Shown one piece after another: positions 1-64,000 of a stretch of 64,000 nucleotides of DNA. Both the position numbers and the translations under genes were made by a program. The number at the start of each line of letters is the position of its first letter. Positions within the stretch are counted from its first letter, which is position 1. A model generated the notes under the pieces. The model had not been told where the DNA came from. It did no database searches and saw only the letters and a program-made list of their open reading frames with translations. This DNA is from Gelidibacter salicanalis (GTDB lineage: Bacteria > Bacteroidota > Bacteroidia > Flavobacteriales > Flavobacteriaceae), in the NCBI RefSeq assembly GCF_016469035.1, contig NZ_JAEHJZ010000036.1:72475-136474 (forward strand), written 5' to 3'.

Positions 1-1827
<1,827 letters not shown>

Positions 1828-1859
1828 TTAAGTGAATCTGTTTGTATTGAATGAAGGTA

Positions 1860-2063
1860 TTACCCACCTTGAGTAGCTTGAATTATCAAAACAGTGTCAT
1901 TTTCTAACAATGTTTTAGATTCCCATGAATTTTTTACAACAATGGTATTATTAACTGCGACGGCAATACCATCTTGAGGTGAGTTTATTTGATTAAGTAA
2001 TTGAAGGATGTTGAAATCGTTGTTGACTTCTATAGATTTCTCGTTAACCCGTAATTTGATCAT
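1860..2063 (-). CDS. thiS: Sulfur carrier protein ThiS
   Basis: This 67-residue protein has the length and beta-grasp pattern of ThiS, and it ends in QATQGG. The terminal Gly-Gly is the site that is adenylated and converted to a thiocarboxylate, which donates sulfur to thiazole synthase ThiG. It is the first gene after the TPP riboswitch and is followed directly by thiC, an order common in Bacteroidota thiamin operons. thiG and thiH would be expected beyond the left edge of the window; this is inference. Confidence 0.93.
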   Translation of the reverse strand: MIKLRVNEKSIEVNNDFNILQLLNQINSPQDGIAVAVNNTIVVKNSWESKTLLENDTVLIIQATQGG

Positions 2064-2192
2064 AGTACAGTATATTTTAAATATGCTGTAAAAATTAAAA
2101 GGTTTGAGAAAGGATCAATTTGAAATGAAAGTACAGCCTTAGATGGCGTACAATTATAAAAAGCAGGTCCACACAATTAGGAGTGTGTTTTG

Positions 2193-2272
2193 TTACTTTT
2201 CCCTTCGCTGGTACTAACCGGATCAGGTTCAAAGGGTCTTTCTCAGTTCCAAATATTTAGAACACCCCTAAA
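2193..2272 (-). promoter_or_regulatory. TPP riboswitch (THI element)
   Basis: Read on the minus strand, the segment has the conserved TPP aptamer order: GGGGTGTTC closing stem, CTGAGA turn, ACCCTTTGAACCTGATC core, GGTTAGTACCAGC, then GAAGGGA. The CTGAGA and GAACCTGATC blocks are the most conserved parts of the family. It lies about 130 bases upstream of thiS, with thiC behind, which fits control of thiamin synthesis by the end product. No strong terminator hairpin was identified between the aptamer and thiS; in Bacteroidota control could act on translation or termination. Confidence 0.96.
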
Positions 2273-2733
2273 GTTTACAGGACAAACTTATTAAAATATT
2301 TGTTCCTGTCCCACTTTTAATGATTTTTTTTTATCAGGGACCGACTATTAAGGTGAATTGATTTTTGAGCTGTTAAATTGATTTCGTCAATAGCCCATTG
2401 GAGTTGCAGAATTCCAAAGAATTTTCTGATTATCCATGTAAACATGTGATCTGGAGGCTCAGATTTCACTTCTTATAGATACCAAAATAATATCAGAGGT
2501 TAGAATATTTTAGTGAAATTTTACATCTCATTCCCTCTTCAAATAAGGTGAAAAACATAACAATCATAAGGGTTATTAAGACCACATTATAGTGGAATGG
2601 ATCAGATTTTTATTTGAATGATTCAAAAGTAAAACTTCAGAATTTGTAAAAAATGGCATGGCTACCAACTATTAAATGAATGCCCCTTACGAAAAAATAA
2701 AGGCTATTTTCAATACAATGTTCTAACAAAAAC
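2273..2733. other. Gene-free spacer between glpF and the thiamin riboswitch
   Basis: AT-rich spacer of about 460 bases. It holds the 3' flank of glpF and the promoter region expected for the thiamin operon. No open frame, repeat or strong hairpin was recognised. Confidence 0.6.
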
Positions 2734-3462
2734 TTAAGACAAAACCAGCATCAAGAATGCAGCTAAAGAAGCACCTGCAATAGGTCCTAAAACAGGAATC
2801 CATGAATAAGTCCAGTCACTGGAAGCTTTATTTTGGATGGGTAAGATGGCATGCATAATTCTTGGACCCAAGTCACGAGCGGGATTGATGGCATAGCCCG
2901 TTGTACCACCTAATGACAAACCAATTGACCACACCACCAATGCTACAGGCAAAGCACCTAAAGACCCCAGTCCAATAACAGTTTCCGACTCTGCAATTGA
3001 CGCATCGGTAAAATAAAGAACTGAAAATATCAATACAAAAGTACCAACGCCCTCACTTAGAAAATTTGAAAACACATTTCTAATAGCTGGCGCAGTGCAG
3101 AATACCGCTTTTTTGGCCTGTGGATCTTCTGTGGCCATAAAATGATGTCTATAGACCAACCAGACGGTTCCGGAGCCCATCATGGCGCCAAGCATTTGAG
3201 CCAACACATAGGTAGGAACATCTTCCCATGGAAATATACCTGCAACTGCCAGACCTATACTTACGGCGGGGTTTAAATGGGCTCCACTGTGAGGTGATGC
3301 CACCACAACGGCCACATAAACCGCCAATGCCCATCCAGTGGTTATAACAATCCACCCACCGTTGTTTCCGATTGTTTTAGTTAACACAACATTTGCAACG
3401 ACGCCCCCTCCCAAAAGGATTAATAAAGCGGTTCCTATAATTTCTGATATAAATGGTGTCAT
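2734..3462 (-). CDS. glpF: Glycerol uptake facilitator (aquaglyceroporin, MIP family)
   Basis: This is an inner-membrane channel for passive glycerol entry. The 242-residue protein has the MIP duplication, with NPA boxes at HLNPAVSIG (about residues 62-70) and at INPARDLGPR (about residue 194). The aspartate right after the second NPAR is typical of glycerol-conducting members rather than strict water channels. Six hydrophobic segments are visible. It is the last gene of the run glpD-glpK-glpF, 94 bases after glpK, so glycerol that enters is phosphorylated at once. The overlapping frame inside the gene on the same strand is a shadow. Confidence 0.95.
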   Translation of the reverse strand: MTPFISEIIGTALLILLGGGVVANVVLTKTIGNNGGWIVITTGWALAVYVAVVVASPHSGAHLNPAVSIGLAVAGIFPWEDVPTYVLAQMLGAMMGSGTVWLVYRHHFMATEDPQAKKAVFCTAPAIRNVFSNFLSEGVGTFVLIFSVLYFTDASIAESETVIGLGSLGALPVALVVWSIGLSLGGTTGYAINPARDLGPRIMHAILPIQNKASSDWTYSWIPVLGPIAGASLAAFLMLVLS

Positions 3463-3556
3463 TCTTTATGTTACTTAGTATTGATTATTAATGTCCATCA
3501 CGGGAAAGTTGTTTTTTGATTAAAAGAATCATCAATTTCCCAACTAACAATTTAGG

Positions 3557-5053
3557 TTATTTTTCCTTCGTCCAATATTCCAAAGCATCAATGGCCCGAT
3601 ACCAGCCCTTGATATCTTTCTCTATGTCATCTCTCTTTTCTTTAGGTTTAAAACGTTGGTCGGTCTGCCAAATTTGTTGAATTTCTTCCGGGTTCTCCCA
3701 ATAACCTACGGCCAATCCAGCTAAAAACGCCGCCCCCATGGCTGTGGTTTCGACAATTTTTGGACGGACAGTTTCTGTATTAAGTACATCGGCCTGAAAC
3801 TGCATCAACATATCATTGATGGTTGCACCACCATCTACCCGAAGCTCCTTTATGGAAATTCCTGAATCTGCTTCCATAGCTTTTAGGATGTCCATAACTT
3901 GATAGGCAATAGATTCCAACGCCGCACGTGCAATATGTGCATCTGTACTGCCTCTGGTCAAGCCAAAAATTGTTCCCTGGGCGTGTTGGTTCCAATGTGG
4001 TGCACCAAGACCGGCAAAAGCAGGAACAAAATACACGCCCTCTGAGCTTTCAACTGAACTTGCCAATTTTTCAACATCAGAAGAAGTCCTGATGATTTTC
4101 AGACTATCACGAAGCCATTGTACCACGGCACCAGCAATAAATATACTGCCTTCAAAGGCATATGTGGTTTTATCATTAATTTTCCATGCTACAGTTGTCA
4201 AGAGATTGTTCTTGGATACGACTGGTTTATCGCCAATATTCATGAGCATAAAACAACCCGTGCCGTAAGTATTCTTCACCATTCCAGGTTTAGTACACAT
4301 TTGACCAAATAAAGCTGATTGTTGGTCTCCTGCAATTCCTGCTATCGGAATTTTCGCATCATAAAATGTAGAATTGGTATGTCCATAAACTTCACTGGAT
4401 GCCTTTACCTCAGGCAACATACTTCTTGGAACGCTCAACAGTTCCAACAGTTCATCATCCCAGTCCATAGTATTAATATTGAAAAGCATTGTTCTGGATG
4501 CATTGGTAACGTCCGTAATGTGCTTTTCTCCCTTGGTAAAATTCCATACCAACCAAGAATCAATGGTTCCTAAAATGAGATCTCCCGCTTCCGCACTTTC
4601 CCTTGCACCTTTCACATTATCCAAGATCCACTTCACTTTTGTACCAGAAAAATAGGAATCAATAACAAGCCCCGTCTTTTCTCTAATGAGATCGTTCTTA
4701 CCTTGTTTCTTCAGATCATCGCAATAACCGGAGGTTCTTTTATCCTGCCAAACGATAGCATTATATATAGGTTTTCCAGTTTTTTTATTCCAAACCACAA
4801 CGGTCTCACGCTGATTGGTTATTCCGATGGCCGCAATATTCTCTATGTTTAAACCTTTTTTTGCAATTGCTTCTGCCGCAACGCCTGTTTGTGTGGACCA
4901 AATTTCCAATGGATCATGTTCTACCCAACCTGGCTTGGGAAAATATTGGGTAAATTCCTTTTGAGCAATTGAAATTATCGCACCCTTTTTATTAAAGATG
5001 ATAGCTCTGGAGCTTGTTGTACCTTGGTCTAAAGCAAGTATGTATTCCGCCAT
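3557..5053 (-). CDS. glpK: Glycerol kinase
   Basis: Phosphorylates glycerol to sn-glycerol 3-phosphate with ATP in the cytoplasm. The 498-residue length is standard for the family. It opens with the FGGY-family phosphate-binding loop [12 protein letters not shown], has the [10 protein letters not shown] adenosine-side motif near the middle, and the C-terminal half contains [18 protein letters not shown] and [13 protein letters not shown]. It lies between glpD (65 bases upstream) and glpF (94 bases downstream), all on the minus strand, forming a complete glycerol entry module. Control by the DeoR/GlpR-type regulator at 17441 is inferred from family knowledge. Confidence 0.97.
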
Positions 5054-5118
5054 ATTAAATTGTTTTTAAGTTTATAAATAGATTTAGAACATTCCCAAAT
5101 ACTTAAGAATGATATCAA

Positions 5119-6681
5119 CTATAGTATATATTGATTTGCCAATTGCCTAAATTCTTCTATCTGTGCTTCCTTCCATCCGTCAGCTTTACCTAAATACTGT
5201 GATAAAACTTCAGCCACATAGGGCGCGACCTCTTGGGCTGCCTTAGCATCCAAAAATAAAATTCGTACGCGTCGTGCTAGGACATCTTCAACCGTTCGCG
5301 CCATTTCATTAGTAACGGCCCAGACCACCTCCGCCTTTAAAAATTCTAACCGTGGGTGTAATTTTTCACCCAATTCTGGAGATGTTGATATCAGTTGTTC
5401 AATGGCTTTTTGATCAGTACCATATATATAAAGATGGTCTGAATCATCAGCTGAACCATCGGCTCCGTGAATAGCCAGATGTTTCGTCCGACAATCTTTA
5501 TGGGGTAATTTTCCCAATGATATTGCCTTATTCATGGTGTCTTGCGCCATTCTTCTATACGTAGTCCACTTACCGCCAGTGATCGTCATCAACCCAGAGT
5601 CGGATACTATGACCTTGTGGCTCCTTGAAATTTCCTTTGTTTTTTCTGAAGCGTCCTTTGGAGCTGCCAAGGGACGCAATCCGGCAAATATGCTCAGGAC
5701 ATCACTTCTTGAAACCGTTTTATTCAAATATGCATTCGCCGTTTCCAAAATAAAATCAATCTCCTTTTCCAAGGGCTTTGGCTCCAAACTGTGACTGTCC
5801 AATAAGGTATCTGTCGTTCCCACCACGACGCGATTATGCCAAGGCACTAAAAAAAGCACCCGACCATCGGTCGTTTTAGGGATCATAATGGCATCTTCAC
5901 CAGGCAAAAAAGAGCGATCCAACACCAAATGAATGCCTTGGCTTGGCCTGACCGTATTTTTCGCATCTGATTTATCCATCTGAAGGATCTCATCGGTAAA
6001 TACGCCAGTGGCATTAATGACCACTTTAGCATTGAGTTGATAATCAACACCACCATCTGCATCTCTTGCCATGACCCCACTCACTTTTCCCTCTTTGTTT
6101 TTTAGCAATTTGCAAACCTTAAAATGATTTAAAGCCGTCGCCCCCTGCTCAATGCAGGTTTGGGCAATGTTGACTGCCAATCGGGCATCGTCAAATTGAC
6201 CATCGTGGTAGACCACCCCGCCTTTAAGATGATTGGTTTGGATGGTAGAAAGCCGTTTGGAAGTTTTCTTTTTTGAAATACGGATGGAGGAGCCAAAACT
6301 CAACTTACCCGCTAACAAATCATAAATTTTCAGACCTACCGTGTAAAGAATGGTGTCCCACCAATTATAGTTTGGAATAATAAACGACTGATTTTTAACG
6401 AGGTGAGATGCGTTTTTGAGCATCAAACCTCTTTCATACAGAGCTTCTTTGACCAAGTCAATATTACCTTGAGCCAAATAACGTACACCACCATGAACCA
6501 GTTTCGTACTTCTGCTGGATGTACCTTTTGCAAAATCGGATTGCTCCAAGAGAAGTGTTTTAAACCCTCTAGTCGCACTGTCCAATGCTACGCCCAAACC
6601 CGTAGCACCACCACCTACGATAATAACATCCCAATCTTGGTTGTCAACTATTTGTTTTAATAATGTTTCTCTACTGAACAA
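5119..6681 (-). CDS. glpD: FAD-dependent glycerol-3-phosphate dehydrogenase
   Basis: Oxidises sn-glycerol 3-phosphate to dihydroxyacetone phosphate at the membrane, passing electrons to quinone (GlpD) or, in GlpO relatives, to oxygen. The 520-residue protein begins with a clear FAD Rossmann motif, VIIVGGGATGLGVALD (about residues 20-35), followed by the substrate-region motif STKLVHGGVRYL. A C-terminal GlpD-type domain covers roughly the last 120 residues. It follows the HAD phosphatase gene after a 172-base gap, so it may have its own promoter or be read through from the SusC operon. I chose the ATG at 6681, which gives a family-typical N-terminus. Confidence 0.95.
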   Translation of the reverse strand: MFSRETLLKQIVDNQDWDVIIVGGGATGLGVALDSATRGFKTLLLEQSDFAKGTSSRSTKLVHGGVRYLAQGNIDLVKEALYERGLMLKNASHLVKNQSFIIPNYNWWDTILYTVGLKIYDLLAGKLSFGSSIRISKKKTSKRLSTIQTNHLKGGVVYHDGQFDDARLAVNIAQTCIEQGATALNHFKVCKLLKNKEGKVSGVMARDADGGVDYQLNAKVVINATGVFTDEILQMDKSDAKNTVRPSQGIHLVLDRSFLPGEDAIMIPKTTDGRVLFLVPWHNRVVVGTTDTLLDSHSLEPKPLEKEIDFILETANAYLNKTVSRSDVLSIFAGLRPLAAPKDASEKTKEISRSHKVIVSDSGLMTITGGKWTTYRRMAQDTMNKAISLGKLPHKDCRTKHLAIHGADGSADDSDHLYIYGTDQKAIEQLISTSPELGEKLHPRLEFLKAEVVWAVTNEMARTVEDVLARRVRILFLDAKAAQEVAPYVAEVLSQYLGKADGWKEAQIEEFRQLANQYIL

Positions 6682-6853
6682 TTTGCTTGTATTTAGTACT
6701 ATTACTTTCTTTTCATTTAAAAATACGGGTTCCTAAAGACCATTTTTTTTCTAAAAATCTCATTTTCATGACTTTTGATCCTTACTTAAAATCATATAAG
6801 AGTCAGAATTTTTATTTTAAAAAATGTCCATAGAATTCTTTTATTGTGAAGTT

Positions 6854-7804
6854 TTAGGGCTTAACTTTTGGATTACTCTTATTAGGCTTTATACGTCTTT
6901 CTTGGGATATATATTCATAATCACCTGTTGGAATGTCATTGCTGTACACCGTAAGTCCTCCGTACTTGTCCCAATATTTCTTAACAGTATATCCATCCAT
7001 GGCTCCTGCATGTTCCCCTTTTTCAACTTTACTGTCATCAGGATTTACAATCATTTTAATTCCAACGGATTCGTTCATCATTTCTAGATCGCCCCTGCTA
7101 TTTCCTGCAACAAATAAAGGACGGGACTTTATAACGGTTTGTATTGCTTCTGCCTTACCGTAATCCTGTGGAATTGGATAGACCATGTTATCGGTTATCT
7201 TACCATGGCTAATAACAGATTTAACACCTATGATTCGATTAACAGGTATTCCTAAATTTTCACTGACAAATTTTTGATATAAAACTTCTGGAGATGCGGT
7301 TAATACCCAAATTTCAAACCCATATGTTTCTAGATTAGCTAAAAGCTCACGCATTTCAGGATAGAATTTTGTCTGATACATTTCATGAAAATAATAATTG
7401 CCAACGGCTTCCATTTCATCTGGAGATAAGCCAGAAAAGAACTTAATTCGATTGGTGACATAATTCGTACCCACATTGTCACCTTCCGATAAATTTTTTA
7501 TAATCGCCATTTTAGCTTTTGATATACTATCATTTCCATTGGCATATCTGTCTTTAGCAAAGGCGTACATGGCTTCATCAGCTAAATAATGGGGGGCTTG
7601 TCCAAACAATGTACCGTCACAATCCAACACAGCCACTTTGCGCTCCTTGATAATTAAGGTGGAATTTAAGAAGCTTTTAATTTTTTGGTTGGTATCTAAT
7701 GGCCAACTATCAATTGGTTTATAAGATTGTGTATATGCGGATACGAAACATAATAAGAAAAATGGAAGCAGTAATAATTTGTTACACTTGGTCAAAAATT
7801 TCAT
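6854..7804 (-). CDS. Secreted HAD-family phosphatase
   Basis: A 316-residue protein with a signal peptide (hydrophobic residues 10-25, likely cut after AYTQ). The HAD motif I is DCDGTLF at about residue 61 (nucleophile D61, acid/base D63). Motif II is VLTAS, and motif IV is GNSRGDLEMM. The fold resembles phosphoserine or phosphorylcholine phosphatase relatives. It is 9 bases after the glycerophosphodiester phosphodiesterase gene, so a role in dephosphorylating a released product such as glycerol 3-phosphate or phosphocholine in the periplasm is likely. The exact substrate cannot be read from the sequence. Confidence 0.82.
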   Translation of the reverse strand: MKFLTKCNKLLLLPFFLLCFVSAYTQSYKPIDSWPLDTNQKIKSFLNSTLIIKERKVAVLDCDGTLFGQAPHYLADEAMYAFAKDRYANGNDSISKAKMAIIKNLSEGDNVGTNYVTNRIKFFSGLSPDEMEAVGNYYFHEMYQTKFYPEMRELLANLETYGFEIWVLTASPEVLYQKFVSENLGIPVNRIIGVKSVISHGKITDNMVYPIPQDYGKAEAIQTVIKSRPLFVAGNSRGDLEMMNESVGIKMIVNPDDSKVEKGEHAGAMDGYTVKKYWDKYGGLTVYSNDIPTGDYEYISQERRIKPNKSNPKVKP

Positions 7805-7813
7805 AATGACAGT

Positions 7814-8608
7814 TTAGTTTTTGTTTAAAATTTTAAAAAGCAATTCTGGTTCGTTGGTGGTAATATAATCTACTTTGTTGTCCAACAAAGTCCTCATATC
7901 TTCTTCTTTATTTACCGTCCAATAGTTGACCGTCATGCCCAAATCATGAGCTTCCTTTATCCAATGGGGATTTTTTAAGAAGGTTTTAAAATTATAATCT
8001 ATTCCTGTGTAACCCACCAAAAAAGCTTCGGCCGGGGTTTTATCACCATTAAGATATGCTACCTTAGCTTTTGGGTCTAGTTTTTTTATCAATTGACCAG
8101 CTTCATAGCTAAAGCAAATATATTCTACCATTGACTGTGCGTTTAAACTTTTCACCATATCCACAGCCATTTCTGTTAATTTCAATGTTCTTTCCAAACC
8201 AGCAGGGGCCTTTTTAATTTCCAAGATCAATTTGGTCTTTTTTTGTTTAAGGCCTTCCTCCAAATATGCTTTAACGGTAGGTATCTTCTCACCATTGGTA
8301 TGTTCCTTAACCAATAGCTCGCTATAAGTGGAGGTTTCAATATCAATCCCCATAAAGTCCTTATCGTGATTTACAACCATTATATCATCTTTTGAAAGAT
8401 GGATATCAAATTCAGATCCATAACACCCTAGCGATATAGCTTTTTTAAGGGAAGCAATTGAGTTTTCTGGTAAGCCTGAGGCCTTCCATGCTCCCCTATG
8501 GGCAATAACGGGATTATTAACACTTTTGCAACTGGCAAGCATCACTAAGAAAACGAGTAATAATGCCATTCTTGAATAGGTTTTAAAAGATAAAATAGTT
8601 CTTGTCAT
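7814..8608 (-). CDS. Glycerophosphodiester phosphodiesterase, lipoprotein
   Basis: Splits glycerophosphodiesters (for example glycerophosphocholine or glycerophosphoethanolamine) into sn-glycerol 3-phosphate and an alcohol. Family motifs are clear: HRGAW with PENS a few residues on (HR at residues 37-38), the EFDIHLSKD metal-binding pair, and the second histidine in VVNHDKDF. The 264-residue protein starts with a lipoprotein signal ending in LASC (C27), so it is probably anchored in a membrane facing the periplasm or surface. It sits between a secreted metallophosphoesterase and a secreted HAD phosphatase and upstream of glpDKF, which explains where the glycerol 3-phosphate goes. Confidence 0.95.
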   Translation of the reverse strand: MTRTILSFKTYSRMALLLVFLVMLASCKSVNNPVIAHRGAWKASGLPENSIASLKKAISLGCYGSEFDIHLSKDDIMVVNHDKDFMGIDIETSTYSELLVKEHTNGEKIPTVKAYLEEGLKQKKTKLILEIKKAPAGLERTLKLTEMAVDMVKSLNAQSMVEYICFSYEAGQLIKKLDPKAKVAYLNGDKTPAEAFLVGYTGIDYNFKTFLKNPHWIKEAHDLGMTVNYWTVNKEEDMRTLLDNKVDYITTNEPELLFKILNKN

Positions 8609-8693
8609 AGGTGTTTTATTAAAATTATTTTGATGCCAGTAATAGAGCCAATCAAGATCTAAAAATGCTCACAAACAAGGATAACTTATATAA

Positions 8694-10673
8694 TTAGATC
8701 ATATCATAAGTAAAAGCTTTTGGTCGAACCATGCTTTCACGAAATACATTGCCAAAACGGTCTGTTACTTTAATCTCCAATGTAGTATTGGGTGCCGAAG
8801 CGGTGACCTTAAATATATGTGGGGTTTTATTAGTTACGAAAGCTTCGGTTGGAACTGCTCCAGCATTTAAACGCAGCGCATCATAGGAAATAATATGTAA
8901 TGGATCTTTTGCATTTATCCTTTTAGTTGACAGTTCTATCCCATTTTCTTTAACTTCAATTTTCCAATTCTTTTCAAAGGCCCAAACGTTAATCAAAACT
9001 TCATTGTTATTATTTGGCTGTCCATAAGATTCCACATAGGGGGCCAAATCAGCATCTGTAGCTTTAGGCGCAAAATTAGCAGCGGTAATGTGTACAGAAT
9101 TCAAATCATAAGTTCGAAATTGATAATCCTCATTATGTCCAATTCCCTTATAGATCCAATCTAGATTTTTTCCATTCATTCTCCAAACACCATAACCTCC
9201 GGGACTACCGTCTTTACAGATATGATTGTCGGCATAACCGTTTTTACCTGTCCACCACCAAGTCGCACATATAGCCCCTGTATTGTGCTCCATTAAATTT
9301 GACGCTTCCTCTACTCTATAATTTACATGGACATGGCCGGTCAATACATGGACTGTAGAGAAATCATGTAAGGCGTCAATCAAAGCACTTCCATTGTCCA
9401 GGTTAACTTTATTAATCTGATTACCATTTACATCAAGGGTTGGCTTACTATATAATGGGACATGCATCGCCACTACAACAGGGGTACCTTTGTCTGTTAT
9501 GGCTGCAAGATCTTTTTTTAACCATTTGATCTGTTCAGAATCAATGGAATAATTATAATTACGACTGCCAACAGTTCCTGGGGAGCCCCCCGTATTTATA
9601 TATTCAACATTATCCAGCACAACATAATGGATCTTACCTAAATTGAACGAATAATACGTTGGCCCAAGAACTTCCCTGTATTCATTTTCAGCTTCCCAAT
9701 CATTGGCAAAATAAGGGTCATAATCATGGTTCCCTATTAAATTAAAAACAGGACAATTGAGCATATTCATATACGGTACATACTCTTTCAGGGCAAAATT
9801 ATTATTGTACCAATAGGTATCCCAAGTCATATCACCTAAGGTCAGTACATACACTTTGGTGCCATCTGCGGAATATTTATCAATACTTGCATTGACATCT
9901 GGAAGAACCTTACCGGTATATTGATCAATATCATTGTTGCGATTGGCCAAGTGCCAATCAGCCATAGGTATAACCACGTGCTTCTCATTATCGACCTTAA
10001 TCAAAGAAAAATCTTTTTGTTCAACGGTGCTTACGCTATTACTTAAGCGCTTAAAGAATTGGGGTATATTTCCAACGGTGGTTGCCTCATAGTTACCAGG
10101 AATTGAAATAAATACAAATCCCGTTTTTTTAAGGGAAGGAAGATAATAGATCCCTTTATCATCTGTGACCGTAACTTCATACCCATCTGAAACAACTACC
10201 CCTGCAATACCTTCTCCATCAGAGAATACCATCCCCTTTACCGTCATGCCACCAATATCAGGAATATTAGTATCTGCAATCAGGTTAAACAGGGTGGATC
10301 CTAACACTAAGCTCAAGGTGCCCCGAGTGACTGAAATCTTATAATTTCCGGTAGTAAATGTTGCCGGTAAAATGAAACTTACATCTTTATCAGAAACGGC
10401 CGAGGCATCACTGGTAAAGGTTATGCTAGCGTCTGAAATTGAGACAAATTTAAAAGTATCTACTATTTTAAAGCCTCTTCCACTAAAAATTACAGCACCT
10501 CCTTCAACGACATCAATATTTGAGGGAATTGAAACTTCTGAAATATTCAGACCAATATTTTGGTCAATGTCATCAACCCCATTTTTGCTACAGTTGGTAA
10601 ATGCCATACCACTTATTCCAGCAAATGTAGTGAGGCTGCCTACCTTAAGAAATTTTCTTCTACTATTCTCCAT
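8694..10673 (-). CDS. Secreted calcineurin-type metallophosphoesterase
   Basis: A 659-residue protein with three parts. Residues 1-30 form an export signal with a twin-arginine-like SRRKFLK and a possible lipobox ending at C28. Residues 45-225 hold an IPT/TIG-like and a carboxypeptidase-regulatory-like beta domain. The calcineurin metallophosphatase domain follows, with DWH (239-241), GD (280-281), GNHD (314-317), a later AMHVP and TGHVH, and a C-terminal beta domain. The motif set is complete, so it is probably active on a phosphomonoester or diester. It is 16 bases after the BACON lipoprotein gene within the SusC operon. Export of the folded metal enzyme by Tat is inferred from the RR motif. 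Confidence 0.9.
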   Translation of the reverse strand: MENSRRKFLKVGSLTTFAGISGMAFTNCSKNGVDDIDQNIGLNISEVSIPSNIDVVEGGAVIFSGRGFKIVDTFKFVSISDASITFTSDASAVSDKDVSFILPATFTTGNYKISVTRGTLSLVLGSTLFNLIADTNIPDIGGMTVKGMVFSDGEGIAGVVVSDGYEVTVTDDKGIYYLPSLKKTGFVFISIPGNYEATTVGNIPQFFKRLSNSVSTVEQKDFSLIKVDNEKHVVIPMADWHLANRNNDIDQYTGKVLPDVNASIDKYSADGTKVYVLTLGDMTWDTYWYNNNFALKEYVPYMNMLNCPVFNLIGNHDYDPYFANDWEAENEYREVLGPTYYSFNLGKIHYVVLDNVEYINTGGSPGTVGSRNYNYSIDSEQIKWLKKDLAAITDKGTPVVVAMHVPLYSKPTLDVNGNQINKVNLDNGSALIDALHDFSTVHVLTGHVHVNYRVEEASNLMEHNTGAICATWWWTGKNGYADNHICKDGSPGGYGVWRMNGKNLDWIYKGIGHNEDYQFRTYDLNSVHITAANFAPKATDADLAPYVESYGQPNNNNEVLINVWAFEKNWKIEVKENGIELSTKRINAKDPLHIISYDALRLNAGAVPTEAFVTNKTPHIFKVTASAPNTTLEIKVTDRFGNVFRESMVRPKAFTYDMI

Positions 10674-10689
10674 TTATGATATCTTTTTG

Positions 10690-11922
10690 TTATTCTATGA
10701 TTTTCACTTTAATATCATCAAGAAAAATACGATTCTTACCTTTTCCAACTCCCACAAGATTAAAATCACCTCCCAGAAACCTCAATTGGGTTTCAGCAGT
10801 GGCACCCATAATTATAAACTCATAAGTGCTTTCTTCCTTTAACCAAATGTCGGTACTATCAGGATCTTCATCATAATCTGGCCAATTATCAACTGTAAAT
10901 GAGTTAACGCTCGTAGTCCCAGGCCCTACCACACTTACCTTCAAATTATTGTCGTCTTCTGTACCACCCTTTGTTTTATAAGGAACCGCTTTAAAAGTGA
11001 CCTTAACATTGGTAGGTTCTGTCAGGGCTGAGAGAGCCGGTGAAATTAAATCGCCGCCATAACCTGTTTTACCTAATTTAAGAAACCCAGTACGTGCATA
11101 TACTACTTTTTGATTGCCCGCATCTTCACTGACAGTACTGTTCCATCCTCTAGCCATCTCATCAGCTGTCCAAGAATCCATTCTAGTTTCTCCTGAAGTC
11201 GTATAAAATATGGTACTACCGTAGTTTAACCAATCAAAATTTTCTTCTAATATCACATTTCCAGAAGATTGAGTAATCAAAACCTCTTTAGTCAAATCAG
11301 GGTAGCCTGCAGAACTGATAATTAATTTAGTGCTACGTTCATCACCTCTGTTTTTGGAAGCAAGAAGTACGATTTTAGTTTCAGAGACTTCAACTTCGCT
11401 CAACCAATCACCGTTTTCTAATGTATAATTCCAATCAACGTTTGCTTTTACAGGAATAGCGACATTACCCTCTGCCGAAGGAATTGAAATGCCATCCGCA
11501 GCATCTTGTAGAATAATAAAAGGAACATTTGCCTCTTGATCTACACGAAAGAGAATAGGCTGTTCTTTTCCGTCTACTATGAAAGCAAAATTCACACTTC
11601 GTGCATCAAAAGTTGTATTTTCCTTAACTGTAAATTTAAAAATCCCATCATCCTTACCTTCTGAAGGAAACACCTTTACCCAATCTACATTTTCTTGTGC
11701 CACAATTTGCCAAGCACCGTTGGAACGTACAGTATAAGATTTAGAAACTCCTTTAATGTCTGTTACAATTCCAGTTGGATTTTCTTCGATATTGAAATAC
11801 GATTCGCTTTCAATCACGTCATCATCGTCACTACAAGATATAAATACAAGAGCGCATAGACATAAGAGAGATGCAAATACCAGTCTTACTGATTTTATAT
11901 TTAAAATAATTTTTGTGTTCAT
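10690..11922 (-). CDS. BACON-domain surface lipoprotein in SusCD operon
   Basis: A 410-residue lipoprotein with signal peptide and lipobox ending FISC, followed by an Asp-rich stretch (SDDDD) like Bacteroidota surface-export signals. Two BACON-like beta domains are visible at about residues 40-130 and 130-220, with the typical pattern of a W near 'NGAWQI' and 'VDWNYTL'. The C-terminal half looks like a beta-sandwich ligand-binding region. It occupies the position of SusE/SusF-type binding proteins directly behind SusD. It probably helps to capture the substrate at the cell surface; the ligand is not known. Confidence 0.8.
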   Translation of the reverse strand: MNTKIILNIKSVRLVFASLLCLCALVFISCSDDDDVIESESYFNIEENPTGIVTDIKGVSKSYTVRSNGAWQIVAQENVDWVKVFPSEGKDDGIFKFTVKENTTFDARSVNFAFIVDGKEQPILFRVDQEANVPFIILQDAADGISIPSAEGNVAIPVKANVDWNYTLENGDWLSEVEVSETKIVLLASKNRGDERSTKLIISSAGYPDLTKEVLITQSSGNVILEENFDWLNYGSTIFYTTSGETRMDSWTADEMARGWNSTVSEDAGNQKVVYARTGFLKLGKTGYGGDLISPALSALTEPTNVKVTFKAVPYKTKGGTEDDNNLKVSVVGPGTTSVNSFTVDNWPDYDEDPDSTDIWLKEESTYEFIIMGATAETQLRFLGGDFNLVGVGKGKNRIFLDDIKVKIIE

Positions 11923-11946
11923 AATATTTAGATTTTTTCACAATTT

Positions 11947-13512
11947 TTAATTTCCTCCAGAAATAGCTTGTTTACTCCACCATACAGGTGTTTTCATAGT
12001 ATTTGGCCCCATTCTATCAATTGCCTCTTGAGCGTTTTTGGAATTTGTTGCCAAAGTGGTTGTAGGATAGGCAAATCTTGTAGGCAAAATGTAATCATTG
12101 AATATGGCACCATCTCCAACGGTTAAGACAGGATAGCCCGTACGACGATATTCATGATAGGCTTCCATACCAATCCAAAATAAGGCAAGATATTTTTGGT
12201 TGCCTATTAATTCTGCGGTATTGGTCGCCTTGTCCCATGATGCCAAATCAGATTGTAATAACTCAGTAATGTCACTATCCGTAATGGTCACAGGAGTTTC
12301 ACTGAACTGACCGTATTCTGCCCATTTTTGAACGGAAGCTGTCACTGCATTTTCATAATATTGTTTTGCTTCTGTAGGACCACCTGGGATCAAACCTTTT
12401 AAGGATGCTTCAGCCAATATAAATTGCACCTCGGCATAATCCATAAAAGTCGCAGGGGCATTTACTCTAGCTAGTACTGCTGTATTTAACCATGAACTCC
12501 CACGGTCAGCAGCACTTTGGTTTTGCTCAGAGACCCCAGCAATGGTTCCTTTCCATATGTTATTGGGATTGGTACTTAGACTTGGGTTTTTCTTTCCTAT
12601 GATTGGAAGGCGAGGATCAACATAGGTTTGCTCATCATTGATATCTTTTATGACGGTCATTTTTATAAGTTGTTCCGTTAGTTTTCTGCCTGAACTGGTC
12701 AGCGTACCTTCATTGGTATCCGCAAATTGACTCCTATAAGGGTCATTGCCCGAGAATACAACGGTTGCATTATCTGCATTGGATGTAAAAATGGGATATA
12801 AGGAAGGGTTATTTAATATTTCACTTATTTTTGTTCCTGCATTCATTTCAGGACGACCACTCACCCGCATCAGCAATCGTAAGTATAACGAGTTATTAAA
12901 TTTTCGCCACTTGTCCATTGATCCCCCATACATACCATCCAATGATGGTTTTTCAAATACGGGATTAGTGGCATAAATAGCATTCGCAGTATTTAGATCC
13001 TCAAACATTTGTTCATAAACTTCTTTTTGAGATTCAAACTTTGGCTTTGTTGTGCCATTTGCCTTTCTAGCATTAAAAGCCTCTGAGTAAGGGATATCGC
13101 CAAACATATCAGTAAGGTTGGACATGTACAGTACCTTTAAAGTCATTGCTATGGCCTCTAAAGAGCGGTCCTCTTGCTCCACACTCAAATCATACATATG
13201 GGTGACATTGTTACCATAGCGACTATAGGCGTTCCATACACTTTGCCAATTGGCATCACTGATAAAATACCGATGTTCTTGGCGTGTAGTCCCTCCTGTG
13301 AAAGCCGTAAACTGCACTAATTCGTTGTTCCAATACCATGTATAATTCAGCCAAAAATTGCCGCCATTGTATAATAATGGCTCGAACATACCGCTGGCTT
13401 TAATTTGACCAACATTGGTGGTGTTAGGGTTCGTATTTGTTTCTTCAAAATCGGTGGTGCAAGATATCATCACTGTTAGAAATCCAATTATTATAATTTT
13501 TATTTTGTGCAT
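11947..13512 (-). CDS. SusD/RagB-type outer-membrane lipoprotein
   Basis: Substrate-binding lid of a SusC transporter. I place the start at the ATG at 13512 rather than at 13560. The later start gives a clean lipoprotein signal (MHKIKIIIIGFLTVMISC), and the earlier one would overlap the end of SusC. The protein is then about 521 residues, with SusD-like features: an early NPNTTN motif, TPR-like helical repeats and a C-terminal region rich in Gly, Asn and Trp. The pattern suits the SusD-like_2 subgroup. It is 19 bases after SusC. Confidence 0.92.
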   Translation of the reverse strand: MHKIKIIIIGFLTVMISCTTDFEETNTNPNTTNVGQIKASGMFEPLLYNGGNFWLNYTWYWNNELVQFTAFTGGTTRQEHRYFISDANWQSVWNAYSRYGNNVTHMYDLSVEQEDRSLEAIAMTLKVLYMSNLTDMFGDIPYSEAFNARKANGTTKPKFESQKEVYEQMFEDLNTANAIYATNPVFEKPSLDGMYGGSMDKWRKFNNSLYLRLLMRVSGRPEMNAGTKISEILNNPSLYPIFTSNADNATVVFSGNDPYRSQFADTNEGTLTSSGRKLTEQLIKMTVIKDINDEQTYVDPRLPIIGKKNPSLSTNPNNIWKGTIAGVSEQNQSAADRGSSWLNTAVLARVNAPATFMDYAEVQFILAEASLKGLIPGGPTEAKQYYENAVTASVQKWAEYGQFSETPVTITDSDITELLQSDLASWDKATNTAELIGNQKYLALFWIGMEAYHEYRRTGYPVLTVGDGAIFNDYILPTRFAYPTTTLATNSKNAQEAIDRMGPNTMKTPVWWSKQAISGGN

Positions 13513-13531
13513 ATCACTATTTTTAAAATGA

Positions 13532-16500
13532 TTAGAATGAAAATTTGACGTCAAAGCCATAGGATCTTGTCATAGGGAAAGACATGGATTCAATCCCTTT
13601 ATAAATATCAGAACCATTGAGCATTCCTGTTTCAGGATCGTATTGCGGAAAATCAGTAATTGTAAATACATTTGTAGCGTATACGCCAAAAGTCAAATCC
13701 GTGAGAAAACCAGTTTTTTCCATTATTGCCTGTGGCATTCTGTAATTAAGACGCAATTCCTTTAATTTCAAATAAGAGTTGCTAAAGGTGTTGGATTCGG
13801 CATTATTACGGTTCCAGACATACGAATTATAATAGGTTTGAATATCCTTGGTAACATTTGTATTCTTTGTATAGGTTACTGTGCCATCAGTACTTTCTAC
13901 GACATTGACACCCTCATGAACAAGGCCATCATTCCTACCCTCCAAAGAGTTTGTAAGTTTTCCCTGGTAAGAAAGAGCAAAGTTGGTTACTGAAAATGTA
14001 TTTCCGCCCACTTGGCCTGAAAAGGTAGCTGATAAGGTCAGATTCTTGTATCTAAAGCGCTGTACCATACCGCCTCTCCAATCAGGGTTTACGCTACCCA
14101 GTTTTCGGTTTGGCGATTCATCAAGAATTGGATAACCATCAGCGTTCACCAAATGCATTCCTGAAGCATCTATCTCTGTCCCGTTTTCGTCAGTATAGGT
14201 AGAACCTTCCGGAGCTCTTTGAAAACCACGGCCATAAAGCTGATGCATTTCCTGACCTACATATGAATAGACGTAAACCCTTCCTCCAATGGTTGTTCCC
14301 ATATCCGTTTGGAGTGGTTCTTCCGGATCCCAACCTTCTTGGAGGCTGACTAACTTATTTTTATTCTTTGACCAATTAACATCAAATGACCATTCAAAAT
14401 TTGGAGTCCGAATAGGCACCAAATTGAGGGAGACCTCTAAACCTTCATTAGTAATTTCGCCTGCATTGATTTTTAAACCAGTAGCACCAGTAATTTGATC
14501 AACATCTACTGAAACAATTTGATTTGTAGTGGATGAATAATATTTGGTCACATCAAAACCAATACGATTTTTGAAAAGTTTTGCCTCTATACCAACTTCC
14601 CAACTCTCTACGTTTTCAGGTTGGATAAGTGGGTCAGGGATTGTCCCTGGCAAGGTATAGCCTCCGGGATATGAAGAGTTTCCGTAATATTGATCTAACG
14701 AATAAGGTGAAGTGTCATTACCTACATTAGCCCAAGATAAACGTAATTTTGTAAAATCTACCCAAGGCACATTCTCTTTAAAATCAAAGATTTCATTTGC
14801 CAAAATACTTGCAGCAACCGATGGGTAAAAGAAAGACCAATTTCCTTTAGAAAGCGTACTTGACCAATCATTACGTCCTGTAATATCCAAATAATAGGTA
14901 TCATCCCAACTTAAAGATGCCAAGCCATAAATACTATTGACTATTTTGTTACTTCTGTAATTATAAGGATCAGGAATTACACCAGTTGGAAGATTGGTGG
15001 TATGGTATATATTTTCTTCCCCAATTTGACTCAATGTTATTTTACTATTGTGGTACTCATTTATTCTATTATTTGCACCTACCATTGTCAATAGACCAAA
15101 TCGTCCATCTACAAAATCATTATTGGTGTAACGCAACATGACGGAATTGTTGTTCTCAATAACCCGAACAGTCTGTTCACGATAAAAACCATTCTGATAA
15201 TCAGCTGTGTAAAAAGGTCTTTGTTGTGTTCTAAATTCGTCTGACCAGTCCAATCCTGAGCCCACTTGCAGCTCAAGGCCTTTCATTAAATCAAAGGTAA
15301 AATCAATATTACCAAAAACCCGATTTTTTTTCTGGGCGTTCAACTCCTCATAAAGTGTGCGATAAGGATTAAAGCCGTTTGTAGAAGGATATACTAATCC
15401 TTGACCATTTTCTCCTTGGGCAAACCAATTGGCATAATTGTATCTTCCTTCAAAATACTCCTCTTTCCATTCATTGATACTATTGACATTAAAACCCCAG
15501 GTTAAAGCATACATTGGATTATTTTCATTGTAACCGCCGCCAGGCATATTATCACTTTCCTTTAGGTAATAATTAATTTTGGCGCTTAACTTTATCTTTT
15601 CAGTTACAGGCGTGTTAAACGATAGAGAAACCGACTTTCTGTTGAATCCGGTATTTGGCAAAATCCAATCATTTTTGAAATCGGTTGCAGAGAAGCGTGT
15701 AGAGGTTCCCTTTCCATTACTTCCGCTTAGGCTTACGGTATTGCTTGTGGTCAGTCCATTTTTAAATAAACCTGTATACCAATCATCCTGATACACAAAA
15801 GGTAATTTTGTAAACTCTCCAGTGTCCCAGTTTTTGGAAGCATATAAATAACGGAGCTTTTCAGGATCAAATTTTTCACCAAAGGTATATCGCGAATAAC
15901 GCCTAGGAACACTCATGCCGTCTTGGGTCATTTCTGGAGTAAGTTCCCACAGTGAAAATTCATTTTCACCTAAGTCCGAGCCATTTCCATACTCTTTTTG
16001 AAAATCAGGAAAATAGCCTGCTCTTTCAAATGTTACCGAAGAGCTAACAGACACTCCCAGACCTTTGTTCTTTTTGCCCGTTTTGGTGGTTATCAAAATA
16101 GCGCCATTGGCCGCTCTTGAACCATACAAGGCTGCTGCTGCAGGACCTTTTAATACAGATACCGAAGCAATATCGTCAGGATTGATATCACTTACTCCAT
16201 TTCCAAAATCAATCGGAGCATCTCCTTGAGCATAATTACTAACACCCCTTGTTGCAGTAGCTCCTGACGTTATAGGAACACCATCAACTACAAATAAGGC
16301 TTCATTATTGCCATAGTTCAAGGATTGATCACCCCGCAGAGTAACCCTAATCGATCCGCTGGGCCCGGAACCTGCCTGATCAAAAGTCAAACCGGCAACC
16401 TTGCCAGACATCCCATTTAACCAATTGCCTGTTACAGATTTCGTTATTTCCTCTCCGTCAACTTTTGATATAGAATACCCTAAAGACTTTTCCTCTCTTG

Positions 16501-16831
16501 AAATATTCAAAGCGGTTACGACCACTTCGTCCAAAGCACTGGTATCCTCTTGCATAACGATCTCTAAAAAAGCGCCAGATCTAGTGACAGCCTCTTGTGT
16601 CACATATCCTATATAGGAAAAAACCAATACCACATCTCCGGTATCGGTTTTTACACTAAACTTTCCATCAAAATCAGTAACAACACCTTTGGTCGTCCCT
16701 TTTACCATAACCGTAGTGCCCGGCAGCGGGCCACCATCTGCATAAACAGTACCTGTTATGCTTTGTGCATGTATATTTGACACCAGTCCAAATAACATCA
16801 ATAAGCTACAAAATTGAGTAATTTTTTTCAT
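13532..16831 (-). CDS. SusC/RagA-type TonB-dependent outer-membrane transporter
   Basis: A 1099-residue outer-membrane transporter. It has a signal peptide (residues 1-23, cut after IHAQ), then a carboxypeptidase-regulatory-like domain starting SITGTVYADGGPLPG, then the TonB-box-like DEVVVTALN, and a plug with VKGPAAAALYGSRAANGAI, which is the signature of the SusC subgroup. A 22-stranded barrel follows, ending in aromatic FDVKFSF. It is the first gene of the operon that also encodes SusD, a BACON lipoprotein and three phosphate-ester hydrolases. That makes a phosphorylated glycerol compound a better guess for its cargo than a glycan. Confidence 0.95.
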   Translation of the reverse strand: MKKITQFCSLLMLFGLVSNIHAQSITGTVYADGGPLPGTTVMVKGTTKGVVTDFDGKFSVKTDTGDVVLVFSYIGYVTQEAVTRSGAFLEIVMQEDTSALDEVVVTALNISREEKSLGYSISKVDGEEITKSVTGNWLNGMSGKVAGLTFDQAGSGPSGSIRVTLRGDQSLNYGNNEALFVVDGVPITSGATATRGVSNYAQGDAPIDFGNGVSDINPDDIASVSVLKGPAAAALYGSRAANGAILITTKTGKKNKGLGVSVSSSVTFERAGYFPDFQKEYGNGSDLGENEFSLWELTPEMTQDGMSVPRRYSRYTFGEKFDPEKLRYLYASKNWDTGEFTKLPFVYQDDWYTGLFKNGLTTSNTVSLSGSNGKGTSTRFSATDFKNDWILPNTGFNRKSVSLSFNTPVTEKIKLSAKINYYLKESDNMPGGGYNENNPMYALTWGFNVNSINEWKEEYFEGRYNYANWFAQGENGQGLVYPSTNGFNPYRTLYEELNAQKKNRVFGNIDFTFDLMKGLELQVGSGLDWSDEFRTQQRPFYTADYQNGFYREQTVRVIENNNSVMLRYTNNDFVDGRFGLLTMVGANNRINEYHNSKITLSQIGEENIYHTTNLPTGVIPDPYNYRSNKIVNSIYGLASLSWDDTYYLDITGRNDWSSTLSKGNWSFFYPSVAASILANEIFDFKENVPWVDFTKLRLSWANVGNDTSPYSLDQYYGNSSYPGGYTLPGTIPDPLIQPENVESWEVGIEAKLFKNRIGFDVTKYYSSTTNQIVSVDVDQITGATGLKINAGEITNEGLEVSLNLVPIRTPNFEWSFDVNWSKNKNKLVSLQEGWDPEEPLQTDMGTTIGGRVYVYSYVGQEMHQLYGRGFQRAPEGSTYTDENGTEIDASGMHLVNADGYPILDESPNRKLGSVNPDWRGGMVQRFRYKNLTLSATFSGQVGGNTFSVTNFALSYQGKLTNSLEGRNDGLVHEGVNVVESTDGTVTYTKNTNVTKDIQTYYNSYVWNRNNAESNTFSNSYLKLKELRLNYRMPQAIMEKTGFLTDLTFGVYATNVFTITDFPQYDPETGMLNGSDIYKGIESMSFPMTRSYGFDVKFSF

Positions 16832-16853
16832 ACGAATTTCATTTTATTAAATT

Positions 16854-16881
16854 CAAAAATAGGTAGTTCAGCTGCCTTCAA
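16854..16881 (-). promoter_or_regulatory. Candidate promoter for the SusC operon
   Basis: On the minus strand, TTG (16881-16879), 17 bases, then TATTTTTG (16861-16854) match the Bacteroidota -33/-7 pattern (TTG, about 17-23 bases, TAnnTTTG). The -7 box is 22 bases before the SusC start codon, so the leader would be short. This is pattern recognition only. Confidence 0.4.
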
Positions 16882-16969
16882 GGTTAAACTAATATTATGC
16901 TTTAAATTGCTGCAGTCTGATTTTAGTACTTTGTGCTTTCCCATAATGATGGTTTTTTTTGATTATATA

Positions 16970-17119
16970 TTAACGTTAAGCGTAAATTTAACGGCTTTCA
17001 AATTATATATCATAATGTTTCACTTTGTTATTTATTACTCAATAATAGACAAAATTTCGTAATCTCGCAAATAAAATGAAACTATTTAAAGCAATATGTA
17101 ATATAACGAACGTTATATT
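16970..17119. promoter_or_regulatory. Inverted repeats in the SusC/DeoR divergent region
   Basis: Two palindromic sites lie in the 609-base divergent region. TTAACGTTAA is at 16970-16979. A perfect 8-base inverted repeat, AATATAAC and GTTATATT with spacer GAAC, is at 17100-17119. Both contain AACGTTA or a close relative, and the second contains AACGAAC, which recalls GlpR half sites of enterobacteria. They are candidate operators for the DeoR-family regulator encoded at 17441. The rest of the region (16882-17440) holds no gene. Confidence 0.35.
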
Positions 17120-17440
17120 TAATTATATTCAGCACTACTTAGGGCTTCAGATGGTACAATCTGCCTAGGATTCTAAATTCCAGATAAAATAATCAGAAGA
17201 CTTCTTTCGCTATTATTAATATTATCATTGCGTTGGTCTTCTTTTTGATCATCGTTTTAATTATTCAAAATTCTCCGAGTCATAGAATTTTGAAACCAAC
17301 ACTACAAATGGATATCCATAAAGAAACCCTTGTTGGGATTTTTTATGGAAACCATTCATTTAATTATATTTGCGAAGGTGATTTGCGAAAATTTTATTAG
17401 AAGCACAGCGATTAAGCTTATAGGAAACTATTTTAAATAA

Positions 17441-18193
17441 ATGAAAAGACATCAAACCATATTAGAAAAATTAGCTAAAGAGAAACATCTTGAAGTATTG
17501 GATCTTTGTGAAATTCTCAATGTTTCAGCGGTAACTATCCGTAAAGATTTAAGATCGCTGGAAGAAAAGGGCTTATTATTCAGAACGCACGGGGGAGCTT
17601 CTTTGGAGAATCCATACATCAATGAAAAGGCGATTGGAGAAAAAGAGAAAATTTCCGTTGAGGAGAAAAACGGTATTGCGGCGTGTGCTGCCCAATTGAT
17701 TGATGAAAATGATTCTATCATGATTGCTTCAGGTACCACGGTACAAGCGCTATCTAAGTTTATCAAACCCAAACACAAACTAACGGTTATAACGTCTTCA
17801 CTTTATGTGGTAATGCATCTCATACACGACAAAAACATTGAAATCCTTCAACTTGGTGGCTATATCAGGCATTCTTCGGGTTCCGTCATAGGATCCTATG
17901 CCGAACATATCTTGAATAATATTTCCTGTAGCAAACTGTTCTTGGGTGTTGATGGGCTAAATTTAGATTTTGGTCTTTCCACAACAAATTTGGAGGAAGC
18001 ACAATTAAACAGAAAAATGCTGGCCTCTGCACAGAAAATTATTGTTTTAGCCGACTCTTCCAAATTCGGAAAAAAGAGCTTTGCTAAAATTTGCGACTTC
18101 GATCAAATTCATGAACTTATCACTGATAAGGGGCTTTCGCAAATTCTTAAGAAAAAGATTGAAGAAAAAGGCATCAAGGTGACTATAGCATAA
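17441..18193 (+). CDS. DeoR/GlpR-family transcriptional regulator
   Basis: A 250-residue regulator. Residues 1-57 form the DeoR winged helix (VLDLCEILNVSAVTIRKDLR then GLLFRTHGGA). The remaining part is the sugar-phosphate-sensing DeoR C-terminal domain, with IASGTTVQAL and a later DSSKFGKKSF. It is transcribed away from the SusC operon, which ends in glpDKF, so it most likely represses that operon and responds to glycerol 3-phosphate or a related phosphate ester. A -7-like TATATTTG is present at 17365-17372, without a convincing -33 partner. GlpR is the best family analogue, but ligand and targets are inference. Confidence 0.9.
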   Translation: MKRHQTILEKLAKEKHLEVLDLCEILNVSAVTIRKDLRSLEEKGLLFRTHGGASLENPYINEKAIGEKEKISVEEKNGIAACAAQLIDENDSIMIASGTTVQALSKFIKPKHKLTVITSSLYVVMHLIHDKNIEILQLGGYIRHSSGSVIGSYAEHILNNISCSKLFLGVDGLNLDFGLSTTNLEEAQLNRKMLASAQKIIVLADSSKFGKKSFAKICDFDQIHELITDKGLSQILKKKIEEKGIKVTIA

Positions 18194-18428
18194 TAAATTT
18201 CAAAAGTTTTGGGGGCATCATAAAGAGGATAGAATTGGTAACGCAAATTATGCTATATGGGTCGCACGAATGTTGCTAAGAGAGATTTAACATAAGAGGG
18301 ACCTTAAACCAACATCCTCGTATAACAAGCCAAACATCTATTTGATTGGGTTTTACGGAGAATTAGCTCCATTAATTTTGTAATTTACCGAACATAAAAA
18401 CAGGTTACACCTATTAAATAATTACCAG

Positions 18429-19253
18429 ATGAAAATTAAATTAATAGCTTTTTTATTATTTTTTAACTGCATAAATGCATTCGCATCAGAGGTGGACACC
18501 CTAATGGTCGAGAGCAAATCCATGAACAAATTTATTCCTAATATTGTCATCCTGCCAGACAATTATACAACTCAACAAAACGGTTTTTCAGTCGTATACT
18601 TGCTACATGGTGCTGGTGGAGATTATACAGATTGGCTTACAAAGGCTCCAGAACTGAGAGCGTATGCAGACACTTACAACATGATCATTGTTTGTCCTGA
18701 TGGCGGTTCTACAAGTTGGTATTTAGACAGTCCTGTAGACCCAAATATAAAATATGAAACCTATATTTCTAAAGAACTAATCGACAACATCGATAAAAAA
18801 TACAATACTCTTAAAAAAAGTTCGGCAAGGGCCATTACAGGTTTGAGTATGGGTGGGCATGGCGCATTTTACCTTAGTTTCAGACATCAGGATATTTGGG
18901 GCGCAGCAGGGAGCATGAGTGGAGGTTTAGATTTTCGTCCTTTCCCAAACAATTGGGATCTACATAAGCGATTAGGAAATTATTCAGAACACAAAAATAA
19001 CTGGGAAGAAAACACAGTGATGAATATGGTTTATCTGTTGAAAGGGGACAACTTAAAATTAATATTGGATTGTGGTTTTGATGACTTCTTTTACGATGGC
19101 AACAAAAGATTTCACGAGAAATTACTTGAAAGAAATATTCCACATGATTATATTGAACGCCCAGGAAAACATAATTGGAACTACTGGCCAAATTCTTTAA
19201 AATATCAATTGTTGTTCTTCAATGATTTTTTTGAATCTTCAAATTCAGATTAA
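18429..19253 (+). CDS. Secreted alpha/beta-hydrolase esterase (esterase D type)
   Basis: A 274-residue protein with a signal peptide (residues 1-20, AFAS). The alpha/beta hydrolase fold of the esterase D and acetyl-xylan/feruloyl esterase group is shown by YLLHGAGG (oxyanion side, about 58-64), the nucleophile elbow GLSMGG with S140, an acid in LDCGFDDFF and the catalytic histidine in GKHNW. The natural ester is not evident. A -7-like TAATTTTG lies at 18373-18380, about 49 bases before the ATG. It could belong to the neighbouring phosphodiester locus (deacylation of lipids), or be unrelated. Confidence 0.88.
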   Translation: MKIKLIAFLLFFNCINAFASEVDTLMVESKSMNKFIPNIVILPDNYTTQQNGFSVVYLLHGAGGDYTDWLTKAPELRAYADTYNMIIVCPDGGSTSWYLDSPVDPNIKYETYISKELIDNIDKKYNTLKKSSARAITGLSMGGHGAFYLSFRHQDIWGAAGSMSGGLDFRPFPNNWDLHKRLGNYSEHKNNWEENTVMNMVYLLKGDNLKLILDCGFDDFFYDGNKRFHEKLLERNIPHDYIERPGKHNWNYWPNSLKYQLLFFNDFFESSNSD

Positions 19254-19711
19254 AATTCCTAAAAGTATGCGGAAATTATGTGGCAAATATAGTTAGTCTT
19301 GGTTTCTAATGCTTTAGACCTCGAATTTCCAAATTTAAAAAATCATTTTCAGACATTTGAGAATTTGAAAAACCGATTGTTATAGAACACCAAACGTCAT
19401 TAAAGTATAAATTATAAGTAATTTAGTGGAATTTCGACATCTCTTTTAGTCATATATTTGATTTTAACAAATACACTGAATTCCAGTCTTTTATTTGATA
19501 TTTTTAGCGGTTATTTTCTTGCATTTTCAAACATTTTTAATTTTTGTCATGTACTAAAAATTTTTAATCTAATTATATTTGATGTCCATTTTTATAGTAA
19601 TAGCTAAAGGATTTTAAATAGTTTAAACATAAATACTTTTAATTTTCATGCTAATTCTTTAATGATATTCAATTGAAAATTATTATGGATATATATATGT
19701 TTTTTTGTATC
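19254..19711. other. AT-rich spacer with a solitary IS4-type end
   Basis: No gene was found between the esterase and the IS1380 element. The one recognisable item is TTTGTCATGTACT at 19543-19555, identical to the right inverted repeat of the IS4-type elements at 28828-30037 and 56539-57762. No transposase remnant lies to its left, so it is a lone end or the last trace of a lost copy. Confidence 0.55.
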
Positions 19712-19712
19712 T

Positions 19713-21363
19713 AATTACACCTTAAATCCGCAAGTTCCTAATTTGCTTTTTTAAAATTTATTCTTTAAGTCAAAAAACGTCATTTCAAACCGGTTTTCAG
19801 TTGTTTTTTGATCGTCTATCCCTTCTTTTTTTCGGCATGCCTTATTTTTGCGAAGCCGTCGGTCTTTTTAATTTAATATCTCCCAATTCAACGCATTTAG
19901 GGGGTTTTAGAGCCACATCAGGGCGTACCTTCCCCATGGCATAGGCTTTTGGACTTTCCAATCCCTATGTCAACAACAAATGGTACGACTTATCGGTGAA
20001 CAGTTTGAGTATTTTTTGTCGTCCTCTTTTTATCCATTTAAAAGGAACTGTCACAAATCTAAATATGAATTTCTTAATCCTGAAATAAGGCTTTACAAAC
20101 GATACTTTTTCAGCTATTCTCTTTAAGATCGTCAAATAGAAATTCCTGCACATGGCAGTCAAGATCATATAGACCGTGTTTTCTTCTAAAAATGAAAAAG
20201 GCAGGTTTTTCCAACCGAAATCATTGTTCATTTCATCAAATATCTTTTCAGTTGCGCCTCTTTGGTTGTAATATTCAATAATTTCCCTGTCGGTGGAAGT
20301 TCGGTCATTCGTTGCTATTGCTCTATAGGTGAAGTCGTCCCCAAAAAAAGCATCTGTTTGTCCTGTGCCGTTCTTTTGCCTGCCAACTACATATCTATAT
20401 GTTTTTTCTCCTCCAAAGGGAGTATGATCAATACTGCATACCTCCACATCAAATAATCCGATTCGCACAGTTCTCCAATCTTTCATATCCTTTACCCTGT
20501 TGGAGAGTTCGCTGCAACGTTGGGCCCTGATATAAAATCTTTCGCTATTGGCTTCTACTATTTCTATGACCTCTTTTGTGAAGGAGCCACAATCCATGCG
20601 GCTTCTATCAATTTTAATGCGCTTGTTTTTTAGCATTGAATACACATCTTTTAGTGTATCAGCTTGTTTGAACTTTACATTACTGTTACCGTTTCTATTT
20701 TCTATGTAAACGACCTCTTTACCAATGCTTGCCACCCCCGGGAAATAGCCCTTTTCCATTTTATAGCCCTTTCTGGAATCATATTTTTCGCAAGGGACGA
20801 ACTGATGGTCAAAGTCAAGATCATACGATTTATTGGGAACCAGGGTCTTTAACTGCAACAGCATGTCTAAATTTAGTCCGTTCAGCGTGGCATGCCTGCT
20901 AATGTCATTTACCGAGCCGGACTTGCCAATGTGAACTTCCTTGTCCAGGGATAAAGATTTTTGAAGGCGAAGAAGTGTATCGGGAGAGCAAACCTTGAGA
21001 TTTTCAATCTGCAAAAATTCTTCTCTTAGGTTTGCACAAATATCCTCGGCGCAATCTCCACCTGCAAAGATGATCGACCACATATTTTTTATTGCATCGC
21101 TAAAACTGAATTGGGCCTGTGGCGAGCGTTCTCCAAGGTGTTTCGTAATTAATGCCGGAAGTCGTGAGTTGTCGAATTCGGCTGAAATAAAATTAAGACC
21201 ACCAAAAGACTTGATATTATCGGAAGAAAGTGTAATTTTCATCTGCAAGGATGTTTTCACCTAAATTGGTGAAAATATTTGAAAGGGAAAAGGCTTTAAG
21301 ACTCTGGTTTTATTGACTTTTCCACTTTCTTGTTAACATCACTTGCGGATGTTAGGTATAATT
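19713..21363 (-). mobile_element. IS1380-family insertion sequence
   Basis: About 1.65 kb, bounded by imperfect inverted repeats: CCTTAAATCCGCAAG at 19720-19734 on the left and, read inward from the right, CCTAACATCCGCAAG (21356-21342). The match extends a few bases outward to 19713 and 21363. Inside is one intact transposase gene. A TAATTA at each outer edge (19712-19717 and 21359-21364) may be target sequence or part of the repeat; the exact boundary and duplication cannot be settled here. It lies between the esterase and the broken KDPG aldolase. Confidence 0.85.
19965..21242 (-). CDS. IS1380-family transposase
   Basis: About 425 residues from the ATG at 21242 (a GTG at 21260 would add six). 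The N-terminus with FISAEFDNSRLP, the central LDFDHQFVPCEKYDSR with its catalytic aspartate, and DCGSFTKEVIEIV match DDE transposases of the IS1380 family. The later YYNQRGATEKIFDEMNNDFG carries the final catalytic glutamate. The frame is intact, so the element may still be active. The small open frames on the opposite strand are shadows. Confidence 0.93.
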   Translation of the reverse strand: MKITLSSDNIKSFGGLNFISAEFDNSRLPALITKHLGERSPQAQFSFSDAIKNMWSIIFAGGDCAEDICANLREEFLQIENLKVCSPDTLLRLQKSLSLDKEVHIGKSGSVNDISRHATLNGLNLDMLLQLKTLVPNKSYDLDFDHQFVPCEKYDSRKGYKMEKGYFPGVASIGKEVVYIENRNGNSNVKFKQADTLKDVYSMLKNKRIKIDRSRMDCGSFTKEVIEIVEANSERFYIRAQRCSELSNRVKDMKDWRTVRIGLFDVEVCSIDHTPFGGEKTYRYVVGRQKNGTGQTDAFFGDDFTYRAIATNDRTSTDREIIEYYNQRGATEKIFDEMNNDFGWKNLPFSFLEENTVYMILTAMCRNFYLTILKRIAEKVSFVKPYFRIKKFIFRFVTVPFKWIKRGRQKILKLFTDKSYHLLLT

Positions 21364-21436
21364 AAAAAAATTGATGACCTCATTAGTAGTCATAAGTATA
21401 AAACAATCAGTTTGCTAATCTGTGATTTTAAAGATC

Positions 21437-21772
21437 TTAACTTTTAAGCTGCTTGATATAGTCAATAGATAACTTGGTCAACCGTTCTATTTCAGGATAG
21501 TTAAAATTCCCATTCGTATCCTTCAAAATAAGCTTAGACCCTATACCCACACAGGTTACACCTGCACCAAACCAAGCCGCCAAACTCTCTTCTGTTAGCG
21601 CCACGCCGCCTGTTGGCATGATACTCGTCCAAGGACACGGACCTTTTATGGCTTTTACATAATTCGGACTGTAAGCATCACCAGGAAATAATTTTACAAT
21701 CTCACATCCCAATTCTTCAGCTTTAGCTATCTCGGTTAGGGTGGCTCCCCCTGTTTCAGTCAGATCTTCCAT
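21437..21772 (-). pseudogene. C-terminal half of KDPG/KHG aldolase
   Basis: Only 111 residues remain of a class I aldolase normally about 210-220 residues long. What is present is the second half of the barrel: GGATLTEIAKAEELG, EIVKLFPGD with the Schiff-base-side lysine region, and the phosphate-binding SIMPTGGV followed by GVGIGS-like turns. The N-terminal half, with the catalytic glutamate, is absent. Sequence upstream of the first ATG (21773 on) is AT-rich spacer with no further homology visible. The IS1380 element ends 74 bases past its stop codon, so a deletion linked to that insertion is possible. It is probably nonfunctional. Confidence 0.8.
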
Positions 21773-22068
21773 TTTGAAAAATATGGCAATTATATAAAAT
21801 TTTAGTGTTATCCAATCCTTAAAACTCCTCTCCTTAAGGGGCCTTTGAAATTGTTGAGCGTTGTTTTTCTTGGACTTCCTAAATGCCGGTGCTGCTTCTT
21901 TTTTTAAATTGATACAGATTCATTACGTAGTCACCTCCCGATTATTCCTCAGTTTTTTTTCAATTGTTAATAACCATTTGACAACAATATAAAGTCTCAA
22001 TCGAAAGATGTTGCTATATTTTCCATCTTTACACTTCACATACATTTATAATTATTAGCCTTATCCCA

Positions 22069-23343
22069 ATGGAAATTACCCACGTCTTAAAAAGAGATTT
22101 TAGCACAAAACCCTTTCACTTAGAAAAGATTACAGATGCAATATTAAAGGCCATGAGCGCTGCAAAACACGGTGTAGTCGAAGATGCGCAGCGCATTTCT
22201 GAGAACGTCCATAAAGCACTTTTAGAAAGAAAACGATTGGATGCCAATTATATTCCTACCGTGGAGGAGGTTCAGGATTTTGTGGAAACTAAATTAATGG
22301 AAAGCGGATTTTTTGATGTGGCCAAAGGGTATATCCTCTTCAGGAATCAACAGACCCAAAAACGGAAGCTGAACATATTCGAGAAGCGAATCAATTTAAA
22401 GCCTTATGAATATCCAGCACTCTATGAGTATGTTCCTGCAATACGACATTCCTATTGGATACATACCGAATTCAATTTTACAAGTGATATACAGGATTTC
22501 AAAACCCGACTTTCAGAAGTTGAGCGCAGTGCCATTAAAAATACCATGCTGGCCATATCACAGATTGAAGTGGCTGTTAAGAGTTTTTGGGGCGACATTT
22601 ATCACAGGATGCCAAAACCAGAGATTGGTTCAGTAGGTGCCACTTTTGCGGAAAGCGAGGTGCGCCATCACGATGCCTATTCCCATTTACTCGAAATATT
22701 AGGTCTCAACGAAGAGTTTAAGGACCTAAAGAAAAAGCCGGCCATCATGATGCGGATTCAGTATTTGGAAACTGCTCTTAAAAATGCCAAAAGTGAGGAT
22801 CATAAGGAGTATGCCGAATCTATTCTCTTGTTTTCCCTTTTTATAGAACACGTGTCGCTATTCTCACAATTTCTGATCATTATGGCATTCAACAAGCATA
22901 AAAATATGCTTAAAGGCATTTCAAATGTTGTAGAGGCCACATCCAAGGAAGAGCAAATCCATGGTGATTTTGGAATTGATATTATCAAAATCATCAAACA
23001 AGAAAACCCAGAATGGTTTGATGAAAGTTACAATGGCATGATCCAAGAAGTATGTCGAGAAGCCTTTACCTCTGAAAGTAGGATCGTCGATTGGATTTTT
23101 GAGGAAGGAGAATTGGACTTCTTGCCTAAGAATGTGGTCAATGAATTTATTAAAAACCGCTTCAACAATTCTCTTGAAAGTATAGGGATTGAAAAAATAT
23201 TTGAGATAGACGAAACCCTATTGGCACAAACCGAATGGTTTGACGATGAGATTATTGGCACCAAACATGGCGACTTCTTCGTCAAACGCTCTATCAACTA
23301 CAGTAAAAGAACCCAAAGTATAACCAGTGATGACCTATTTTAA
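22069..23343 (+). CDS. nrdB: Class I ribonucleotide reductase small subunit with N-terminal ATP-cone
   Basis: Makes the oxidant needed for deoxyribonucleotide synthesis. Residues 1-95 are an ATP-cone (VLKRDF, FHLEKITDAILKAM), which is normally found on the large subunit. The ferritin-like domain follows with all six expected metal ligands: E167, E197, H200, E260, E295 and H298. A tyrosine, Y204, occupies the radical position. ATP-cones on NrdB have been shown experimentally in Leeuwenhoekiella blandensis, where the subunit uses a dimanganese centre and dATP binding controls oligomerisation. This protein has the same layout. nrdA starts immediately after its stop codon. Confidence 0.95.
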   Translation: MEITHVLKRDFSTKPFHLEKITDAILKAMSAAKHGVVEDAQRISENVHKALLERKRLDANYIPTVEEVQDFVETKLMESGFFDVAKGYILFRNQQTQKRKLNIFEKRINLKPYEYPALYEYVPAIRHSYWIHTEFNFTSDIQDFKTRLSEVERSAIKNTMLAISQIEVAVKSFWGDIYHRMPKPEIGSVGATFAESEVRHHDAYSHLLEILGLNEEFKDLKKKPAIMMRIQYLETALKNAKSEDHKEYAESILLFSLFIEHVSLFSQFLIIMAFNKHKNMLKGISNVVEATSKEEQIHGDFGIDIIKIIKQENPEWFDESYNGMIQEVCREAFTSESRIVDWIFEEGELDFLPKNVVNEFIKNRFNNSLESIGIEKIFEIDETLLAQTEWFDDEIIGTKHGDFFVKRSINYSKRTQSITSDDLF

Positions 23344-25134
23344 ATGAACGAACAAAATCTAACTCTCGACACACAGACTTCAAAAACAATTTCCGAAACT
23401 GACAACCTTGTAAACGCTCGAAAAGAAGCGCTCCATCAAACGGAAAAAAATGAACCCCAAGGCTTCAAATGGCTTAATGAGCATAGCCGTAACTTTTTGG
23501 CGTCAGGTTATCTGTCACCAGGCGTAGCTGCAGAGGTGCGCATCCGTGAAATAGCAGATAGAGCTGAACACATCTTGGGAATCCCAGGGTATTCAGATAA
23601 GTTTTACAACTATATGTCTGAAGGTTACTACTCATTAGCATCTCCTGTTTGGTCAAATTTCGGAAAAGAAAGAGGCCTTCCCATCAGTTGTTTCGGGTCG
23701 CATATTGGTGATGATATGGGCAACATCCTCTACACCCAATCTGAAGTGGGAATGATGTCTAAACTTGGGGGAGGAACCTCAGGGTATTTTGGAAAGATTC
23801 GCCATCGTGGGGCGGAAGTAAAAAACAACGGGCAGGCTTCCGGTGCGGTCCATATTATGCAATTGTTTGAATCTATGGTGGACGTTGTGAGTCAAGGATC
23901 TGTAAGGCGTGGCCGTTTTTCACCGTATTTACCGGTCGAACATCCAGATATCATGGAGTTTTTGGAAATCGGTACAGAAGGAAATCCTATTCAGGAGCTC
24001 ACCCATGGTGTAACGGTAACCAACCAATGGATGCAGGAGATGATAGATGGCGATGAAAAAAAGCGTGCTATTTGGGCAAAAGTACTACAGCGAAGAGGGG
24101 AAATGGGTTACCCATATATTTTCTTTAAAGACAATGCCAATAATTCTGCCGCAGATGTTTACAAGGATAAAAACCTACAAATTTATGCTAGTAACCTCTG
24201 TACCGAAATAATGTTGCCATCAAATGACGACTGGTCTTTTGTATGCGTTCTGTCTTCGGTTAATTTATTGCATTATGATAAATGGAAGAATACTGACGCG
24301 GTTGAAACCATGGTCTATTTCTTAGATGCCGTTATTACCGAGTTCATTGATAAACTAGAAGCCTACCGCGACTCTGATCGCCGAGAAGACAGGCAAACCT
24401 TCCTGTTTATGGAACGCGCCTATAACTTTGCCAAGGACAATCGTGCTTTAGGACTTGGCGTTTTGGGATGGCATTCGTTATTACAATCTAAAATGCTTCC
24501 TTTAAACAGTCAAAAAGCATATGATTTAAACAGTGAGATATTTAAAGTGATCCAAGAAAAATCATATAAAGCCTCTGAAGAATTGGCTGAAAAATTTGGT
24601 GAACCCACAGTTCTCAAGGGTTACGGAAGACGTAATGCCACCTTAAACGCGATTGCTCCAACCACGTCATCGGCTTTCATTTTAGGACAGGTATCACAAG
24701 GCATTGAACCTGTCTGGTCTAATGTGTATGTAAAAGATATCGCCAAGATAAAGACGACCATTAAAAATCCATTCTTAGAGAAACTGCTTGAAGAGAAAGG
24801 TATGAATACATTAGAAGTATGGAGAGACATTCGTGATTACGACGGTTCCGTCCAGCATCTTGATTTCTTGACTGAAGAAGAGAAAGATGTTTTTAAAACC
24901 TATTCAGAAATCGATCAATTAGATTTGATTTACCAAGCGGCTAACCGTCAAAATCATATTGATCAAGGCCAGTCGGTAAATATTATAGTTCATCCAGATA
25001 TGCCAGTTAAGGAGATCAATAAAATTCACGTTACCGCATGGAAACTCGGATTGAAATCTCTCTATTACCAACATAGTATGAATGCCGCCCAAAAGTTTGC
25101 CCAGAAAAAAGACTGTGCCAGTTGTGAGGCATAA
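23344..25134 (+). CDS. nrdA: Class I ribonucleotide reductase large subunit without ATP-cone
   Basis: Catalytic subunit that reduces ribonucleoside diphosphates. The 596-residue protein lacks an N-terminal ATP-cone; the family barrel starts within the first 50 residues. Active-site cysteines are C116 (PISCFGSH), C286 in the NLCTEI loop with N284 and E288, and C301 (FVCVLSS). The C-terminal swinging tail ends DCASCEA with the CxxC pair that is re-reduced by thioredoxin. The start codon abuts the nrdB stop (TAA-ATG), so translation is coupled. Allosteric on/off control is expected to reside in the NrdB cone. A terminator follows 43 bases after the stop. Confidence 0.97.
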   Translation: MNEQNLTLDTQTSKTISETDNLVNARKEALHQTEKNEPQGFKWLNEHSRNFLASGYLSPGVAAEVRIREIADRAEHILGIPGYSDKFYNYMSEGYYSLASPVWSNFGKERGLPISCFGSHIGDDMGNILYTQSEVGMMSKLGGGTSGYFGKIRHRGAEVKNNGQASGAVHIMQLFESMVDVVSQGSVRRGRFSPYLPVEHPDIMEFLEIGTEGNPIQELTHGVTVTNQWMQEMIDGDEKKRAIWAKVLQRRGEMGYPYIFFKDNANNSAADVYKDKNLQIYASNLCTEIMLPSNDDWSFVCVLSSVNLLHYDKWKNTDAVETMVYFLDAVITEFIDKLEAYRDSDRREDRQTFLFMERAYNFAKDNRALGLGVLGWHSLLQSKMLPLNSQKAYDLNSEIFKVIQEKSYKASEELAEKFGEPTVLKGYGRRNATLNAIAPTTSSAFILGQVSQGIEPVWSNVYVKDIAKIKTTIKNPFLEKLLEEKGMNTLEVWRDIRDYDGSVQHLDFLTEEEKDVFKTYSEIDQLDLIYQAANRQNHIDQGQSVNIIVHPDMPVKEINKIHVTAWKLGLKSLYYQHSMNAAQKFAQKKDCASCEA

Positions 25135-25177
25135 GTTTTAGCTTAGAAACATTCATTACTAATTTCGGAAATAAAAT

Positions 25178-25217
25178 AAAGAACAGGTCACACTTAGTTG
25201 TCCTGTTCTTTTTGTTT
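25178..25217 (+). terminator. Rho-independent terminator after nrdA
   Basis: AAAGAACAGG (25178-25187) pairs with CCTGTTCTTT (25202-25211) around a 14-base loop, followed by TTTTGTTTT. It ends the nrdBA transcript. Confidence 0.85.
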
Positions 25218-25405
25218 TATGGCATCTGAACGGGAGATTGAGCTTTATAAAAAATAAGTTAATTCATGAGAATGCTGGTAACGGGTGATAAGCATTCTGG
25301 AAGACATCGCGCTATTCTCTTGACAACATTTATAAGCATTCCGATATAGCGGACGCTGTTCACAATTTTGACTCCGTAATGAATTGTTACTGCCCGGCTG
25401 GAATA

Positions 25406-25437
25406 CTGTTGGTGGAAAACACCAACAGCGGCGTAAG
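25406..25437. repeat. Palindromic hairpin repeat, copy 1
   Basis: CTGTTGGTG and CACCAACAG form a perfect 9-base stem around GAAAA, followed by CGGCGTAAG. The same unit, in either orientation, recurs at 26772, 26814, 26867, 27023 and, decayed, at 27434. It lies between the convergent nrdA and methyltransferase genes. Confidence 0.85.
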
Positions 25438-25515
25438 TGCAACAACTTATCAGCAGATAAAACTCGAGAATCGACTAAAGCATACCAGACACTAACCCTA
25501 ATATTTTATAGATTG

Positions 25516-26184
25516 TCATTTTACCTGTGTTTTAAATATTACAGAAATAGGAATGGCATCTTGATTGTTAACTTCAATGATTGCATTTACAATTAAGCCA
25601 GCTTCCTGAAAATCGAGGAGCCAACGTTCAAACGTTCGGGCATACCATGGGTGTCCGTCCAAAAAGCTTCCTGGTAATCCTTTCCATGAATCGGCTATCC
25701 ACTGCGATGTGTATGGCAATTGATTTTGAGTCAAATAGAGGGGATGCAAGGTTTGAATGATAATCTCTCCGTTAAAAATTAAACTGTTTTTCAATTGTTT
25801 TAAAAGTGAAATCAGCTCTTTATTTTGGTAAAGACAGAAATTAAACACGGCAGCATCAAAAGGGGCTTTGGGAATTAATTTGCCCTCTACAAGGTCTTCA
25901 TAACTGATGTGATGATAGGCTTCCTTTCCCTTTTTTTTAGCGTTTTCTAAAAGTGAAACTGTGGCGTCAATGCCTGTGCCGCTTTTTCCCATTTCGGTGA
26001 TTGCTCTGGTTAGCCAACCTTCACCACAACCAATATCTACAATTTTTTTAGCTTCAGATGCTTTTAAAACAGAAACGATAGCTTCATTGGTGAATTTTCG
26101 AGAAGCTATTTCTTGTTTATCCATAACATGTATCCATTGTTCAGCATTAATTTCCCAAGATGTTTTGATCTTATTTTCTTTCAT
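25516..26184 (-). CDS. SAM-dependent class I methyltransferase
   Basis: I start it at the ATG at 26184 (222 residues), because the longer frame to 26313 adds a leader with no homology pattern. The SAM-binding motif I is VDIGCGEGWLTRAI (about residues 50-63), with GIDAT in the next strand and FDAAVFNFCL as post-motif. It looks like a methyltransferase type 11/25 family member of unknown substrate. It converges with nrdA, and hairpin repeats flank it on both sides. Confidence 0.85.
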   Translation of the reverse strand: MKENKIKTSWEINAEQWIHVMDKQEIASRKFTNEAIVSVLKASEAKKIVDIGCGEGWLTRAITEMGKSGTGIDATVSLLENAKKKGKEAYHHISYEDLVEGKLIPKAPFDAAVFNFCLYQNKELISLLKQLKNSLIFNGEIIIQTLHPLYLTQNQLPYTSQWIADSWKGLPGSFLDGHPWYARTFERWLLDFQEAGLIVNAIIEVNNQDAIPISVIFKTQVK

Positions 26185-26749
26185 AATAAATTTTATTGCA
26201 TATCCGTTTTTTGTCCTACTGTAAAAAAATCTTCGAACATCTCCATAACCAGCGGGAAACAAAAATAAGCGTATGGAAAAATTATCCCGCAGATTTACGC
26301 TGAACAAAAACAAATATTTGATTTTTTTGATTAAATATCAGCAGTGTCCGGTGAAAGAAGTAAAAAGTTTGCAAACTCCATAAAAGCATGACCCGTTTCG
26401 AGATCTTAAAAAATGACACTTTTTTTTAAAACCAATTTACTAAGAGTGATTGGGCAAATTTAATTTAGAATAACTATTGTTTATCAGTTAGTTATAATCA
26501 AATCTTTGTTCTTTATTCTATAAGCGCAGCGGTCTTAATTCTTTATCGGACATAATAATTAAATATACATATTATTATAATGACTCAATTTATATAATTA
26601 TGATGTTTTACTAATCAGATTCAAAAAAAGCATCACCTACAACACCTATTTGAAGTATAGCCACATCAAAATTTAATTTTTGATAAAAAATCCAACAACT
26701 CGAGACAATCACTTTTCTGTTTATAAAATCATCATTTGAAGAATTTTGG
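26185..26749. other. AT-rich spacer upstream of the methyltransferase
   Basis: About 560 bases containing the presumed promoter of the methyltransferase gene. I see no convincing coding frame, RNA gene or named repeat here. Confidence 0.55.
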
Positions 26750-26803
26750 CCATTGTTGGTGTTTGGGAATACTGTTGGTGGAAAACACCAACAGCGGCGT
26801 AAG
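26750..26803. repeat. Palindromic hairpin repeat, copy 2 with an adjoining half copy
   Basis: A half unit, CCATTGTTGGTGTTT, at 26750-26764 is followed directly by a full unit: CTGTTGGTG (26772-26780), loop GAAAA, CACCAACAG (26786-26794) and tail CGGCGTAAG (26795-26803). The full unit is identical to copy 1, including GGAATA just before it, which also precedes copy 1. The shared flank shows that the repeat unit is longer than the hairpin. Confidence 0.85.
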
Positions 26804-26810
26804 AGTTTTG

Positions 26811-26838
26811 GCCATTGTTGGTGTTTTTCACCAACAAT
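26811..26838. repeat. Palindromic hairpin repeat, copy 3 (opposite orientation)
   Basis: GCC then ATTGTTGGTG (26814-26823), loop TTTTT, CACCAACAAT (26829-26838): a perfect 10-base stem in the orientation opposite to copies 1 and 2. Confidence 0.85.
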
Positions 26839-26863
26839 TTTCACTTAACTGTAGGGTACATTC

Positions 26864-26891
26864 GCCATTGTTGGTGTTTTTCACCAACAAT
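26864..26891. repeat. Palindromic hairpin repeat, copy 4
   Basis: GCC then ATTGTTGGTG (26867-26876), loop TTTTT, CACCAACAAT (26882-26891). It repeats copy 3 exactly, 53 bases further on. Both are followed by a short stretch containing ACTTAA. Confidence 0.85.
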
Positions 26892-27022
26892 CTTGACTTA
26901 ATCTTAGAATACAAAAAGAGCCATTCAATCACTGCTGTTTGGAACCAATTATTTCTCGAAAACAAAACAAAGAGTACTTCAACTAAAAAACGGTTATAGA
27001 TCAAATAAAGGAGTTGGAAAAG

Positions 27023-27054
27023 CTGTTGGTGGAAAACATCAACATCGGCGTAAG
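27023..27054. repeat. Palindromic hairpin repeat, copy 5 (mutated arm)
   Basis: CTGTTGGTG (27023-27031), loop GAAAA, CATCAACAT (27037-27045), tail CGGCGTAAG (27046-27054). The right arm differs from copies 1 and 2 by two bases, but the tail is unchanged. Confidence 0.8.
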
Positions 27055-27082
27055 AGTTAAATATTTTTCGTATATTAATTCT

Positions 27083-27244
27083 ATGAACATTCCAAGCGAA
27101 GCATACGAGATAATTATTGCAGTCATTTTAATTTCTGTTGCAATGACTTTTGTAAGTTACTTAACCAAGCGTAGCAGAAATTTCAGAAGCAGTAGAAATA
27201 AAAGGGCGAGGAAGCAGGATCAACCTTTTGATATTGATTTATAA
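27083..27244 (+). CDS. Possible small single-pass membrane protein
   Basis: A 53-codon frame starting at the ATG at 27083. It encodes a hydrophobic segment (about residues 10-27, IIIAVILISVAMTFVSYL) followed by a strongly basic stretch with many Arg, Lys and Ser residues and an acidic end (DIDL). This arrangement suits a small inner-membrane protein with a cytoplasmic basic tail. The frame opens further upstream into hairpin repeat copy 5, which is unlikely to be coding. No family is recognised, and chance cannot be excluded. Confidence 0.35.
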   Translation: MNIPSEAYEIIIAVILISVAMTFVSYLTKRSRNFRSSRNKRARKQDQPFDIDL

Positions 27245-27919
27245 TTTTTATCCAATCATTAATATTCTTCTCTATGGCCTGTTTTCTCACTCCCCTGCTA
27301 TGGCCTATGTTCCAGTTTCCTATCACGAGCTAAGCCCCCAAAACAAAGCTGGAGGTAAACCCTCAAGCACCCTAACCCTCAAAAGGCAACAAAAACTTTT
27401 TACATTTTTTAAAAAGTGCCCTTTCTATATTTAGCCATTGTTCTTGTTTTCTATCAACAATTTTTGCTTAACCTCACAAATACCCAGTACTTTAGCCCCC
27501 AGACTGGTCGAAGCCCTTGTGTCATTTAGATGAACAAATAGTAATTCAATCAAATATTGTTCAACTTTTAGATGGTTCTATTTCCATTCTTTTTGATCAT
27601 CCCAGATTACTTCATATAACTGCACAACCATCGAGGACATCGAATCAGAATTTTTAATCTCCCTATCAAACCTTAGTCTAAAAAGATTAATTTTTTTCAG
27701 AACTTAAAAAATAATTTTCACAATAAACAACTGTAATATAGATACTTATAAAGTGTGTTTTATATATTTATAATATCCCCGAACAATTCCCCCTGATCAT
27801 ATAATTTTGTTTTTAAAATAAAAATATCATTGAGATGTCGCTATTTAATAGCTTAAAGTTCATTACAAATTCAAATACTATTAGCGATTATTTTTCAAAA
27901 ACTAGTCAAAATCTTAAGT
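27245..27919. other. Spacer with a decayed hairpin repeat
   Basis: The stretch holds a degenerate copy of the hairpin unit at 27434-27461 (GCCATTGTTCTTG then ATCAACAAT) and otherwise AT-rich sequence. Short open frames here lack start signals or recognisable content. Confidence 0.5.
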
Positions 27920-28827
27920 ATGAAATTCAGGGTATCAATTATTTTCTCGTTCATATTATTAATTACAGTTTTTATGACAACAGATGGAAAAGCACAAGAT
28001 CAAGAGAAAACTCCTGAAGAAATAAAACTCGAACAAGAAGCGGTAATTGCAGCGTTAAAAGACCAAATCGCGCAATCAGAATTAGCTGCGGCTCAAGCTT
28101 ACAATACTATTCAAACTTCAATAGCCGCAGCAAATGAAAAAGCTAAATCCGAGAGTGAAAAGGCAAAATCTGAAGCACAAGCAGCTGCAATCACTGCTAA
28201 AAGAGAACTTTTTAAGGGACCTGAAGTTAATTCATTAGAGGGTAATATTACAAGTAGTGGTGATTTTATTGAGAGCAACATATTGTCACTTCGAAGTTTA
28301 AACATCGCCTTTGAACAGTTATATAAAAAACTCAATGATGATGATTTCTTTCACAATAAAACGCTGCAATTTGTTATATACGATGACGTCGGTATACAAG
28401 GGCTGGAATAGTTTGTTGCATTTAAAATGGATCTGGAGGTCTTGTCCAAAACCTTTAAAAAGGCCAATCAGGATGCTATAACGGTTCCGAAACCACCATT
28501 TGATTATCAGTCGGAACCCGAAACTCTTACTGACCCACTCTTGGCGGGTTACGTAGCAACAGGTATTTTAAAAACAGTTGTCAATTTGGTGTCACTTTTC
28601 AAAACTGATACCGATTTTAAAAATTTTGATGTCGCTACAGACGACTCAGAAATTATAGCAGCATTTAAAAATAGCTTGATAAAAAATAAAAACTGGAAGG
28701 TTTTCTCTCCTGCTATATTTCCAATAAATACCGTAAAAAACAATTCAGAATCATATGTGACTGGCCTAAACAATGAATTACTGGCACAAGTTGCTATAGC
28801 TAAAATCCATTTAAAAAACTTTGATTT
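27920..28827 (+). pseudogene. Secreted coiled-coil protein gene, broken by a stop and by an IS
   Basis: One reading frame runs from 27920 to the IS boundary. It encodes a signal peptide (residues 1-25, ending GKAQ), an Ala/Lys/Glu-rich coiled coil (about 30-95, with EKAKSESEKAKSEAQAAAI) and a helical domain. An in-frame TAG at 28409-28411 interrupts it; the same frame continues (FVAFK, then an internal ATG at 28427) for about 134 more codons until it enters the IS4-type element at 28828. The codons to 28858 are IS sequence. The original C-terminus is lost. A 47-codon open frame just after the IS (30037-30180) could be the remainder, but this is weak. No known family was recognised. Confidence 0.6.
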
Positions 28828-30037
28828 AGCACATGACAAAAATATATATATCCATTAATAAATCAATAAAATAGCTGGTCAGACATTTGCATAAAAGACT
28901 CATGTCCATTACATTATAAGATTATTACCACATAATTTTCTATTGAAGAACACCAGTCCTAAAGATAAAGGTACACTGTTAATTTCGGTTTTACAAGGCC
29001 ATTTTAAGGGAGAATTCAATTTGGCCAGGTTCAAGCCCATTTGTTTATTTATAACTGCCCTGTGCAAGGTAAAGAGAATTAATTATGACAGACTGGCCTC
29101 CGAATTCGATACCGAAGTAGATAAGGGCAGTTCTTATAGAAGGATACAAAGATTCATGAAGGAGTTTGATTTCCCCATGAAGCTGGTTTCATCACTGATA
29201 TTCAATTTGTTGCCCGTAAGAACTAATTTGGTTTTGGTGCTGGACAGGACCAACTGGAAGTTCGGAACCAAGAACATCAACATTTTAATGCTGGGAATCA
29301 GTTATAAAAATGTTGCATTTCCCTTGATGTTTAAAATGTTGGATAAGCGGGGAAATTCCGATACGCAAGAACGAATCGATCTGGTCAGGCAATATGTAGA
29401 ATGGTTTGGAAAACAAAGCATAGATTGTTTGCTGGCCGATAGAGAGTTTGTTGGGGACAAATGGCTGGAATTTTTAAATGAGAACAATATTAGATATTAC
29501 ATTGGGCTCAGGAATAATTTCAAAATTTATTCTTATCAAAAACAAAAAGAGATTAAAGCGTTCTGGCTGTTCAACAATTTAAGAATTGGCGAGTTTTATC
29601 ACTATCCAAAAATCGTATCACTCCATGGCCAGAAATGTTATCTAACCGGAAGTAAAACTTTTGACAGAGATGGTAAAATGGAATTCCTGATCATCGTCTC
29701 ATTCAATAAACCCGAGATGGCAATGGTTCATTACAAGCAGAGATGGCAAATAGAAACACTTTTTAGGGGACTGAAAAGTAGTGGTTTCAATATTGGGGAC
29801 ACCCATGTAACCGATTTGGACAGGTTGGAAAAACTCTTCCTGTTAACATAATTGCTTTTGTCTGGTGTTACAAAATCGGTGACTTTGTGGATCAGAACGT
29901 AAAAAAAATAACAATAAAAAAACATGGACGAAGAGCTGTGAGCATATTCAAAATATGGATTGGATTGTTTGTAAAAATTCCTATTAACGGGCAATAAGCC
30001 GCTAGAATTCAGCCTCTTTAGTTTTTTGTCATGTACT
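28828..30037 (+). mobile_element. IS4-family insertion sequence, copy A
   Basis: About 1.21 kb. The left end AGCACATGACAAA (28828-28840) and right end TTTGTCATGTACT (30025-30037) are inverted repeats with one mismatch. The same ends bound copy B (56539-57762), and the right end also occurs alone at 19543. The element carries one frameshifted transposase gene. It has landed in the coiled-coil gene. No clear direct repeat was identified at its edges. Confidence 0.8.
28943..29997 (+). pseudogene. IS4-family transposase, frameshifted near the 3' end
   Basis: The first 302 codons (TTG start) are open and contain the DDE residues: D in LVLDRTNWKFG, D in LLADREFVG, and the IS4 signature Y-2-R-3-E-6-K in YKQRWQIETLFRGLK. 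The frame closes early at 29849-29851. A shift of one base restores about 48 more codons (IIAFVWCYKIGDF and onward to KKHGRRAVSIF), which match the C-terminus of copy B, ending at 29997. The break is thus a single-base indel near 29848. The protein may be inactive, although the catalytic core is complete. Confidence 0.85.
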
Positions 30038-30247
30038 TAAAAAAAGTATACAAAATAAACTCAATAACAGACCCAGTCAAGTTTAGAACAAAACTTTATC
30101 TAATTTTTTCTGTCCAAAATGCCTTGAAAAAGACTAGGTTTTTTGGAAGCAAAAAATTAAATTGCATCATAACCAATTAGCACCCTTTGTTGCGTTAAGA
30201 CCTAGAATGCGCCAAGGATACTATAACTTTTATTAAATCCAAACACT

Positions 30248-30769
30248 ATGAAATTGAAATTTAAATACTCACAATTTTTATTGTTTTGTCTTACTTTAGT
30301 GAGTCCCTTTAGTTATGCACAACAAATTGATGAACAAAAAAGAACAAAATCTCAAACTCACACCGGTAAACATCATCTTGCTATATTCAATGGCGCCACA
30401 ACAAATTTTACCCACCAATCAACATCATATACCCTTGGATTAGATTACGAATACAGAGTTTCCAAACTCATTGGACTGGGTGTTCTAGGAGAGCTTATTC
30501 TAGCGGAATCAGAAGAAATTCTGGCAGGGGTTGCGGCATTTGTTCATCCTTATAAAGGACTAAAATTTATTACGGCACCCTTAGTTGCCTTTGCGGAGGA
30601 ACATACTGCCACAGGACATGAGGCTAAAAAGGAGGCTAGTTTTTTATTTCGGATAGGCGTGGGTTATGACTTTCATATTTGGAAGTTATCCTATGGACCA
30701 GCTGTCAATTTTGATTTTGGCAAAACTGAGGCAGTTAATTATGGTTTAGCAATTGGCTATGGATTTTAG
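30248..30769 (+). CDS. Small outer-membrane beta-barrel protein
   Basis: A 173-residue protein with a signal peptide (residues 1-24, ending FSYAQ) and alternating hydrophobic strands typical of an eight-stranded barrel: LGLDYEYRVSKLIGLGVLGEL, FRIGVGYDF and a final AIGYGF with terminal phenylalanine, the usual C-terminal outer-membrane signal. No enzymatic motif is seen. It stands alone between the IS4-type element and an IS5 remnant. Function unknown. Confidence 0.75.
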   Translation: MKLKFKYSQFLLFCLTLVSPFSYAQQIDEQKRTKSQTHTGKHHLAIFNGATTNFTHQSTSYTLGLDYEYRVSKLIGLGVLGELILAESEEILAGVAAFVHPYKGLKFITAPLVAFAEEHTATGHEAKKEASFLFRIGVGYDFHIWKLSYGPAVNFDFGKTEAVNYGLAIGYGF

Positions 30770-30799
30770 GCGCTCGTTTCAATCAAATTCCCCAAAGCT

Positions 30800-31060
30800 A
30801 GCCCAACATGTGGCAACTTTACAGATTAGAAAAAGAGCATCAACTTAAGACACCAAAAAGGTGTTCTAAATGTAGCGATAAAAAACATCCTTGAGCACAA
30901 CGCCAGTTTTTGTCTCATCGGAGAAAAAAGATTGAATTGTAAGCCTCTATAAGGACAATCTCCACCCGATTGTTAGTGACAAGGAGGCCAAGATTATTGA
31001 GTCAGGTGCTAAGGTCAACGAGTATCAAAGAGAGAAATTTAGGACCCACTAGAACAAAGT
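30800..31060 (+). pseudogene. Remnant of an IS5/IS1182-type transposase
   Basis: No long frame survives, but at 30936-31022 the translation IVSLYKDNLHPIV then SDKEAKIIESGAKVNE matches the well-known transposase segment of the pattern RIVSL-(4)-PHVRPIVRGK-(6)-EFGAK. Stops and frameshifts surround it. The flanks from 30800 may be further decayed parts. Confidence 0.6.
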
Positions 31061-31180
31061 AAAATTGTCCATGAATTTAACGTAAGGGCATTTTGTTTTG
31101 TATCAGTATAGTCAAATCAGGCTTACTTATGATAGAGCCGAAACAATTTATTTATAGATGATTAGAGGTGTTTTTTAATT

Positions 31181-32875
31181 TTAACTGGTGCGTTTGCCCT
31201 GACTTTCCGCTTCTAAAATATTTTTGGCACGCTCTATGGCACGGTTAATATCATCATATATATTGTATTTATTGAGCATTGTATACATATTAGCTTTTAG
31301 CAATTCCATTTTAACTTCATGATTTGCACCCGATATTATTATTGTTGTTCCTTTTGACTGCAACTGACGACAGATTTCTTTCAGCCTATGTATACCCGTG
31401 GCATCAATAAAGGGGACATTTCTCATTCTTAAAATCAATATTTTGGGTTGTTGGTTTAAATCGGTAATTACCTCCTGAAATTTTTGTGAAGCCCCAAAAA
31501 ACAACGGGCCGTTAATTTCGTACAAAAGGACGTCCTTAGGAATTTCGGACAATTCTTCCTCAAAAAGTCTATCGCCAAAACTATCATTTGAAGCAAGAAA
31601 ATTTGATGTGTTTTTTATGGATGTGGCCTCACTCATGCGTTTCATAAAAATAAAACTGGATAAAATCACACCTATTTCTATCGCTAAAATTAGATCGAAA
31701 AATACAGTAAGAAAGAAAGTGGTAAGTAGCACAACGACATCCATTTTGTTACTTTTAAATAAGGCAATAAAATGGTGCCATTCTCCCATATGCCAAGCAA
31801 CAACAATTAATATTCCAGCCAAGCAGGAAAGCGGAATTAACTTTGCAACAGGTGCCATCAATAACATGATCAATAATAGAACTATCGCATGAACAATTCC
31901 TGAAATTGGTGTTCTACCGCCATTTTTTATGTTGGTAGCCGTTCTGGCAATGGCTCCTGTAGCAGGAATACCCCCCAAAAGTCCTGAGAAAATATTTGCG
32001 GTACCCTGTGCTACCAATTCCATATTAGAGCGATGCCGACCGCCAATCATACCGTCTGCAACCACAGCAGACAGAAGGGATTCAATACTTCCTAATAAAG
32101 CAATGGCAATGGCAGGTTGTATAAGCGATTTGATGATCGCAAAATCAATATGCGGAAAGGCAGGCATGGAAATACTATTAGGAATCTCACCAAATTTAGT
32201 TTCAATTGTTTCCACGGGAAGATCAAAATAGTAAACCACGGCGGTGCTTAAAATAATGGCAATTATAGAACCGGGAAGTTTAGCGGTAATCCTAATAAAA
32301 AAGAGAGAAATTAAGATGGTAGCCACGGCAACGGTAAATGCAACCCAATTAATTTGGGTAAAATGACGTCCATAAACTACCCATTGATCAACAAAATCTG
32401 CGGGCAAGGATTCAATTGGCATTCCAAATAAATCCTTGATTTGGGAGGAAAAAATGATGAGCGAAATGCCGCTTGTAAATCCGATAATTAAAGGATATGG
32501 AATAAATTTTAAATAATTGCCAAGTTTTATAAAACCCATTCCCATGATTATAAATCCAGCCATAATTGTGGCGATGGTAAGACCGTTAACGCCATGTTCC
32601 TGAACTATTGCATAAAGTATCACAATAAATGCGCCGGTAGGGCCACCTATTTGAACGCGGCTACCTCCTAAAACAGAAACAACTATCCCTGCAATAACAG
32701 CGGTTATAATTCCTTTTTCAGGGGAAACTCCTGACGCAATGGCAAAAGCAATGGCTAAAGGCAAAGCAACAATTCCCACAATAATTCCAGCCATCACATC
32801 CTTAGACAATTGTTTTCTGGTAATTCCTGCTTTTAAAAGCGTGAAAAATTTTGGCGTAAATTCTCCCTTTTTCAT
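31181..32875 (-). CDS. SulP-family anion transporter with STAS domain
   Basis: An inner-membrane anion transporter of 564 residues. About 12-14 hydrophobic segments fill residues 20-430, including the SulP signature region GIVALPLAIAFAIASGVSPE near the start. A cytoplasmic STAS domain follows (about 445-550), with FIDATGIHRL, the conserved loop of that domain. Substrates in the family include sulfate, bicarbonate and chloride. Immediately upstream are remains of a beta-carbonic anhydrase gene, a common partner of bicarbonate-transporting SulP proteins. Bicarbonate is therefore a reasonable guess, though not proven. Confidence 0.93.
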   Translation of the reverse strand: MKKGEFTPKFFTLLKAGITRKQLSKDVMAGIIVGIVALPLAIAFAIASGVSPEKGIITAVIAGIVVSVLGGSRVQIGGPTGAFIVILYAIVQEHGVNGLTIATIMAGFIIMGMGFIKLGNYLKFIPYPLIIGFTSGISLIIFSSQIKDLFGMPIESLPADFVDQWVVYGRHFTQINWVAFTVAVATILISLFFIRITAKLPGSIIAIILSTAVVYYFDLPVETIETKFGEIPNSISMPAFPHIDFAIIKSLIQPAIAIALLGSIESLLSAVVADGMIGGRHRSNMELVAQGTANIFSGLLGGIPATGAIARTATNIKNGGRTPISGIVHAIVLLLIMLLMAPVAKLIPLSCLAGILIVVAWHMGEWHHFIALFKSNKMDVVVLLTTFFLTVFFDLILAIEIGVILSSFIFMKRMSEATSIKNTSNFLASNDSFGDRLFEEELSEIPKDVLLYEINGPLFFGASQKFQEVITDLNQQPKILILRMRNVPFIDATGIHRLKEICRQLQSKGTTIIISGANHEVKMELLKANMYTMLNKYNIYDDINRAIERAKNILEAESQGKRTS

Positions 32876-32909
32876 GTTTACTAAGTTATTTTTTTTAGAG
32901 TTAACTCAT

Positions 32910-33157
32910 TATTTGTATGTATAACAGACATCACATTTAAATTTGTGGTAGGTATCATGTTCGCAACATTTCTATGAACAACACGTCACCTGGCTGAACA
33001 CAATGATTCTTCCGTCCAAAACGCGACTATTCGGACAAGCAATGTATAAAATTTGCGGATTTTGATCTTTCAATAAATTTTTAAAATAATATGGGTGAAT
33101 TTTGAGTTTCTCAACAACCCATTTTTTTTTGTTTTCGAAAATTTTAGCTATGTTCAA
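32910..33157 (-). pseudogene. Decayed N-terminal part of a beta-carbonic anhydrase
   Basis: The frame from 33157 gives KIFENKKKWVVEKLK, then YYFKNLLKDQNPQILYIACP with NSRV, corresponding to the intact family pattern ILYIGCSDSRV; the zinc cysteine is kept, but Asp of the catalytic SDSR is now Asn. After a frameshift the next family block continues in another frame at about 32917-32973 as RNVANMIPTTNLNVMSV, matching HRNIAN-(6)-LNVMSV. The rest of the enzyme, with the HxxC zinc ligands, is gone, and the SulP start is only 35 bases further on. Two independent matches in different frames make the identification firm and show the gene is dead. Confidence 0.85.
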
Positions 33158-34084
33158 TTTCTAATTTTCTTTTGGTATTAATCCAAATTAAGGTTTAAAA
33201 TTGGCTTTAAAAAACAAACAGTCAGTTTACAAAAGCATGCACAATTAAACCTTGAAAAGACCTGACTTTACCCGTGTTTTGGATTTGAGTTTTTTCATAC
33301 ACCCAATTAAAATACGATGCTATAGACCGTGTTATGGCTGATACAAATTTTGAATGGCGCGTTTCATAACGCAACACCTCATTGCTTAAAGAATCTCTCA
33401 TTTCCCTTTAATCCCACTGATAGGCATTAGGATGGGTGTTTAATTTTTGGTGTATAAACCATCAAAAAAAGCAAGAGTCATAACAGATCTGATCGCCAAA
33501 AAGGAACTTCCCCAAAATCCTGATCAATTTTTCTTAACAATATTTAAATCCTTTTTAGTAGCTTACAGATCACAATACCTTCTGTATATGGTAAAGTTCC
33601 TTTATGGCTAGGGATTAATGCATGTTATTTATCACCGGAATATCTCTAATTTTTTGTGGAGCAAAACCTTTTATCTGTAATTTCTTCAGCCCCTGTTCTT
33701 TTACCGCAACTGTTAATAATTGGCATAAAATTTAATAATACAAATCCCTTTGAACATTCTACTGGAATAAATCACTGTACTTTAGAATTACACAAAATTT
33801 TCAGTCTTCAGAGAGCTTGCTCAGACACTTAAAATAAGCCCTGTAAGGGTTTAATTTTGGAAACCAGATCATCGGAAATTTTCGGATTTCTAAAACCAAG
33901 CCTTAGGGGTTTATCTATTTCGTGGCACATGATCCAATTATTTAAGTTTCTAACTGTTATTTAGAATTTTTAAAATTGTTATACTATACTCATTTCACTT
34001 AAATACTTTTTGCAGTGTATTCAAACGCAATATGGTATTGCACGCTAACTTTTTAATTCTGATCCCCGTTTTAAACCAATAATT
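33158..34084. other. Long gene-free spacer
   Basis: More than 900 bases of AT-rich DNA upstream of the carbonic anhydrase remnant and downstream of the porin terminator. A 53-codon frame at 33450-33611 is open but unsupported. Nothing else is recognised. The length suggests decayed DNA rather than a regulatory region. Confidence 0.5.
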
Positions 34085-34118
34085 AAAAATCGGAACCCAT
34101 GGGTTCCGATTTTTAGTA
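34085..34118 (-). terminator. Terminator after the porin gene
   Basis: AAAAATCGGAACCC (34085-34098) pairs perfectly with GGGTTCCGATTTTT (34101-34114) over a two-base loop, with T-runs on both sides. It lies 17 bases beyond the stop of the porin gene and closes the urease-linked transcript. Confidence 0.88.
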
Positions 34119-34134
34119 TTTAAATTTTAATCTT

Positions 34135-35370
34135 TTAAAAGAAATAAGTTGCAGAAAAAGCAGATCTAAAGTTACCCACTTCCTTTACGCCCGCTGTAAT
34201 AAGATCTCCGTTAGTAGCATCAATACCATTGGCATATTGGGCAGTTGTATAACCTAACTCAGCACCAAATCTTACTTTACCAACAGTATAATCCAAACGT
34301 GGAGAAATTCTATAGGAATTCTCAACCTCAGAAGAAGTGATAAGTGAATCATAATCATCCCCAAAACCAGCATCTTTAGTATAACCTACAAAGAGGCCCC
34401 AACCTAAATTGTCATCAAATTTACCACTAAATTCTGTCCAAGCAGATAATACTTTACTATCTAAAATATCACCATTAGACTCTCTACCATAACCGCCAAA
34501 CATTAATTGTTCAGTGGTGTTACCTCCATATTGACCATATAGTTTCCAAGTTACCACACCACCTAAATTAGCTTTAGCATACCCCATAAAAGATAAACTT
34601 GTCTTATTGTCATTTTGAGCTAAAGCTGAAGTGCCTAACCTATCATTTAAATCAACAGTTTTAGCGGTAGCTCCAATACCCCCTACAATATTGTCATCAT
34701 CACCAAACTGTAATTGTGCGTGAACAGTAGGTATCCCAGCAAATCTTACTGCTGCTCCACCATAACCATCTCCTCTCCCACTAGCTGTAGTAAAATCTCT
34801 TTCTGTTAAAATAGCGGCTGTAAAACGCACATCTCCTTTAGTAGAAAAACGTATTTGTGGAGTACGGCTAAATGGTTGGTAGGGAACACCTGCATTAAAT
34901 GCATGAGTACCTGGAGAAACGTTTGTAACAAAAGTAGGGTGCCAGTATTGACCGAATAACCATTCTACTTTATCGTTAGATAATGTAAAGAAAGCATGTC
35001 TTAACCCAAGGCCATTTATGTTTGAACTTTTAGAACCAAAGAAGTGAGCCTCAATAACACCTGCAGTTTGCATACCCAAAAACTCTGGTCCTGTAAAACT
35101 AGCTTTTAAACGTGTTTCAATAGCAAAACTGTTGTAACCAACCTCTTTATTAAGGTCATCTCCGTTGGCATCAAGTTTTTCTCCCAAAGGTATTACAAGG
35201 TATTGACCTTCTCTAGAATCACTTAGTCTACGTGTGTCCAAAATATAGTCACCTTTTACGTAACCACCCCATTTTACTTCAAATTGTTTTTCTTTTTCTG
35301 CTTCTTGGCTATAACCAAATTGAACAATAGAAAGTGTTAATGCCACTAGTGTTAATAATTGTTTTTTCAT
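34135..35370 (-). CDS. Outer-membrane porin (DcaP-like), urease-linked
   Basis: A 411-residue protein with a signal peptide (residues 1-21, ending FGYSQ) and a coiled, acidic N-terminal stretch (EAEKEKQ). The rest is beta-strand rich, starting with VKWGGYVKGDYILDTR and ending in the C-terminal aromatic SATYFF. The motif region WLFGQYWHPTFV and PQIRFSTKGDVRFTAAIL resemble DcaP-type trimeric porins. It ends the urease block 150 bases after ureH. Diffusion of urea or nickel complexes across the outer membrane is a plausible role, inferred from position only. Confidence 0.75.
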   Translation of the reverse strand: MKKQLLTLVALTLSIVQFGYSQEAEKEKQFEVKWGGYVKGDYILDTRRLSDSREGQYLVIPLGEKLDANGDDLNKEVGYNSFAIETRLKASFTGPEFLGMQTAGVIEAHFFGSKSSNINGLGLRHAFFTLSNDKVEWLFGQYWHPTFVTNVSPGTHAFNAGVPYQPFSRTPQIRFSTKGDVRFTAAILTERDFTTASGRGDGYGGAAVRFAGIPTVHAQLQFGDDDNIVGGIGATAKTVDLNDRLGTSALAQNDNKTSLSFMGYAKANLGGVVTWKLYGQYGGNTTEQLMFGGYGRESNGDILDSKVLSAWTEFSGKFDDNLGWGLFVGYTKDAGFGDDYDSLITSSEVENSYRISPRLDYTVGKVRFGAELGYTTAQYANGIDATNGDLITAGVKEVGNFRSAFSATYFF

Positions 35371-35520
35371 AAGTTTAATCTTCTAATTTTATAATTAATC
35401 TAATTTTATAATGATATTTAAATGGTAATTTCAAGAGTATTTATTCGATTTATAATGTTCTTTTTTATGTATCAATTGGACTGGGAATTTATATATTCTC
35501 AATAAAGCGTTTAAAAAGAA

Positions 35521-36231
35521 TTAATTTACCATTACCCAATATATTCCGAATAGAAACGCAAATACAGCGCTCCCCATGTGAATACCTTGAAAAAGGTGTT
35601 GATTATAATTTCTTTTTGAAAACGCCACTATCCGCCCCATAACAACAGCAAAAATGGTCATTGTTAATAATGTACCCACACCAAACCCAAAGATGTACTT
35701 TACAGACTCAGTTTTTGAGGCAAACCCGATAACAGGTAGAAACAATAAAAAATGGGCTATCCCTGCCAAACCATGTACTAATCCGACAAAATAGGTGGTT
35801 ACATTCCCTTTCCTAACCTCTTTATGATCATGAAAATGACCTTTATCGGCCTCATGTGAGTGTTCATGGCCATGTATCAATGGGTTGTCATTAGAATGGA
35901 CAGGTATATGCTTATCACGACGTTTCTTGTTAGATCTCAGAATTTTTACAAAAATCCATATTCCTAATAAAATAAGCACAAAACCAACAAGCTTCTCGCT
36001 ATATTTAGAAATTTCCTCAATAGGAATCAAATCTTTAAATAAGAGAAATAATACTCCTATTAAAAGCATTCCTGATAAATGTCCAACACCCCACAGCATA
36101 CCAACCTTCCAGGCCTTCTTAACCCTCTCTATAGCAAATGGAGCCACTGCTGCAAGATGGTCTGGACCAGAAAGAACGTGTAAGGTAGCAGCCACAGTGC
36201 CAGCAATAAATGGAAGGGACATGTTCATCAT
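35521..36231 (-). CDS. ureH: UreH-type nickel permease
   Basis: A 236-residue inner-membrane protein with about six hydrophobic segments. The NiCoT/UreH metal signature is in the first helices, HVLSGPDHLAA (about residues 18-28), where the histidines and aspartate bind nickel in transit. A second conserved block is GVGHLSGM. A histidine-rich cytoplasmic loop (HGHEHSHEADKGHFHDH, about 118-136) may buffer the metal. It is 7 bases after ureD in the same operon, so it most likely feeds nickel to urease. Confidence 0.9.
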   Translation of the reverse strand: MMNMSLPFIAGTVAATLHVLSGPDHLAAVAPFAIERVKKAWKVGMLWGVGHLSGMLLIGVLFLLFKDLIPIEEISKYSEKLVGFVLILLGIWIFVKILRSNKKRRDKHIPVHSNDNPLIHGHEHSHEADKGHFHDHKEVRKGNVTTYFVGLVHGLAGIAHFLLFLPVIGFASKTESVKYIFGFGVGTLLTMTIFAVVMGRIVAFSKRNYNQHLFQGIHMGSAVFAFLFGIYWVMVN

Positions 36232-36238
36232 AACTGAT

Positions 36239-37048
36239 TTATACTAATTCAGCAATAACAGTGTCGAGAATACGCTCTTCAATACTTTTCAAAATATGAA
36301 AAAGTTGTTCGCCACTATTCCCCACTATTCTAATGATCACACCATCACCTAAAGTTGTACTCAACCCAAATTCTATGTTTTCTTCACCTTTAAGACGCTC
36401 CAATAAATAATAGTACAATTCTTCGGACTCTATCTTATTAGTATACGAGAACAATGTGGCCTGATGTGTATACCCCTCAAGTTGACCCATCCCTAATACA
36501 TCTATTTTCTTTGGTTCAAACAGTACCTTATCTTTAAAAATAAGTTGATCATCCACAAAGATCTCTGTGTGGTTCATTAATCTTTTATAATCAAAGATTT
36601 CTCCTGATCCTTTCCTCCCACAGGTAATTATTTCTCCCCAGATTAATTGTGATGATTTTTTTAAATGAATGGTGTTTTTAGCTGAATAATCTGAATTCTT
36701 GTGAGGTACTAGTGGATGCGGAATAAAATGCAAGAATCCATTTTCTTCAACCGTTACTTTCATACTTTGTTTGGCTTTACCACCTTCGTCCATTTCGTAA
36801 ATTCTTTGATACGCTTGGGTTTCCAATCCTAAAGCTGTATCCTTTTCTACGTAAAATTCCATATCGTAAAAATCGCCAGCCAATATTCCCGGAGAAGAAC
36901 TTCGTATCATATACCTTAACCACGGATCATGAGGTGTTCTAGCGTCAAAACGCAACAATCCAAAAGGCACTGTAAAGTAAGGTTCCATCAACCGATGGAA
37001 TCCATCAACAATCCCTGTTGTTATTTTCAATTCGCATATGTTTTTCAT
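36239..37048 (-). CDS. ureD: Urease accessory protein UreD
   Basis: A 269-residue protein that docks on apo-urease and recruits UreF and UreG for nickel insertion. Family patterns visible: SSPGILAGDFYD, the ETQAYQRIYEM block (the typical T-QA-QRIY element) and WGEIITCGRKGSGE. It lies between ureG (113 bases upstream) and ureH (7 bases downstream). The length agrees with UreD/UreH chaperones of other bacteria. Confidence 0.93.
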   Translation of the reverse strand: MKNICELKITTGIVDGFHRLMEPYFTVPFGLLRFDARTPHDPWLRYMIRSSSPGILAGDFYDMEFYVEKDTALGLETQAYQRIYEMDEGGKAKQSMKVTVEENGFLHFIPHPLVPHKNSDYSAKNTIHLKKSSQLIWGEIITCGRKGSGEIFDYKRLMNHTEIFVDDQLIFKDKVLFEPKKIDVLGMGQLEGYTHQATLFSYTNKIESEELYYYLLERLKGEENIEFGLSTTLGDGVIIRIVGNSGEQLFHILKSIEERILDTVIAELV

Positions 37049-37161
37049 GTGCCTATTTTATTATTATTCCAACTAGTTATTGGAAATTTATAAATCACTT
37101 CCACGCCACCTATTATTAGTCTTAAAAATGGACGTACGTAGAAATATTCTATTGTTAAAAA

Positions 37162-37794
37162 TTATTTTGCAAAAGCAGGCTCGTTGATATCTTCTAAAAG
37201 AGCGTACTTCTTAATCCAACCAATTACTGCATCTACACCTTCACCTGTTTTTATATTGGTGAAAACAAATGGTTTACCGTTACGCATTTTTAAGGCATCC
37301 CTTTTCATATTATCTAAATTGACACCCACGTAAGGAGCAAGATCAAATTTGTTGATCAATAATAAGTCTGACCGTGTATTTCCAGGTCCACCTTTTCTAG
37401 GAATATCTTCTCCGGCGGCAGTATCTGTAACAAATATTGTAAAGTCTACTAGCTCAGGGCTAAAAGTAGCAGCTAAGTTATCGCCACCACTTTCAATAAA
37501 TAACAGTTCCATATCAGGATGCCTCTCGGCCAACTCATCTACAGCTTCCAAATTCATGCTTGCGTCTTCTCGAATGGCGGTATGAGGACAACCTCCAGTT
37601 TCTACACCAATAATTCGATCGGCATCTAAAAGACTATTCTTTTGTAAGAATTTTTCATCCTCACTAGTAAAAATATCATTGGTGACCACACCTATATAAT
37701 AATCTTTAGCCATTTTTCTTGACAGGGTTTCTATCAATGCTGTTTTTCCAGCTCCTACTGGACCAGCAACCCCTATTTTTACATATTTTCTCAT
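37162..37794 (-). CDS. ureG: Urease accessory GTPase UreG
   Basis: A 210-residue SIMIBI-class GTPase that carries nickel and drives metallocentre assembly. The P-loop GPVGAGKT is at residues 11-18. The nickel/zinc site of the family, the Cys-Pro-His triplet, is present in [17 protein letters not shown], and [14 protein letters not shown] and [11 protein letters not shown] (base recognition) are also seen. It is 38 bases after ureF. A complete, typical protein. Confidence 0.97.
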
Positions 37795-37832
37795 ATTATA
37801 ATCATTGAATATTTTAATTAATATCTTATTAT

Positions 37833-38522
37833 TTAACTCATATATAACCTAGAATACAAGCGTTCATGCTGCATGGAACGCAAATCAAATCCTACATTGG
37901 AAATCCCTACAAGGTCCCTATCCAACGCAATAGTTTGATGTACCCAATCTTCTATTTCTTCTTGAATTTTAAATAATATCTCCTGTCCTTGTAATTGTCC
38001 CAATGGTACCAACTTCACCGCATTGGTAATAATCCCAGATGCCGTAGAGAAATAAAATGCTGTTAAGGTTTCTTCCAAGGAAATTTCGCTTATAAAACAA
38101 ACTATACTATAGATAACCGCGTAATTTGCAACCTCTTTATTTGAAGCTATATAACTTTCCAATTCTTTTAATAGAGGATGTTCATTCTTAGATCTAAAGA
38201 TTTTAAATAATCGTGTTCCTAACTTATGACTCCCTTCTCTAATTTCTTTTGGACTTTTTAAAGCGGTACACTCAGAGTCCAAGAATATTACTTGATTAAA
38301 ATCGTTGGCTTCCAAAGCATGGTACACCAGTTTTACATAGGAAGCATCGTTATGTAAAATATTGTTCTTCATCATTTTTTGTAAAAATAACAGGGTACTT
38401 TCCTGATCAGTTACTAGGTTATTTTGAACGTAGGTTTCTAAACCATTTGAGTGAGAAAACCCACCTATAGGTAAATTAGGATCAGCCACGTGCAATAGAC
38501 TTAATAATGCATTTATCTTCAT
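37833..38522 (-). CDS. ureF: Urease accessory protein UreF
   Basis: A 229-residue all-helical chaperone that links UreD to UreG. The N-terminal [15 protein letters not shown] is the best conserved UreF segment (consensus P-LPIG-FS-S-GLE). Later [25 protein letters not shown] matches the conserved second block. It starts 4 bases after the ureE stop codon. Confidence 0.95.
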
Positions 38523-38526
38523 ATCT

Positions 38527-39039
38527 TTATTTTGTTTTTGGCAAGACCTTACTAAATAAGCTATCCATATCTATTTTTGTGTTATTATTAATTGAATGAA
38601 CTGGAGCAGCTTTTAGCATATTTTCAAAAATTCGTTTTTCTTTTAGGGGTGAATATCCCGCTCTCTTTAATAAATTATAAATGGGATTCTCAAATGGTAT
38701 GATGATCTCGTTGTTTTCAATAAAAATAGGAATGTGTTGATTTCCTATTTCATAGCAAATAGTGCCCATCTCACGCATATTAACAGGTTGTACAACAACT
38801 GCATCAGCAGGTAGCACATTGGCTACAATAACTTTAGTGTCGTCTTCAAAGAAAATATCCAAATGCTTGATTCTAAATTTTTCCTTTAATATCCGTATTG
38901 CCACTTCTTCTCCATTCCTGGTTTCTTTTCTCAAAATTTTTCGAGTCGTCTCGAACCACTCTAAATCAAAGAAATCTATTTCTTTTGAGATGCTCTTCCT
39001 ACTTTTTAAATTCCCTAATATTTCAGAAATAATTTTCAT
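38527..39039 (-). CDS. ureE: Urease accessory metallochaperone UreE
   Basis: A 170-residue nickel chaperone that hands metal to UreG. The peptide-binding N-domain and the metal-binding C-domain are visible: NVLPADAVVVQP, then ICYEIGNQHIPIFIENN with the dimer-interface histidine of the family, and YNLLKRAGY. It lacks the His-rich tail of some UreE proteins, ending in FSKVLPKTK. Nickel storage may instead be served by the His-rich loop of UreH. It starts a second gene group after a 719-base gap behind ureC. Confidence 0.92.
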   Translation of the reverse strand: MKIISEILGNLKSRKSISKEIDFFDLEWFETTRKILRKETRNGEEVAIRILKEKFRIKHLDIFFEDDTKVIVANVLPADAVVVQPVNMREMGTICYEIGNQHIPIFIENNEIIIPFENPIYNLLKRAGYSPLKEKRIFENMLKAAPVHSINNNTKIDMDSLFSKVLPKTK

Positions 39040-39758
39040 ATCTATTTATATATAAAGCGTATTGCTTTCAATGTTTTTGTTAAAAACTATAGGAGACCGA
39101 TGCTTTCATATAAAACGGAATTTCTGTTGCAAATTGAGTTTCATTTCTTTTTATATTCAATACGTTTCATATCCCAATGACCAAGGTGATTTTAAGCTAC
39201 TTAGACCCCGTATTTAAAGCCATCAACGTTGATGCTCCGCCCTACTACTATTATCTTCAATTGCTAGTCTATCATTCACGTATAAAAATTGTTTTATTGC
39301 AAATAAATCCACTTTGGATGGTTTACACCTACACGCCCTGTAACTCATTGTAATGGTGCGTTTTATGTCGTCTAATCTTACCCCTGAGAGGTATCATGAA
39401 AATTCGCCATTACTAAATATTCGATAGCTATTTACCCAAATTATCACTTTGGCAGGATAGTGTAAGCCATACCTTTTTTCTGTTTAAAACGAGCCTGTTT
39501 CAAGCTTCATTTGACTATTTTTAATTTTTTCTTAAATGAAAAATTTATCTCCATCAGTGACAAAATTCCACTTACCATCATGATAGGGTCTTTTGTGAAA
39601 ATCCATCTTTTCAATTGTTTCTGGTATTACAAAATGGCGATCAACACAACTTGTTCCTTTCTCTATAAGAAAATATCATTAATTCCTATAGTGTAACAAT
39701 GCTGAATACGCTACTCCACGTATTCAGCACGCTACACGATAATCCAATTAAGGATTTA
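39040..39758. other. Spacer between ureC and ureE
   Basis: About 720 bases split the structural and accessory urease genes. No gene was recognised. Near ureC it contains the hairpin listed separately (39700-39729); the end nearest ureE should contain the promoter of ureEFGDH if that group is transcribed alone. Confidence 0.5.
39700..39729. terminator. Hairpin after ureC
   Basis: TGCTGAATACG (39700-39710) pairs perfectly with CGTATTCAGCA (39719-39729) over 8 bases. It lies 30 bases past the ureC stop. There is no T-run on the ureC strand, so it could be a weak terminator or an mRNA-stabilising end. Confidence 0.5.
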
Positions 39759-41477
39759 TTAGAACATGAAATATCTCTGTGCCATTGGCACTACATCAAT
39801 AGGCGGACAAGTAATTGCTTTACCATCAACCTTTACCTCATATGTTTGAGGATTAACCTCAAGCTTAGGAGTTTCATGGTTATGAACCATATCAGCTTTA
39901 CTAATGTCCCTACAGTTTACTACCGGTAAGATTTTCTTTCCTAAACCATATCCAGGAGTGATCCCTTTATCTATAGAAACTTGTGAAACAAACAATGCAG
40001 AAGTATTCTTCATTGCCTTACCATAATAACCAAACATCGGCTTGTTGATCACAGGCTGTGGGGTTGGAATAGATGCATTGGCATCACCCATCTTAGATGC
40101 CAACACCATCCCACCTTTAATAATCAATTCCGGTTTAGCACCAAACATGTCTGCTCTCCACATTACCAAATCGGCCATTTTTCCAACTTCTATAGAACCT
40201 ACATATTTGGATATCCCGTGAGAAATTGCCGGGTTAATGGTGTATTTGGAAATATACCTTTTTATCCTGTAGTTATCATTATCAGTACCCTTATCTTCCT
40301 TTAGTTCACCAAATTGTTGCTTCATCTTATCGGCAGTTTGCCAAGTACGACAAATTACTTCACCAACCCTACCCATGGCTTGAGAATCTGAACTCATCAT
40401 GGAGAACACGCCCAAATCATGTAAAATATCTTCTGCAGCAATAGTTTCTGGACGAATACGGGAATCTGCAAATGATACATCTTCTTTTACGTTTTTATCT
40501 AAATGGTGACATACCATTAACATATCTAAATGCTCATCTGCTGTATTTACAGTAAATGGTCTAGTTGGGTTTGTAGAAGAAGGTAAAACATTTGGCAAAG
40601 CAGAAACGGTAAGAATATCAGGAGCATGTCCTCCACCAGCACCTTCTGTATGGAAAGTATGGATAGTTCTACCATTAATAGCTTTAATAGTGTCTTCAAC
40701 AAAACCAGATTCGTTTAACGTATCTGTATGAATTGCTACTTGAACATCATATTTATCCGCAACGGTTAAACAACAATCAATAGCAGAAGGCGTAGAACCC
40801 CAATCTTCGTGCAATTTTAATCCTAAAACACCTGCTTCAACTTGTTCGATTATCGCAGCCTCAGAAGAAGAGTTACCTTTACCGAACAAACCAAAGTTCA
40901 ATGGTAATTCATCCAATGATTCCAGCATTTTCTGAATATGCCAAGCTCCAGGAGTTACCGTAGTAGCCAATGTACCATGGTTAGGTCCTGTACCACCGCC
41001 AATCATAGTTGTAATACCGCTATATAAAGCAGTATCAATCAACTGTGGACAAATAAAGTGGATATGCGCATCTATCGCACCAGCAGTAAAAATATGACCT
41101 TCACCACCTAAAGCTTCAGTTGAGGCTCCGATATTCATACCGTGAGTCACACCATCCATTGTATTTGGGTTACCAGCTTTACCAATACCTGAAATTTTAC
41201 CATCCTTAATACCGATATCTGCTTTTACGATACCCCAAAAATCAATAATTAAGGCATTGGTAATTACTAAATCCAATACGCCTTCATCTCTTGTGTGCGT
41301 AGCAGACTGAGCCATACCATCTCTTAAGGTTTTACCCCCACCAAATTTATTTTCTTCACCATAAACTGTATAATCTTTTTCAACTTCTGCAAATAGGTGA
41401 CTATCTCCTAAACGAACTTTATCTCCCGTTGTAGGGCCATACATTGACGCATACTTTTTTCTATCTATTTTGCTCAT
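39759..41477 (-). CDS. ureC: Urease alpha subunit
   Basis: Catalytic subunit that hydrolyses urea to ammonia and carbamate. The 572-residue length is exact for the family. All active-site residues are present: H138 and H140 (DAHIH), carbamylated K221 (GLKLHEDWG), H250 ([12 protein letters not shown]), H276 ([15 protein letters not shown]), D364 (SSDSQAMG) and the mobile flap C323-H324-H325 (MVCHHLD). It follows ureB by 4 bases. Short frames on the opposite strand are shadows. Confidence 0.98.
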
Positions 41478-41481
41478 AATA

Positions 41482-41835
41482 TTATTTTTTTAATTTTAAA
41501 GATTTCAATTTCTGTTGTTCGTGTCTCAGACTAAATCCTCTAATCACACAAGAACCCCCAAATCTGATCAACTCTACGTCAGCATTAGTCTCTCCTGGTT
41601 CAAATCTAATCGATAGACCGGCAGGTATGTTTAACCTTTTTTCTTCTGCAGCGGCTCTATCAAATTCTAAAGCAGAATTTGTTTCAGCAAAATGGTAGTG
41701 AGAACCTACCTGTATAGGTCTGTCCCCAGTATTGGTTACTTTAATTTTAGTAACTTTTTTTCCGGCATTTAATTCAATGTCCCCTTTCGCGAAAATAATT
41801 TCGCCAGGAATTATGTAATTTTTTTTTGCGCTCAT
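41482..41835 (-). CDS. ureB: Urease beta subunit
   Basis: A 117-residue structural subunit. The family opening [17 protein letters not shown] and the block [21 protein letters not shown] (GSH-HF motif) are clear. It is 18 bases after ureA and 4 before ureC, so urease here has the three-subunit bacterial form rather than a fusion. Confidence 0.97.
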
Positions 41836-41853
41836 AATTTCTTTTTTTTATGG

Positions 41854-42156
41854 TTAAGCAATAGGATTATGTACAGTAACTAATTTTGTTCCGTCAGGGA
41901 ATGTTGCTTCAATTTGTACATCATGTACCATTTCTGCAACACCGTCCATAACGTCTGCACGTTTTAGATAAGTAGTTCCTTCTTTCATTAAGACGGCCAC
42001 TTTTTTACCTTCCCGTGCGCCTTCAATAAGCCTTTTTGCTATAAAAGCAATAGCTTCAGGATGGTTCAATTTTAAACCTTTAGCTTTTCTGTCTTCGGCT
42101 ACAGTGCCAGCTAAATAAAGCAGTAATTTCTCTTGTTCTCTTGGTACTAAGTGCAT
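41854..42156 (-). CDS. ureA: Urease gamma subunit
   Basis: A 100-residue subunit beginning [12 protein letters not shown], with [10 protein letters not shown] and the closing [14 protein letters not shown], all characteristic of UreA. It starts the ureABC group, 83 bases after the urea channel gene. Confidence 0.97.
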
Positions 42157-42239
42157 AATTCTAAAATTTAAATGATTAATAATTCGTTAATTAATAAATT
42201 CAATAAGTAGCGTTACTACAGTTTTTACAACAATCCCTA

Positions 42240-43148
42240 TCAGGGATTCATCATTCTAACTAATTTTGTGGTATCCGGATTCGATTTGTCTACATTTGCT
42301 CTTACCACAAGCATAATCCAACTTGCAATAATAAAACCTATGGTATAGGTCGCAATAAATTGGCTAAATGCATAGTGAATTAAAACCGCTAGCAGGGTAC
42401 CTATGATAACATAGAGAAAGTCAGCAATTTTGGGACCTACAAATGCACAAGCTACCAATATTGGAGAAAAGCCATAGATACCATTGGCAAGGGTATTGGC
42501 GTCTATACCTAAGATATAATGTGCAAACAATGCTCCCACGGTAGCCGCAACAGTAGCATACATTGCAGCTGGCGGATTAGCAATAGCAATACCTAAAAAG
42601 ATTAAAATACCAGTTATAAAGTGGGCACCAAAATTAACTTCGGCCCAAGCAAAAAATGGCGATTGAATAGCAGCTATAGTTGATGTGTAATCTGGAAGTG
42701 CTGGTGTAGTTTGAACGAGCCCCATAACCCCAAAGTGGCTAAACCCCCAACACGTTACCCAACACGTTACTACAAATGGAAACGTATATGCTACCTTACC
42801 ATTTCTTACAAAAAGATTCATAACTACGGTTGAAATTATAGCAGATACACCTCCTATAATCCAAATTATCGGACTTGATGCATCTACTAAACCGTAGGTA
42901 AATATTGCACACATAAAAGCTAAACTCCCATTAAAACCATATAGACCAAACAAGATATCCTCTTCTTTGTACTTGAGTAACTTTGCCGTTATAGTGCCTA
43001 CAATGGCTCCTAATATGCATGCTACCCCTAATGCCCAATGGCTAAAAAACATTCCGATTGTGATAAGCACACCTGCCCATCCGTTATCTTGAAGAAATAT
43101 TTGACCTACTCCTACAAAGCTTGTTTTAATAAATTTGGATATTCCCAT
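42240..43148 (-). CDS. Urea transporter (UT family channel)
   Basis: A 302-residue membrane protein with about ten hydrophobic segments and the internal duplication of urea channels. GLYGFNGSLAF in the first half and NGIYGFSPILVACAF in the second mark the two pseudo-symmetric pore halves. It is related to Yut/UT proteins rather than to UreI of Helicobacter. It is placed directly before ureA, so imported urea meets urease at once. Assignment to urea is supported both by family pattern and by context. Confidence 0.92.
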   Translation of the reverse strand: MGISKFIKTSFVGVGQIFLQDNGWAGVLITIGMFFSHWALGVACILGAIVGTITAKLLKYKEEDILFGLYGFNGSLAFMCAIFTYGLVDASSPIIWIIGGVSAIISTVVMNLFVRNGKVAYTFPFVVTCWVTCWGFSHFGVMGLVQTTPALPDYTSTIAAIQSPFFAWAEVNFGAHFITGILIFLGIAIANPPAAMYATVAATVGALFAHYILGIDANTLANGIYGFSPILVACAFVGPKIADFLYVIIGTLLAVLIHYAFSQFIATYTIGFIIASWIMLVVRANVDKSNPDTTKLVRMMNP

Positions 43149-43154
43149 AAAAAT

Positions 43155-43868
43155 TTATTTATAATTGTTTTTGTTCTTTTTCTCCTCAAGTTTTGTCTGA
43201 ATCCATTGTATCCAAGCATCCAGTCCTGTGTCTTTTAAGGAAGAAATCTCCAGCACATCAATATCAGGGTTTACTGTTCTTGCATCCTCTGTTACCGCTT
43301 CCACAGAAAATGGTAAATACGGTAACAAATCAAGTTTAGAAATCAACATCAACTCACTGGTCAGAAACATTTTAGGATACTTTCTTGGCTTATCATCTCC
43401 CTCTGTAGTTGAAATAAGGGTTACTCTATAATCCTCTCCCAAATCGAAGGAGGATGGACACATTAAGTTTCCTACATTCTCTATAAACAACACATCAGTA
43501 CCTTCCAGATCAATCAAGTCAATGGCCTGTAATATCATTTGCGACTCTATATGACAGATTCCCCCAGTGACAATTTGCAATGCATTAATACCCGATTCTT
43601 TCATCCGTACAGCATCCCTATCTGTTTCTGGATCTGCAACTAGTACAGACATTTTTAATTTACCTTTAAGCAATTCGCCTGTTTTTTGCATTAAAGTGGT
43701 TTTTCCACTACCAGGAGAAGAACATACATTGATTACCAAAATATCTTTTAACTGTTCTCTAATTTTTTGGGCCACAAAATCATTGGCTCTTAAAAGATTT
43801 AGTGATACATGTTCCGTATCTACACTTCCTGCTGTAATTCTTGATGATTTAGGTTTCGTCGTATTCAT
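43155..43868 (-). CDS. hypB: Nickel-insertion GTPase HypB
   Basis: A 237-residue SIMIBI GTPase. The P-loop SSPGSGKTT is at residues 50-58, followed by VADPETDRDAVRM and GGICHIESQMI; the Cys-His pair in that last block is the nickel/zinc site at the dimer interface. SKLDLLPYLPF gives base recognition. It lacks the N-terminal nickel-binding cysteine motif of E. coli HypB and has no His-rich stretch. It overlaps hypA by 20 bases. Normally HypB serves NiFe hydrogenase, but no hydrogenase is in the window. In Helicobacter HypA and HypB are needed for urease, so a role in nickel supply to urease is likely. Confidence 0.95.
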   Translation of the reverse strand: MNTTKPKSSRITAGSVDTEHVSLNLLRANDFVAQKIREQLKDILVINVCSSPGSGKTTLMQKTGELLKGKLKMSVLVADPETDRDAVRMKESGINALQIVTGGICHIESQMILQAIDLIDLEGTDVLFIENVGNLMCPSSFDLGEDYRVTLISTTEGDDKPRKYPKMFLTSELMLISKLDLLPYLPFSVEAVTEDARTVNPDIDVLEISSLKDTGLDAWIQWIQTKLEEKKNKNNYK

Positions 43869-44211
43869 TTTTGTTTTTGAATTTTATTTCGTTTATAAAT
43901 AATTCTTCGCCTTGAATGATATTTCTACAAGGATCCTTGCAGCGCTCACAAACAAAACGGTTCATTTTAACTTTAGTTTTAGCCCCACATTTACAGGATA
44001 TTATAACTGGAAGCGTGTCTATAATCAACTTCGTATTATAATATTGTGGGAACTCCATTACAAATGCCTTAAACGCATTTGTCAAAAGAATTGGCTGAAC
44101 ATTGCTCAATAAGCCAATCTTTAAATGTATTTCTGAAACTCTTTCAAATTTTTCAGGAAACTCTTCCTCGATTCTTTCGAAAGTATTTCGAATTAAAAAT
44201 ATTTCGTGCAT
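43849..44211 (-). CDS. hypA: Nickel metallochaperone HypA
   Basis: A 120-residue protein starting MHE, where H2 is the nickel ligand of the family. A zinc site is made by SCKCG and CERCKDPC (about residues 71-97); the first half is CxC here rather than the usual CxxC. It overlaps hypB and starts the urease-linked gene run. HypA passes nickel to HypB and, in some bacteria, to UreE. Confidence 0.92.
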   Translation of the reverse strand: MHEIFLIRNTFERIEEEFPEKFERVSEIHLKIGLLSNVQPILLTNAFKAFVMEFPQYYNTKLIIDTLPVIISCKCGAKTKVKMNRFVCERCKDPCRNIIQGEELFINEIKFKNKNEYDET

Positions 44212-44336
44212 TACTTTAGAATAGGTGAATTGAAAATTACCAATACTTCAACATTCAACAATACTATCCCGTTATTGATGGGATTTGTTAAACAAGTTTT
44301 AAAACATCAACCCTATTTTCTAGGATTATTGGTAAA

Positions 44337-44699
44337 TCAGGAGGGAATTTTAATAGAAGAATAAAGAATGAATAACCCGATTTTCGATCCGGTATTGATT
44401 CCATTACTATAAGATATTAAATAAGGCAAATCCTTTGTGGGATTTTCTATATTATCTCTTTTATTTTTAGAAAAATGCTCATAATCGGGAATTTTGTTTA
44501 TAGTAGCAACAAATTCCTCCATTTCCATGGAAGCCAAATTCCATACTTTAATATTAGAAGTGTTTTGTGCATGAGCAACATCAGCTAGTCCTGTTTCACT
44601 AACAGCATTACTGTTGTCATTAACTGCAAAAAAACAGACCGCAAACAACAATACTAAAGTACCAATGTTAATTTTTAGGAATGTTGTTATATTTTTCAC
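44337..44699 (-). CDS. Small exported protein of unknown function
   Basis: A 120-residue protein with a hydrophobic N-terminal segment (about residues 8-27, an uncleaved anchor or a signal peptide). A short acidic linker follows, then a region without recognisable motif (KVWNLASMEMEEFVATINKIPDY and beyond). It lies 125 bases upstream of hypA on the same strand, so it could be the first gene of the nickel/urease run. No family recognised. Confidence 0.55.
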   Translation of the reverse strand: MKNITTFLKINIGTLVLLFAVCFFAVNDNSNAVSETGLADVAHAQNTSNIKVWNLASMEMEEFVATINKIPDYEHFSKNKRDNIENPTKDLPYLISYSNGINTGSKIGLFILYSSIKIPS

Positions 44700-45149
44700 A
44701 ATTGATTCTTGCTTATACGCGCTAAGAATTGTATTATCTTAGACTTTAACCTAGGTAAAGTTAGAGCTGTTAACTGGATTTTCTCAACTCGAAGTAATAA
44801 GCGTCGGTATTTCGTTGAAAAATGCAGAAAAGACAAGTTAATTGAAGTACAAATAAATAACAACAGTCGTTAATTCTTCCTTTTACAAATTAAACACCGC
44901 TGAAAATAGAAGACCTTTTATCATTTTTAAATATTGTTGTCAGGGAAAAGAATCAAGACCTCTTCGCTGTTAGAACCAAGAACAAAGACTTGCTTACAAC
45001 TAACTGACAAACAATATCATCTAAAATTGATCTTATGACCTATTTCGTTTTATGGAATAATTTCCCGACGTGGGTTCTTGACCCGCTAATTTATAGGACA
45101 TCCTGGGAAAAGTATGGTATTGTATGCAAGACATACAATATAAGAAACC

Positions 45150-45780
45150 CTATGGGCTATGGCCAAGCCAGCATGGCAATGTTTGGACACGTTATATTGG
45201 CATGGCCTTATGCCCTACCGTAAAAAGGACACTTCTACCCTGGAGTTTCAACGGCAATTGTACCACTCGCGCTACGATACGCTTTGGTATCTCACGCTCA
45301 GAATAGGTGGGGCAATAGCCAAACGTGCTGACTTTTAGGTGATGGAAAGAAAAAGCGATAAAAAGACCCAGAAAGGGGTGTGGCAGGTAAAGACAATCAA
45401 ACGTCGCCGTGATAGGTTGAATCAACTCCCTGGAAAACATCAATATGGGAAAATAGAACAGTCACTGCCGAGAATTCAAGGTAAAAATAGTAGGTTCTGA
45501 AAGTCTCGAAAGAGATCGACAAAACATTCAAGGAGTACTTCGACAAAAAAAGTATAGTCTTCAGCGCCAAGAGCACTTTTAAGTGAACATTTCCGATTAC
45601 GCGGAGATGGATATTAGTGTTAGGGGTGGTAAAAAGACCACGGCCAGGACCCTGAAATGGTGCAGATTGCTTACCAAGGCAAAAAGGATCTGTTACATCA
45701 ATAGTTTCGACTAATTGGTCAAGTATAGGCGGACAAATTATACTTATAGCTTACATTACAAAACGGGCTTATACCCATTA
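45150..45780 (+). pseudogene. Remnant of an IS1595-type transposase
   Basis: No intact gene, but two separated blocks in different frames match ISXO2/IS1595 transposases. At about 45210-45330 the translation KKDTSTLEFQRQLYHSRYDT followed by LW corresponds to the pattern KK-(2)-S-LE-QRQLGHKRY-PIW. At about 45655-45770, LKWCRLLTKAKRICYINS and then TNYTYSLHYKTGL correspond to the C-terminal W-H-AISNAKR and YLNEFCYKFNRRYF region. Stops and shifts lie between, so the gene is long dead. The rest of 44700-45150 is spacer. Confidence 0.6.
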
Positions 45781-45839
45781 TTTGTAAGAGATTTGAAAAA
45801 CCGTAGATACTATACTAAATGGGATTTATTTAAATCTCA

Positions 45840-46592
45840 TTATTTCAATCGTAAAAACTTCAAAAAATCAGCATATTTACGTTGAGAAATGGTCAACAAT
45901 TCTCCAGTTTCCATTTCACAATACCAAGATCCCATCTCTTTATGAATCTTATGAAGGTAATTCACGTTCACATAATATTTAGCATGAATTCGAAAGAAAT
46001 TTCCTGATATTAAACTTTCATATTTCCCGAGGTTCCTAGATGATATTATATGTTTCCCGTCCTTTAAATAAAAATGGGTATAACGACTATCGGAAGATAA
46101 ATAAATAATATTGTCCACCTTTATTAATTCTATATCATTTATTGTAGTTACTGCAATAATCTGACGCATATCATAATTAATACTTTCACGAAGACTTACT
46201 AATTGTGCTTCTTTTGTATATATTTTATGTTCAAGTTCTGTAATGGTCTTATTAACAGCCATAACCAGATCCGTTTTATTTATAGGTTTCACGATGTAAG
46301 CAATGGTGTTATAACCAAATGCTTTGATAGCAAATTCATCATACGATGTTACAAAAATCACTTTAGCATCCAGCGGTTCAATTTGCTCCAAAACATCAAA
46401 TCCTGTATAAAAAGCATCTAAATTCACATCCATAAAGATGAGGTTGGGACGTACTTTATTGATCAGTTCAACTGCTCCACTTTTTGTGTTGGAAACACCA
46501 AGAATGTTAACTGTCGAACATTCTTTTTTCATCAACCGCTCTATTAATTTTATATTTTCAACTTCGTCATCGATAATTACTGCTCCTATCAT
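45840..46592 (-). CDS. LytTR-type response regulator
   Basis: A 250-residue regulator. The receiver domain (residues 1-120) has acidic D8-D9 (VIIDDE), the phospho-acceptor D55 (IFMDVN), a conserved Thr/Ser (VTSYD) and lysine (YIVKPI). A LytTR DNA-binding domain covers about 145-248, with the block LGKYESLISGNFFRIHAKYYVNV. Its usual partner would be a LytS/YehU-type membrane kinase, which is not adjacent. Target genes unknown. Confidence 0.93.
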   Translation of the reverse strand: MIGAVIIDDEVENIKLIERLMKKECSTVNILGVSNTKSGAVELINKVRPNLIFMDVNLDAFYTGFDVLEQIEPLDAKVIFVTSYDEFAIKAFGYNTIAYIVKPINKTDLVMAVNKTITELEHKIYTKEAQLVSLRESINYDMRQIIAVTTINDIELIKVDNIIYLSSDSRYTHFYLKDGKHIISSRNLGKYESLISGNFFRIHAKYYVNVNYLHKIHKEMGSWYCEMETGELLTISQRKYADFLKFLRLK

Positions 46593-47316
46593 TTACTTAA
46601 TTTTTAAAAATTTTGTTGGTTAAATTAACTCCCTTAGGCGGGGCCATCGAGGTATCACAATAACGTCTGCTGGTCTGAATGTATTTTTTCATTCTTCGAT
46701 TTTTCAAAGATACTCGAATCACTACCTCTTTATAATAAAGCCCAATTATTGGCCAAAATAGCCAATTGTCCAAAACTTACCGCCCCATAGTGTCACTTTA
46801 ATCTCTGGATATCTTGAAACAATTGTTTTGCAAGAATGCTCTTTAAAATACTAATAATTTTGGACGATGGATAACCGGAGACACACTGAACATCCCCTCA
46901 CCTACTTCTTTTGTTATAACTTCCTATGCTTCAATGAAAAACCAAATGGCACATCAATAAGGGGTTGTTATGCCATTTGAAAATATATTCTCCCATACCC
47001 CGAATTATACTTTTTTTCATAGTGTTGAAACACTTTCCGTTTTTTAAACTTTTCCGCTTAAACCTCAAGGAGAGTAATTTATTAGGTAAAATTACAGCGG
47101 TTGAGTACCATATTCTATGATAATCGTCATAAATCACAATTTGGCTTTGTAAAGTCATATTGGTAACAGTAATTTGATTAAAGAACTATAGTGTGACGAA
47201 ATTACGGAAATTGATCAAAGAATGATTCATATTTTGTTAAAAGCAAGAACTACGCTCAATAAAATCGTTGTATTTTTCCCTATTGTCCATAGCAAGGGGT
47301 GTATTTTAAAAAAGGG
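46593..47316. other. Spacer with no supported gene
   Basis: About 720 bases between the response regulator and an IS4-type remnant. A 75-codon frame on the minus strand (46931-47158) has no recognisable content. It probably represents decayed mobile DNA. Confidence 0.45.
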
Positions 47317-47760
47317 CTAATTTTGGATCGGTAGGTTTGTGACCAAACCTTTCCATTGTTTGTTTGGGACTTCAAGTTTCTTGAAGATATCGATATAGGT
47401 CATACGATAGAACCGGATCATCGCTACCATATTAAAGTATGCCCATTTTCTTTTTGTTCTGTGTTGAAAGACAAACATAAGTAGCAGTATCATAATTCTG
47501 CAGTAAATCTGCCCGACGAGTAGGCGGGGTCGGTATTTCAATCGCATTTTGAGGGTCTCCAAGAAAATATTTAAATGGAAAATTCTGTTTAAGTCTAGTG
47601 GACATCGTCTCTATCTGCCATCTGGGTTTATAGATTGCAGCCGTTTTATCCCGTTCTAGCTCAAAATGTTTCGTGATAAATGTATACACTTTTGCCTTTT
47701 CACTATCCCAATATGCAATAAGTCTTAACGCGAAGGCCATTTCTTTTTATGTACACAGAT
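47317..47760 (-). pseudogene. C-terminal remnant of an IS4-family transposase (second type)
   Basis: Two overlapping frames carry consecutive parts of one transposase. The first gives IAYWDSEKAKVYTFITKHFE, IYKPRWQIETMSTRLKQNFP and FKYFLGDPQNAIEI; the RWQIE segment includes the last catalytic residue of the IS4 signature. The second continues as KRKWAYFNMVAMIRFYRMTY and IDIFKKLEVPNKQWK. The N-terminal two thirds are missing. It differs from the IS4-type copies A and B, so it is another element. Confidence 0.75.
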
Positions 47761-48119
47761 CCATCCTCCCCCTATAATGTTGAAAAGACTGTTCGGCCCA
47801 TAAAATCTGGGGAAATCAACTTTAACATTTGATTGATAATGGGCTGTCTGATAAAAGTTGTTACTTTTGTTCAAAGTAGTTTAGCTTGTGATAGAACCAA
47901 ATTACATAGAGCGGGAAAAATTTCAAGATCATCGGCTTTAAAAGTTTAATCGGAAACTCCTAATAAAAAAAATTTAATTTTTATCATCCAGTTTACTATC
48001 TTCCCCTTTTAAATATCATCATTTTGATTATGCATGGAAAATAATTCACAAAAAATTGACGGTATTACTTTACCGAAAAAGTCATGTAAAAACCTATTTT
48101 ATAAAAAAAAAGAAGCGTT
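47761..48119. other. Spacer upstream of the histidine kinase
   Basis: About 360 bases, AT-rich toward the kinase gene, with an A-rich stretch just before the GTG start. No gene recognised. Confidence 0.5.
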
Positions 48120-49667
48120 GTGTTTTATAAAGATAAGTACCTGGCATTAACCGTTAAGATCATCAGCTTAGCTATAATAATAGTTGTAGTGATCTTTTTT
48201 TTTTATAAGATCTACCAAGGGGAAAACACATATTCTCAGATACTAGATGATAAATTTAAATCTGAAAAAATAATAAACGAAATCCGTCAAAATTCTGAAG
48301 ACCTTACCAGGTTAGCCAGATTGTATACCAATACAAAGGACACGCTTTACAAAAATCAATATTTTGAAATCTTAAACATCAGTAAAGGCGTATCGCCTCG
48401 GCCCGAGAATTTTAACAGGGTTTACTGGGGTATTTTAACCACAAAAGAGCAGCAAGACCCCCCATTTATAAAAACGATAAAAAAATCGGGCTCTCAACTA
48501 ATAGCCACTGCAAAATTGGACACACTTGAAAAGGAGAGGATTTCCAATGCCCTAAACTATTCCCTTTTATTAACTCAGCTAGAAATAGAAGCACTTCATG
48601 TTTTAGAAGAGGCACCTACAAGTCTGAACACTCTTGAAGCGGTGCCAAATCAAACAAAGGCAATTGACTTGGTAAACTCTGAGGATTATCACAAGCGGGT
48701 TATATTAATAATGAAAGAATTAAACAAGGCTTATGCATTGTTGGAAACCCGAACCACCAAAGAATTATCCACCTTGGAAAGTGAAATTAAAAAAAGTATA
48801 ATCATAATTTCTGTTCTTTTATTTATTATCATTTTAACTATAGTAGTCATTATTCAATCGGCTTTACAACTAAAAAAAGGGACCATTGATCAATTACAAA
48901 TATCTGTTCAAAACAAAACAAAGAAACTTAATGAAAGTCTTATGATCAACAGAGAAATCACAAAGGACTTACAGACATTGAATATTTCCAAAGACCTTTT
49001 TTTCTCCATTATAGCCCATGATTTAAAAGGTCCTTTTAATTCACTCATTGGTTTTAGCACCCTTTTGTTAGATGATCCTGTCGTCAATGAACATGAAGAA
49101 TTAAAAGAATCTGTCCAAATTATAAAAAGCAGTTCCCAAAACACCTTTGAATTGTTGCAAAATCTTTTAAATTGGGCTCAAATACAGAAAGGAAATTTAC
49201 CGTTTACTCGTGAAAACCTAAAAATTGACGATATCGTAAATAATGTATTGAAAGTTTTAAGCTATCAATCAATGCATAAGAATATTGAAATTAAAACTAT
49301 AATACCAGACGGTCCTATACTGGTATATGCCGATAAAGATATGCTGAGCACCATCCTAAGGAACTTAATCTCCAATGCCATTAAATACAGCCACAAGAAT
49401 GGCACTATTGAAATAATCTGCGAAAAAACAACCAATGCGGTAAATATCATTATTTCTGACACCGGAATTGGTATACCTGAAGAAAGAATCAAGAAACTTT
49501 TCGATTTTCAGTATGTTCAAAAAACCAGAGGTACACAAGGAGAAAAAGGAACTGGTCTGGGTTTAATCCTCACCAAAGATTTTATTCAAAGACACCATGG
49601 CGCCATTTGGGTTGAAAGCGAATTGGGCAAGGGGTCTAAATTCACGTTTACTTTACCTGATTTTTAG
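48120..49667 (+). CDS. Membrane sensor histidine kinase
   Basis: A 515-residue kinase that starts with GTG; an in-frame stop lies close upstream at 48102 and no ATG is available until well inside the protein. Two membrane helices (about 10-28 and 224-250) enclose a roughly 195-residue extracytoplasmic helical sensor. The HisKA domain has the phospho-acceptor histidine near residue 299 (FFSIIAHDLKGPF), followed by HATPase boxes N (LISNAIKYSHKNG), G1 (DTGIGIP) and G2 (GTGLGL). No response regulator is adjacent in the same direction. The LytTR regulator nearby is not the usual partner of a HisKA kinase. Confidence 0.93.
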   Translation: MFYKDKYLALTVKIISLAIIIVVVIFFFYKIYQGENTYSQILDDKFKSEKIINEIRQNSEDLTRLARLYTNTKDTLYKNQYFEILNISKGVSPRPENFNRVYWGILTTKEQQDPPFIKTIKKSGSQLIATAKLDTLEKERISNALNYSLLLTQLEIEALHVLEEAPTSLNTLEAVPNQTKAIDLVNSEDYHKRVILIMKELNKAYALLETRTTKELSTLESEIKKSIIIISVLLFIIILTIVVIIQSALQLKKGTIDQLQISVQNKTKKLNESLMINREITKDLQTLNISKDLFFSIIAHDLKGPFNSLIGFSTLLLDDPVVNEHEELKESVQIIKSSSQNTFELLQNLLNWAQIQKGNLPFTRENLKIDDIVNNVLKVLSYQSMHKNIEIKTIIPDGPILVYADKDMLSTILRNLISNAIKYSHKNGTIEIICEKTTNAVNIIISDTGIGIPEERIKKLFDFQYVQKTRGTQGEKGTGLGLILTKDFIQRHHGAIWVESELGKGSKFTFTLPDF

Positions 49668-50337
49668 AACAGTCCTTAATAGGAGTTCCCAATCGATTAA
49701 TAAGATCCTTGCAAATTGAATTCAATGGTCAGGCAACAGCTTTTTACAGCTTCACTAAAACAGATCTAATCCCACAATAAGGATCATCCTATCCAATATA
49801 TTTTTTAAATCAGTAAGTCCTTACCAGATAGTTTTTTGTGCCTGCTTTTTTCAATCTAACCCAAATAACGCTTTGCCCATTGCAACGAATGTATTTTGGG
49901 AGCGTATCACAATACTTTCAATACCTCTATAGGCTTCACTTGCTTCGTTTTGTCTTAATACGTTTATTATGTTCTCTTTTTTTAGATGTTACCAATGCCC
50001 TCTTTCTGTGTCTTTCTAAAAATAAATCCAATTTAAAATTGGCTACATAAACTATAATCAGGTTCATAGAATCAAAATCAATAAAAATTCATGAAAGTTT
50101 GATTTTTAATTGGTCATATTTCCTAATTCAAGGACAATTAACGCCTAAAATTACACATATTAATTTTATGGCTGCATTTACAGTTCTATAAGGTCATTTA
50201 TTACTTCGAGCTTAAGCCTAGGACATATTGGGGTTAAATTTGCGTCAAATAAAAAACGTCTGATGGCATTCTATGTCTTTGTACAGGAAAACTCCCATTT
50301 TTCAATTTGAACTTACAATTAACTTAAATATATCTTT
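49668..50337. other. Spacer upstream of the MFS gene
   Basis: About 670 bases. A -7-like TAAATTTG is present at 50235-50242, roughly 95 bases before the MFS start, but without a clear -33 box. No gene or repeat recognised. Confidence 0.45.
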
Positions 50338-51732
50338 ATGGATGCTAAAGCAGCAAAAAAAATGTCAATGAAGGTACTCATCGCGGGTATCTTATCCAAT
50401 TTTAGTGTTGGTATTTTATACACTTGGAGTAATTTAAAAGATGTTATTGAATACACAATTGATCCCGAGACTGGAGGGAGGTTATATGACCAATGGGAAA
50501 TTAGTCAGTTAAGTCTTCCTTATTCCATTGGAGGAATGGTATTTGCCGCCATATTAATTGTGGCTGGTACACTACAAGATAAAATTGGACCCCAAAAGGT
50601 AATGATAATGGGAGTTACCATGGTAGGTTTGGGTACCATTTTATCTGGGTTTGCAACACATACGCCCATGTTTTTCTTTATTACATTTGGGGTTATCGTT
50701 GGTTCAGGAATAGGATTTGTGTACGCCTGCCCCCGTCCAGCAGCAATGAAATGGTTCCATCCATCAAAAAAAGGGATGATCAATGGTTTGGTCGTTGCTG
50801 GTTTTGGTTTGGGAGCCTTGTGGTTAGGTCCTTTAGAAGTTTTACTTTTGAAAAGTTTGGGCTTTTCGCTAGAACAAACCCTTATGATTTTGGGAGGCTT
50901 GATATTACTTATTGGGCTACCAATGGCGTACATGGTGAAAAATCCTCCAAAAGGATATGTTATCCCACAACCTGACAGAGATGACAGCAAACCTCTAAAG
51001 GAGACGCAAATGCATACACCTAGTGTTTCTGTAGGGACAGTTGTTAAAACTCCACAAGCATGGATGTTGATGGTAATTTATGCATTCTTTTGTTCGGCCG
51101 GAGCATTGGTAATTGGAAACGTAACCGATATCATGTTAGTGCAGACTGGTGGCGAACTTGGTGCTTATGCTACAACAGTTGCTGGATTACTGGTGATTAT
51201 GGTTCCTATAGCTTCCATATCAAATTCAACGGGTAGAGCATCAGGAGGAATAGTTTCTGACAAAATAGGAAGAAAAAATGCCTATTATATCATCCATGCC
51301 CTTGCTGCAATAAACATGTTCCTTTTCCCAATGTATACAACACCATATACGGTAATTTTTGGAATTGTAGTTGCTTGTGTGGCATACGGATCAGCATTAA
51401 GTATCACTCCTTCGATCGTTGCAGATTATTTCGGATTGAAAAATTATGGTGCCAACTATGGTTTTGTGTATTACGGATGGGGTTTTTCCTTAATCATAGG
51501 CCCACAAATTTCAGCAAATGTTAAAGCCGCAACCGGATCATATACATATGCATATTATGCTGCTATTGTGCTCATCGCTATTTCGGCCATCCTTGTTTAT
51601 TTTCTGAAAAAGCCAACATTTAGGCAAGACCAAATTATAGATGAGCCACATGTACATTTAGAGTTAGGTAAAGATAAAAAAGCGTCAATAGATATAGATT
51701 TGGATGAAGATTGGACGCCAGACCTAAAATAA
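50338..51732 (+). CDS. MFS transporter, oxalate/formate antiporter (OFA) type
   Basis: A 464-residue inner-membrane protein with 12 predicted helices. The OFA pattern appears as SNFSVGILYTWSNLKDVIE in helix 1, and the MFS loop motif DKIGPQK follows helix 2. GIGFVYACPRPAAMKWF and NYGFVYYGWGFSLIIGP are typical of the OFA subgroup, which exchanges small carboxylates such as oxalate, formate or lactate. A charged cytoplasmic tail ends DLDEDWTPDLK. It precedes a TonB-dependent receptor by 110 bases, so the pair may import one compound across both membranes; this is inference. Confidence 0.88.
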   Translation: MDAKAAKKMSMKVLIAGILSNFSVGILYTWSNLKDVIEYTIDPETGGRLYDQWEISQLSLPYSIGGMVFAAILIVAGTLQDKIGPQKVMIMGVTMVGLGTILSGFATHTPMFFFITFGVIVGSGIGFVYACPRPAAMKWFHPSKKGMINGLVVAGFGLGALWLGPLEVLLLKSLGFSLEQTLMILGGLILLIGLPMAYMVKNPPKGYVIPQPDRDDSKPLKETQMHTPSVSVGTVVKTPQAWMLMVIYAFFCSAGALVIGNVTDIMLVQTGGELGAYATTVAGLLVIMVPIASISNSTGRASGGIVSDKIGRKNAYYIIHALAAINMFLFPMYTTPYTVIFGIVVACVAYGSALSITPSIVADYFGLKNYGANYGFVYYGWGFSLIIGPQISANVKAATGSYTYAYYAAIVLIAISAILVYFLKKPTFRQDQIIDEPHVHLELGKDKKASIDIDLDEDWTPDLK

Positions 51733-51766
51733 TAGGTAACCAATTTACACTTAAATAACTTATAGA

Positions 51767-51829
51767 ATGTCAATTATTAAAAAATACGAAGAAAATAATC
51801 CGGCGCTGATTTATCCTTTCTATACCTAA
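51767..51829 (+). CDS. Possible 20-residue peptide between the MFS and TonB receptor genes
   Basis: A short frame with ATG at 51767 encodes a basic-acidic start (MSIIKKYEENN) and an aromatic end (IYPFYT). It stands alone between two genes of one likely operon and stops 13 bases before the receptor ATG. It may be a leader peptide, the stub of a lost gene or chance. Confidence 0.2.
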   Translation: MSIIKKYEENNPALIYPFYT

Positions 51830-51841
51830 AACCTTACCAAA

Positions 51842-54112
51842 ATGCAGTTTGCAAAAGTATTATTTTTCCTTTCTGGTCTTATAAACATTTCTGGAATTAT
51901 TGCCCAAGAGAAGGGCAAAGTTGAAGGTCTAATAATCTCTGAGGCAGGTTCTGTTATGGACAATGTAAATATATTGGTTTTAGGAACTGATAAAGGTGCC
52001 TTTTCAAATAACAATGGACGTTTTGTCATTAGCGATATAGCGGTGGGAGAATATACCTTGGAGGCCTCTGCTATTGGCTATGATGGCGCAAGTAAAAGAA
52101 TAAAGGTTGAAGCGGGGAAAACTGTTGTAGTGAAGATAAACCTCAAAGAAATATCCTTCCAATTGAAAGAAATTACAATTAAGGGCGGTGCTTTAAAAAC
52201 CCGGAATAGGGTAGCATCCATTAGTACTGTTAACCTCAACACCATTAAAAACCTCCATCTTACCAACGCACAACAAATTTTAAATCAAGTACCGGGAGTG
52301 GAGATTGGCGCCTATAACCAAGGCGGTGTGGCCGATGTATTTACGATGCGGGGTTTTAGCGGTGCGGGCCATGAGGGCCAAGCCGCTATAGAAGTTGATG
52401 GTGTATCCCTAAACGAGGGAGAAGGCGCTCACGACGGCTATGCCGATATGAATTTAATAATCCCCATAAATATTAGTAAGGTAGATGTTTATAAAGGTCC
52501 GTCGTCGGTATTATTCGGGAGGTATGGAATGGCTGGAACCTTGGCTTTTGAGACCAGAAAAGGTGGAGTATACCAAGATTTGAGTCTTAAGGGTGGCTCT
52601 TTCGAAACCTTTGATGCACAAATTGCCTTTGGACAGCCTTTCGAATTGGGTAAAAAAACTCTGAAAACCAATTTTGCCGCGCAATTGTACAGAACAAACG
52701 GTTTTACGGAAAACTCTGAATTCCTTAAAGGAAATTTGAATGCACGTGTGGCTTATAACGTCACTGAGCGTACCGATATTACCTTAAACCTTAAAGGCTA
52801 TAGCGGAAAATGGGACGCCCCAGGTTACATCCCCGGTGAACAGTTCTACGACGAAGATAGACGGGGCAAACAGGCTGTTAATGCTGAGAATGATGGTGGG
52901 AATAAGAATTATGTCTCTGAACGTGTTGATGTCAATCATAGTTTTAACAAAACCCTGCGTTTGTTGGTTTTTGGATATGCAGTACAGCAAGATTACCAAC
53001 GTTTTAGTAAATATGGTTTCGAACTGGGAGGACAAACCGAAGATTATATAGTTCGTGATGTATATGCCGTAGGTGCCAATTTAAACGGAATACATAACAT
53101 AGGTTCAATTGATGTGAATTGGGTAAGCGGCCTTGAGTTTTATAACGAATTTAGCGACTTTAAAGGTTGGGCTACTGAAAATAGAGTGAGACGGGATTTT
53201 AGCAAGAATCGCCATAATAAACTGCAATCCTTTTCAGCTTTCGCCCAAGGGGAATTTGAAATTAGTTCTTATTTTAGACCAACCCTCGGTGTCCGCTATG
53301 ATGTTTATGACGGCAGTTTAAAATTAAATGACCCAGGTACCCCTGAAGAAAAAAAGTCGCTCAACAATTTATCGCATTTAAGTCCGAAGGTTGGTTTTCG
53401 CTCTACCCTATTTCAAGGATTTGATTTTAAAACCAATGTTTCCAACGGTTTTACCCTTCCTAGTGGCATTACCCGCTATAATAGTAATGTAAATCTAGAG
53501 CCTTCAGAAATCTGGCAATATGAAGCTGGCGTTGAATATGCTTATAAAAATCATTTCAACCTAAATTTAACCGGATTTATTTTGAATACTTCCAAAGAGG
53601 TAACTGAAACCGCCCCAGGTTCTGGAGAATTCTTTAATTCAGGGAAAACACAACGTCGTGGGCTTGAGTTAGGACTCGCAGTGGAACCTTTGGAACGCTT
53701 AAGCTTAAAAGGCTCTTTTGCCTATACTAGGACCGAAATAATGGATAATGTTGATAAAACCCTAGAAGGGAAGGAAGTGCTCAATGTTCCAAGAACGATA
53801 ACGCACCTCTCCTTAGATTACACGTTAAAATCTGCACTAGGCGCACGCCTGAGTTTAAGGGATATCGGGAAATATGCTACTGGGGTAGACAACTCCTTTT
53901 TTTACCAAGGATATACACTTGTCGATGCCAGCTTCTTTTATAATTTGGGAGGAGCTTTGTCTCATAAGGGTCAAGTTTTTGTTGATATTTCCAATCTTTT
54001 CAATAAAAATTATGCCTCGTATGCCTTTGATTCTTTTGATGATGTTGGAGGGCAGTCTTATTCTCCTGCACCATTGCGAAATTTTTCTATTGGAGTGACT
54101 TATAATCTTTAA
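51842..54112 (+). CDS. TonB-dependent outer-membrane receptor
   Basis: A 756-residue receptor. The signal peptide ends IIAQ (residue 22). A carboxypeptidase-regulatory-like domain (about 26-115; VEGLIISEAGSVMDNVNI, GEYTLEASAIGY) precedes the plug (QQILNQVPGVEIG, FTMRGFSGAGHEGQ and the YKGPSSVLFGRYGMAGTL signature). The C-terminal barrel ends in SIGVTYNL. It is a siderophore- or cobalamin-like receptor rather than a SusC protein, as no SusD follows. A gene order with an MFS permease suggests a small chelate or organic acid as cargo, and nickel metallophore import is one possibility given the neighbouring nickel genes. Confidence 0.93.
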   Translation: MQFAKVLFFLSGLINISGIIAQEKGKVEGLIISEAGSVMDNVNILVLGTDKGAFSNNNGRFVISDIAVGEYTLEASAIGYDGASKRIKVEAGKTVVVKINLKEISFQLKEITIKGGALKTRNRVASISTVNLNTIKNLHLTNAQQILNQVPGVEIGAYNQGGVADVFTMRGFSGAGHEGQAAIEVDGVSLNEGEGAHDGYADMNLIIPINISKVDVYKGPSSVLFGRYGMAGTLAFETRKGGVYQDLSLKGGSFETFDAQIAFGQPFELGKKTLKTNFAAQLYRTNGFTENSEFLKGNLNARVAYNVTERTDITLNLKGYSGKWDAPGYIPGEQFYDEDRRGKQAVNAENDGGNKNYVSERVDVNHSFNKTLRLLVFGYAVQQDYQRFSKYGFELGGQTEDYIVRDVYAVGANLNGIHNIGSIDVNWVSGLEFYNEFSDFKGWATENRVRRDFSKNRHNKLQSFSAFAQGEFEISSYFRPTLGVRYDVYDGSLKLNDPGTPEEKKSLNNLSHLSPKVGFRSTLFQGFDFKTNVSNGFTLPSGITRYNSNVNLEPSEIWQYEAGVEYAYKNHFNLNLTGFILNTSKEVTETAPGSGEFFNSGKTQRRGLELGLAVEPLERLSLKGSFAYTRTEIMDNVDKTLEGKEVLNVPRTITHLSLDYTLKSALGARLSLRDIGKYATGVDNSFFYQGYTLVDASFFYNLGGALSHKGQVFVDISNLFNKNYASYAFDSFDDVGGQSYSPAPLRNFSIGVTYNL

Positions 54113-54793
54113 AATTTTCAAAAAACACCTGTAATTTCTTTCCGCCTAATACGCCGATGGCCCTGGCTCCTTTATATTTGACTGAAGACTTGAGTAACAA
54201 ACACTATTCAAGAAGACCGTAGCCGGGCAAAAGTCCTGATACATTGTGGCCTCATTGTAGTTAAGTGTTTGACGGTAATGCATATAAATTGTGTATTGTG
54301 TTGGATAAAAGCACAAAAGCAATCTACATTAGCGAATAGTATTTGTGATTTACGAGTGCGGAAAGTCAACAAACTTTTTGCATAATGACAGGTTCAAAAA
54401 CCTCGTGGAACTCATAGATGTTAAAGAAAATTTCAGTAACTTCCTCCTTAGAAATCACTGCGGAAATTTTAGTTTTATATTTGGTTTTTTGATACTTAAA
54501 TATACTTAATTTCCGCTTTCCTTTTGTTTAAAAAATACAGTAATAATTGAGTTTTTACAGCAAGCCCAGTTTATCAATAAAAAATGTTGAATTTTCGTTC
54601 AAGATATGATTTTTGGAACAACTGTGGCTATTTTGAAGTGATGGTTGTCACTCGTTTACTTTGAAAGATACTGGACTTCCTGCTTTTTTATGGATGCCAT
54701 AATTAATACTTATTTTAAACCAATAAACTTTTAACCAAGGATTTGCTACAACCGAGAAATCTCAAATGGTTAAGTCACTAAAATGTTATAAAT
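54113..54793. other. Spacer between the TonB receptor and the membrane protein gene
   Basis: About 680 bases. Short coding-like snatches occur around 54290-54430 but cannot be assigned to a family. Possibly old mobile DNA. Confidence 0.4.
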
Positions 54794-55687
54794 ATGACTA
54801 AAAATAACATAGTATCATTTCTCTTCGACAAGCTTCTTTCAGAGAATACTCGTGGGAAAACTGAAGTGATCATTCTCCAAGTGGCGCTCATTAGTTTTTT
54901 TATTCATTTAGCGGTCATCTATTTTTTGAAATTAAATTATATAGACTTTCCATCAAACTCGGAATTATTCAATAACCCTATATCTGCCATCTATACCCCA
55001 TTCTCTTTTATTCTTATTTATGAGGTTTATCTATTAATTTATTATTTACCTAAGTCGTTTACAACCTACATCACAAAGCAATATGAAATTATTACGCTTA
55101 TTATAATCCGTAAATTGTTTAAGGATTTATCGGCATTGGAGCTTTCTGCAAATTGGTTTGAAATTAAAGGAGACCTACAATTTACCTATGATTTAGTCGC
55201 TTCGCTTTTACTTTTTTATTTAATATTCCTGTTTCAAAAACAAGGACAACGAAAAGGTGTCCAGAATGCAAGTATTAAACCAGTAATTGAAAGATTTGTT
55301 AAAAAGAAAAGGTTAATTGCAGTTATTTTGGTGCCCTTATTTTTTGTTATGGCTTTATATACACTTATAGACTGGTTTAAGGAAATTTCCATCTCATTCA
55401 GCGAATTGACCTCATTTGAAAGTATCAATAATCTCTTTTTTGAACAATTTTTTACTGTATTAATTCTAGTAGATGTCGTACTACTTTTAATTTCATTCTT
55501 TTATACAGACCAGTTTCATAAAATTATCAGAAACTCTGGATTTGTTATTTCGACAATTTTAATACGAATGTCGTTTGGAGTCAGCGGATTAATTAGCACT
55601 ATATTAATTGTTGTGGCTGTTCTTTTTGGATTGGCTATACTAACAATTCATAACAAATACGAAAAAAATACTGTTGTTAATGACTAA
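54794..55687 (+). CDS. Multi-pass membrane protein of unknown function
   Basis: A 297-residue protein with about seven hydrophobic helices (first near residues 25-45, last near 265-288). Charged loops include a basic stretch QKQGQRKG and the block KQYEIITLIIIRKLFKDLSALEL, an unusually amphipathic helix with regularly spaced charges. That last pattern slightly recalls voltage-sensor-like or phosphate-stress membrane proteins, but no family can be named. It is flanked by long spacers and has no obvious operon partner. Confidence 0.7.
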   Translation: MTKNNIVSFLFDKLLSENTRGKTEVIILQVALISFFIHLAVIYFLKLNYIDFPSNSELFNNPISAIYTPFSFILIYEVYLLIYYLPKSFTTYITKQYEIITLIIIRKLFKDLSALELSANWFEIKGDLQFTYDLVASLLLFYLIFLFQKQGQRKGVQNASIKPVIERFVKKKRLIAVILVPLFFVMALYTLIDWFKEISISFSELTSFESINNLFFEQFFTVLILVDVVLLLISFFYTDQFHKIIRNSGFVISTILIRMSFGVSGLISTILIVVAVLFGLAILTIHNKYEKNTVVND

Positions 55688-56045
55688 GGATTCTGATGGC
55701 CGGTAAGGCTGAAGCTTAAAACTATGTTGCCTGAATTGGTTCTTTTCCGATGAGTGAGATGGGGCTTAAGTTGTATTCTCGAGATGTTTTTTCGTATATA
55801 AAGTTGAAGCACCTCTGGCTGGCTGGCTCTTAATTTGACATTAAAGTGATTTAAACTTTTTGTGAAAAATAGAAGGGTTGCCCATAATTGCGTTCCCAAC
55901 GTTTCATATTCAAAAACAATTCTTTATGTACACCGTGGGTTACAAGAAAGAAGGAGATTATTCCACACCTCTCCCACTAGAAAAACGAGTAATTTAACTA
56001 TAGTGACAATGTCAAGATTGTTAATGCGCTTTTAAAATAGTAACG
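55688..56045. other. Spacer before the IS5-type remnant
   Basis: About 360 bases with no gene recognised. A 71-codon frame on the minus strand has no supporting features. Confidence 0.45.
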
Positions 56046-56475
56046 TGCGTGCAATGGCATCAATTGTCCTACACAGATGCCTTCTTGATGAAAAGGCCAT
56101 TATGCTTTGTCAACGGGGATTGAAAAAATTGCTGGCTAGCTCTTTTGAAAAGATACAAATCTCTCTTGGATCTCTCCAGTTCAGACCTAGATGGCAGCCA
56201 TACTCCAGCAATACGTGGAGGAAAACTGGAGGAGTACCATGGCAGGGAAAAAACGCAAGCTCCATACACGTACTCACTTCACCCACAGGCAGAGACGGCC
56301 AATAGCCATAATCGAATCTTTGGCAGGAAACCCAAACAACCTTTATGAGATTGAAGTGTAGTTGGAGGTGGCCTTAAAGTATACAAAAGTTTTTAATGTC
56401 TCGTTAGATGAGGCAGCTTGCACTAGAATGAAGATCCAAAGAGCTGAATCTATAGAATGGGTAAAAAAAAGTAGT
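56046..56475 (+). pseudogene. Remnant of an IS5-type DDE transposase
   Basis: At about 56145-56350 the translation DLSSSDLDGSHTPAIRGGK with EEYHGREKTQ matches the IS5-group segment LDGSHTP-RRGGEAV-YQGRKK, containing the first catalytic Asp. After a frameshift, ESLAGNPNNLYEIEV matches the downstream P-AGNHNDLYDIE pattern. Other parts are lost. It is separate from the IS5/IS1182 remnant at 30800. Confidence 0.7.
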
Positions 56476-56538
56476 GATTTATAATCACTACTTTTTTAAA
56501 AAACTTGTAAATAAATATAATTATTATAAAACTTTTTA

Positions 56539-57762
56539 GTACATGACAAAAATACAACCCTCTGAAAATCAACGAAATAAATGTTAAAAATGCAATATAA
56601 ATCATTGATTATCAGTATGTTATACTGATAATTCGCCCTATTTTTCTAATGGAGACAACCAATGCTTGCCTTAAAAATACACAATTAACTTCATTCTCAA
56701 TACCCATTTCAAAGGAAGGATCAACTTGACCAGGGTCAAGTTCATCTCTTACTTTATCATTGCCTTTTGCAAGGTGCAGACCGTGGGTTTCGAGAAACTC
56801 CCAATGCCTTTTACGCCGGTGCCAAAAAGGATTCCTCCCTGAGGCGTATCCAGCGTTTCATTTCAGAGTATGCCATGGACAGCGATCTTGTGGCCAAGCT
56901 TGTTTTCAATTTGCTGCCCAAAAACAAGGGATAAGGTTGAGTATTGACCAGACGAATTGGAAGTTTGGACAGCTGGACATCAACATTTTCATGCTCGGGG
57001 TGGTATATCAAGGTGTGGCCTTTCCGTTGCTCTTTACGATGCTGCCCAAGCGGGGGAATTCAAGCAGCCAGGAACGTATTGACATGGTGGAACATTTCAT
57101 CAGGCTCTTTAGAAAAGATGTGATCGAATCCTTGGTTGCCGATAGGGAGTTTGTGGGGCAGCAATGGCTGGGCTACCTCAACCACAACAACATTAGGTAC
57201 CATATACGCATCCGCAACAACTTCAAAGCGTTCCTGCCCCACAAAAACAAAGAAATAAAAGCAGCCCTCCTTTTCCACAACCTGGCCTTGGGCCAGCTCA
57301 GGCACTGTTCAAAGATCGTCAGGGGTCAACGGCGAGTTGTGCAATTTGTCCGGGCAAAAAACATATGCCAGGGATGATAAACTGGATTTCCTGATCCTGG
57401 GTTCTTTCAACAAACCGGAGGGCCCGCAAAAAAATTAGGCCCAAAGATGGCAAATAGACCCGCCAGCCGGACGGGCAGGAATGCGCTTCAAATCCATGAA
57501 ATCCAGTGGCTTCGATATAGAAAAGACCCACCTCCAGGATATCGAGCGGATAGAAAAACTGGTGCTCTTGATAATGGTGGCTTTCGTGCGGTGTTACAAG
57601 GTTGGGATCTTTTTACATAAAAATATAAAGTCCAAACCCATAAAAAAACATGGAAGGAAGGCAAAAAGTATATTCAAATATGGGCTGGACCACCTCATGG
57701 AACTTTTCTTGAATGCCCTAAAACAAGATATTATAAATGTCTTCTCGTTTTTGTCATGTACT
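56539..57762 (+). mobile_element. IS4-family insertion sequence, copy B (degenerate)
   Basis: About 1.22 kb between AGTACATGACAAA (56539-56551) and its exact reverse complement TTTGTCATGTACT (57750-57762). Length and ends agree with copy A at 28828-30037. Its transposase gene is ruined. No certain target duplication is visible. Confidence 0.85.
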
Positions 57763-57765
57763 TAA
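56700..57765 (+). pseudogene. IS4-family transposase, multiply broken
   Basis: The order of family blocks is intact, but frames and stops alternate: SSLRRIQRFISEYAMDSDL, then a TAA at about 56933, SIDQTNWKFGQLDINIFMLG with the first Asp, SLVADREFVGQQW with the second Asp, then stops near 57375. RWQI, the IS4 signature start, is followed by an in-frame 21-base GC-rich palindrome (57459-57479). The C-terminus KSMKSSGFDIEKTHLQDIER runs to HGRKAKSIFKYG. It is a relative of copy A and is more GC-rich than its surroundings. Confidence 0.85.
57459..57479. repeat. 21-base GC-rich imperfect palindrome inside copy B
   Basis: A GC-rich block (CCCGCCAGCCGG then ACGGGCAGG) lies exactly between the codons for RWQI and the continuing transposase. 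Removing it restores a smooth alignment with copy A. Its arms pair imperfectly around CCGG. It looks like a micro-insertion of a GC-rich palindromic repeat. Confidence 0.6.
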
Positions 57766-57781
57766 ATAAAACATTTAAACC

Positions 57782-58393
57782 TTAATTTTTACCTAAAAGG
57801 TCTTCAAAATCAAGAATGCGATGGCATGTTCTTTTTAATAAGGGGAATTCGTGACTAATAACCAACATTCCCAGTTGACGCTGCTTAATTAACTGCAAAA
57901 CAGTTTCCCAAATCTGTGCTTTAGTAATAGCATCAAGCATCGTGGTCATCTCATCTGCAATCAAATATTTGGTTTCTGGCACAAGAGCTCTTGCAAGGCA
58001 AAACCGCTGCAATTCTCCTCCCGAAAGTTGAGAGGGAAAACGGTGCATCCACTCGTTACTAATTCCCAATTCCCGTAAAAATTCATCGCTAAATACGCCA
58101 GATTCTCCTAAAACCTGATTCATTTGCCAGCGCGGATTAATGGTGTTCTCAGGATGCTGCCCAATTAATTGTACAGGATTTCGCCTTTTAAAAGGATAAG
58201 TTTCACCATCTACCACTACTGAACCTGTATCTGGTTTGAGGTAACCTGCAATAATTTTGGCAAAAGTAGTTTTACCTATGCCACTTTTTCCGTACAGTCC
58301 AAGGATTTCCCCAGGCTTTAGGCTTAAACTAATGTCCTTGAATACCCCATGTTCTGAGTTATAACCAAAACTTATGTTGTTAACTTTCAGCAT
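57782..58393 (-). CDS. ABC transporter ATPase (NikE/CntF/DppF type)
   Basis: The second ATPase of the importer, 203 residues, shorter than typical DppF proteins. Walker A YGKSGIGKTT (about residues 34-43), signature LSGGELQRFCLARAL, Walker B KYLIADEMTTMLD. It lacks the C-terminal oligopeptide-type cysteine extension seen in its partner. It overlaps the upstream ATPase gene by 14 bases and ends the operon 20 bases from IS copy B. Confidence 0.9.
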   Translation of the reverse strand: MLKVNNISFGYNSEHGVFKDISLSLKPGEILGLYGKSGIGKTTFAKIIAGYLKPDTGSVVVDGETYPFKRRNPVQLIGQHPENTINPRWQMNQVLGESGVFSDEFLRELGISNEWMHRFPSQLSGGELQRFCLARALVPETKYLIADEMTTMLDAITKAQIWETVLQLIKQRQLGMLVISHEFPLLKRTCHRILDFEDLLGKN

Positions 58394-59366
58394 AAAAACA
58401 TCTTACTATTCCATTATTTACCATCGCAGACTTTGGTTTGTTTTTTTTACAAAAATCAGTCGCTATAGGACATCGGGGTTCAAACACACAGCCAGGGAAT
58501 ACTTCCCCAGCTTCAGGTTGATTTCCTTTTAAGGCTTTAAAATCATTTTCTGGCAAAGCGCGCCACAAAGCTTTTGTATAAGGATGCCTTAAATTTTCAC
58601 CTTTTCCTAAAAAGTCCTCATTGTTGGCAATTTCTACGGTTTCACCGCCATAAAAAACCGCAATTCTATCAGCGATTTTTAAAGCTGCGTGAATATCGTG
58701 CGTAATAAACATCATGCCTCTGTCATTTTCACTGAGTTGTTTGATGTGGGTTAGCGTCTCTTCCAAAGCTTGCTCATCCAAACCGGGAGTGGGTTCATCG
58801 GCAATTATTAATTTGGCTTCGCTTACCATGGCGGTTGCTATTAAAACCCTCCTGGCCATTCCCCCAGAAAGTTCAAAAGGATACTTTTTATGGGTGTCTT
58901 TTGGTAAGCCCAGCTTTTGAAATGCTTCCTTTTGTATTCTTTTCTTCTCTTTTTTGTTTTGGATACTGCTTTGTACTTGTTGACCCGTTTTCATTAAAGG
59001 ATCTAAAGCCATTACCGATTGTGGAATTAGTGAAATCTCCTTACCCCGGATTTGCTGCTGGCGTTTTGCAGTTAACGCTACCCCTTCAAAATAAATCTTC
59101 CCCTTGATTTCTGCATTTTCAGGTAAAATCCCTAGTAGGGAATCTGCCAACAAGCTTTTTCCCGACCCACTCGAACCTACCACTGCAACTATTTCACCCG
59201 GATGAATGGTCAATTCAAAATCCTTGATTACTTCAATATAGGATTCTCGAAATCCTTTTTTGTACTGTGGAAATGAAAGCGAAAAATCTTTAACCTCCAA
59301 TAAAGACTTCATCTCTTTTGTTTCAGAAAACGGTATTTTTTTCAGCTTTTCCATCGTCAAACTCAA
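58380..59366 (-). CDS. ABC transporter ATPase (NikD/CntD/DppD type)
   Basis: A 328-residue ATPase of the peptide/nickel importer class. Walker A VGSSGSGKSLL (about 57-67), signature LSGGMARRVLIATAM, Walker B LIIADEPTPGLDEQAL, switch histidine in MFITHDIHAAL. The C-terminal oligopeptide/nickel extension contains GCVFEPRCPIATDFC, a cysteine cluster common in DppD/OppD that may hold an iron-sulfur centre. The start overlaps the end of the permease gene by 4 bases, indicating coupled translation. Confidence 0.92.
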   Translation of the reverse strand: MSLTMEKLKKIPFSETKEMKSLLEVKDFSLSFPQYKKGFRESYIEVIKDFELTIHPGEIVAVVGSSGSGKSLLADSLLGILPENAEIKGKIYFEGVALTAKRQQQIRGKEISLIPQSVMALDPLMKTGQQVQSSIQNKKEKKRIQKEAFQKLGLPKDTHKKYPFELSGGMARRVLIATAMVSEAKLIIADEPTPGLDEQALEETLTHIKQLSENDRGMMFITHDIHAALKIADRIAVFYGGETVEIANNEDFLGKGENLRHPYTKALWRALPENDFKALKGNQPEAGEVFPGCVFEPRCPIATDFCKKNKPKSAMVNNGIVRCFYAES

Positions 59367-60226
59367 TGTTTTTGCCCTTTAAACGGGTCGAATACTTTAC
59401 GCAAATTACGTCCCAAACTATCAAAAACAGCCACCATAACCAAAAGCATCAAACCCGGAAACACTGCCAGCCACCACATGCCCGAAGATAAATACCCCAT
59501 TGCTTCCGAAAGGATAATTCCAATAGCTGGTTGCTCTGAAGACAATCCAAAGCCCAAAAAGGTGATACTGGCTTCGTGTAAAATGGCGTGCGGAAACATT
59601 AAGATAAAACCGATAAACAGCTGGGGCATTAAATGTGGTAAAATATGATGTTGGGCAATCCAAAACCATGATTTCCCCATATGTCGGGAAACCGAAATAT
59701 ATTCACTATTTTTTATCTGCATAATCTCTGCCCTTAGCAAACGTGCCAATCGCGGCCAATGCGTTAAAGCCACTGCAATAATAACCCCGTAAAGTCCGCC
59801 GCCAAGCATAAAGGAGATTAAAATAAGCGCTACGATATGTGGTACGCCAAGAAATAAATCAATAAGTCCGGTAACCAATGAATCCAGTGTTTTGTTTACA
59901 AGCAATAATAAACTAAGAATCAAGGCGATCACTCCGCTTATGAAAGCAGCGAGCAATCCTACCCAAAAACTTAGGGACAAACCTTTAACCGTTCTAACAA
60001 ACATATCCCGTCCCAACCAATCTGTACCAAAAGGATGGCTCCATGAAGGGGCGCTATTAGCTTCATCAAAATTTACCACCAGACCTTGAGTGTCTATCAA
60101 GAAACCGCTACCCACAAGAATAAGCAATAAAATAACGCCTAAGACAGAAAAAGTTAAGGCTCGTTTTCGTCGATTCCTTTTTTTGGAACGCTTCAAGGGC
60201 AAATATTTAGAAATCAACTCAGTCAT
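59363..60226 (-). CDS. ABC transporter permease (NikC/CntC/DppC type)
   Basis: I prefer the ATG at 60226 (287 residues), which overlaps the upstream permease stop by 8 bases, over an ATG at 60265 that would overlap by 47. A membrane helix near the N-terminus is followed by the PFGTDWLGRDMFVRTVKG segment typical of DppC. The permease EAA loop is RHMGKSWFWIAQHHILPHLMP-like. About six helices in total. Confidence 0.92.
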   Translation of the reverse strand: MTELISKYLPLKRSKKRNRRKRALTFSVLGVILLLILVGSGFLIDTQGLVVNFDEANSAPSWSHPFGTDWLGRDMFVRTVKGLSLSFWVGLLAAFISGVIALILSLLLLVNKTLDSLVTGLIDLFLGVPHIVALILISFMLGGGLYGVIIAVALTHWPRLARLLRAEIMQIKNSEYISVSRHMGKSWFWIAQHHILPHLMPQLFIGFILMFPHAILHEASITFLGFGLSSEQPAIGIILSEAMGYLSSGMWWLAVFPGLMLLVMVAVFDSLGRNLRKVFDPFKGQKH

Positions 60227-61199
60227 GGGAAGGTTTAATTTGCATCCTTGGGTCGATAACGACATACAGTAAATCTGCTATAAAGTTCCCGACAAAGATG
60301 AAAATCACACTAAACAATGTGATTCCTAAAAGTAAGGGCACATCTCCCCCCAAACCAGCTTTGACCACCGCCTGCCCCAAACCGGGATAGGAAAATACCT
60401 GTTCAGTCAAAACGGCACCGCCAAAAAGTTCGCCAAAGGAGGCAAAGTGCAAAGAGATGGCCGGCAACGAGATATTCCGCAGTCCGTGGCGCCAAAATAG
60501 TTTGATTCCGCTTTCTCCTTTGGCACGAGCAAATCGGATAAATTCACTGTTTAAGACTTCAATTAATTTTTCCCTTGTATGCAAAGCAACACCAGCCACT
60601 CCAACGATACTCAAGGTAAGAACGGGCAGAAATAAATGGTTAATTTTATCTGCAAAACTTACTTCCCCCGTTAGACTGCCGGCAGGAGAAGCCAAGCCCA
60701 CTGGGAACCAGCCCAGCCACGAAGCAAAAAACATCAATAACAATAACCCAAGCCAAAAAGACGGCGTAGAGGCCAAAATGAAACAGTAACTTTTAATGAG
60801 TCGATCCAGTAAAGAACCTTCGTTCATCCCCGCAAGAATGCCCAGTAAAAATCCAAAAACACCTGAAAACAACCAGGCTAAACCCATAAGCGCAATGGAG
60901 GCAGAAAACCTATCGATTATAATTTCAGAAACGGGTTCTCGATAAATTAAGGATGTTCCTAAGTTACCTTGAGTCAAAGCTTTGGCCCATTGGAGGAATT
61001 GTTGGGGTTTCGATTGGTTTAAACCCCAATATTGTTCGATGTTTTTCTGTTGTTCAGGACTTATCCTTGATATTTCTGCACCAATATAGGAACGAACCGG
61101 ATCCACAGGTGAGTAACTTATCAATATAAATGACAAGATGCTGATCGCCGCCAGTAATGCAGCCAATTTTCCTAATTTTTTCAGGATAAATGTAATCAT
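60219..61199 (-). CDS. ABC transporter permease (NikB/CntB/DppB type)
   Basis: A 326-residue permease with six helices. The N-terminus (LAAISILSFILISYSPVDPV), the binding-region segment GNLGTSLIYREPVSEII, and the EAA loop ARAKGESGIKLFWRHGLRN are characteristic of DppB. It begins 24 bases after the substrate-binding protein gene and overlaps the next permease. Confidence 0.93.
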   Translation of the reverse strand: MITFILKKLGKLAALLAAISILSFILISYSPVDPVRSYIGAEISRISPEQQKNIEQYWGLNQSKPQQFLQWAKALTQGNLGTSLIYREPVSEIIIDRFSASIALMGLAWLFSGVFGFLLGILAGMNEGSLLDRLIKSYCFILASTPSFWLGLLLLMFFASWLGWFPVGLASPAGSLTGEVSFADKINHLFLPVLTLSIVGVAGVALHTREKLIEVLNSEFIRFARAKGESGIKLFWRHGLRNISLPAISLHFASFGELFGGAVLTEQVFSYPGLGQAVVKAGLGGDVPLLLGITLFSVIFIFVGNFIADLLYVVIDPRMQIKPSHD

Positions 61200-61223
61200 T
61201 AATAACCTTTTTCTTATGCTATT

Positions 61224-62816
61224 TTAGTTTTTCCAATGCCAGTATTCAATAAAATCAGTAACGGGCCAATTATGTTCGTGGGGTTGCACCTTTTGAGGAC
61301 CAATAATCAGGTTTTCCCGCATAAGAAATAGATGGTCTAGATTAACCAACCACACCCAGGGTGCATCTCCTATATTGGAAAATCCGGTTTTTCCATCCCA
61401 TTGTGCTTTTTTCCAATATAAATTGGCCTGTTCTTGTGATGGGGCCTGGAGTGCCTTTTCAAAATAGGCATCAACCGAATCGTTGGCATAATAATTTACA
61501 TTGTGCAAGCCTCGACCCCGCACTTTACTACTAAAGGCATTGTATAATTCAATCGGATCATGACTGCCCAAACCGAATAAGGTAGCACTGGAATGCATCT
61601 CTTTTTCTATCGCATTCCAGTTCTTGCCTTTCGTCCCTATTTTGAGCCCCAAAGGTTTCATCATATCGGCAAAAGCAATAGACAAGGATTTTCGAATTTG
61701 GTCATTTGCTGGATAATATAAGGTGAACTCTGCTTTAGTTCCTTTCTTTTCACGGATACCATCCTCTTTTACCTTCCAACCAGCGTTCTCTAAAATTTCT
61801 TTGGCTTTTTCTATATCACCATCATTTTTTATCTCCGTCTCAGGATTCCACCAGGGCAAATGGTCTGCTATGGTATACGCCGGTGTTCCATATCCTTTTA
61901 AAACCCCATTGACCAAAGCCTCTCGATCAATCCCAATATTTATGGCTTTCCGGATTGCTATATCTGAGGTCACATTATTCCCAATGGGATGACCGTTCAC
62001 TGTCTTTCCTTCATTTGGCACAAAAGGCAATACTACGCCACGATTATCGGCACTTTTCAAGTTGACAAGCTTCATCCCTTCGACTTTTTGATCAGCCAAT
62101 GTGGGCGAAACCGAGGCGACATCGACCTGACCGGATTTGGCCGCGGCAAAGGCTGCGTCTTGGGATAAAAACAAAAAAGTTAAGTTTTTAAAATAAGGTT
62201 GCTTTCCAAAATAATAAGGATTGGCTTCCAGGATTAATTGTTGTCCTTTATCCCACTGCACCATTTTATAAGGGCCAGAGCCAACCGGATTTTCTTTGTA
62301 TGCTTCGTTATAAGCGTGCTTAGGAACGATACCAAGGCTCACGAGATAAAAAATAAAGGTAGAATTACGTTGTTTTAAGGTAAATTCAACGGTATGATTA
62401 TCAATTTCATCAACCTTTTCCAAGTTGGTGAGGTCAACAACGGACGCACTATTCTTAGCGGTATTAAAAGTAAACACAACATCTTTGGCGGTAAGGGGTT
62501 TTCCATCTGAAAATTGGATGCTATCCCGAAGTGTTATGGTCCATTTCAGACCGCTCTCGCTTACCTTATAATCGATGGCAGCATTAGGTTGAATTTTAAA
62601 ATCTTTATCATATTTTAATAACGTACTTTGAAAAAGAGGCGACCCATATTGCCCCCAACCCGTGGTGGGATCGAAACCGTTATCGGGTTCCCCGCCAATT
62701 GCCAGGACTAAATTGTCCTTTTGCTCTCCTTTTGCGTTATTTTTATCTTGATCTGCACAAGAAATCAATAATACAGCAAGCAGCAGAAATAAGGCCTGCG
62801 TTATTTTCTTATTCAT
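61224..62816 (-). CDS. SBP5-family substrate-binding lipoprotein (nickel/metallophore or peptide)
   Basis: A 530-residue lipoprotein with lipobox LLISC (C20). Family 5 solute-binding features: GGEPDNGFDPTTGWGQYGSP, the DGKPLTAKDVVFTFNTAK block, ENPVGSGPYKM, and a C-terminal PHEHNWPVTDF. The N-terminal pattern and the His-containing C-terminus resemble nickel and nickel-opine binding proteins (NikZ/CntA type) more than di- or oligopeptide binders, in my judgement. It is the first gene of a five-gene importer. Nickel is favoured because a full urease-Hyp-UreH locus lies 14 kb away, but the substrate is not proven. Confidence 0.85.
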   Translation of the reverse strand: MNKKITQALFLLLAVLLISCADQDKNNAKGEQKDNLVLAIGGEPDNGFDPTTGWGQYGSPLFQSTLLKYDKDFKIQPNAAIDYKVSESGLKWTITLRDSIQFSDGKPLTAKDVVFTFNTAKNSASVVDLTNLEKVDEIDNHTVEFTLKQRNSTFIFYLVSLGIVPKHAYNEAYKENPVGSGPYKMVQWDKGQQLILEANPYYFGKQPYFKNLTFLFLSQDAAFAAAKSGQVDVASVSPTLADQKVEGMKLVNLKSADNRGVVLPFVPNEGKTVNGHPIGNNVTSDIAIRKAINIGIDREALVNGVLKGYGTPAYTIADHLPWWNPETEIKNDGDIEKAKEILENAGWKVKEDGIREKKGTKAEFTLYYPANDQIRKSLSIAFADMMKPLGLKIGTKGKNWNAIEKEMHSSATLFGLGSHDPIELYNAFSSKVRGRGLHNVNYYANDSVDAYFEKALQAPSQEQANLYWKKAQWDGKTGFSNIGDAPWVWLVNLDHLFLMRENLIIGPQKVQPHEHNWPVTDFIEYWHWKN

Positions 62817-63000
62817 CGTTTAAATTATCAGGGACGCTTAAAAATTTTTTCAAAAGTAATATTTATTTATGGAATCGTAGTACTATTTTCTGTTTAAGAC
62901 TTAATTAGCCAGTCAAAGACTTAACGTTCTGTATTACAACTTTTTTACCTGTCCAAATTGCCGTTTTTTGGATTTAAATCCAATCATTTTTAGGGCAGAT
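62817..63000. promoter_or_regulatory. Upstream region of the ABC importer
   Basis: A 184-base AT-rich region between the importer and the TonB receptor fragment; it must contain the importer promoter. No exact -33/-7 pair or operator palindrome was found. Confidence 0.35.
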
Positions 63001-63715
63001 ATGGATTTGAACGCTATTCCAATTTCAACTTCCTTCAATAAGACCTATCTGCAGACCAGATAAACAAAAAAAAGACAGGAATATCCCTAGATTTAATGCC
63101 TCCTTAAAAAACAATCTACAATGGAATTCCGTTGAAACCACTATAACCTCAGGCATAGGCTTGAGGCATGACATTATTGATGATGTTGAATTGTCTCATA
63201 CTTTAAACCGAAAAACAACGCTAGACCATCTGAAATTAGGAGACATCAACCAATCCAATTTGTTTGCCTATGTCAATGTCGATTTCGAATTGGGAAATTT
63301 CACCATTGCCCCAGCCCTGCGTTTAGATTATTTTAAATTTATGTACGAAGACCAATTGGCAGAAACCTACACCTTGCAAGCAGAGCAGAAAGCAGTTGTG
63401 AGTCCCAAATTAAATTTTCTCTATAATCCTAACCAAAATTTACAATGGTTCTTAAAGACCGGAATTGGATTTCATTCTAATGACACACGCATAGTGGTAA
63501 AGCAAGAAGGTGAGAAAATTTCACCTAGGGCATACGGAGCCGATTTTGGTTCTATTTATAAACCCATTCCAAAATTAGCGGTCAATTCTGCGTTGTGGAA
63601 TTTGTTTTCTGAACAGGAATTTGTGTATGTAGGTGATGCTGGAATTGTGGAGCCAAGTGGTAAATCTCAGCGCTTTGGGGCAGATTTAGGATTGCTTTAT
63701 CAAGCTGACCTCTAA
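63001..63715 (+). pseudogene. Fragment of a TonB-dependent receptor barrel
   Basis: Beta-barrel segments of a siderophore-type receptor: SFNKTYLQTR (63029-63060, one frame), then in a shifted frame KKDRNIPRFNASLKNNLQWN, SGIGLRHD, APALRLDYFKF and SPKLNFLYNPNQNLQWFLKT. The stretch GFHSNDTRIVV and PRAYGADFGSIYKP follow. It ends in a stop after LLYQADL. Signal peptide, plug and the last third of the barrel are missing, and there is at least one frameshift near 63060. It points away from the ABC importer, and the intact receptor may once have served it. Confidence 0.75.
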
Positions 63716-63787
63716 AAATTTACCGTTTGGGAAGGAATATAAAAACCCAAAAGTTGAAAGGATGGTCGTTGTCTCTGACGATACAAC

Positions 63788-63826
63788 AAAAACCCCCGCA
63801 AACACAATGGTTACGGGGATTTTTAG
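63788..63826. terminator. Bidirectional terminator-like hairpin
   Basis: AAAAACCCCCG (63788-63798) pairs with CGGGGATTTTT (63814-63824, one mismatch) and is followed by T-rich sequence. It lies about 70 bases after the receptor fragment. The remainder to 64000 shows no gene. Confidence 0.7.
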
Positions 63827-64000
63827 TTTTAGCTGACAATTATGCTTTCTGAATTCATCATTTCTACACTTAAAAATAAGCTGGCATTAATAAAAGACAC
63901 CGTATAAGTATGATATATAAACTAAAATTTATTCCCATTTAATTTTTATCATAATTCCCCATTTAGTTAGCCTTACTACACCTTGTAGGATTATTACCAT

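Follow-up and report, generated by a model that had tools for sequence, protein, structure and literature searches.

Organisation of the locus

The window, by which we mean the whole 64,000-nucleotide stretch of Gelidibacter salicanalis contig NZ_JAEHJZ010000036.1 that was analysed, contains between positions 2734 and 18193 nine genes on the minus strand, encoding SusC, SusD, a BACON lipoprotein, a metallophosphoesterase (MPE), a GDPD, a HAD-type hydrolase, GlpD, GlpK and GlpF, together with a divergent gene for a DeoR-family regulator (Table 1). Family profiles and coordinates placed all ten genes as an earlier reading made without database searches (the sequence-only reading) had listed them, and its statement that no glycoside hydrolase is present was borne out: in Pfam and NCBIfam, none of the ten proteins matched a glycoside hydrolase family at E<=0.001 (for GlpD, among the best 25 of 43 NCBIfam rows), and none matched a CAZyme family among the matches listed. 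The locus has the adjacent SusC and SusD homologues that mark a polysaccharide utilisation locus (PUL; TIGR04056, PF12771), and the carbohydrate-active enzyme that also belongs to that definition was not recognised among its ten proteins. GlpD scored under the NCBIfam equivalog cut-off (307 vs 360 bits), and its DAO and DAO_C domains are present. With the SusD start moved as described below, the gaps between the nine minus-strand genes range from 9 to 172 bp, the widest lying between HAD and glpD, and a simple scan found no minus-strand terminator-like site in any gap, its 13 sites overall not exceeding those in shuffled sequence. The PF00756 esterase gene downstream of the regulator is an uncertain member of the locus; among the 34 MPE loci considered below this esterase was found in G. 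gilvus only.

Table 1. Features of the locus, in window coordinates
Feature	Position	Strand	Evidence
glpF, MIP-family glycerol channel	2734-3462	-	PF00230, 132.7 bits
glpK, glycerol kinase	3557-5053	-	TIGR01311, 750 bits over cut-off
glpD, aerobic-type glycerol-3-phosphate dehydrogenase	5119-6681	-	PF01266, PF16901
HAD-IB-type hydrolase, exported	6854-7804	-	PF12710
GDPD lipoprotein	7814-8608	-	PF03009, 91.7 bits
MPE, exported, 659 aa	8694-10673	-	MetallophosN, Metallophos, MetallophosC
BACON lipoprotein	10690-11922	-	two BACON stretches and C-terminal beta domain
SusD-like_2 surface lipoprotein	11947 to about 13512	-	PF12771
SusC/RagA-type TonB-dependent transporter, 1099 aa	13532-16831	-	TIGR04056, 614 bits over cut-off
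Candidate operator, DeoR-SusC intergenic region	17068-17081	-	13/14 match to TTTCRTTTYRTTTY
DeoR-family regulator, AgaR-like, divergent	17441-18193	+	PF00455, PF08220
Exported PF00756 esterase, downstream of DeoR	18429-19253	+	108.9 bits; signal peptide by eye

Importer and binding lipoproteins

By length comparison, the SusC of the window is without the about 90-110 extra residues seen in ECF-linked orthologues; a related SusC is encoded in 25 of the 34 MPE-bearing loci. The SusD reading frame runs to 13560, and its signal peptide begins at Met17, the likely start. An acidic stretch follows the lipobox cysteine of SusD (CTTDFEE), and SDDDD stands directly after the lipobox of the BACON lipoprotein, a probable surface binding protein. 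An enzyme domain in the BACON protein, as the NCBIfam match to T9SS_DNase might imply, was considered and rejected: the model matches BACON, no nuclease is found among the 50 matches listed, and the C-terminal part is scarcely covered. Lipobox counts cover matches above 100 bits (above 60 for GDPD, which excludes the GDPDs of Bacteroidales), some split frames among them. Lipoproteins c5 and c10 are among those shared between related loci.

Phosphoesterases

The MPE carries a twin-arginine lipoprotein signal (by eye) and an N-terminal beta-sandwich ahead of its Metallophos domains, and the metallophosphoesterase motifs are invariant (27/27). The best match of its model was GpdQ, a glycerophosphodiesterase, but marginally so. 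In the GDPD, alignment showed the HRG, ExD, H and E residues to be intact; H37, R38, E66, D68, H81 and E130, which we take to be the catalytic residues, are invariant in three orthologues, and the protein aligns with 3no3. It is probably periplasmic, because it has no acidic export signal. The structures 7ww4 and 7wwc, named beta-1,3(4)-glucanase, raised the possibility that the GDPD is a glucanase, which we discarded, as only the N-terminal half of those structures matches and the glucanase activity belongs to the other, GH16 half, which a fusion encoded in the genome of the window brought to light.

Alignment of the HAD protein showed the motifs DxDGT, T, K and GD, read in the meaning that we assume for them, to be intact. 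HAD is an optional part of the locus: it is absent from G. gilvus (L048/L053) and missing in four of the five named GlpKF-type loci (L053, L055, L058 and L063, with L054 the exception), and GlpT is present in 10 of the 11 named loci that have HAD. The suggestion of the sequence-only reading that HAD makes glycerol for GlpF is weakened by this distribution, and retains the pairing of HAD with GlpF in the window itself and in L149, where a 62% identical HAD directly follows glpF. PafA is encoded elsewhere in the genome of the window and could replace HAD at the phosphatase step.

Regulator and candidate operator

The best score of the regulator in NCBIfam was to AgaR (NF040755; 231 bits, with a cut-off of 260), GlpR-type models reaching 111 of 331 and 178 of 300 bits. 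The protein lies under every NCBIfam equivalog cut-off and belongs to the DeoR family. Its earlier description as a divergent DeoR/GlpR-type regulator holds for family and orientation, but AgaR outscores GlpR. The candidate operator in the intergenic region differs at one position from TTTCRTTTYRTTTY, which we take to be the AgaR-type consensus, and 19 of 300 shuffles equal its score. A 14/14 copy precedes glpD in three sister clusters (L105-L107), a score equalled by 0/300 shuffles in each. A GlpR-type palindrome was tried as the operator and dropped: there is a perfect inverted repeat at 17100-17119, but a search of the corresponding G. gilvus region did not recover it.

Conservation and distribution

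We compared 34 fetched loci that encode an MPE relative, which are not independent, several being closely related; they were gathered through two short peptide patterns, and more distant loci were therefore missed. A glycerol or glycerol-3-phosphate (G3P) module is present in 17 of the 34, none being shown in the other half, and takes three forms, GlpD-GlpK-GlpF, GlpD-GlpT and GlpABC-GlpT. The linkage of hydrolases, SusCD and glp genes, whose conservation elsewhere the sequence-only reading had proposed to check, is in this way retained in rearranged and functionally equivalent forms. At E<=1e-60, MPE orthologues were found in 2/395 genomes of the order and 1/395 of the phylum, the window's own being counted in each. 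In the family sample 26 of 149 genomes match the MPE at E<=0.001, and only the genome of the window and G094 do so over nearly full length with >60% identity. Within the genus a close SusC (90%) occurs in one of nine other genomes, and a plasmid scan gave three distant relatives.

The grouping of SusCD, phosphoesterases and glycerol genes is not chance. Gene trees disagree (that of glpK takes in a Sinomicrobium row and leaves out L161), and it is for this reason that the SusCD-glycerol pairing has probably formed more than once. That a SusCD-phosphoesterase operon simply chanced to adjoin an ordinary glycerol operon would fit the 172 bp gap between HAD and glpD, and the DeoR-glpDKF clusters of the family that have no SusCD in the stretch read (L151, L155, L156 and L157), but we regard it as very improbable: the linkage recurs rearranged and with replaced modules, it appears phylogenetically to have been re-formed, and the regulator lies at the SusC end with the glp genes at the far end. 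A further 20 glp regions were chosen for high glpK identity, so that their share of SusCD is not a rate.

Some of the same loci bring to mind the phosphate utilisation systems (PUS) of Flavobacterium (PUSI to PUSIV, PusCD), SusCD loci under phosphate regulation that include both phosphodiesterases and phosphomonoesterases (PMC8115612). In PUSI of F. johnsoniae, which phosphate depletion induces, an ECF sigma factor accompanies PusCD1 and two phosphodiesterases of the periplasm (PF00149, PF16670). ECF and FecR occur together in 7 of the 34 loci; L060, L061, L062, L064, L081 and L112 combine MPE-SusCD with ECF-FecR and have no glycerol genes, and L049-L051 are paralogous ECF-SusC-SusD-MPE-GDPD loci from the genus of the window. 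Were the window locus of this kind, its purpose would be free phosphate and the glp genes would merely clear leftover glycerol. We consider this unlikely: the locus has a DeoR-family regulator, its SusD belongs to PF12771 rather than to the PF07980/PF14322 of PusD1 (PMC8115612), and an entire catabolic module would be expensive to carry along, yet it turns up repeatedly in one version or another. No ECF sigma factor or FecR was found among the ten locus genes or in window positions 1-24000 by tblastn with three references of each.

Proposed pathway and substrate

From the gene content, the intact motifs, the conservation, the three alternative G3P modules and the discordant gene trees, we consider it likely that this is a SusCD-type import locus for a glycerophosphate-containing phosphodiester used as a source of carbon (and phosphorus). 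The recurrence of the same partnership in several forms in distant relatives points to a system specialised in feeding on glycerol-phosphate compounds. What follows on localisation, on the direction of the cuts and on substrate and inducer is given as we infer it. The BACON and SusD lipoproteins would hold the substrate at the cell surface, where the MPE lipoprotein would make the first cut, probably as a phosphodiesterase; the product would be taken in via SusC, and GDPD would release G3P in the periplasm. The local HAD or PafA may then yield glycerol and phosphate, a phosphatase step proposed for this host, in whose genome no GlpT-like gene was found (E<=1e-40). Glycerol would pass through GlpF, GlpK and GlpD to dihydroxyacetone phosphate, and the divergent DeoR/AgaR-type regulator may make expression depend on a phosphorylated intermediate inside the cell, for example G3P.

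Which phosphodiester is imported can be argued in two directions. A glycerol-phosphate polymer of other bacteria, such as wall teichoic acid or a similar capsule, might be cut endo by the surface MPE and exo by GDPD, like PhoD and GlpQ in Bacillus. This reading is tentative: GlpQ cleaves glycerophosphocholine and similar diesters equally, PhoD is not the best match, and we recognised in the locus neither a linkage-unit enzyme nor one that would act on glucosyl substituents. Phospholipid or its deacylated head-group diesters are an about equally tentative substrate: glycerophosphodiesters are small enough for porins to admit, no phospholipase was recognised among the identified shared proteins (from a subset of open reading frames scanned), and conservation of the esterase is confined to G. 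gilvus. We weakly favour a polymer (poly-glycerol phosphate, teichoic-acid-like) over small diesters, because molecules able to cross porins would hardly seem to need SusCD, a binding lipoprotein and an enzyme at the surface. A speculative reading is a phylum-wide SusCD class for glycerol-phosphate polymers, for example the teichoic acids that other bacteria make. One and the same surface MPE-SusCD core would in that case be connected to carbon catabolism in some loci (DeoR with GlpFKD, GlpT-GlpD or GlpABC-GlpT) and to phosphate scavenging in others (ECF-FecR, without glp).

If the proposal is true, Bacteroidota would have a means of recycling membrane lipids or the wall polymers of Gram-positive bacteria. 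G3P or glycerol is a product that can be tested for, given that GlpFK, GlpT and GlpABC modules recur.

Comparison with known systems

The glp regulon of Escherichia coli comprises GlpF, GlpK, GlpD, GlpT, GlpQ and GlpR, its GDPD being periplasmic and its repressor a member of the DeoR family. The window locus resembles it in G3P/glycerol catabolism, periplasmic GDPD and DeoR-family regulator, and adds SusCD for import across the outer membrane, an MPE at the surface and a lipoprotein for binding. With a PUL it shares SusC, SusD, a binding lipoprotein, lipoprotein hydrolases, a dedicated regulator and catabolic genes, but it has phosphoesterases in place of any recognised glycoside hydrolase, lyase or sulfatase. 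GlpQ and PhoD of Bacillus subtilis likewise join a GDPD to a metallophosphoesterase-fold phosphodiesterase on glycerophosphate polymers, but in turnover of the cell's own wall under phosphate starvation (PMC7086022), whereas the window locus would serve import and glycerol catabolism. PafA of Flavobacterium johnsoniae provides a precedent for an organophosphate as carbon source in Bacteroidota; in contrast to the window locus it is a stand-alone phosphomonoesterase, and the same source reports that F. johnsoniae could not utilise phosphoglycerol (PMC8812569).

The closest likeness is to PUS, in which, according to PMC8115612, a SusCD-like pair also lies beside phosphodiesterases/phosphomonoesterases with no CAZymes, PUSI having a PF00149 metallophosphoesterase and a second phosphodiesterase; in the window MPE, GDPD and HAD are co-located with the SusCD-like pair in one run. 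PUS, however, answers phosphate depletion, and PUSI has the ECF sigma factor and PusD1 families noted above, whereas the window locus has no ECF sigma factor of the PUSI type, is DeoR-linked, has a PF12771 SusD and includes glpD-glpK-glpF; the passages of PMC8115612 on these loci name no glp genes and the word "glycerol" is absent from its main text. The open-access literature searched yielded no account of a SusCD locus combined with glycerol catabolism, which is not proof of absence, and the word "phosphodiesterase" is absent from the main texts of a Flavobacteriia PUL survey (PMC6298971) and of PMC11345257. The interpretation of the sequence-only reading is partly supported: phosphoesterases do form the basis of this SusCD locus, which is coupled to the catabolism of glycerol, but its HAD step is doubtful, and its suggestion of an undescribed system was only partly right. 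As PUS are already described, what looks new is no more than the DeoR-linked form with glycerol catabolism. The usual reading of SusCD importers is that they are specific for glycans; the present family suggests that a second class exists alongside, adapted to glycerophosphate substrates, and that its importer core may be switched between the use of carbon and that of phosphorus.

Gene content and conservation of the locus

The sequence-only reading placed ten genes in this locus, and all were confirmed at their positions; its claim that no glycoside hydrolase is present also held, none being matched among the ten locus proteins. The minus-strand order is SusC, SusD (PF12771), BACON-domain lipoprotein, metallophosphoesterase (MPE), glycerophosphodiester phosphodiesterase (GDPD), HAD hydrolase, glpD, glpK and glpF, with a DeoR-family gene divergent from this run, and a terminator scan placed no terminator-like site on that strand in the gaps between the run's genes. 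By eye, the MPE starts with a twin-arginine signal and lipobox, and its domain order is N-terminal beta-sandwich, MetallophosN, Metallophos, MetallophosC. Neighbouring genes are listed in the table, among them a transposase near the locus; the Polaribacter version (L056) is interrupted by IS elements.

Conservation was assessed in 34 MPE-bearing loci, all obtained by scanning named genomes once with three orthologues of the MPE, gene content being scored by tblastn and SusC counted at ≥40% identity. SusC was found in 25 of the 34, SusD in 23, BACON in 20, GDPD in 20 (11 window-like, the other 9 a longer Bacteroidales type), HAD in 11, DeoR in 10, and ECF with FecR in seven. A glycerol or glycerol-3-phosphate (G3P) module of any type occurred in 17/34; nine of the 17 module-less stretches are shortened by a contig end (L057, L059, L071, L075, L080, L082, L083, L085, L086) and eight are not (L060, L061, L062, L064, L072, L074, L076, L081). 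The proposed check, for the same gene order in other Flavobacteriia, was borne out as to linkage of hydrolases, SusCD and glp genes, which recurs in rearranged forms. The G. gilvus locus keeps the window's order with HAD missing; in Sinomicrobium DeoR diverges from glpD-glpK-glpF, and ECF-FecR-SusC-SusD-BACON-MPE-GDPD follows; and in three Arenibacter loci (L054, L055, L058) glpD-glpK-glpF precedes SusC. Bacteroidales MAGs, some cut at contig ends, have DeoR divergent from glpD-GlpT-HAD-GDPD-MPE-SusC-SusD-BACON, with a sulfatase between glpD and GlpT in four. A Porphyromonadaceae MAG (L079) carries glpA-glpB-glpC-GlpT-GDPD-MPE with a different SusC-SusD, L078 retains GlpT, MPE, SusC, SusD and one BACON protein, and in Polaribacter filamentus glpD directly precedes GlpT, followed by an IS982 element and HAD, with SusCD-MPE-GDPD on the opposite strand, the contig having been matched through its coordinates.

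Coordinates of loci and accompanying features
Feature	Stretch	Position	Remark
Second SusCD-glycerol cluster	L105 (G000 contig C112, 5001-25000)	2884-18123	
Third SusCD-glycerol locus	L108 (G000 contig C541, 15001-35000)	4914-19586	
Exported esterase, PF00756	window	18429-19253	directly after DeoR; conserved at 78% in G. gilvus, not found in other 33 loci
Transposase, PF13701	window	19965-21260	near locus
Perfect inverted repeat	window	17100-17119	DeoR-SusC intergenic; 9-bp arms, 2-bp centre; not found in G. gilvus region
CSPSR-motif sulfatase-family protein	L065	4467-6233	between glpD and GlpT
CSPSR-motif sulfatase-family protein	L068	4459-6237	between glpD and GlpT
CSPSR-motif sulfatase-family protein	L073	4402-6213	between glpD and GlpT
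MPE in two open frames	L068, L077, L084 (Bacteroidales MAGs)	near 9950-11900	assembly error or decay
Paralogous ECF-SusC-SusD-MPE-GDPD	L049	2206-10489	other genome of genus
Paralogous ECF-SusC-SusD-MPE-GDPD	L050	2279-10552	other genome of genus
Paralogous ECF-SusC-SusD-MPE-GDPD	L051	10146-18425	other genome of genus

Regulation and output

SusC measures 1189-1212 aa in all seven ECF-FecR loci, versus 1097-1110 aa in the 13 others with full-length SusC. Among the 25 related-SusC loci, which are related and not independent, ECF-FecR accompanies 2/16 with a glycerol module versus 5/9 without; the remaining four of these nine (L057, L059, L071, L083) have a contig end upstream. L112, outside the 34, has ECF-FecR and lacks glycerol genes. 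At the thresholds used, no GlpD match was found in the genomes of L059, L062 and L081, and no GlpK match in those of L059, L060, L062, L064 and L081. We infer that a single importer-MPE core may be used by some hosts to obtain phosphorus and by others to obtain carbon. In the 20-kb stretches that hold the paralogous clusters L049, L050 and L051, GlpD, GlpK, GlpF, GlpT and DeoR gave no match.

The window DeoR protein is nearest to AgaR, scoring under the AgaR cut-off. What we take to be the AgaR-type operator consensus is matched at 14/14 before glpD in three sister clusters (0/300 shuffles as good in each) and at 13/14 in the window (19/300 equal) and G. gilvus (23/300); for the eight remaining regions the number of equally good shuffles ran from 9 to 268 of 300. 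Such sites are suggestive candidate operators of DeoR, and only that.

GlpT-like genes (E<=1e-40) were found in three of 16 genomes searched and in none of the six whose locus has GlpKF; there, a phosphatase or some other importer would have to act ahead of GlpK or GlpD, while in GlpT-type loci G3P requires no phosphatase. The local HAD could perform this step, as had been proposed, but it occurs in one of five named GlpKF-type loci (L054) and in ten GlpT-type loci, and PafA is encoded elsewhere in the window genome (NF042991, 848 bits against a cut-off of 650); HAD is therefore optional in the locus. F. johnsoniae PafA is described as a phosphate-insensitive phosphomonoesterase required for growth on phosphorylated carbohydrates (PMC8812569). 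An additional GlpF-HAD pair occurs in L149.

Probable repeated joining and further loci

In a 28-row glpK tree, with which an earlier one agrees, the window and G. gilvus cluster with other Gelidibacter clusters (100/97), three Arenibacter rows form their own group (100/99), and Sinomicrobium joins L155-L157, clusters that show no SusCD across the stretch examined (100/99). The SusC tree, also of 28 rows, places Arenibacter sp. P308M17 with Gelidibacter, Wenyingzhuangia and Ochrovirga (100/99), not with other Arenibacter. These groupings differ, and therefore importer and catabolic cassette have different histories; on the trees, their pairing probably formed more than once, although the same trees would result if SusC had been exchanged beside a resident cassette, or the cassette beside a resident SusC.

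L105 is a second SusCD locus in the window's own genome: its DeoR faces away from glpD-glpK-glpF, genes with 82-90% identity to those of the window, and beyond glpF lie a Y_Y_Y + GerE regulator, SusC, SusD (PF07980/PF14322), a GDPD-GH16 fusion resembling 7ww4 over its whole length, and an endonuclease/exonuclease/phosphatase (EEP)-family protein. A phosphoglycerol-substituted beta-glucan, possibly beta-1,3-glucan, would be a plausible substrate. Similar clusters occur in two further Gelidibacter genomes (L106, L107) and, whole or partial, in L142, L144, L146 and L148 among 20 family regions chosen by high glpK identity. L108, the third locus in that genome, has the order SusC-SusD-melibiase-like hydrolase-sodium:solute symporter-glpK-GlpD-like gene, with an FG-GAP/UnbV protein also there; our guess at its substrate is a galactosyl-glycerol, e.g. 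floridoside. The window's genome thus holds three SusCD loci with glycerol genes.

Relation to known systems

The suggestion of an undescribed system stands in part. Searches of open-access papers turned up no account of a SusCD locus tied to glycerol catabolism, but the phosphate utilisation systems of Flavobacterium, as set out in PMC8115612, are close and already described, and are the closest described kind to the window locus. The window locus is a real, recurring variant of this SusCD-phosphoesterase kind, distinguished by its output, glycerol/G3P catabolism.
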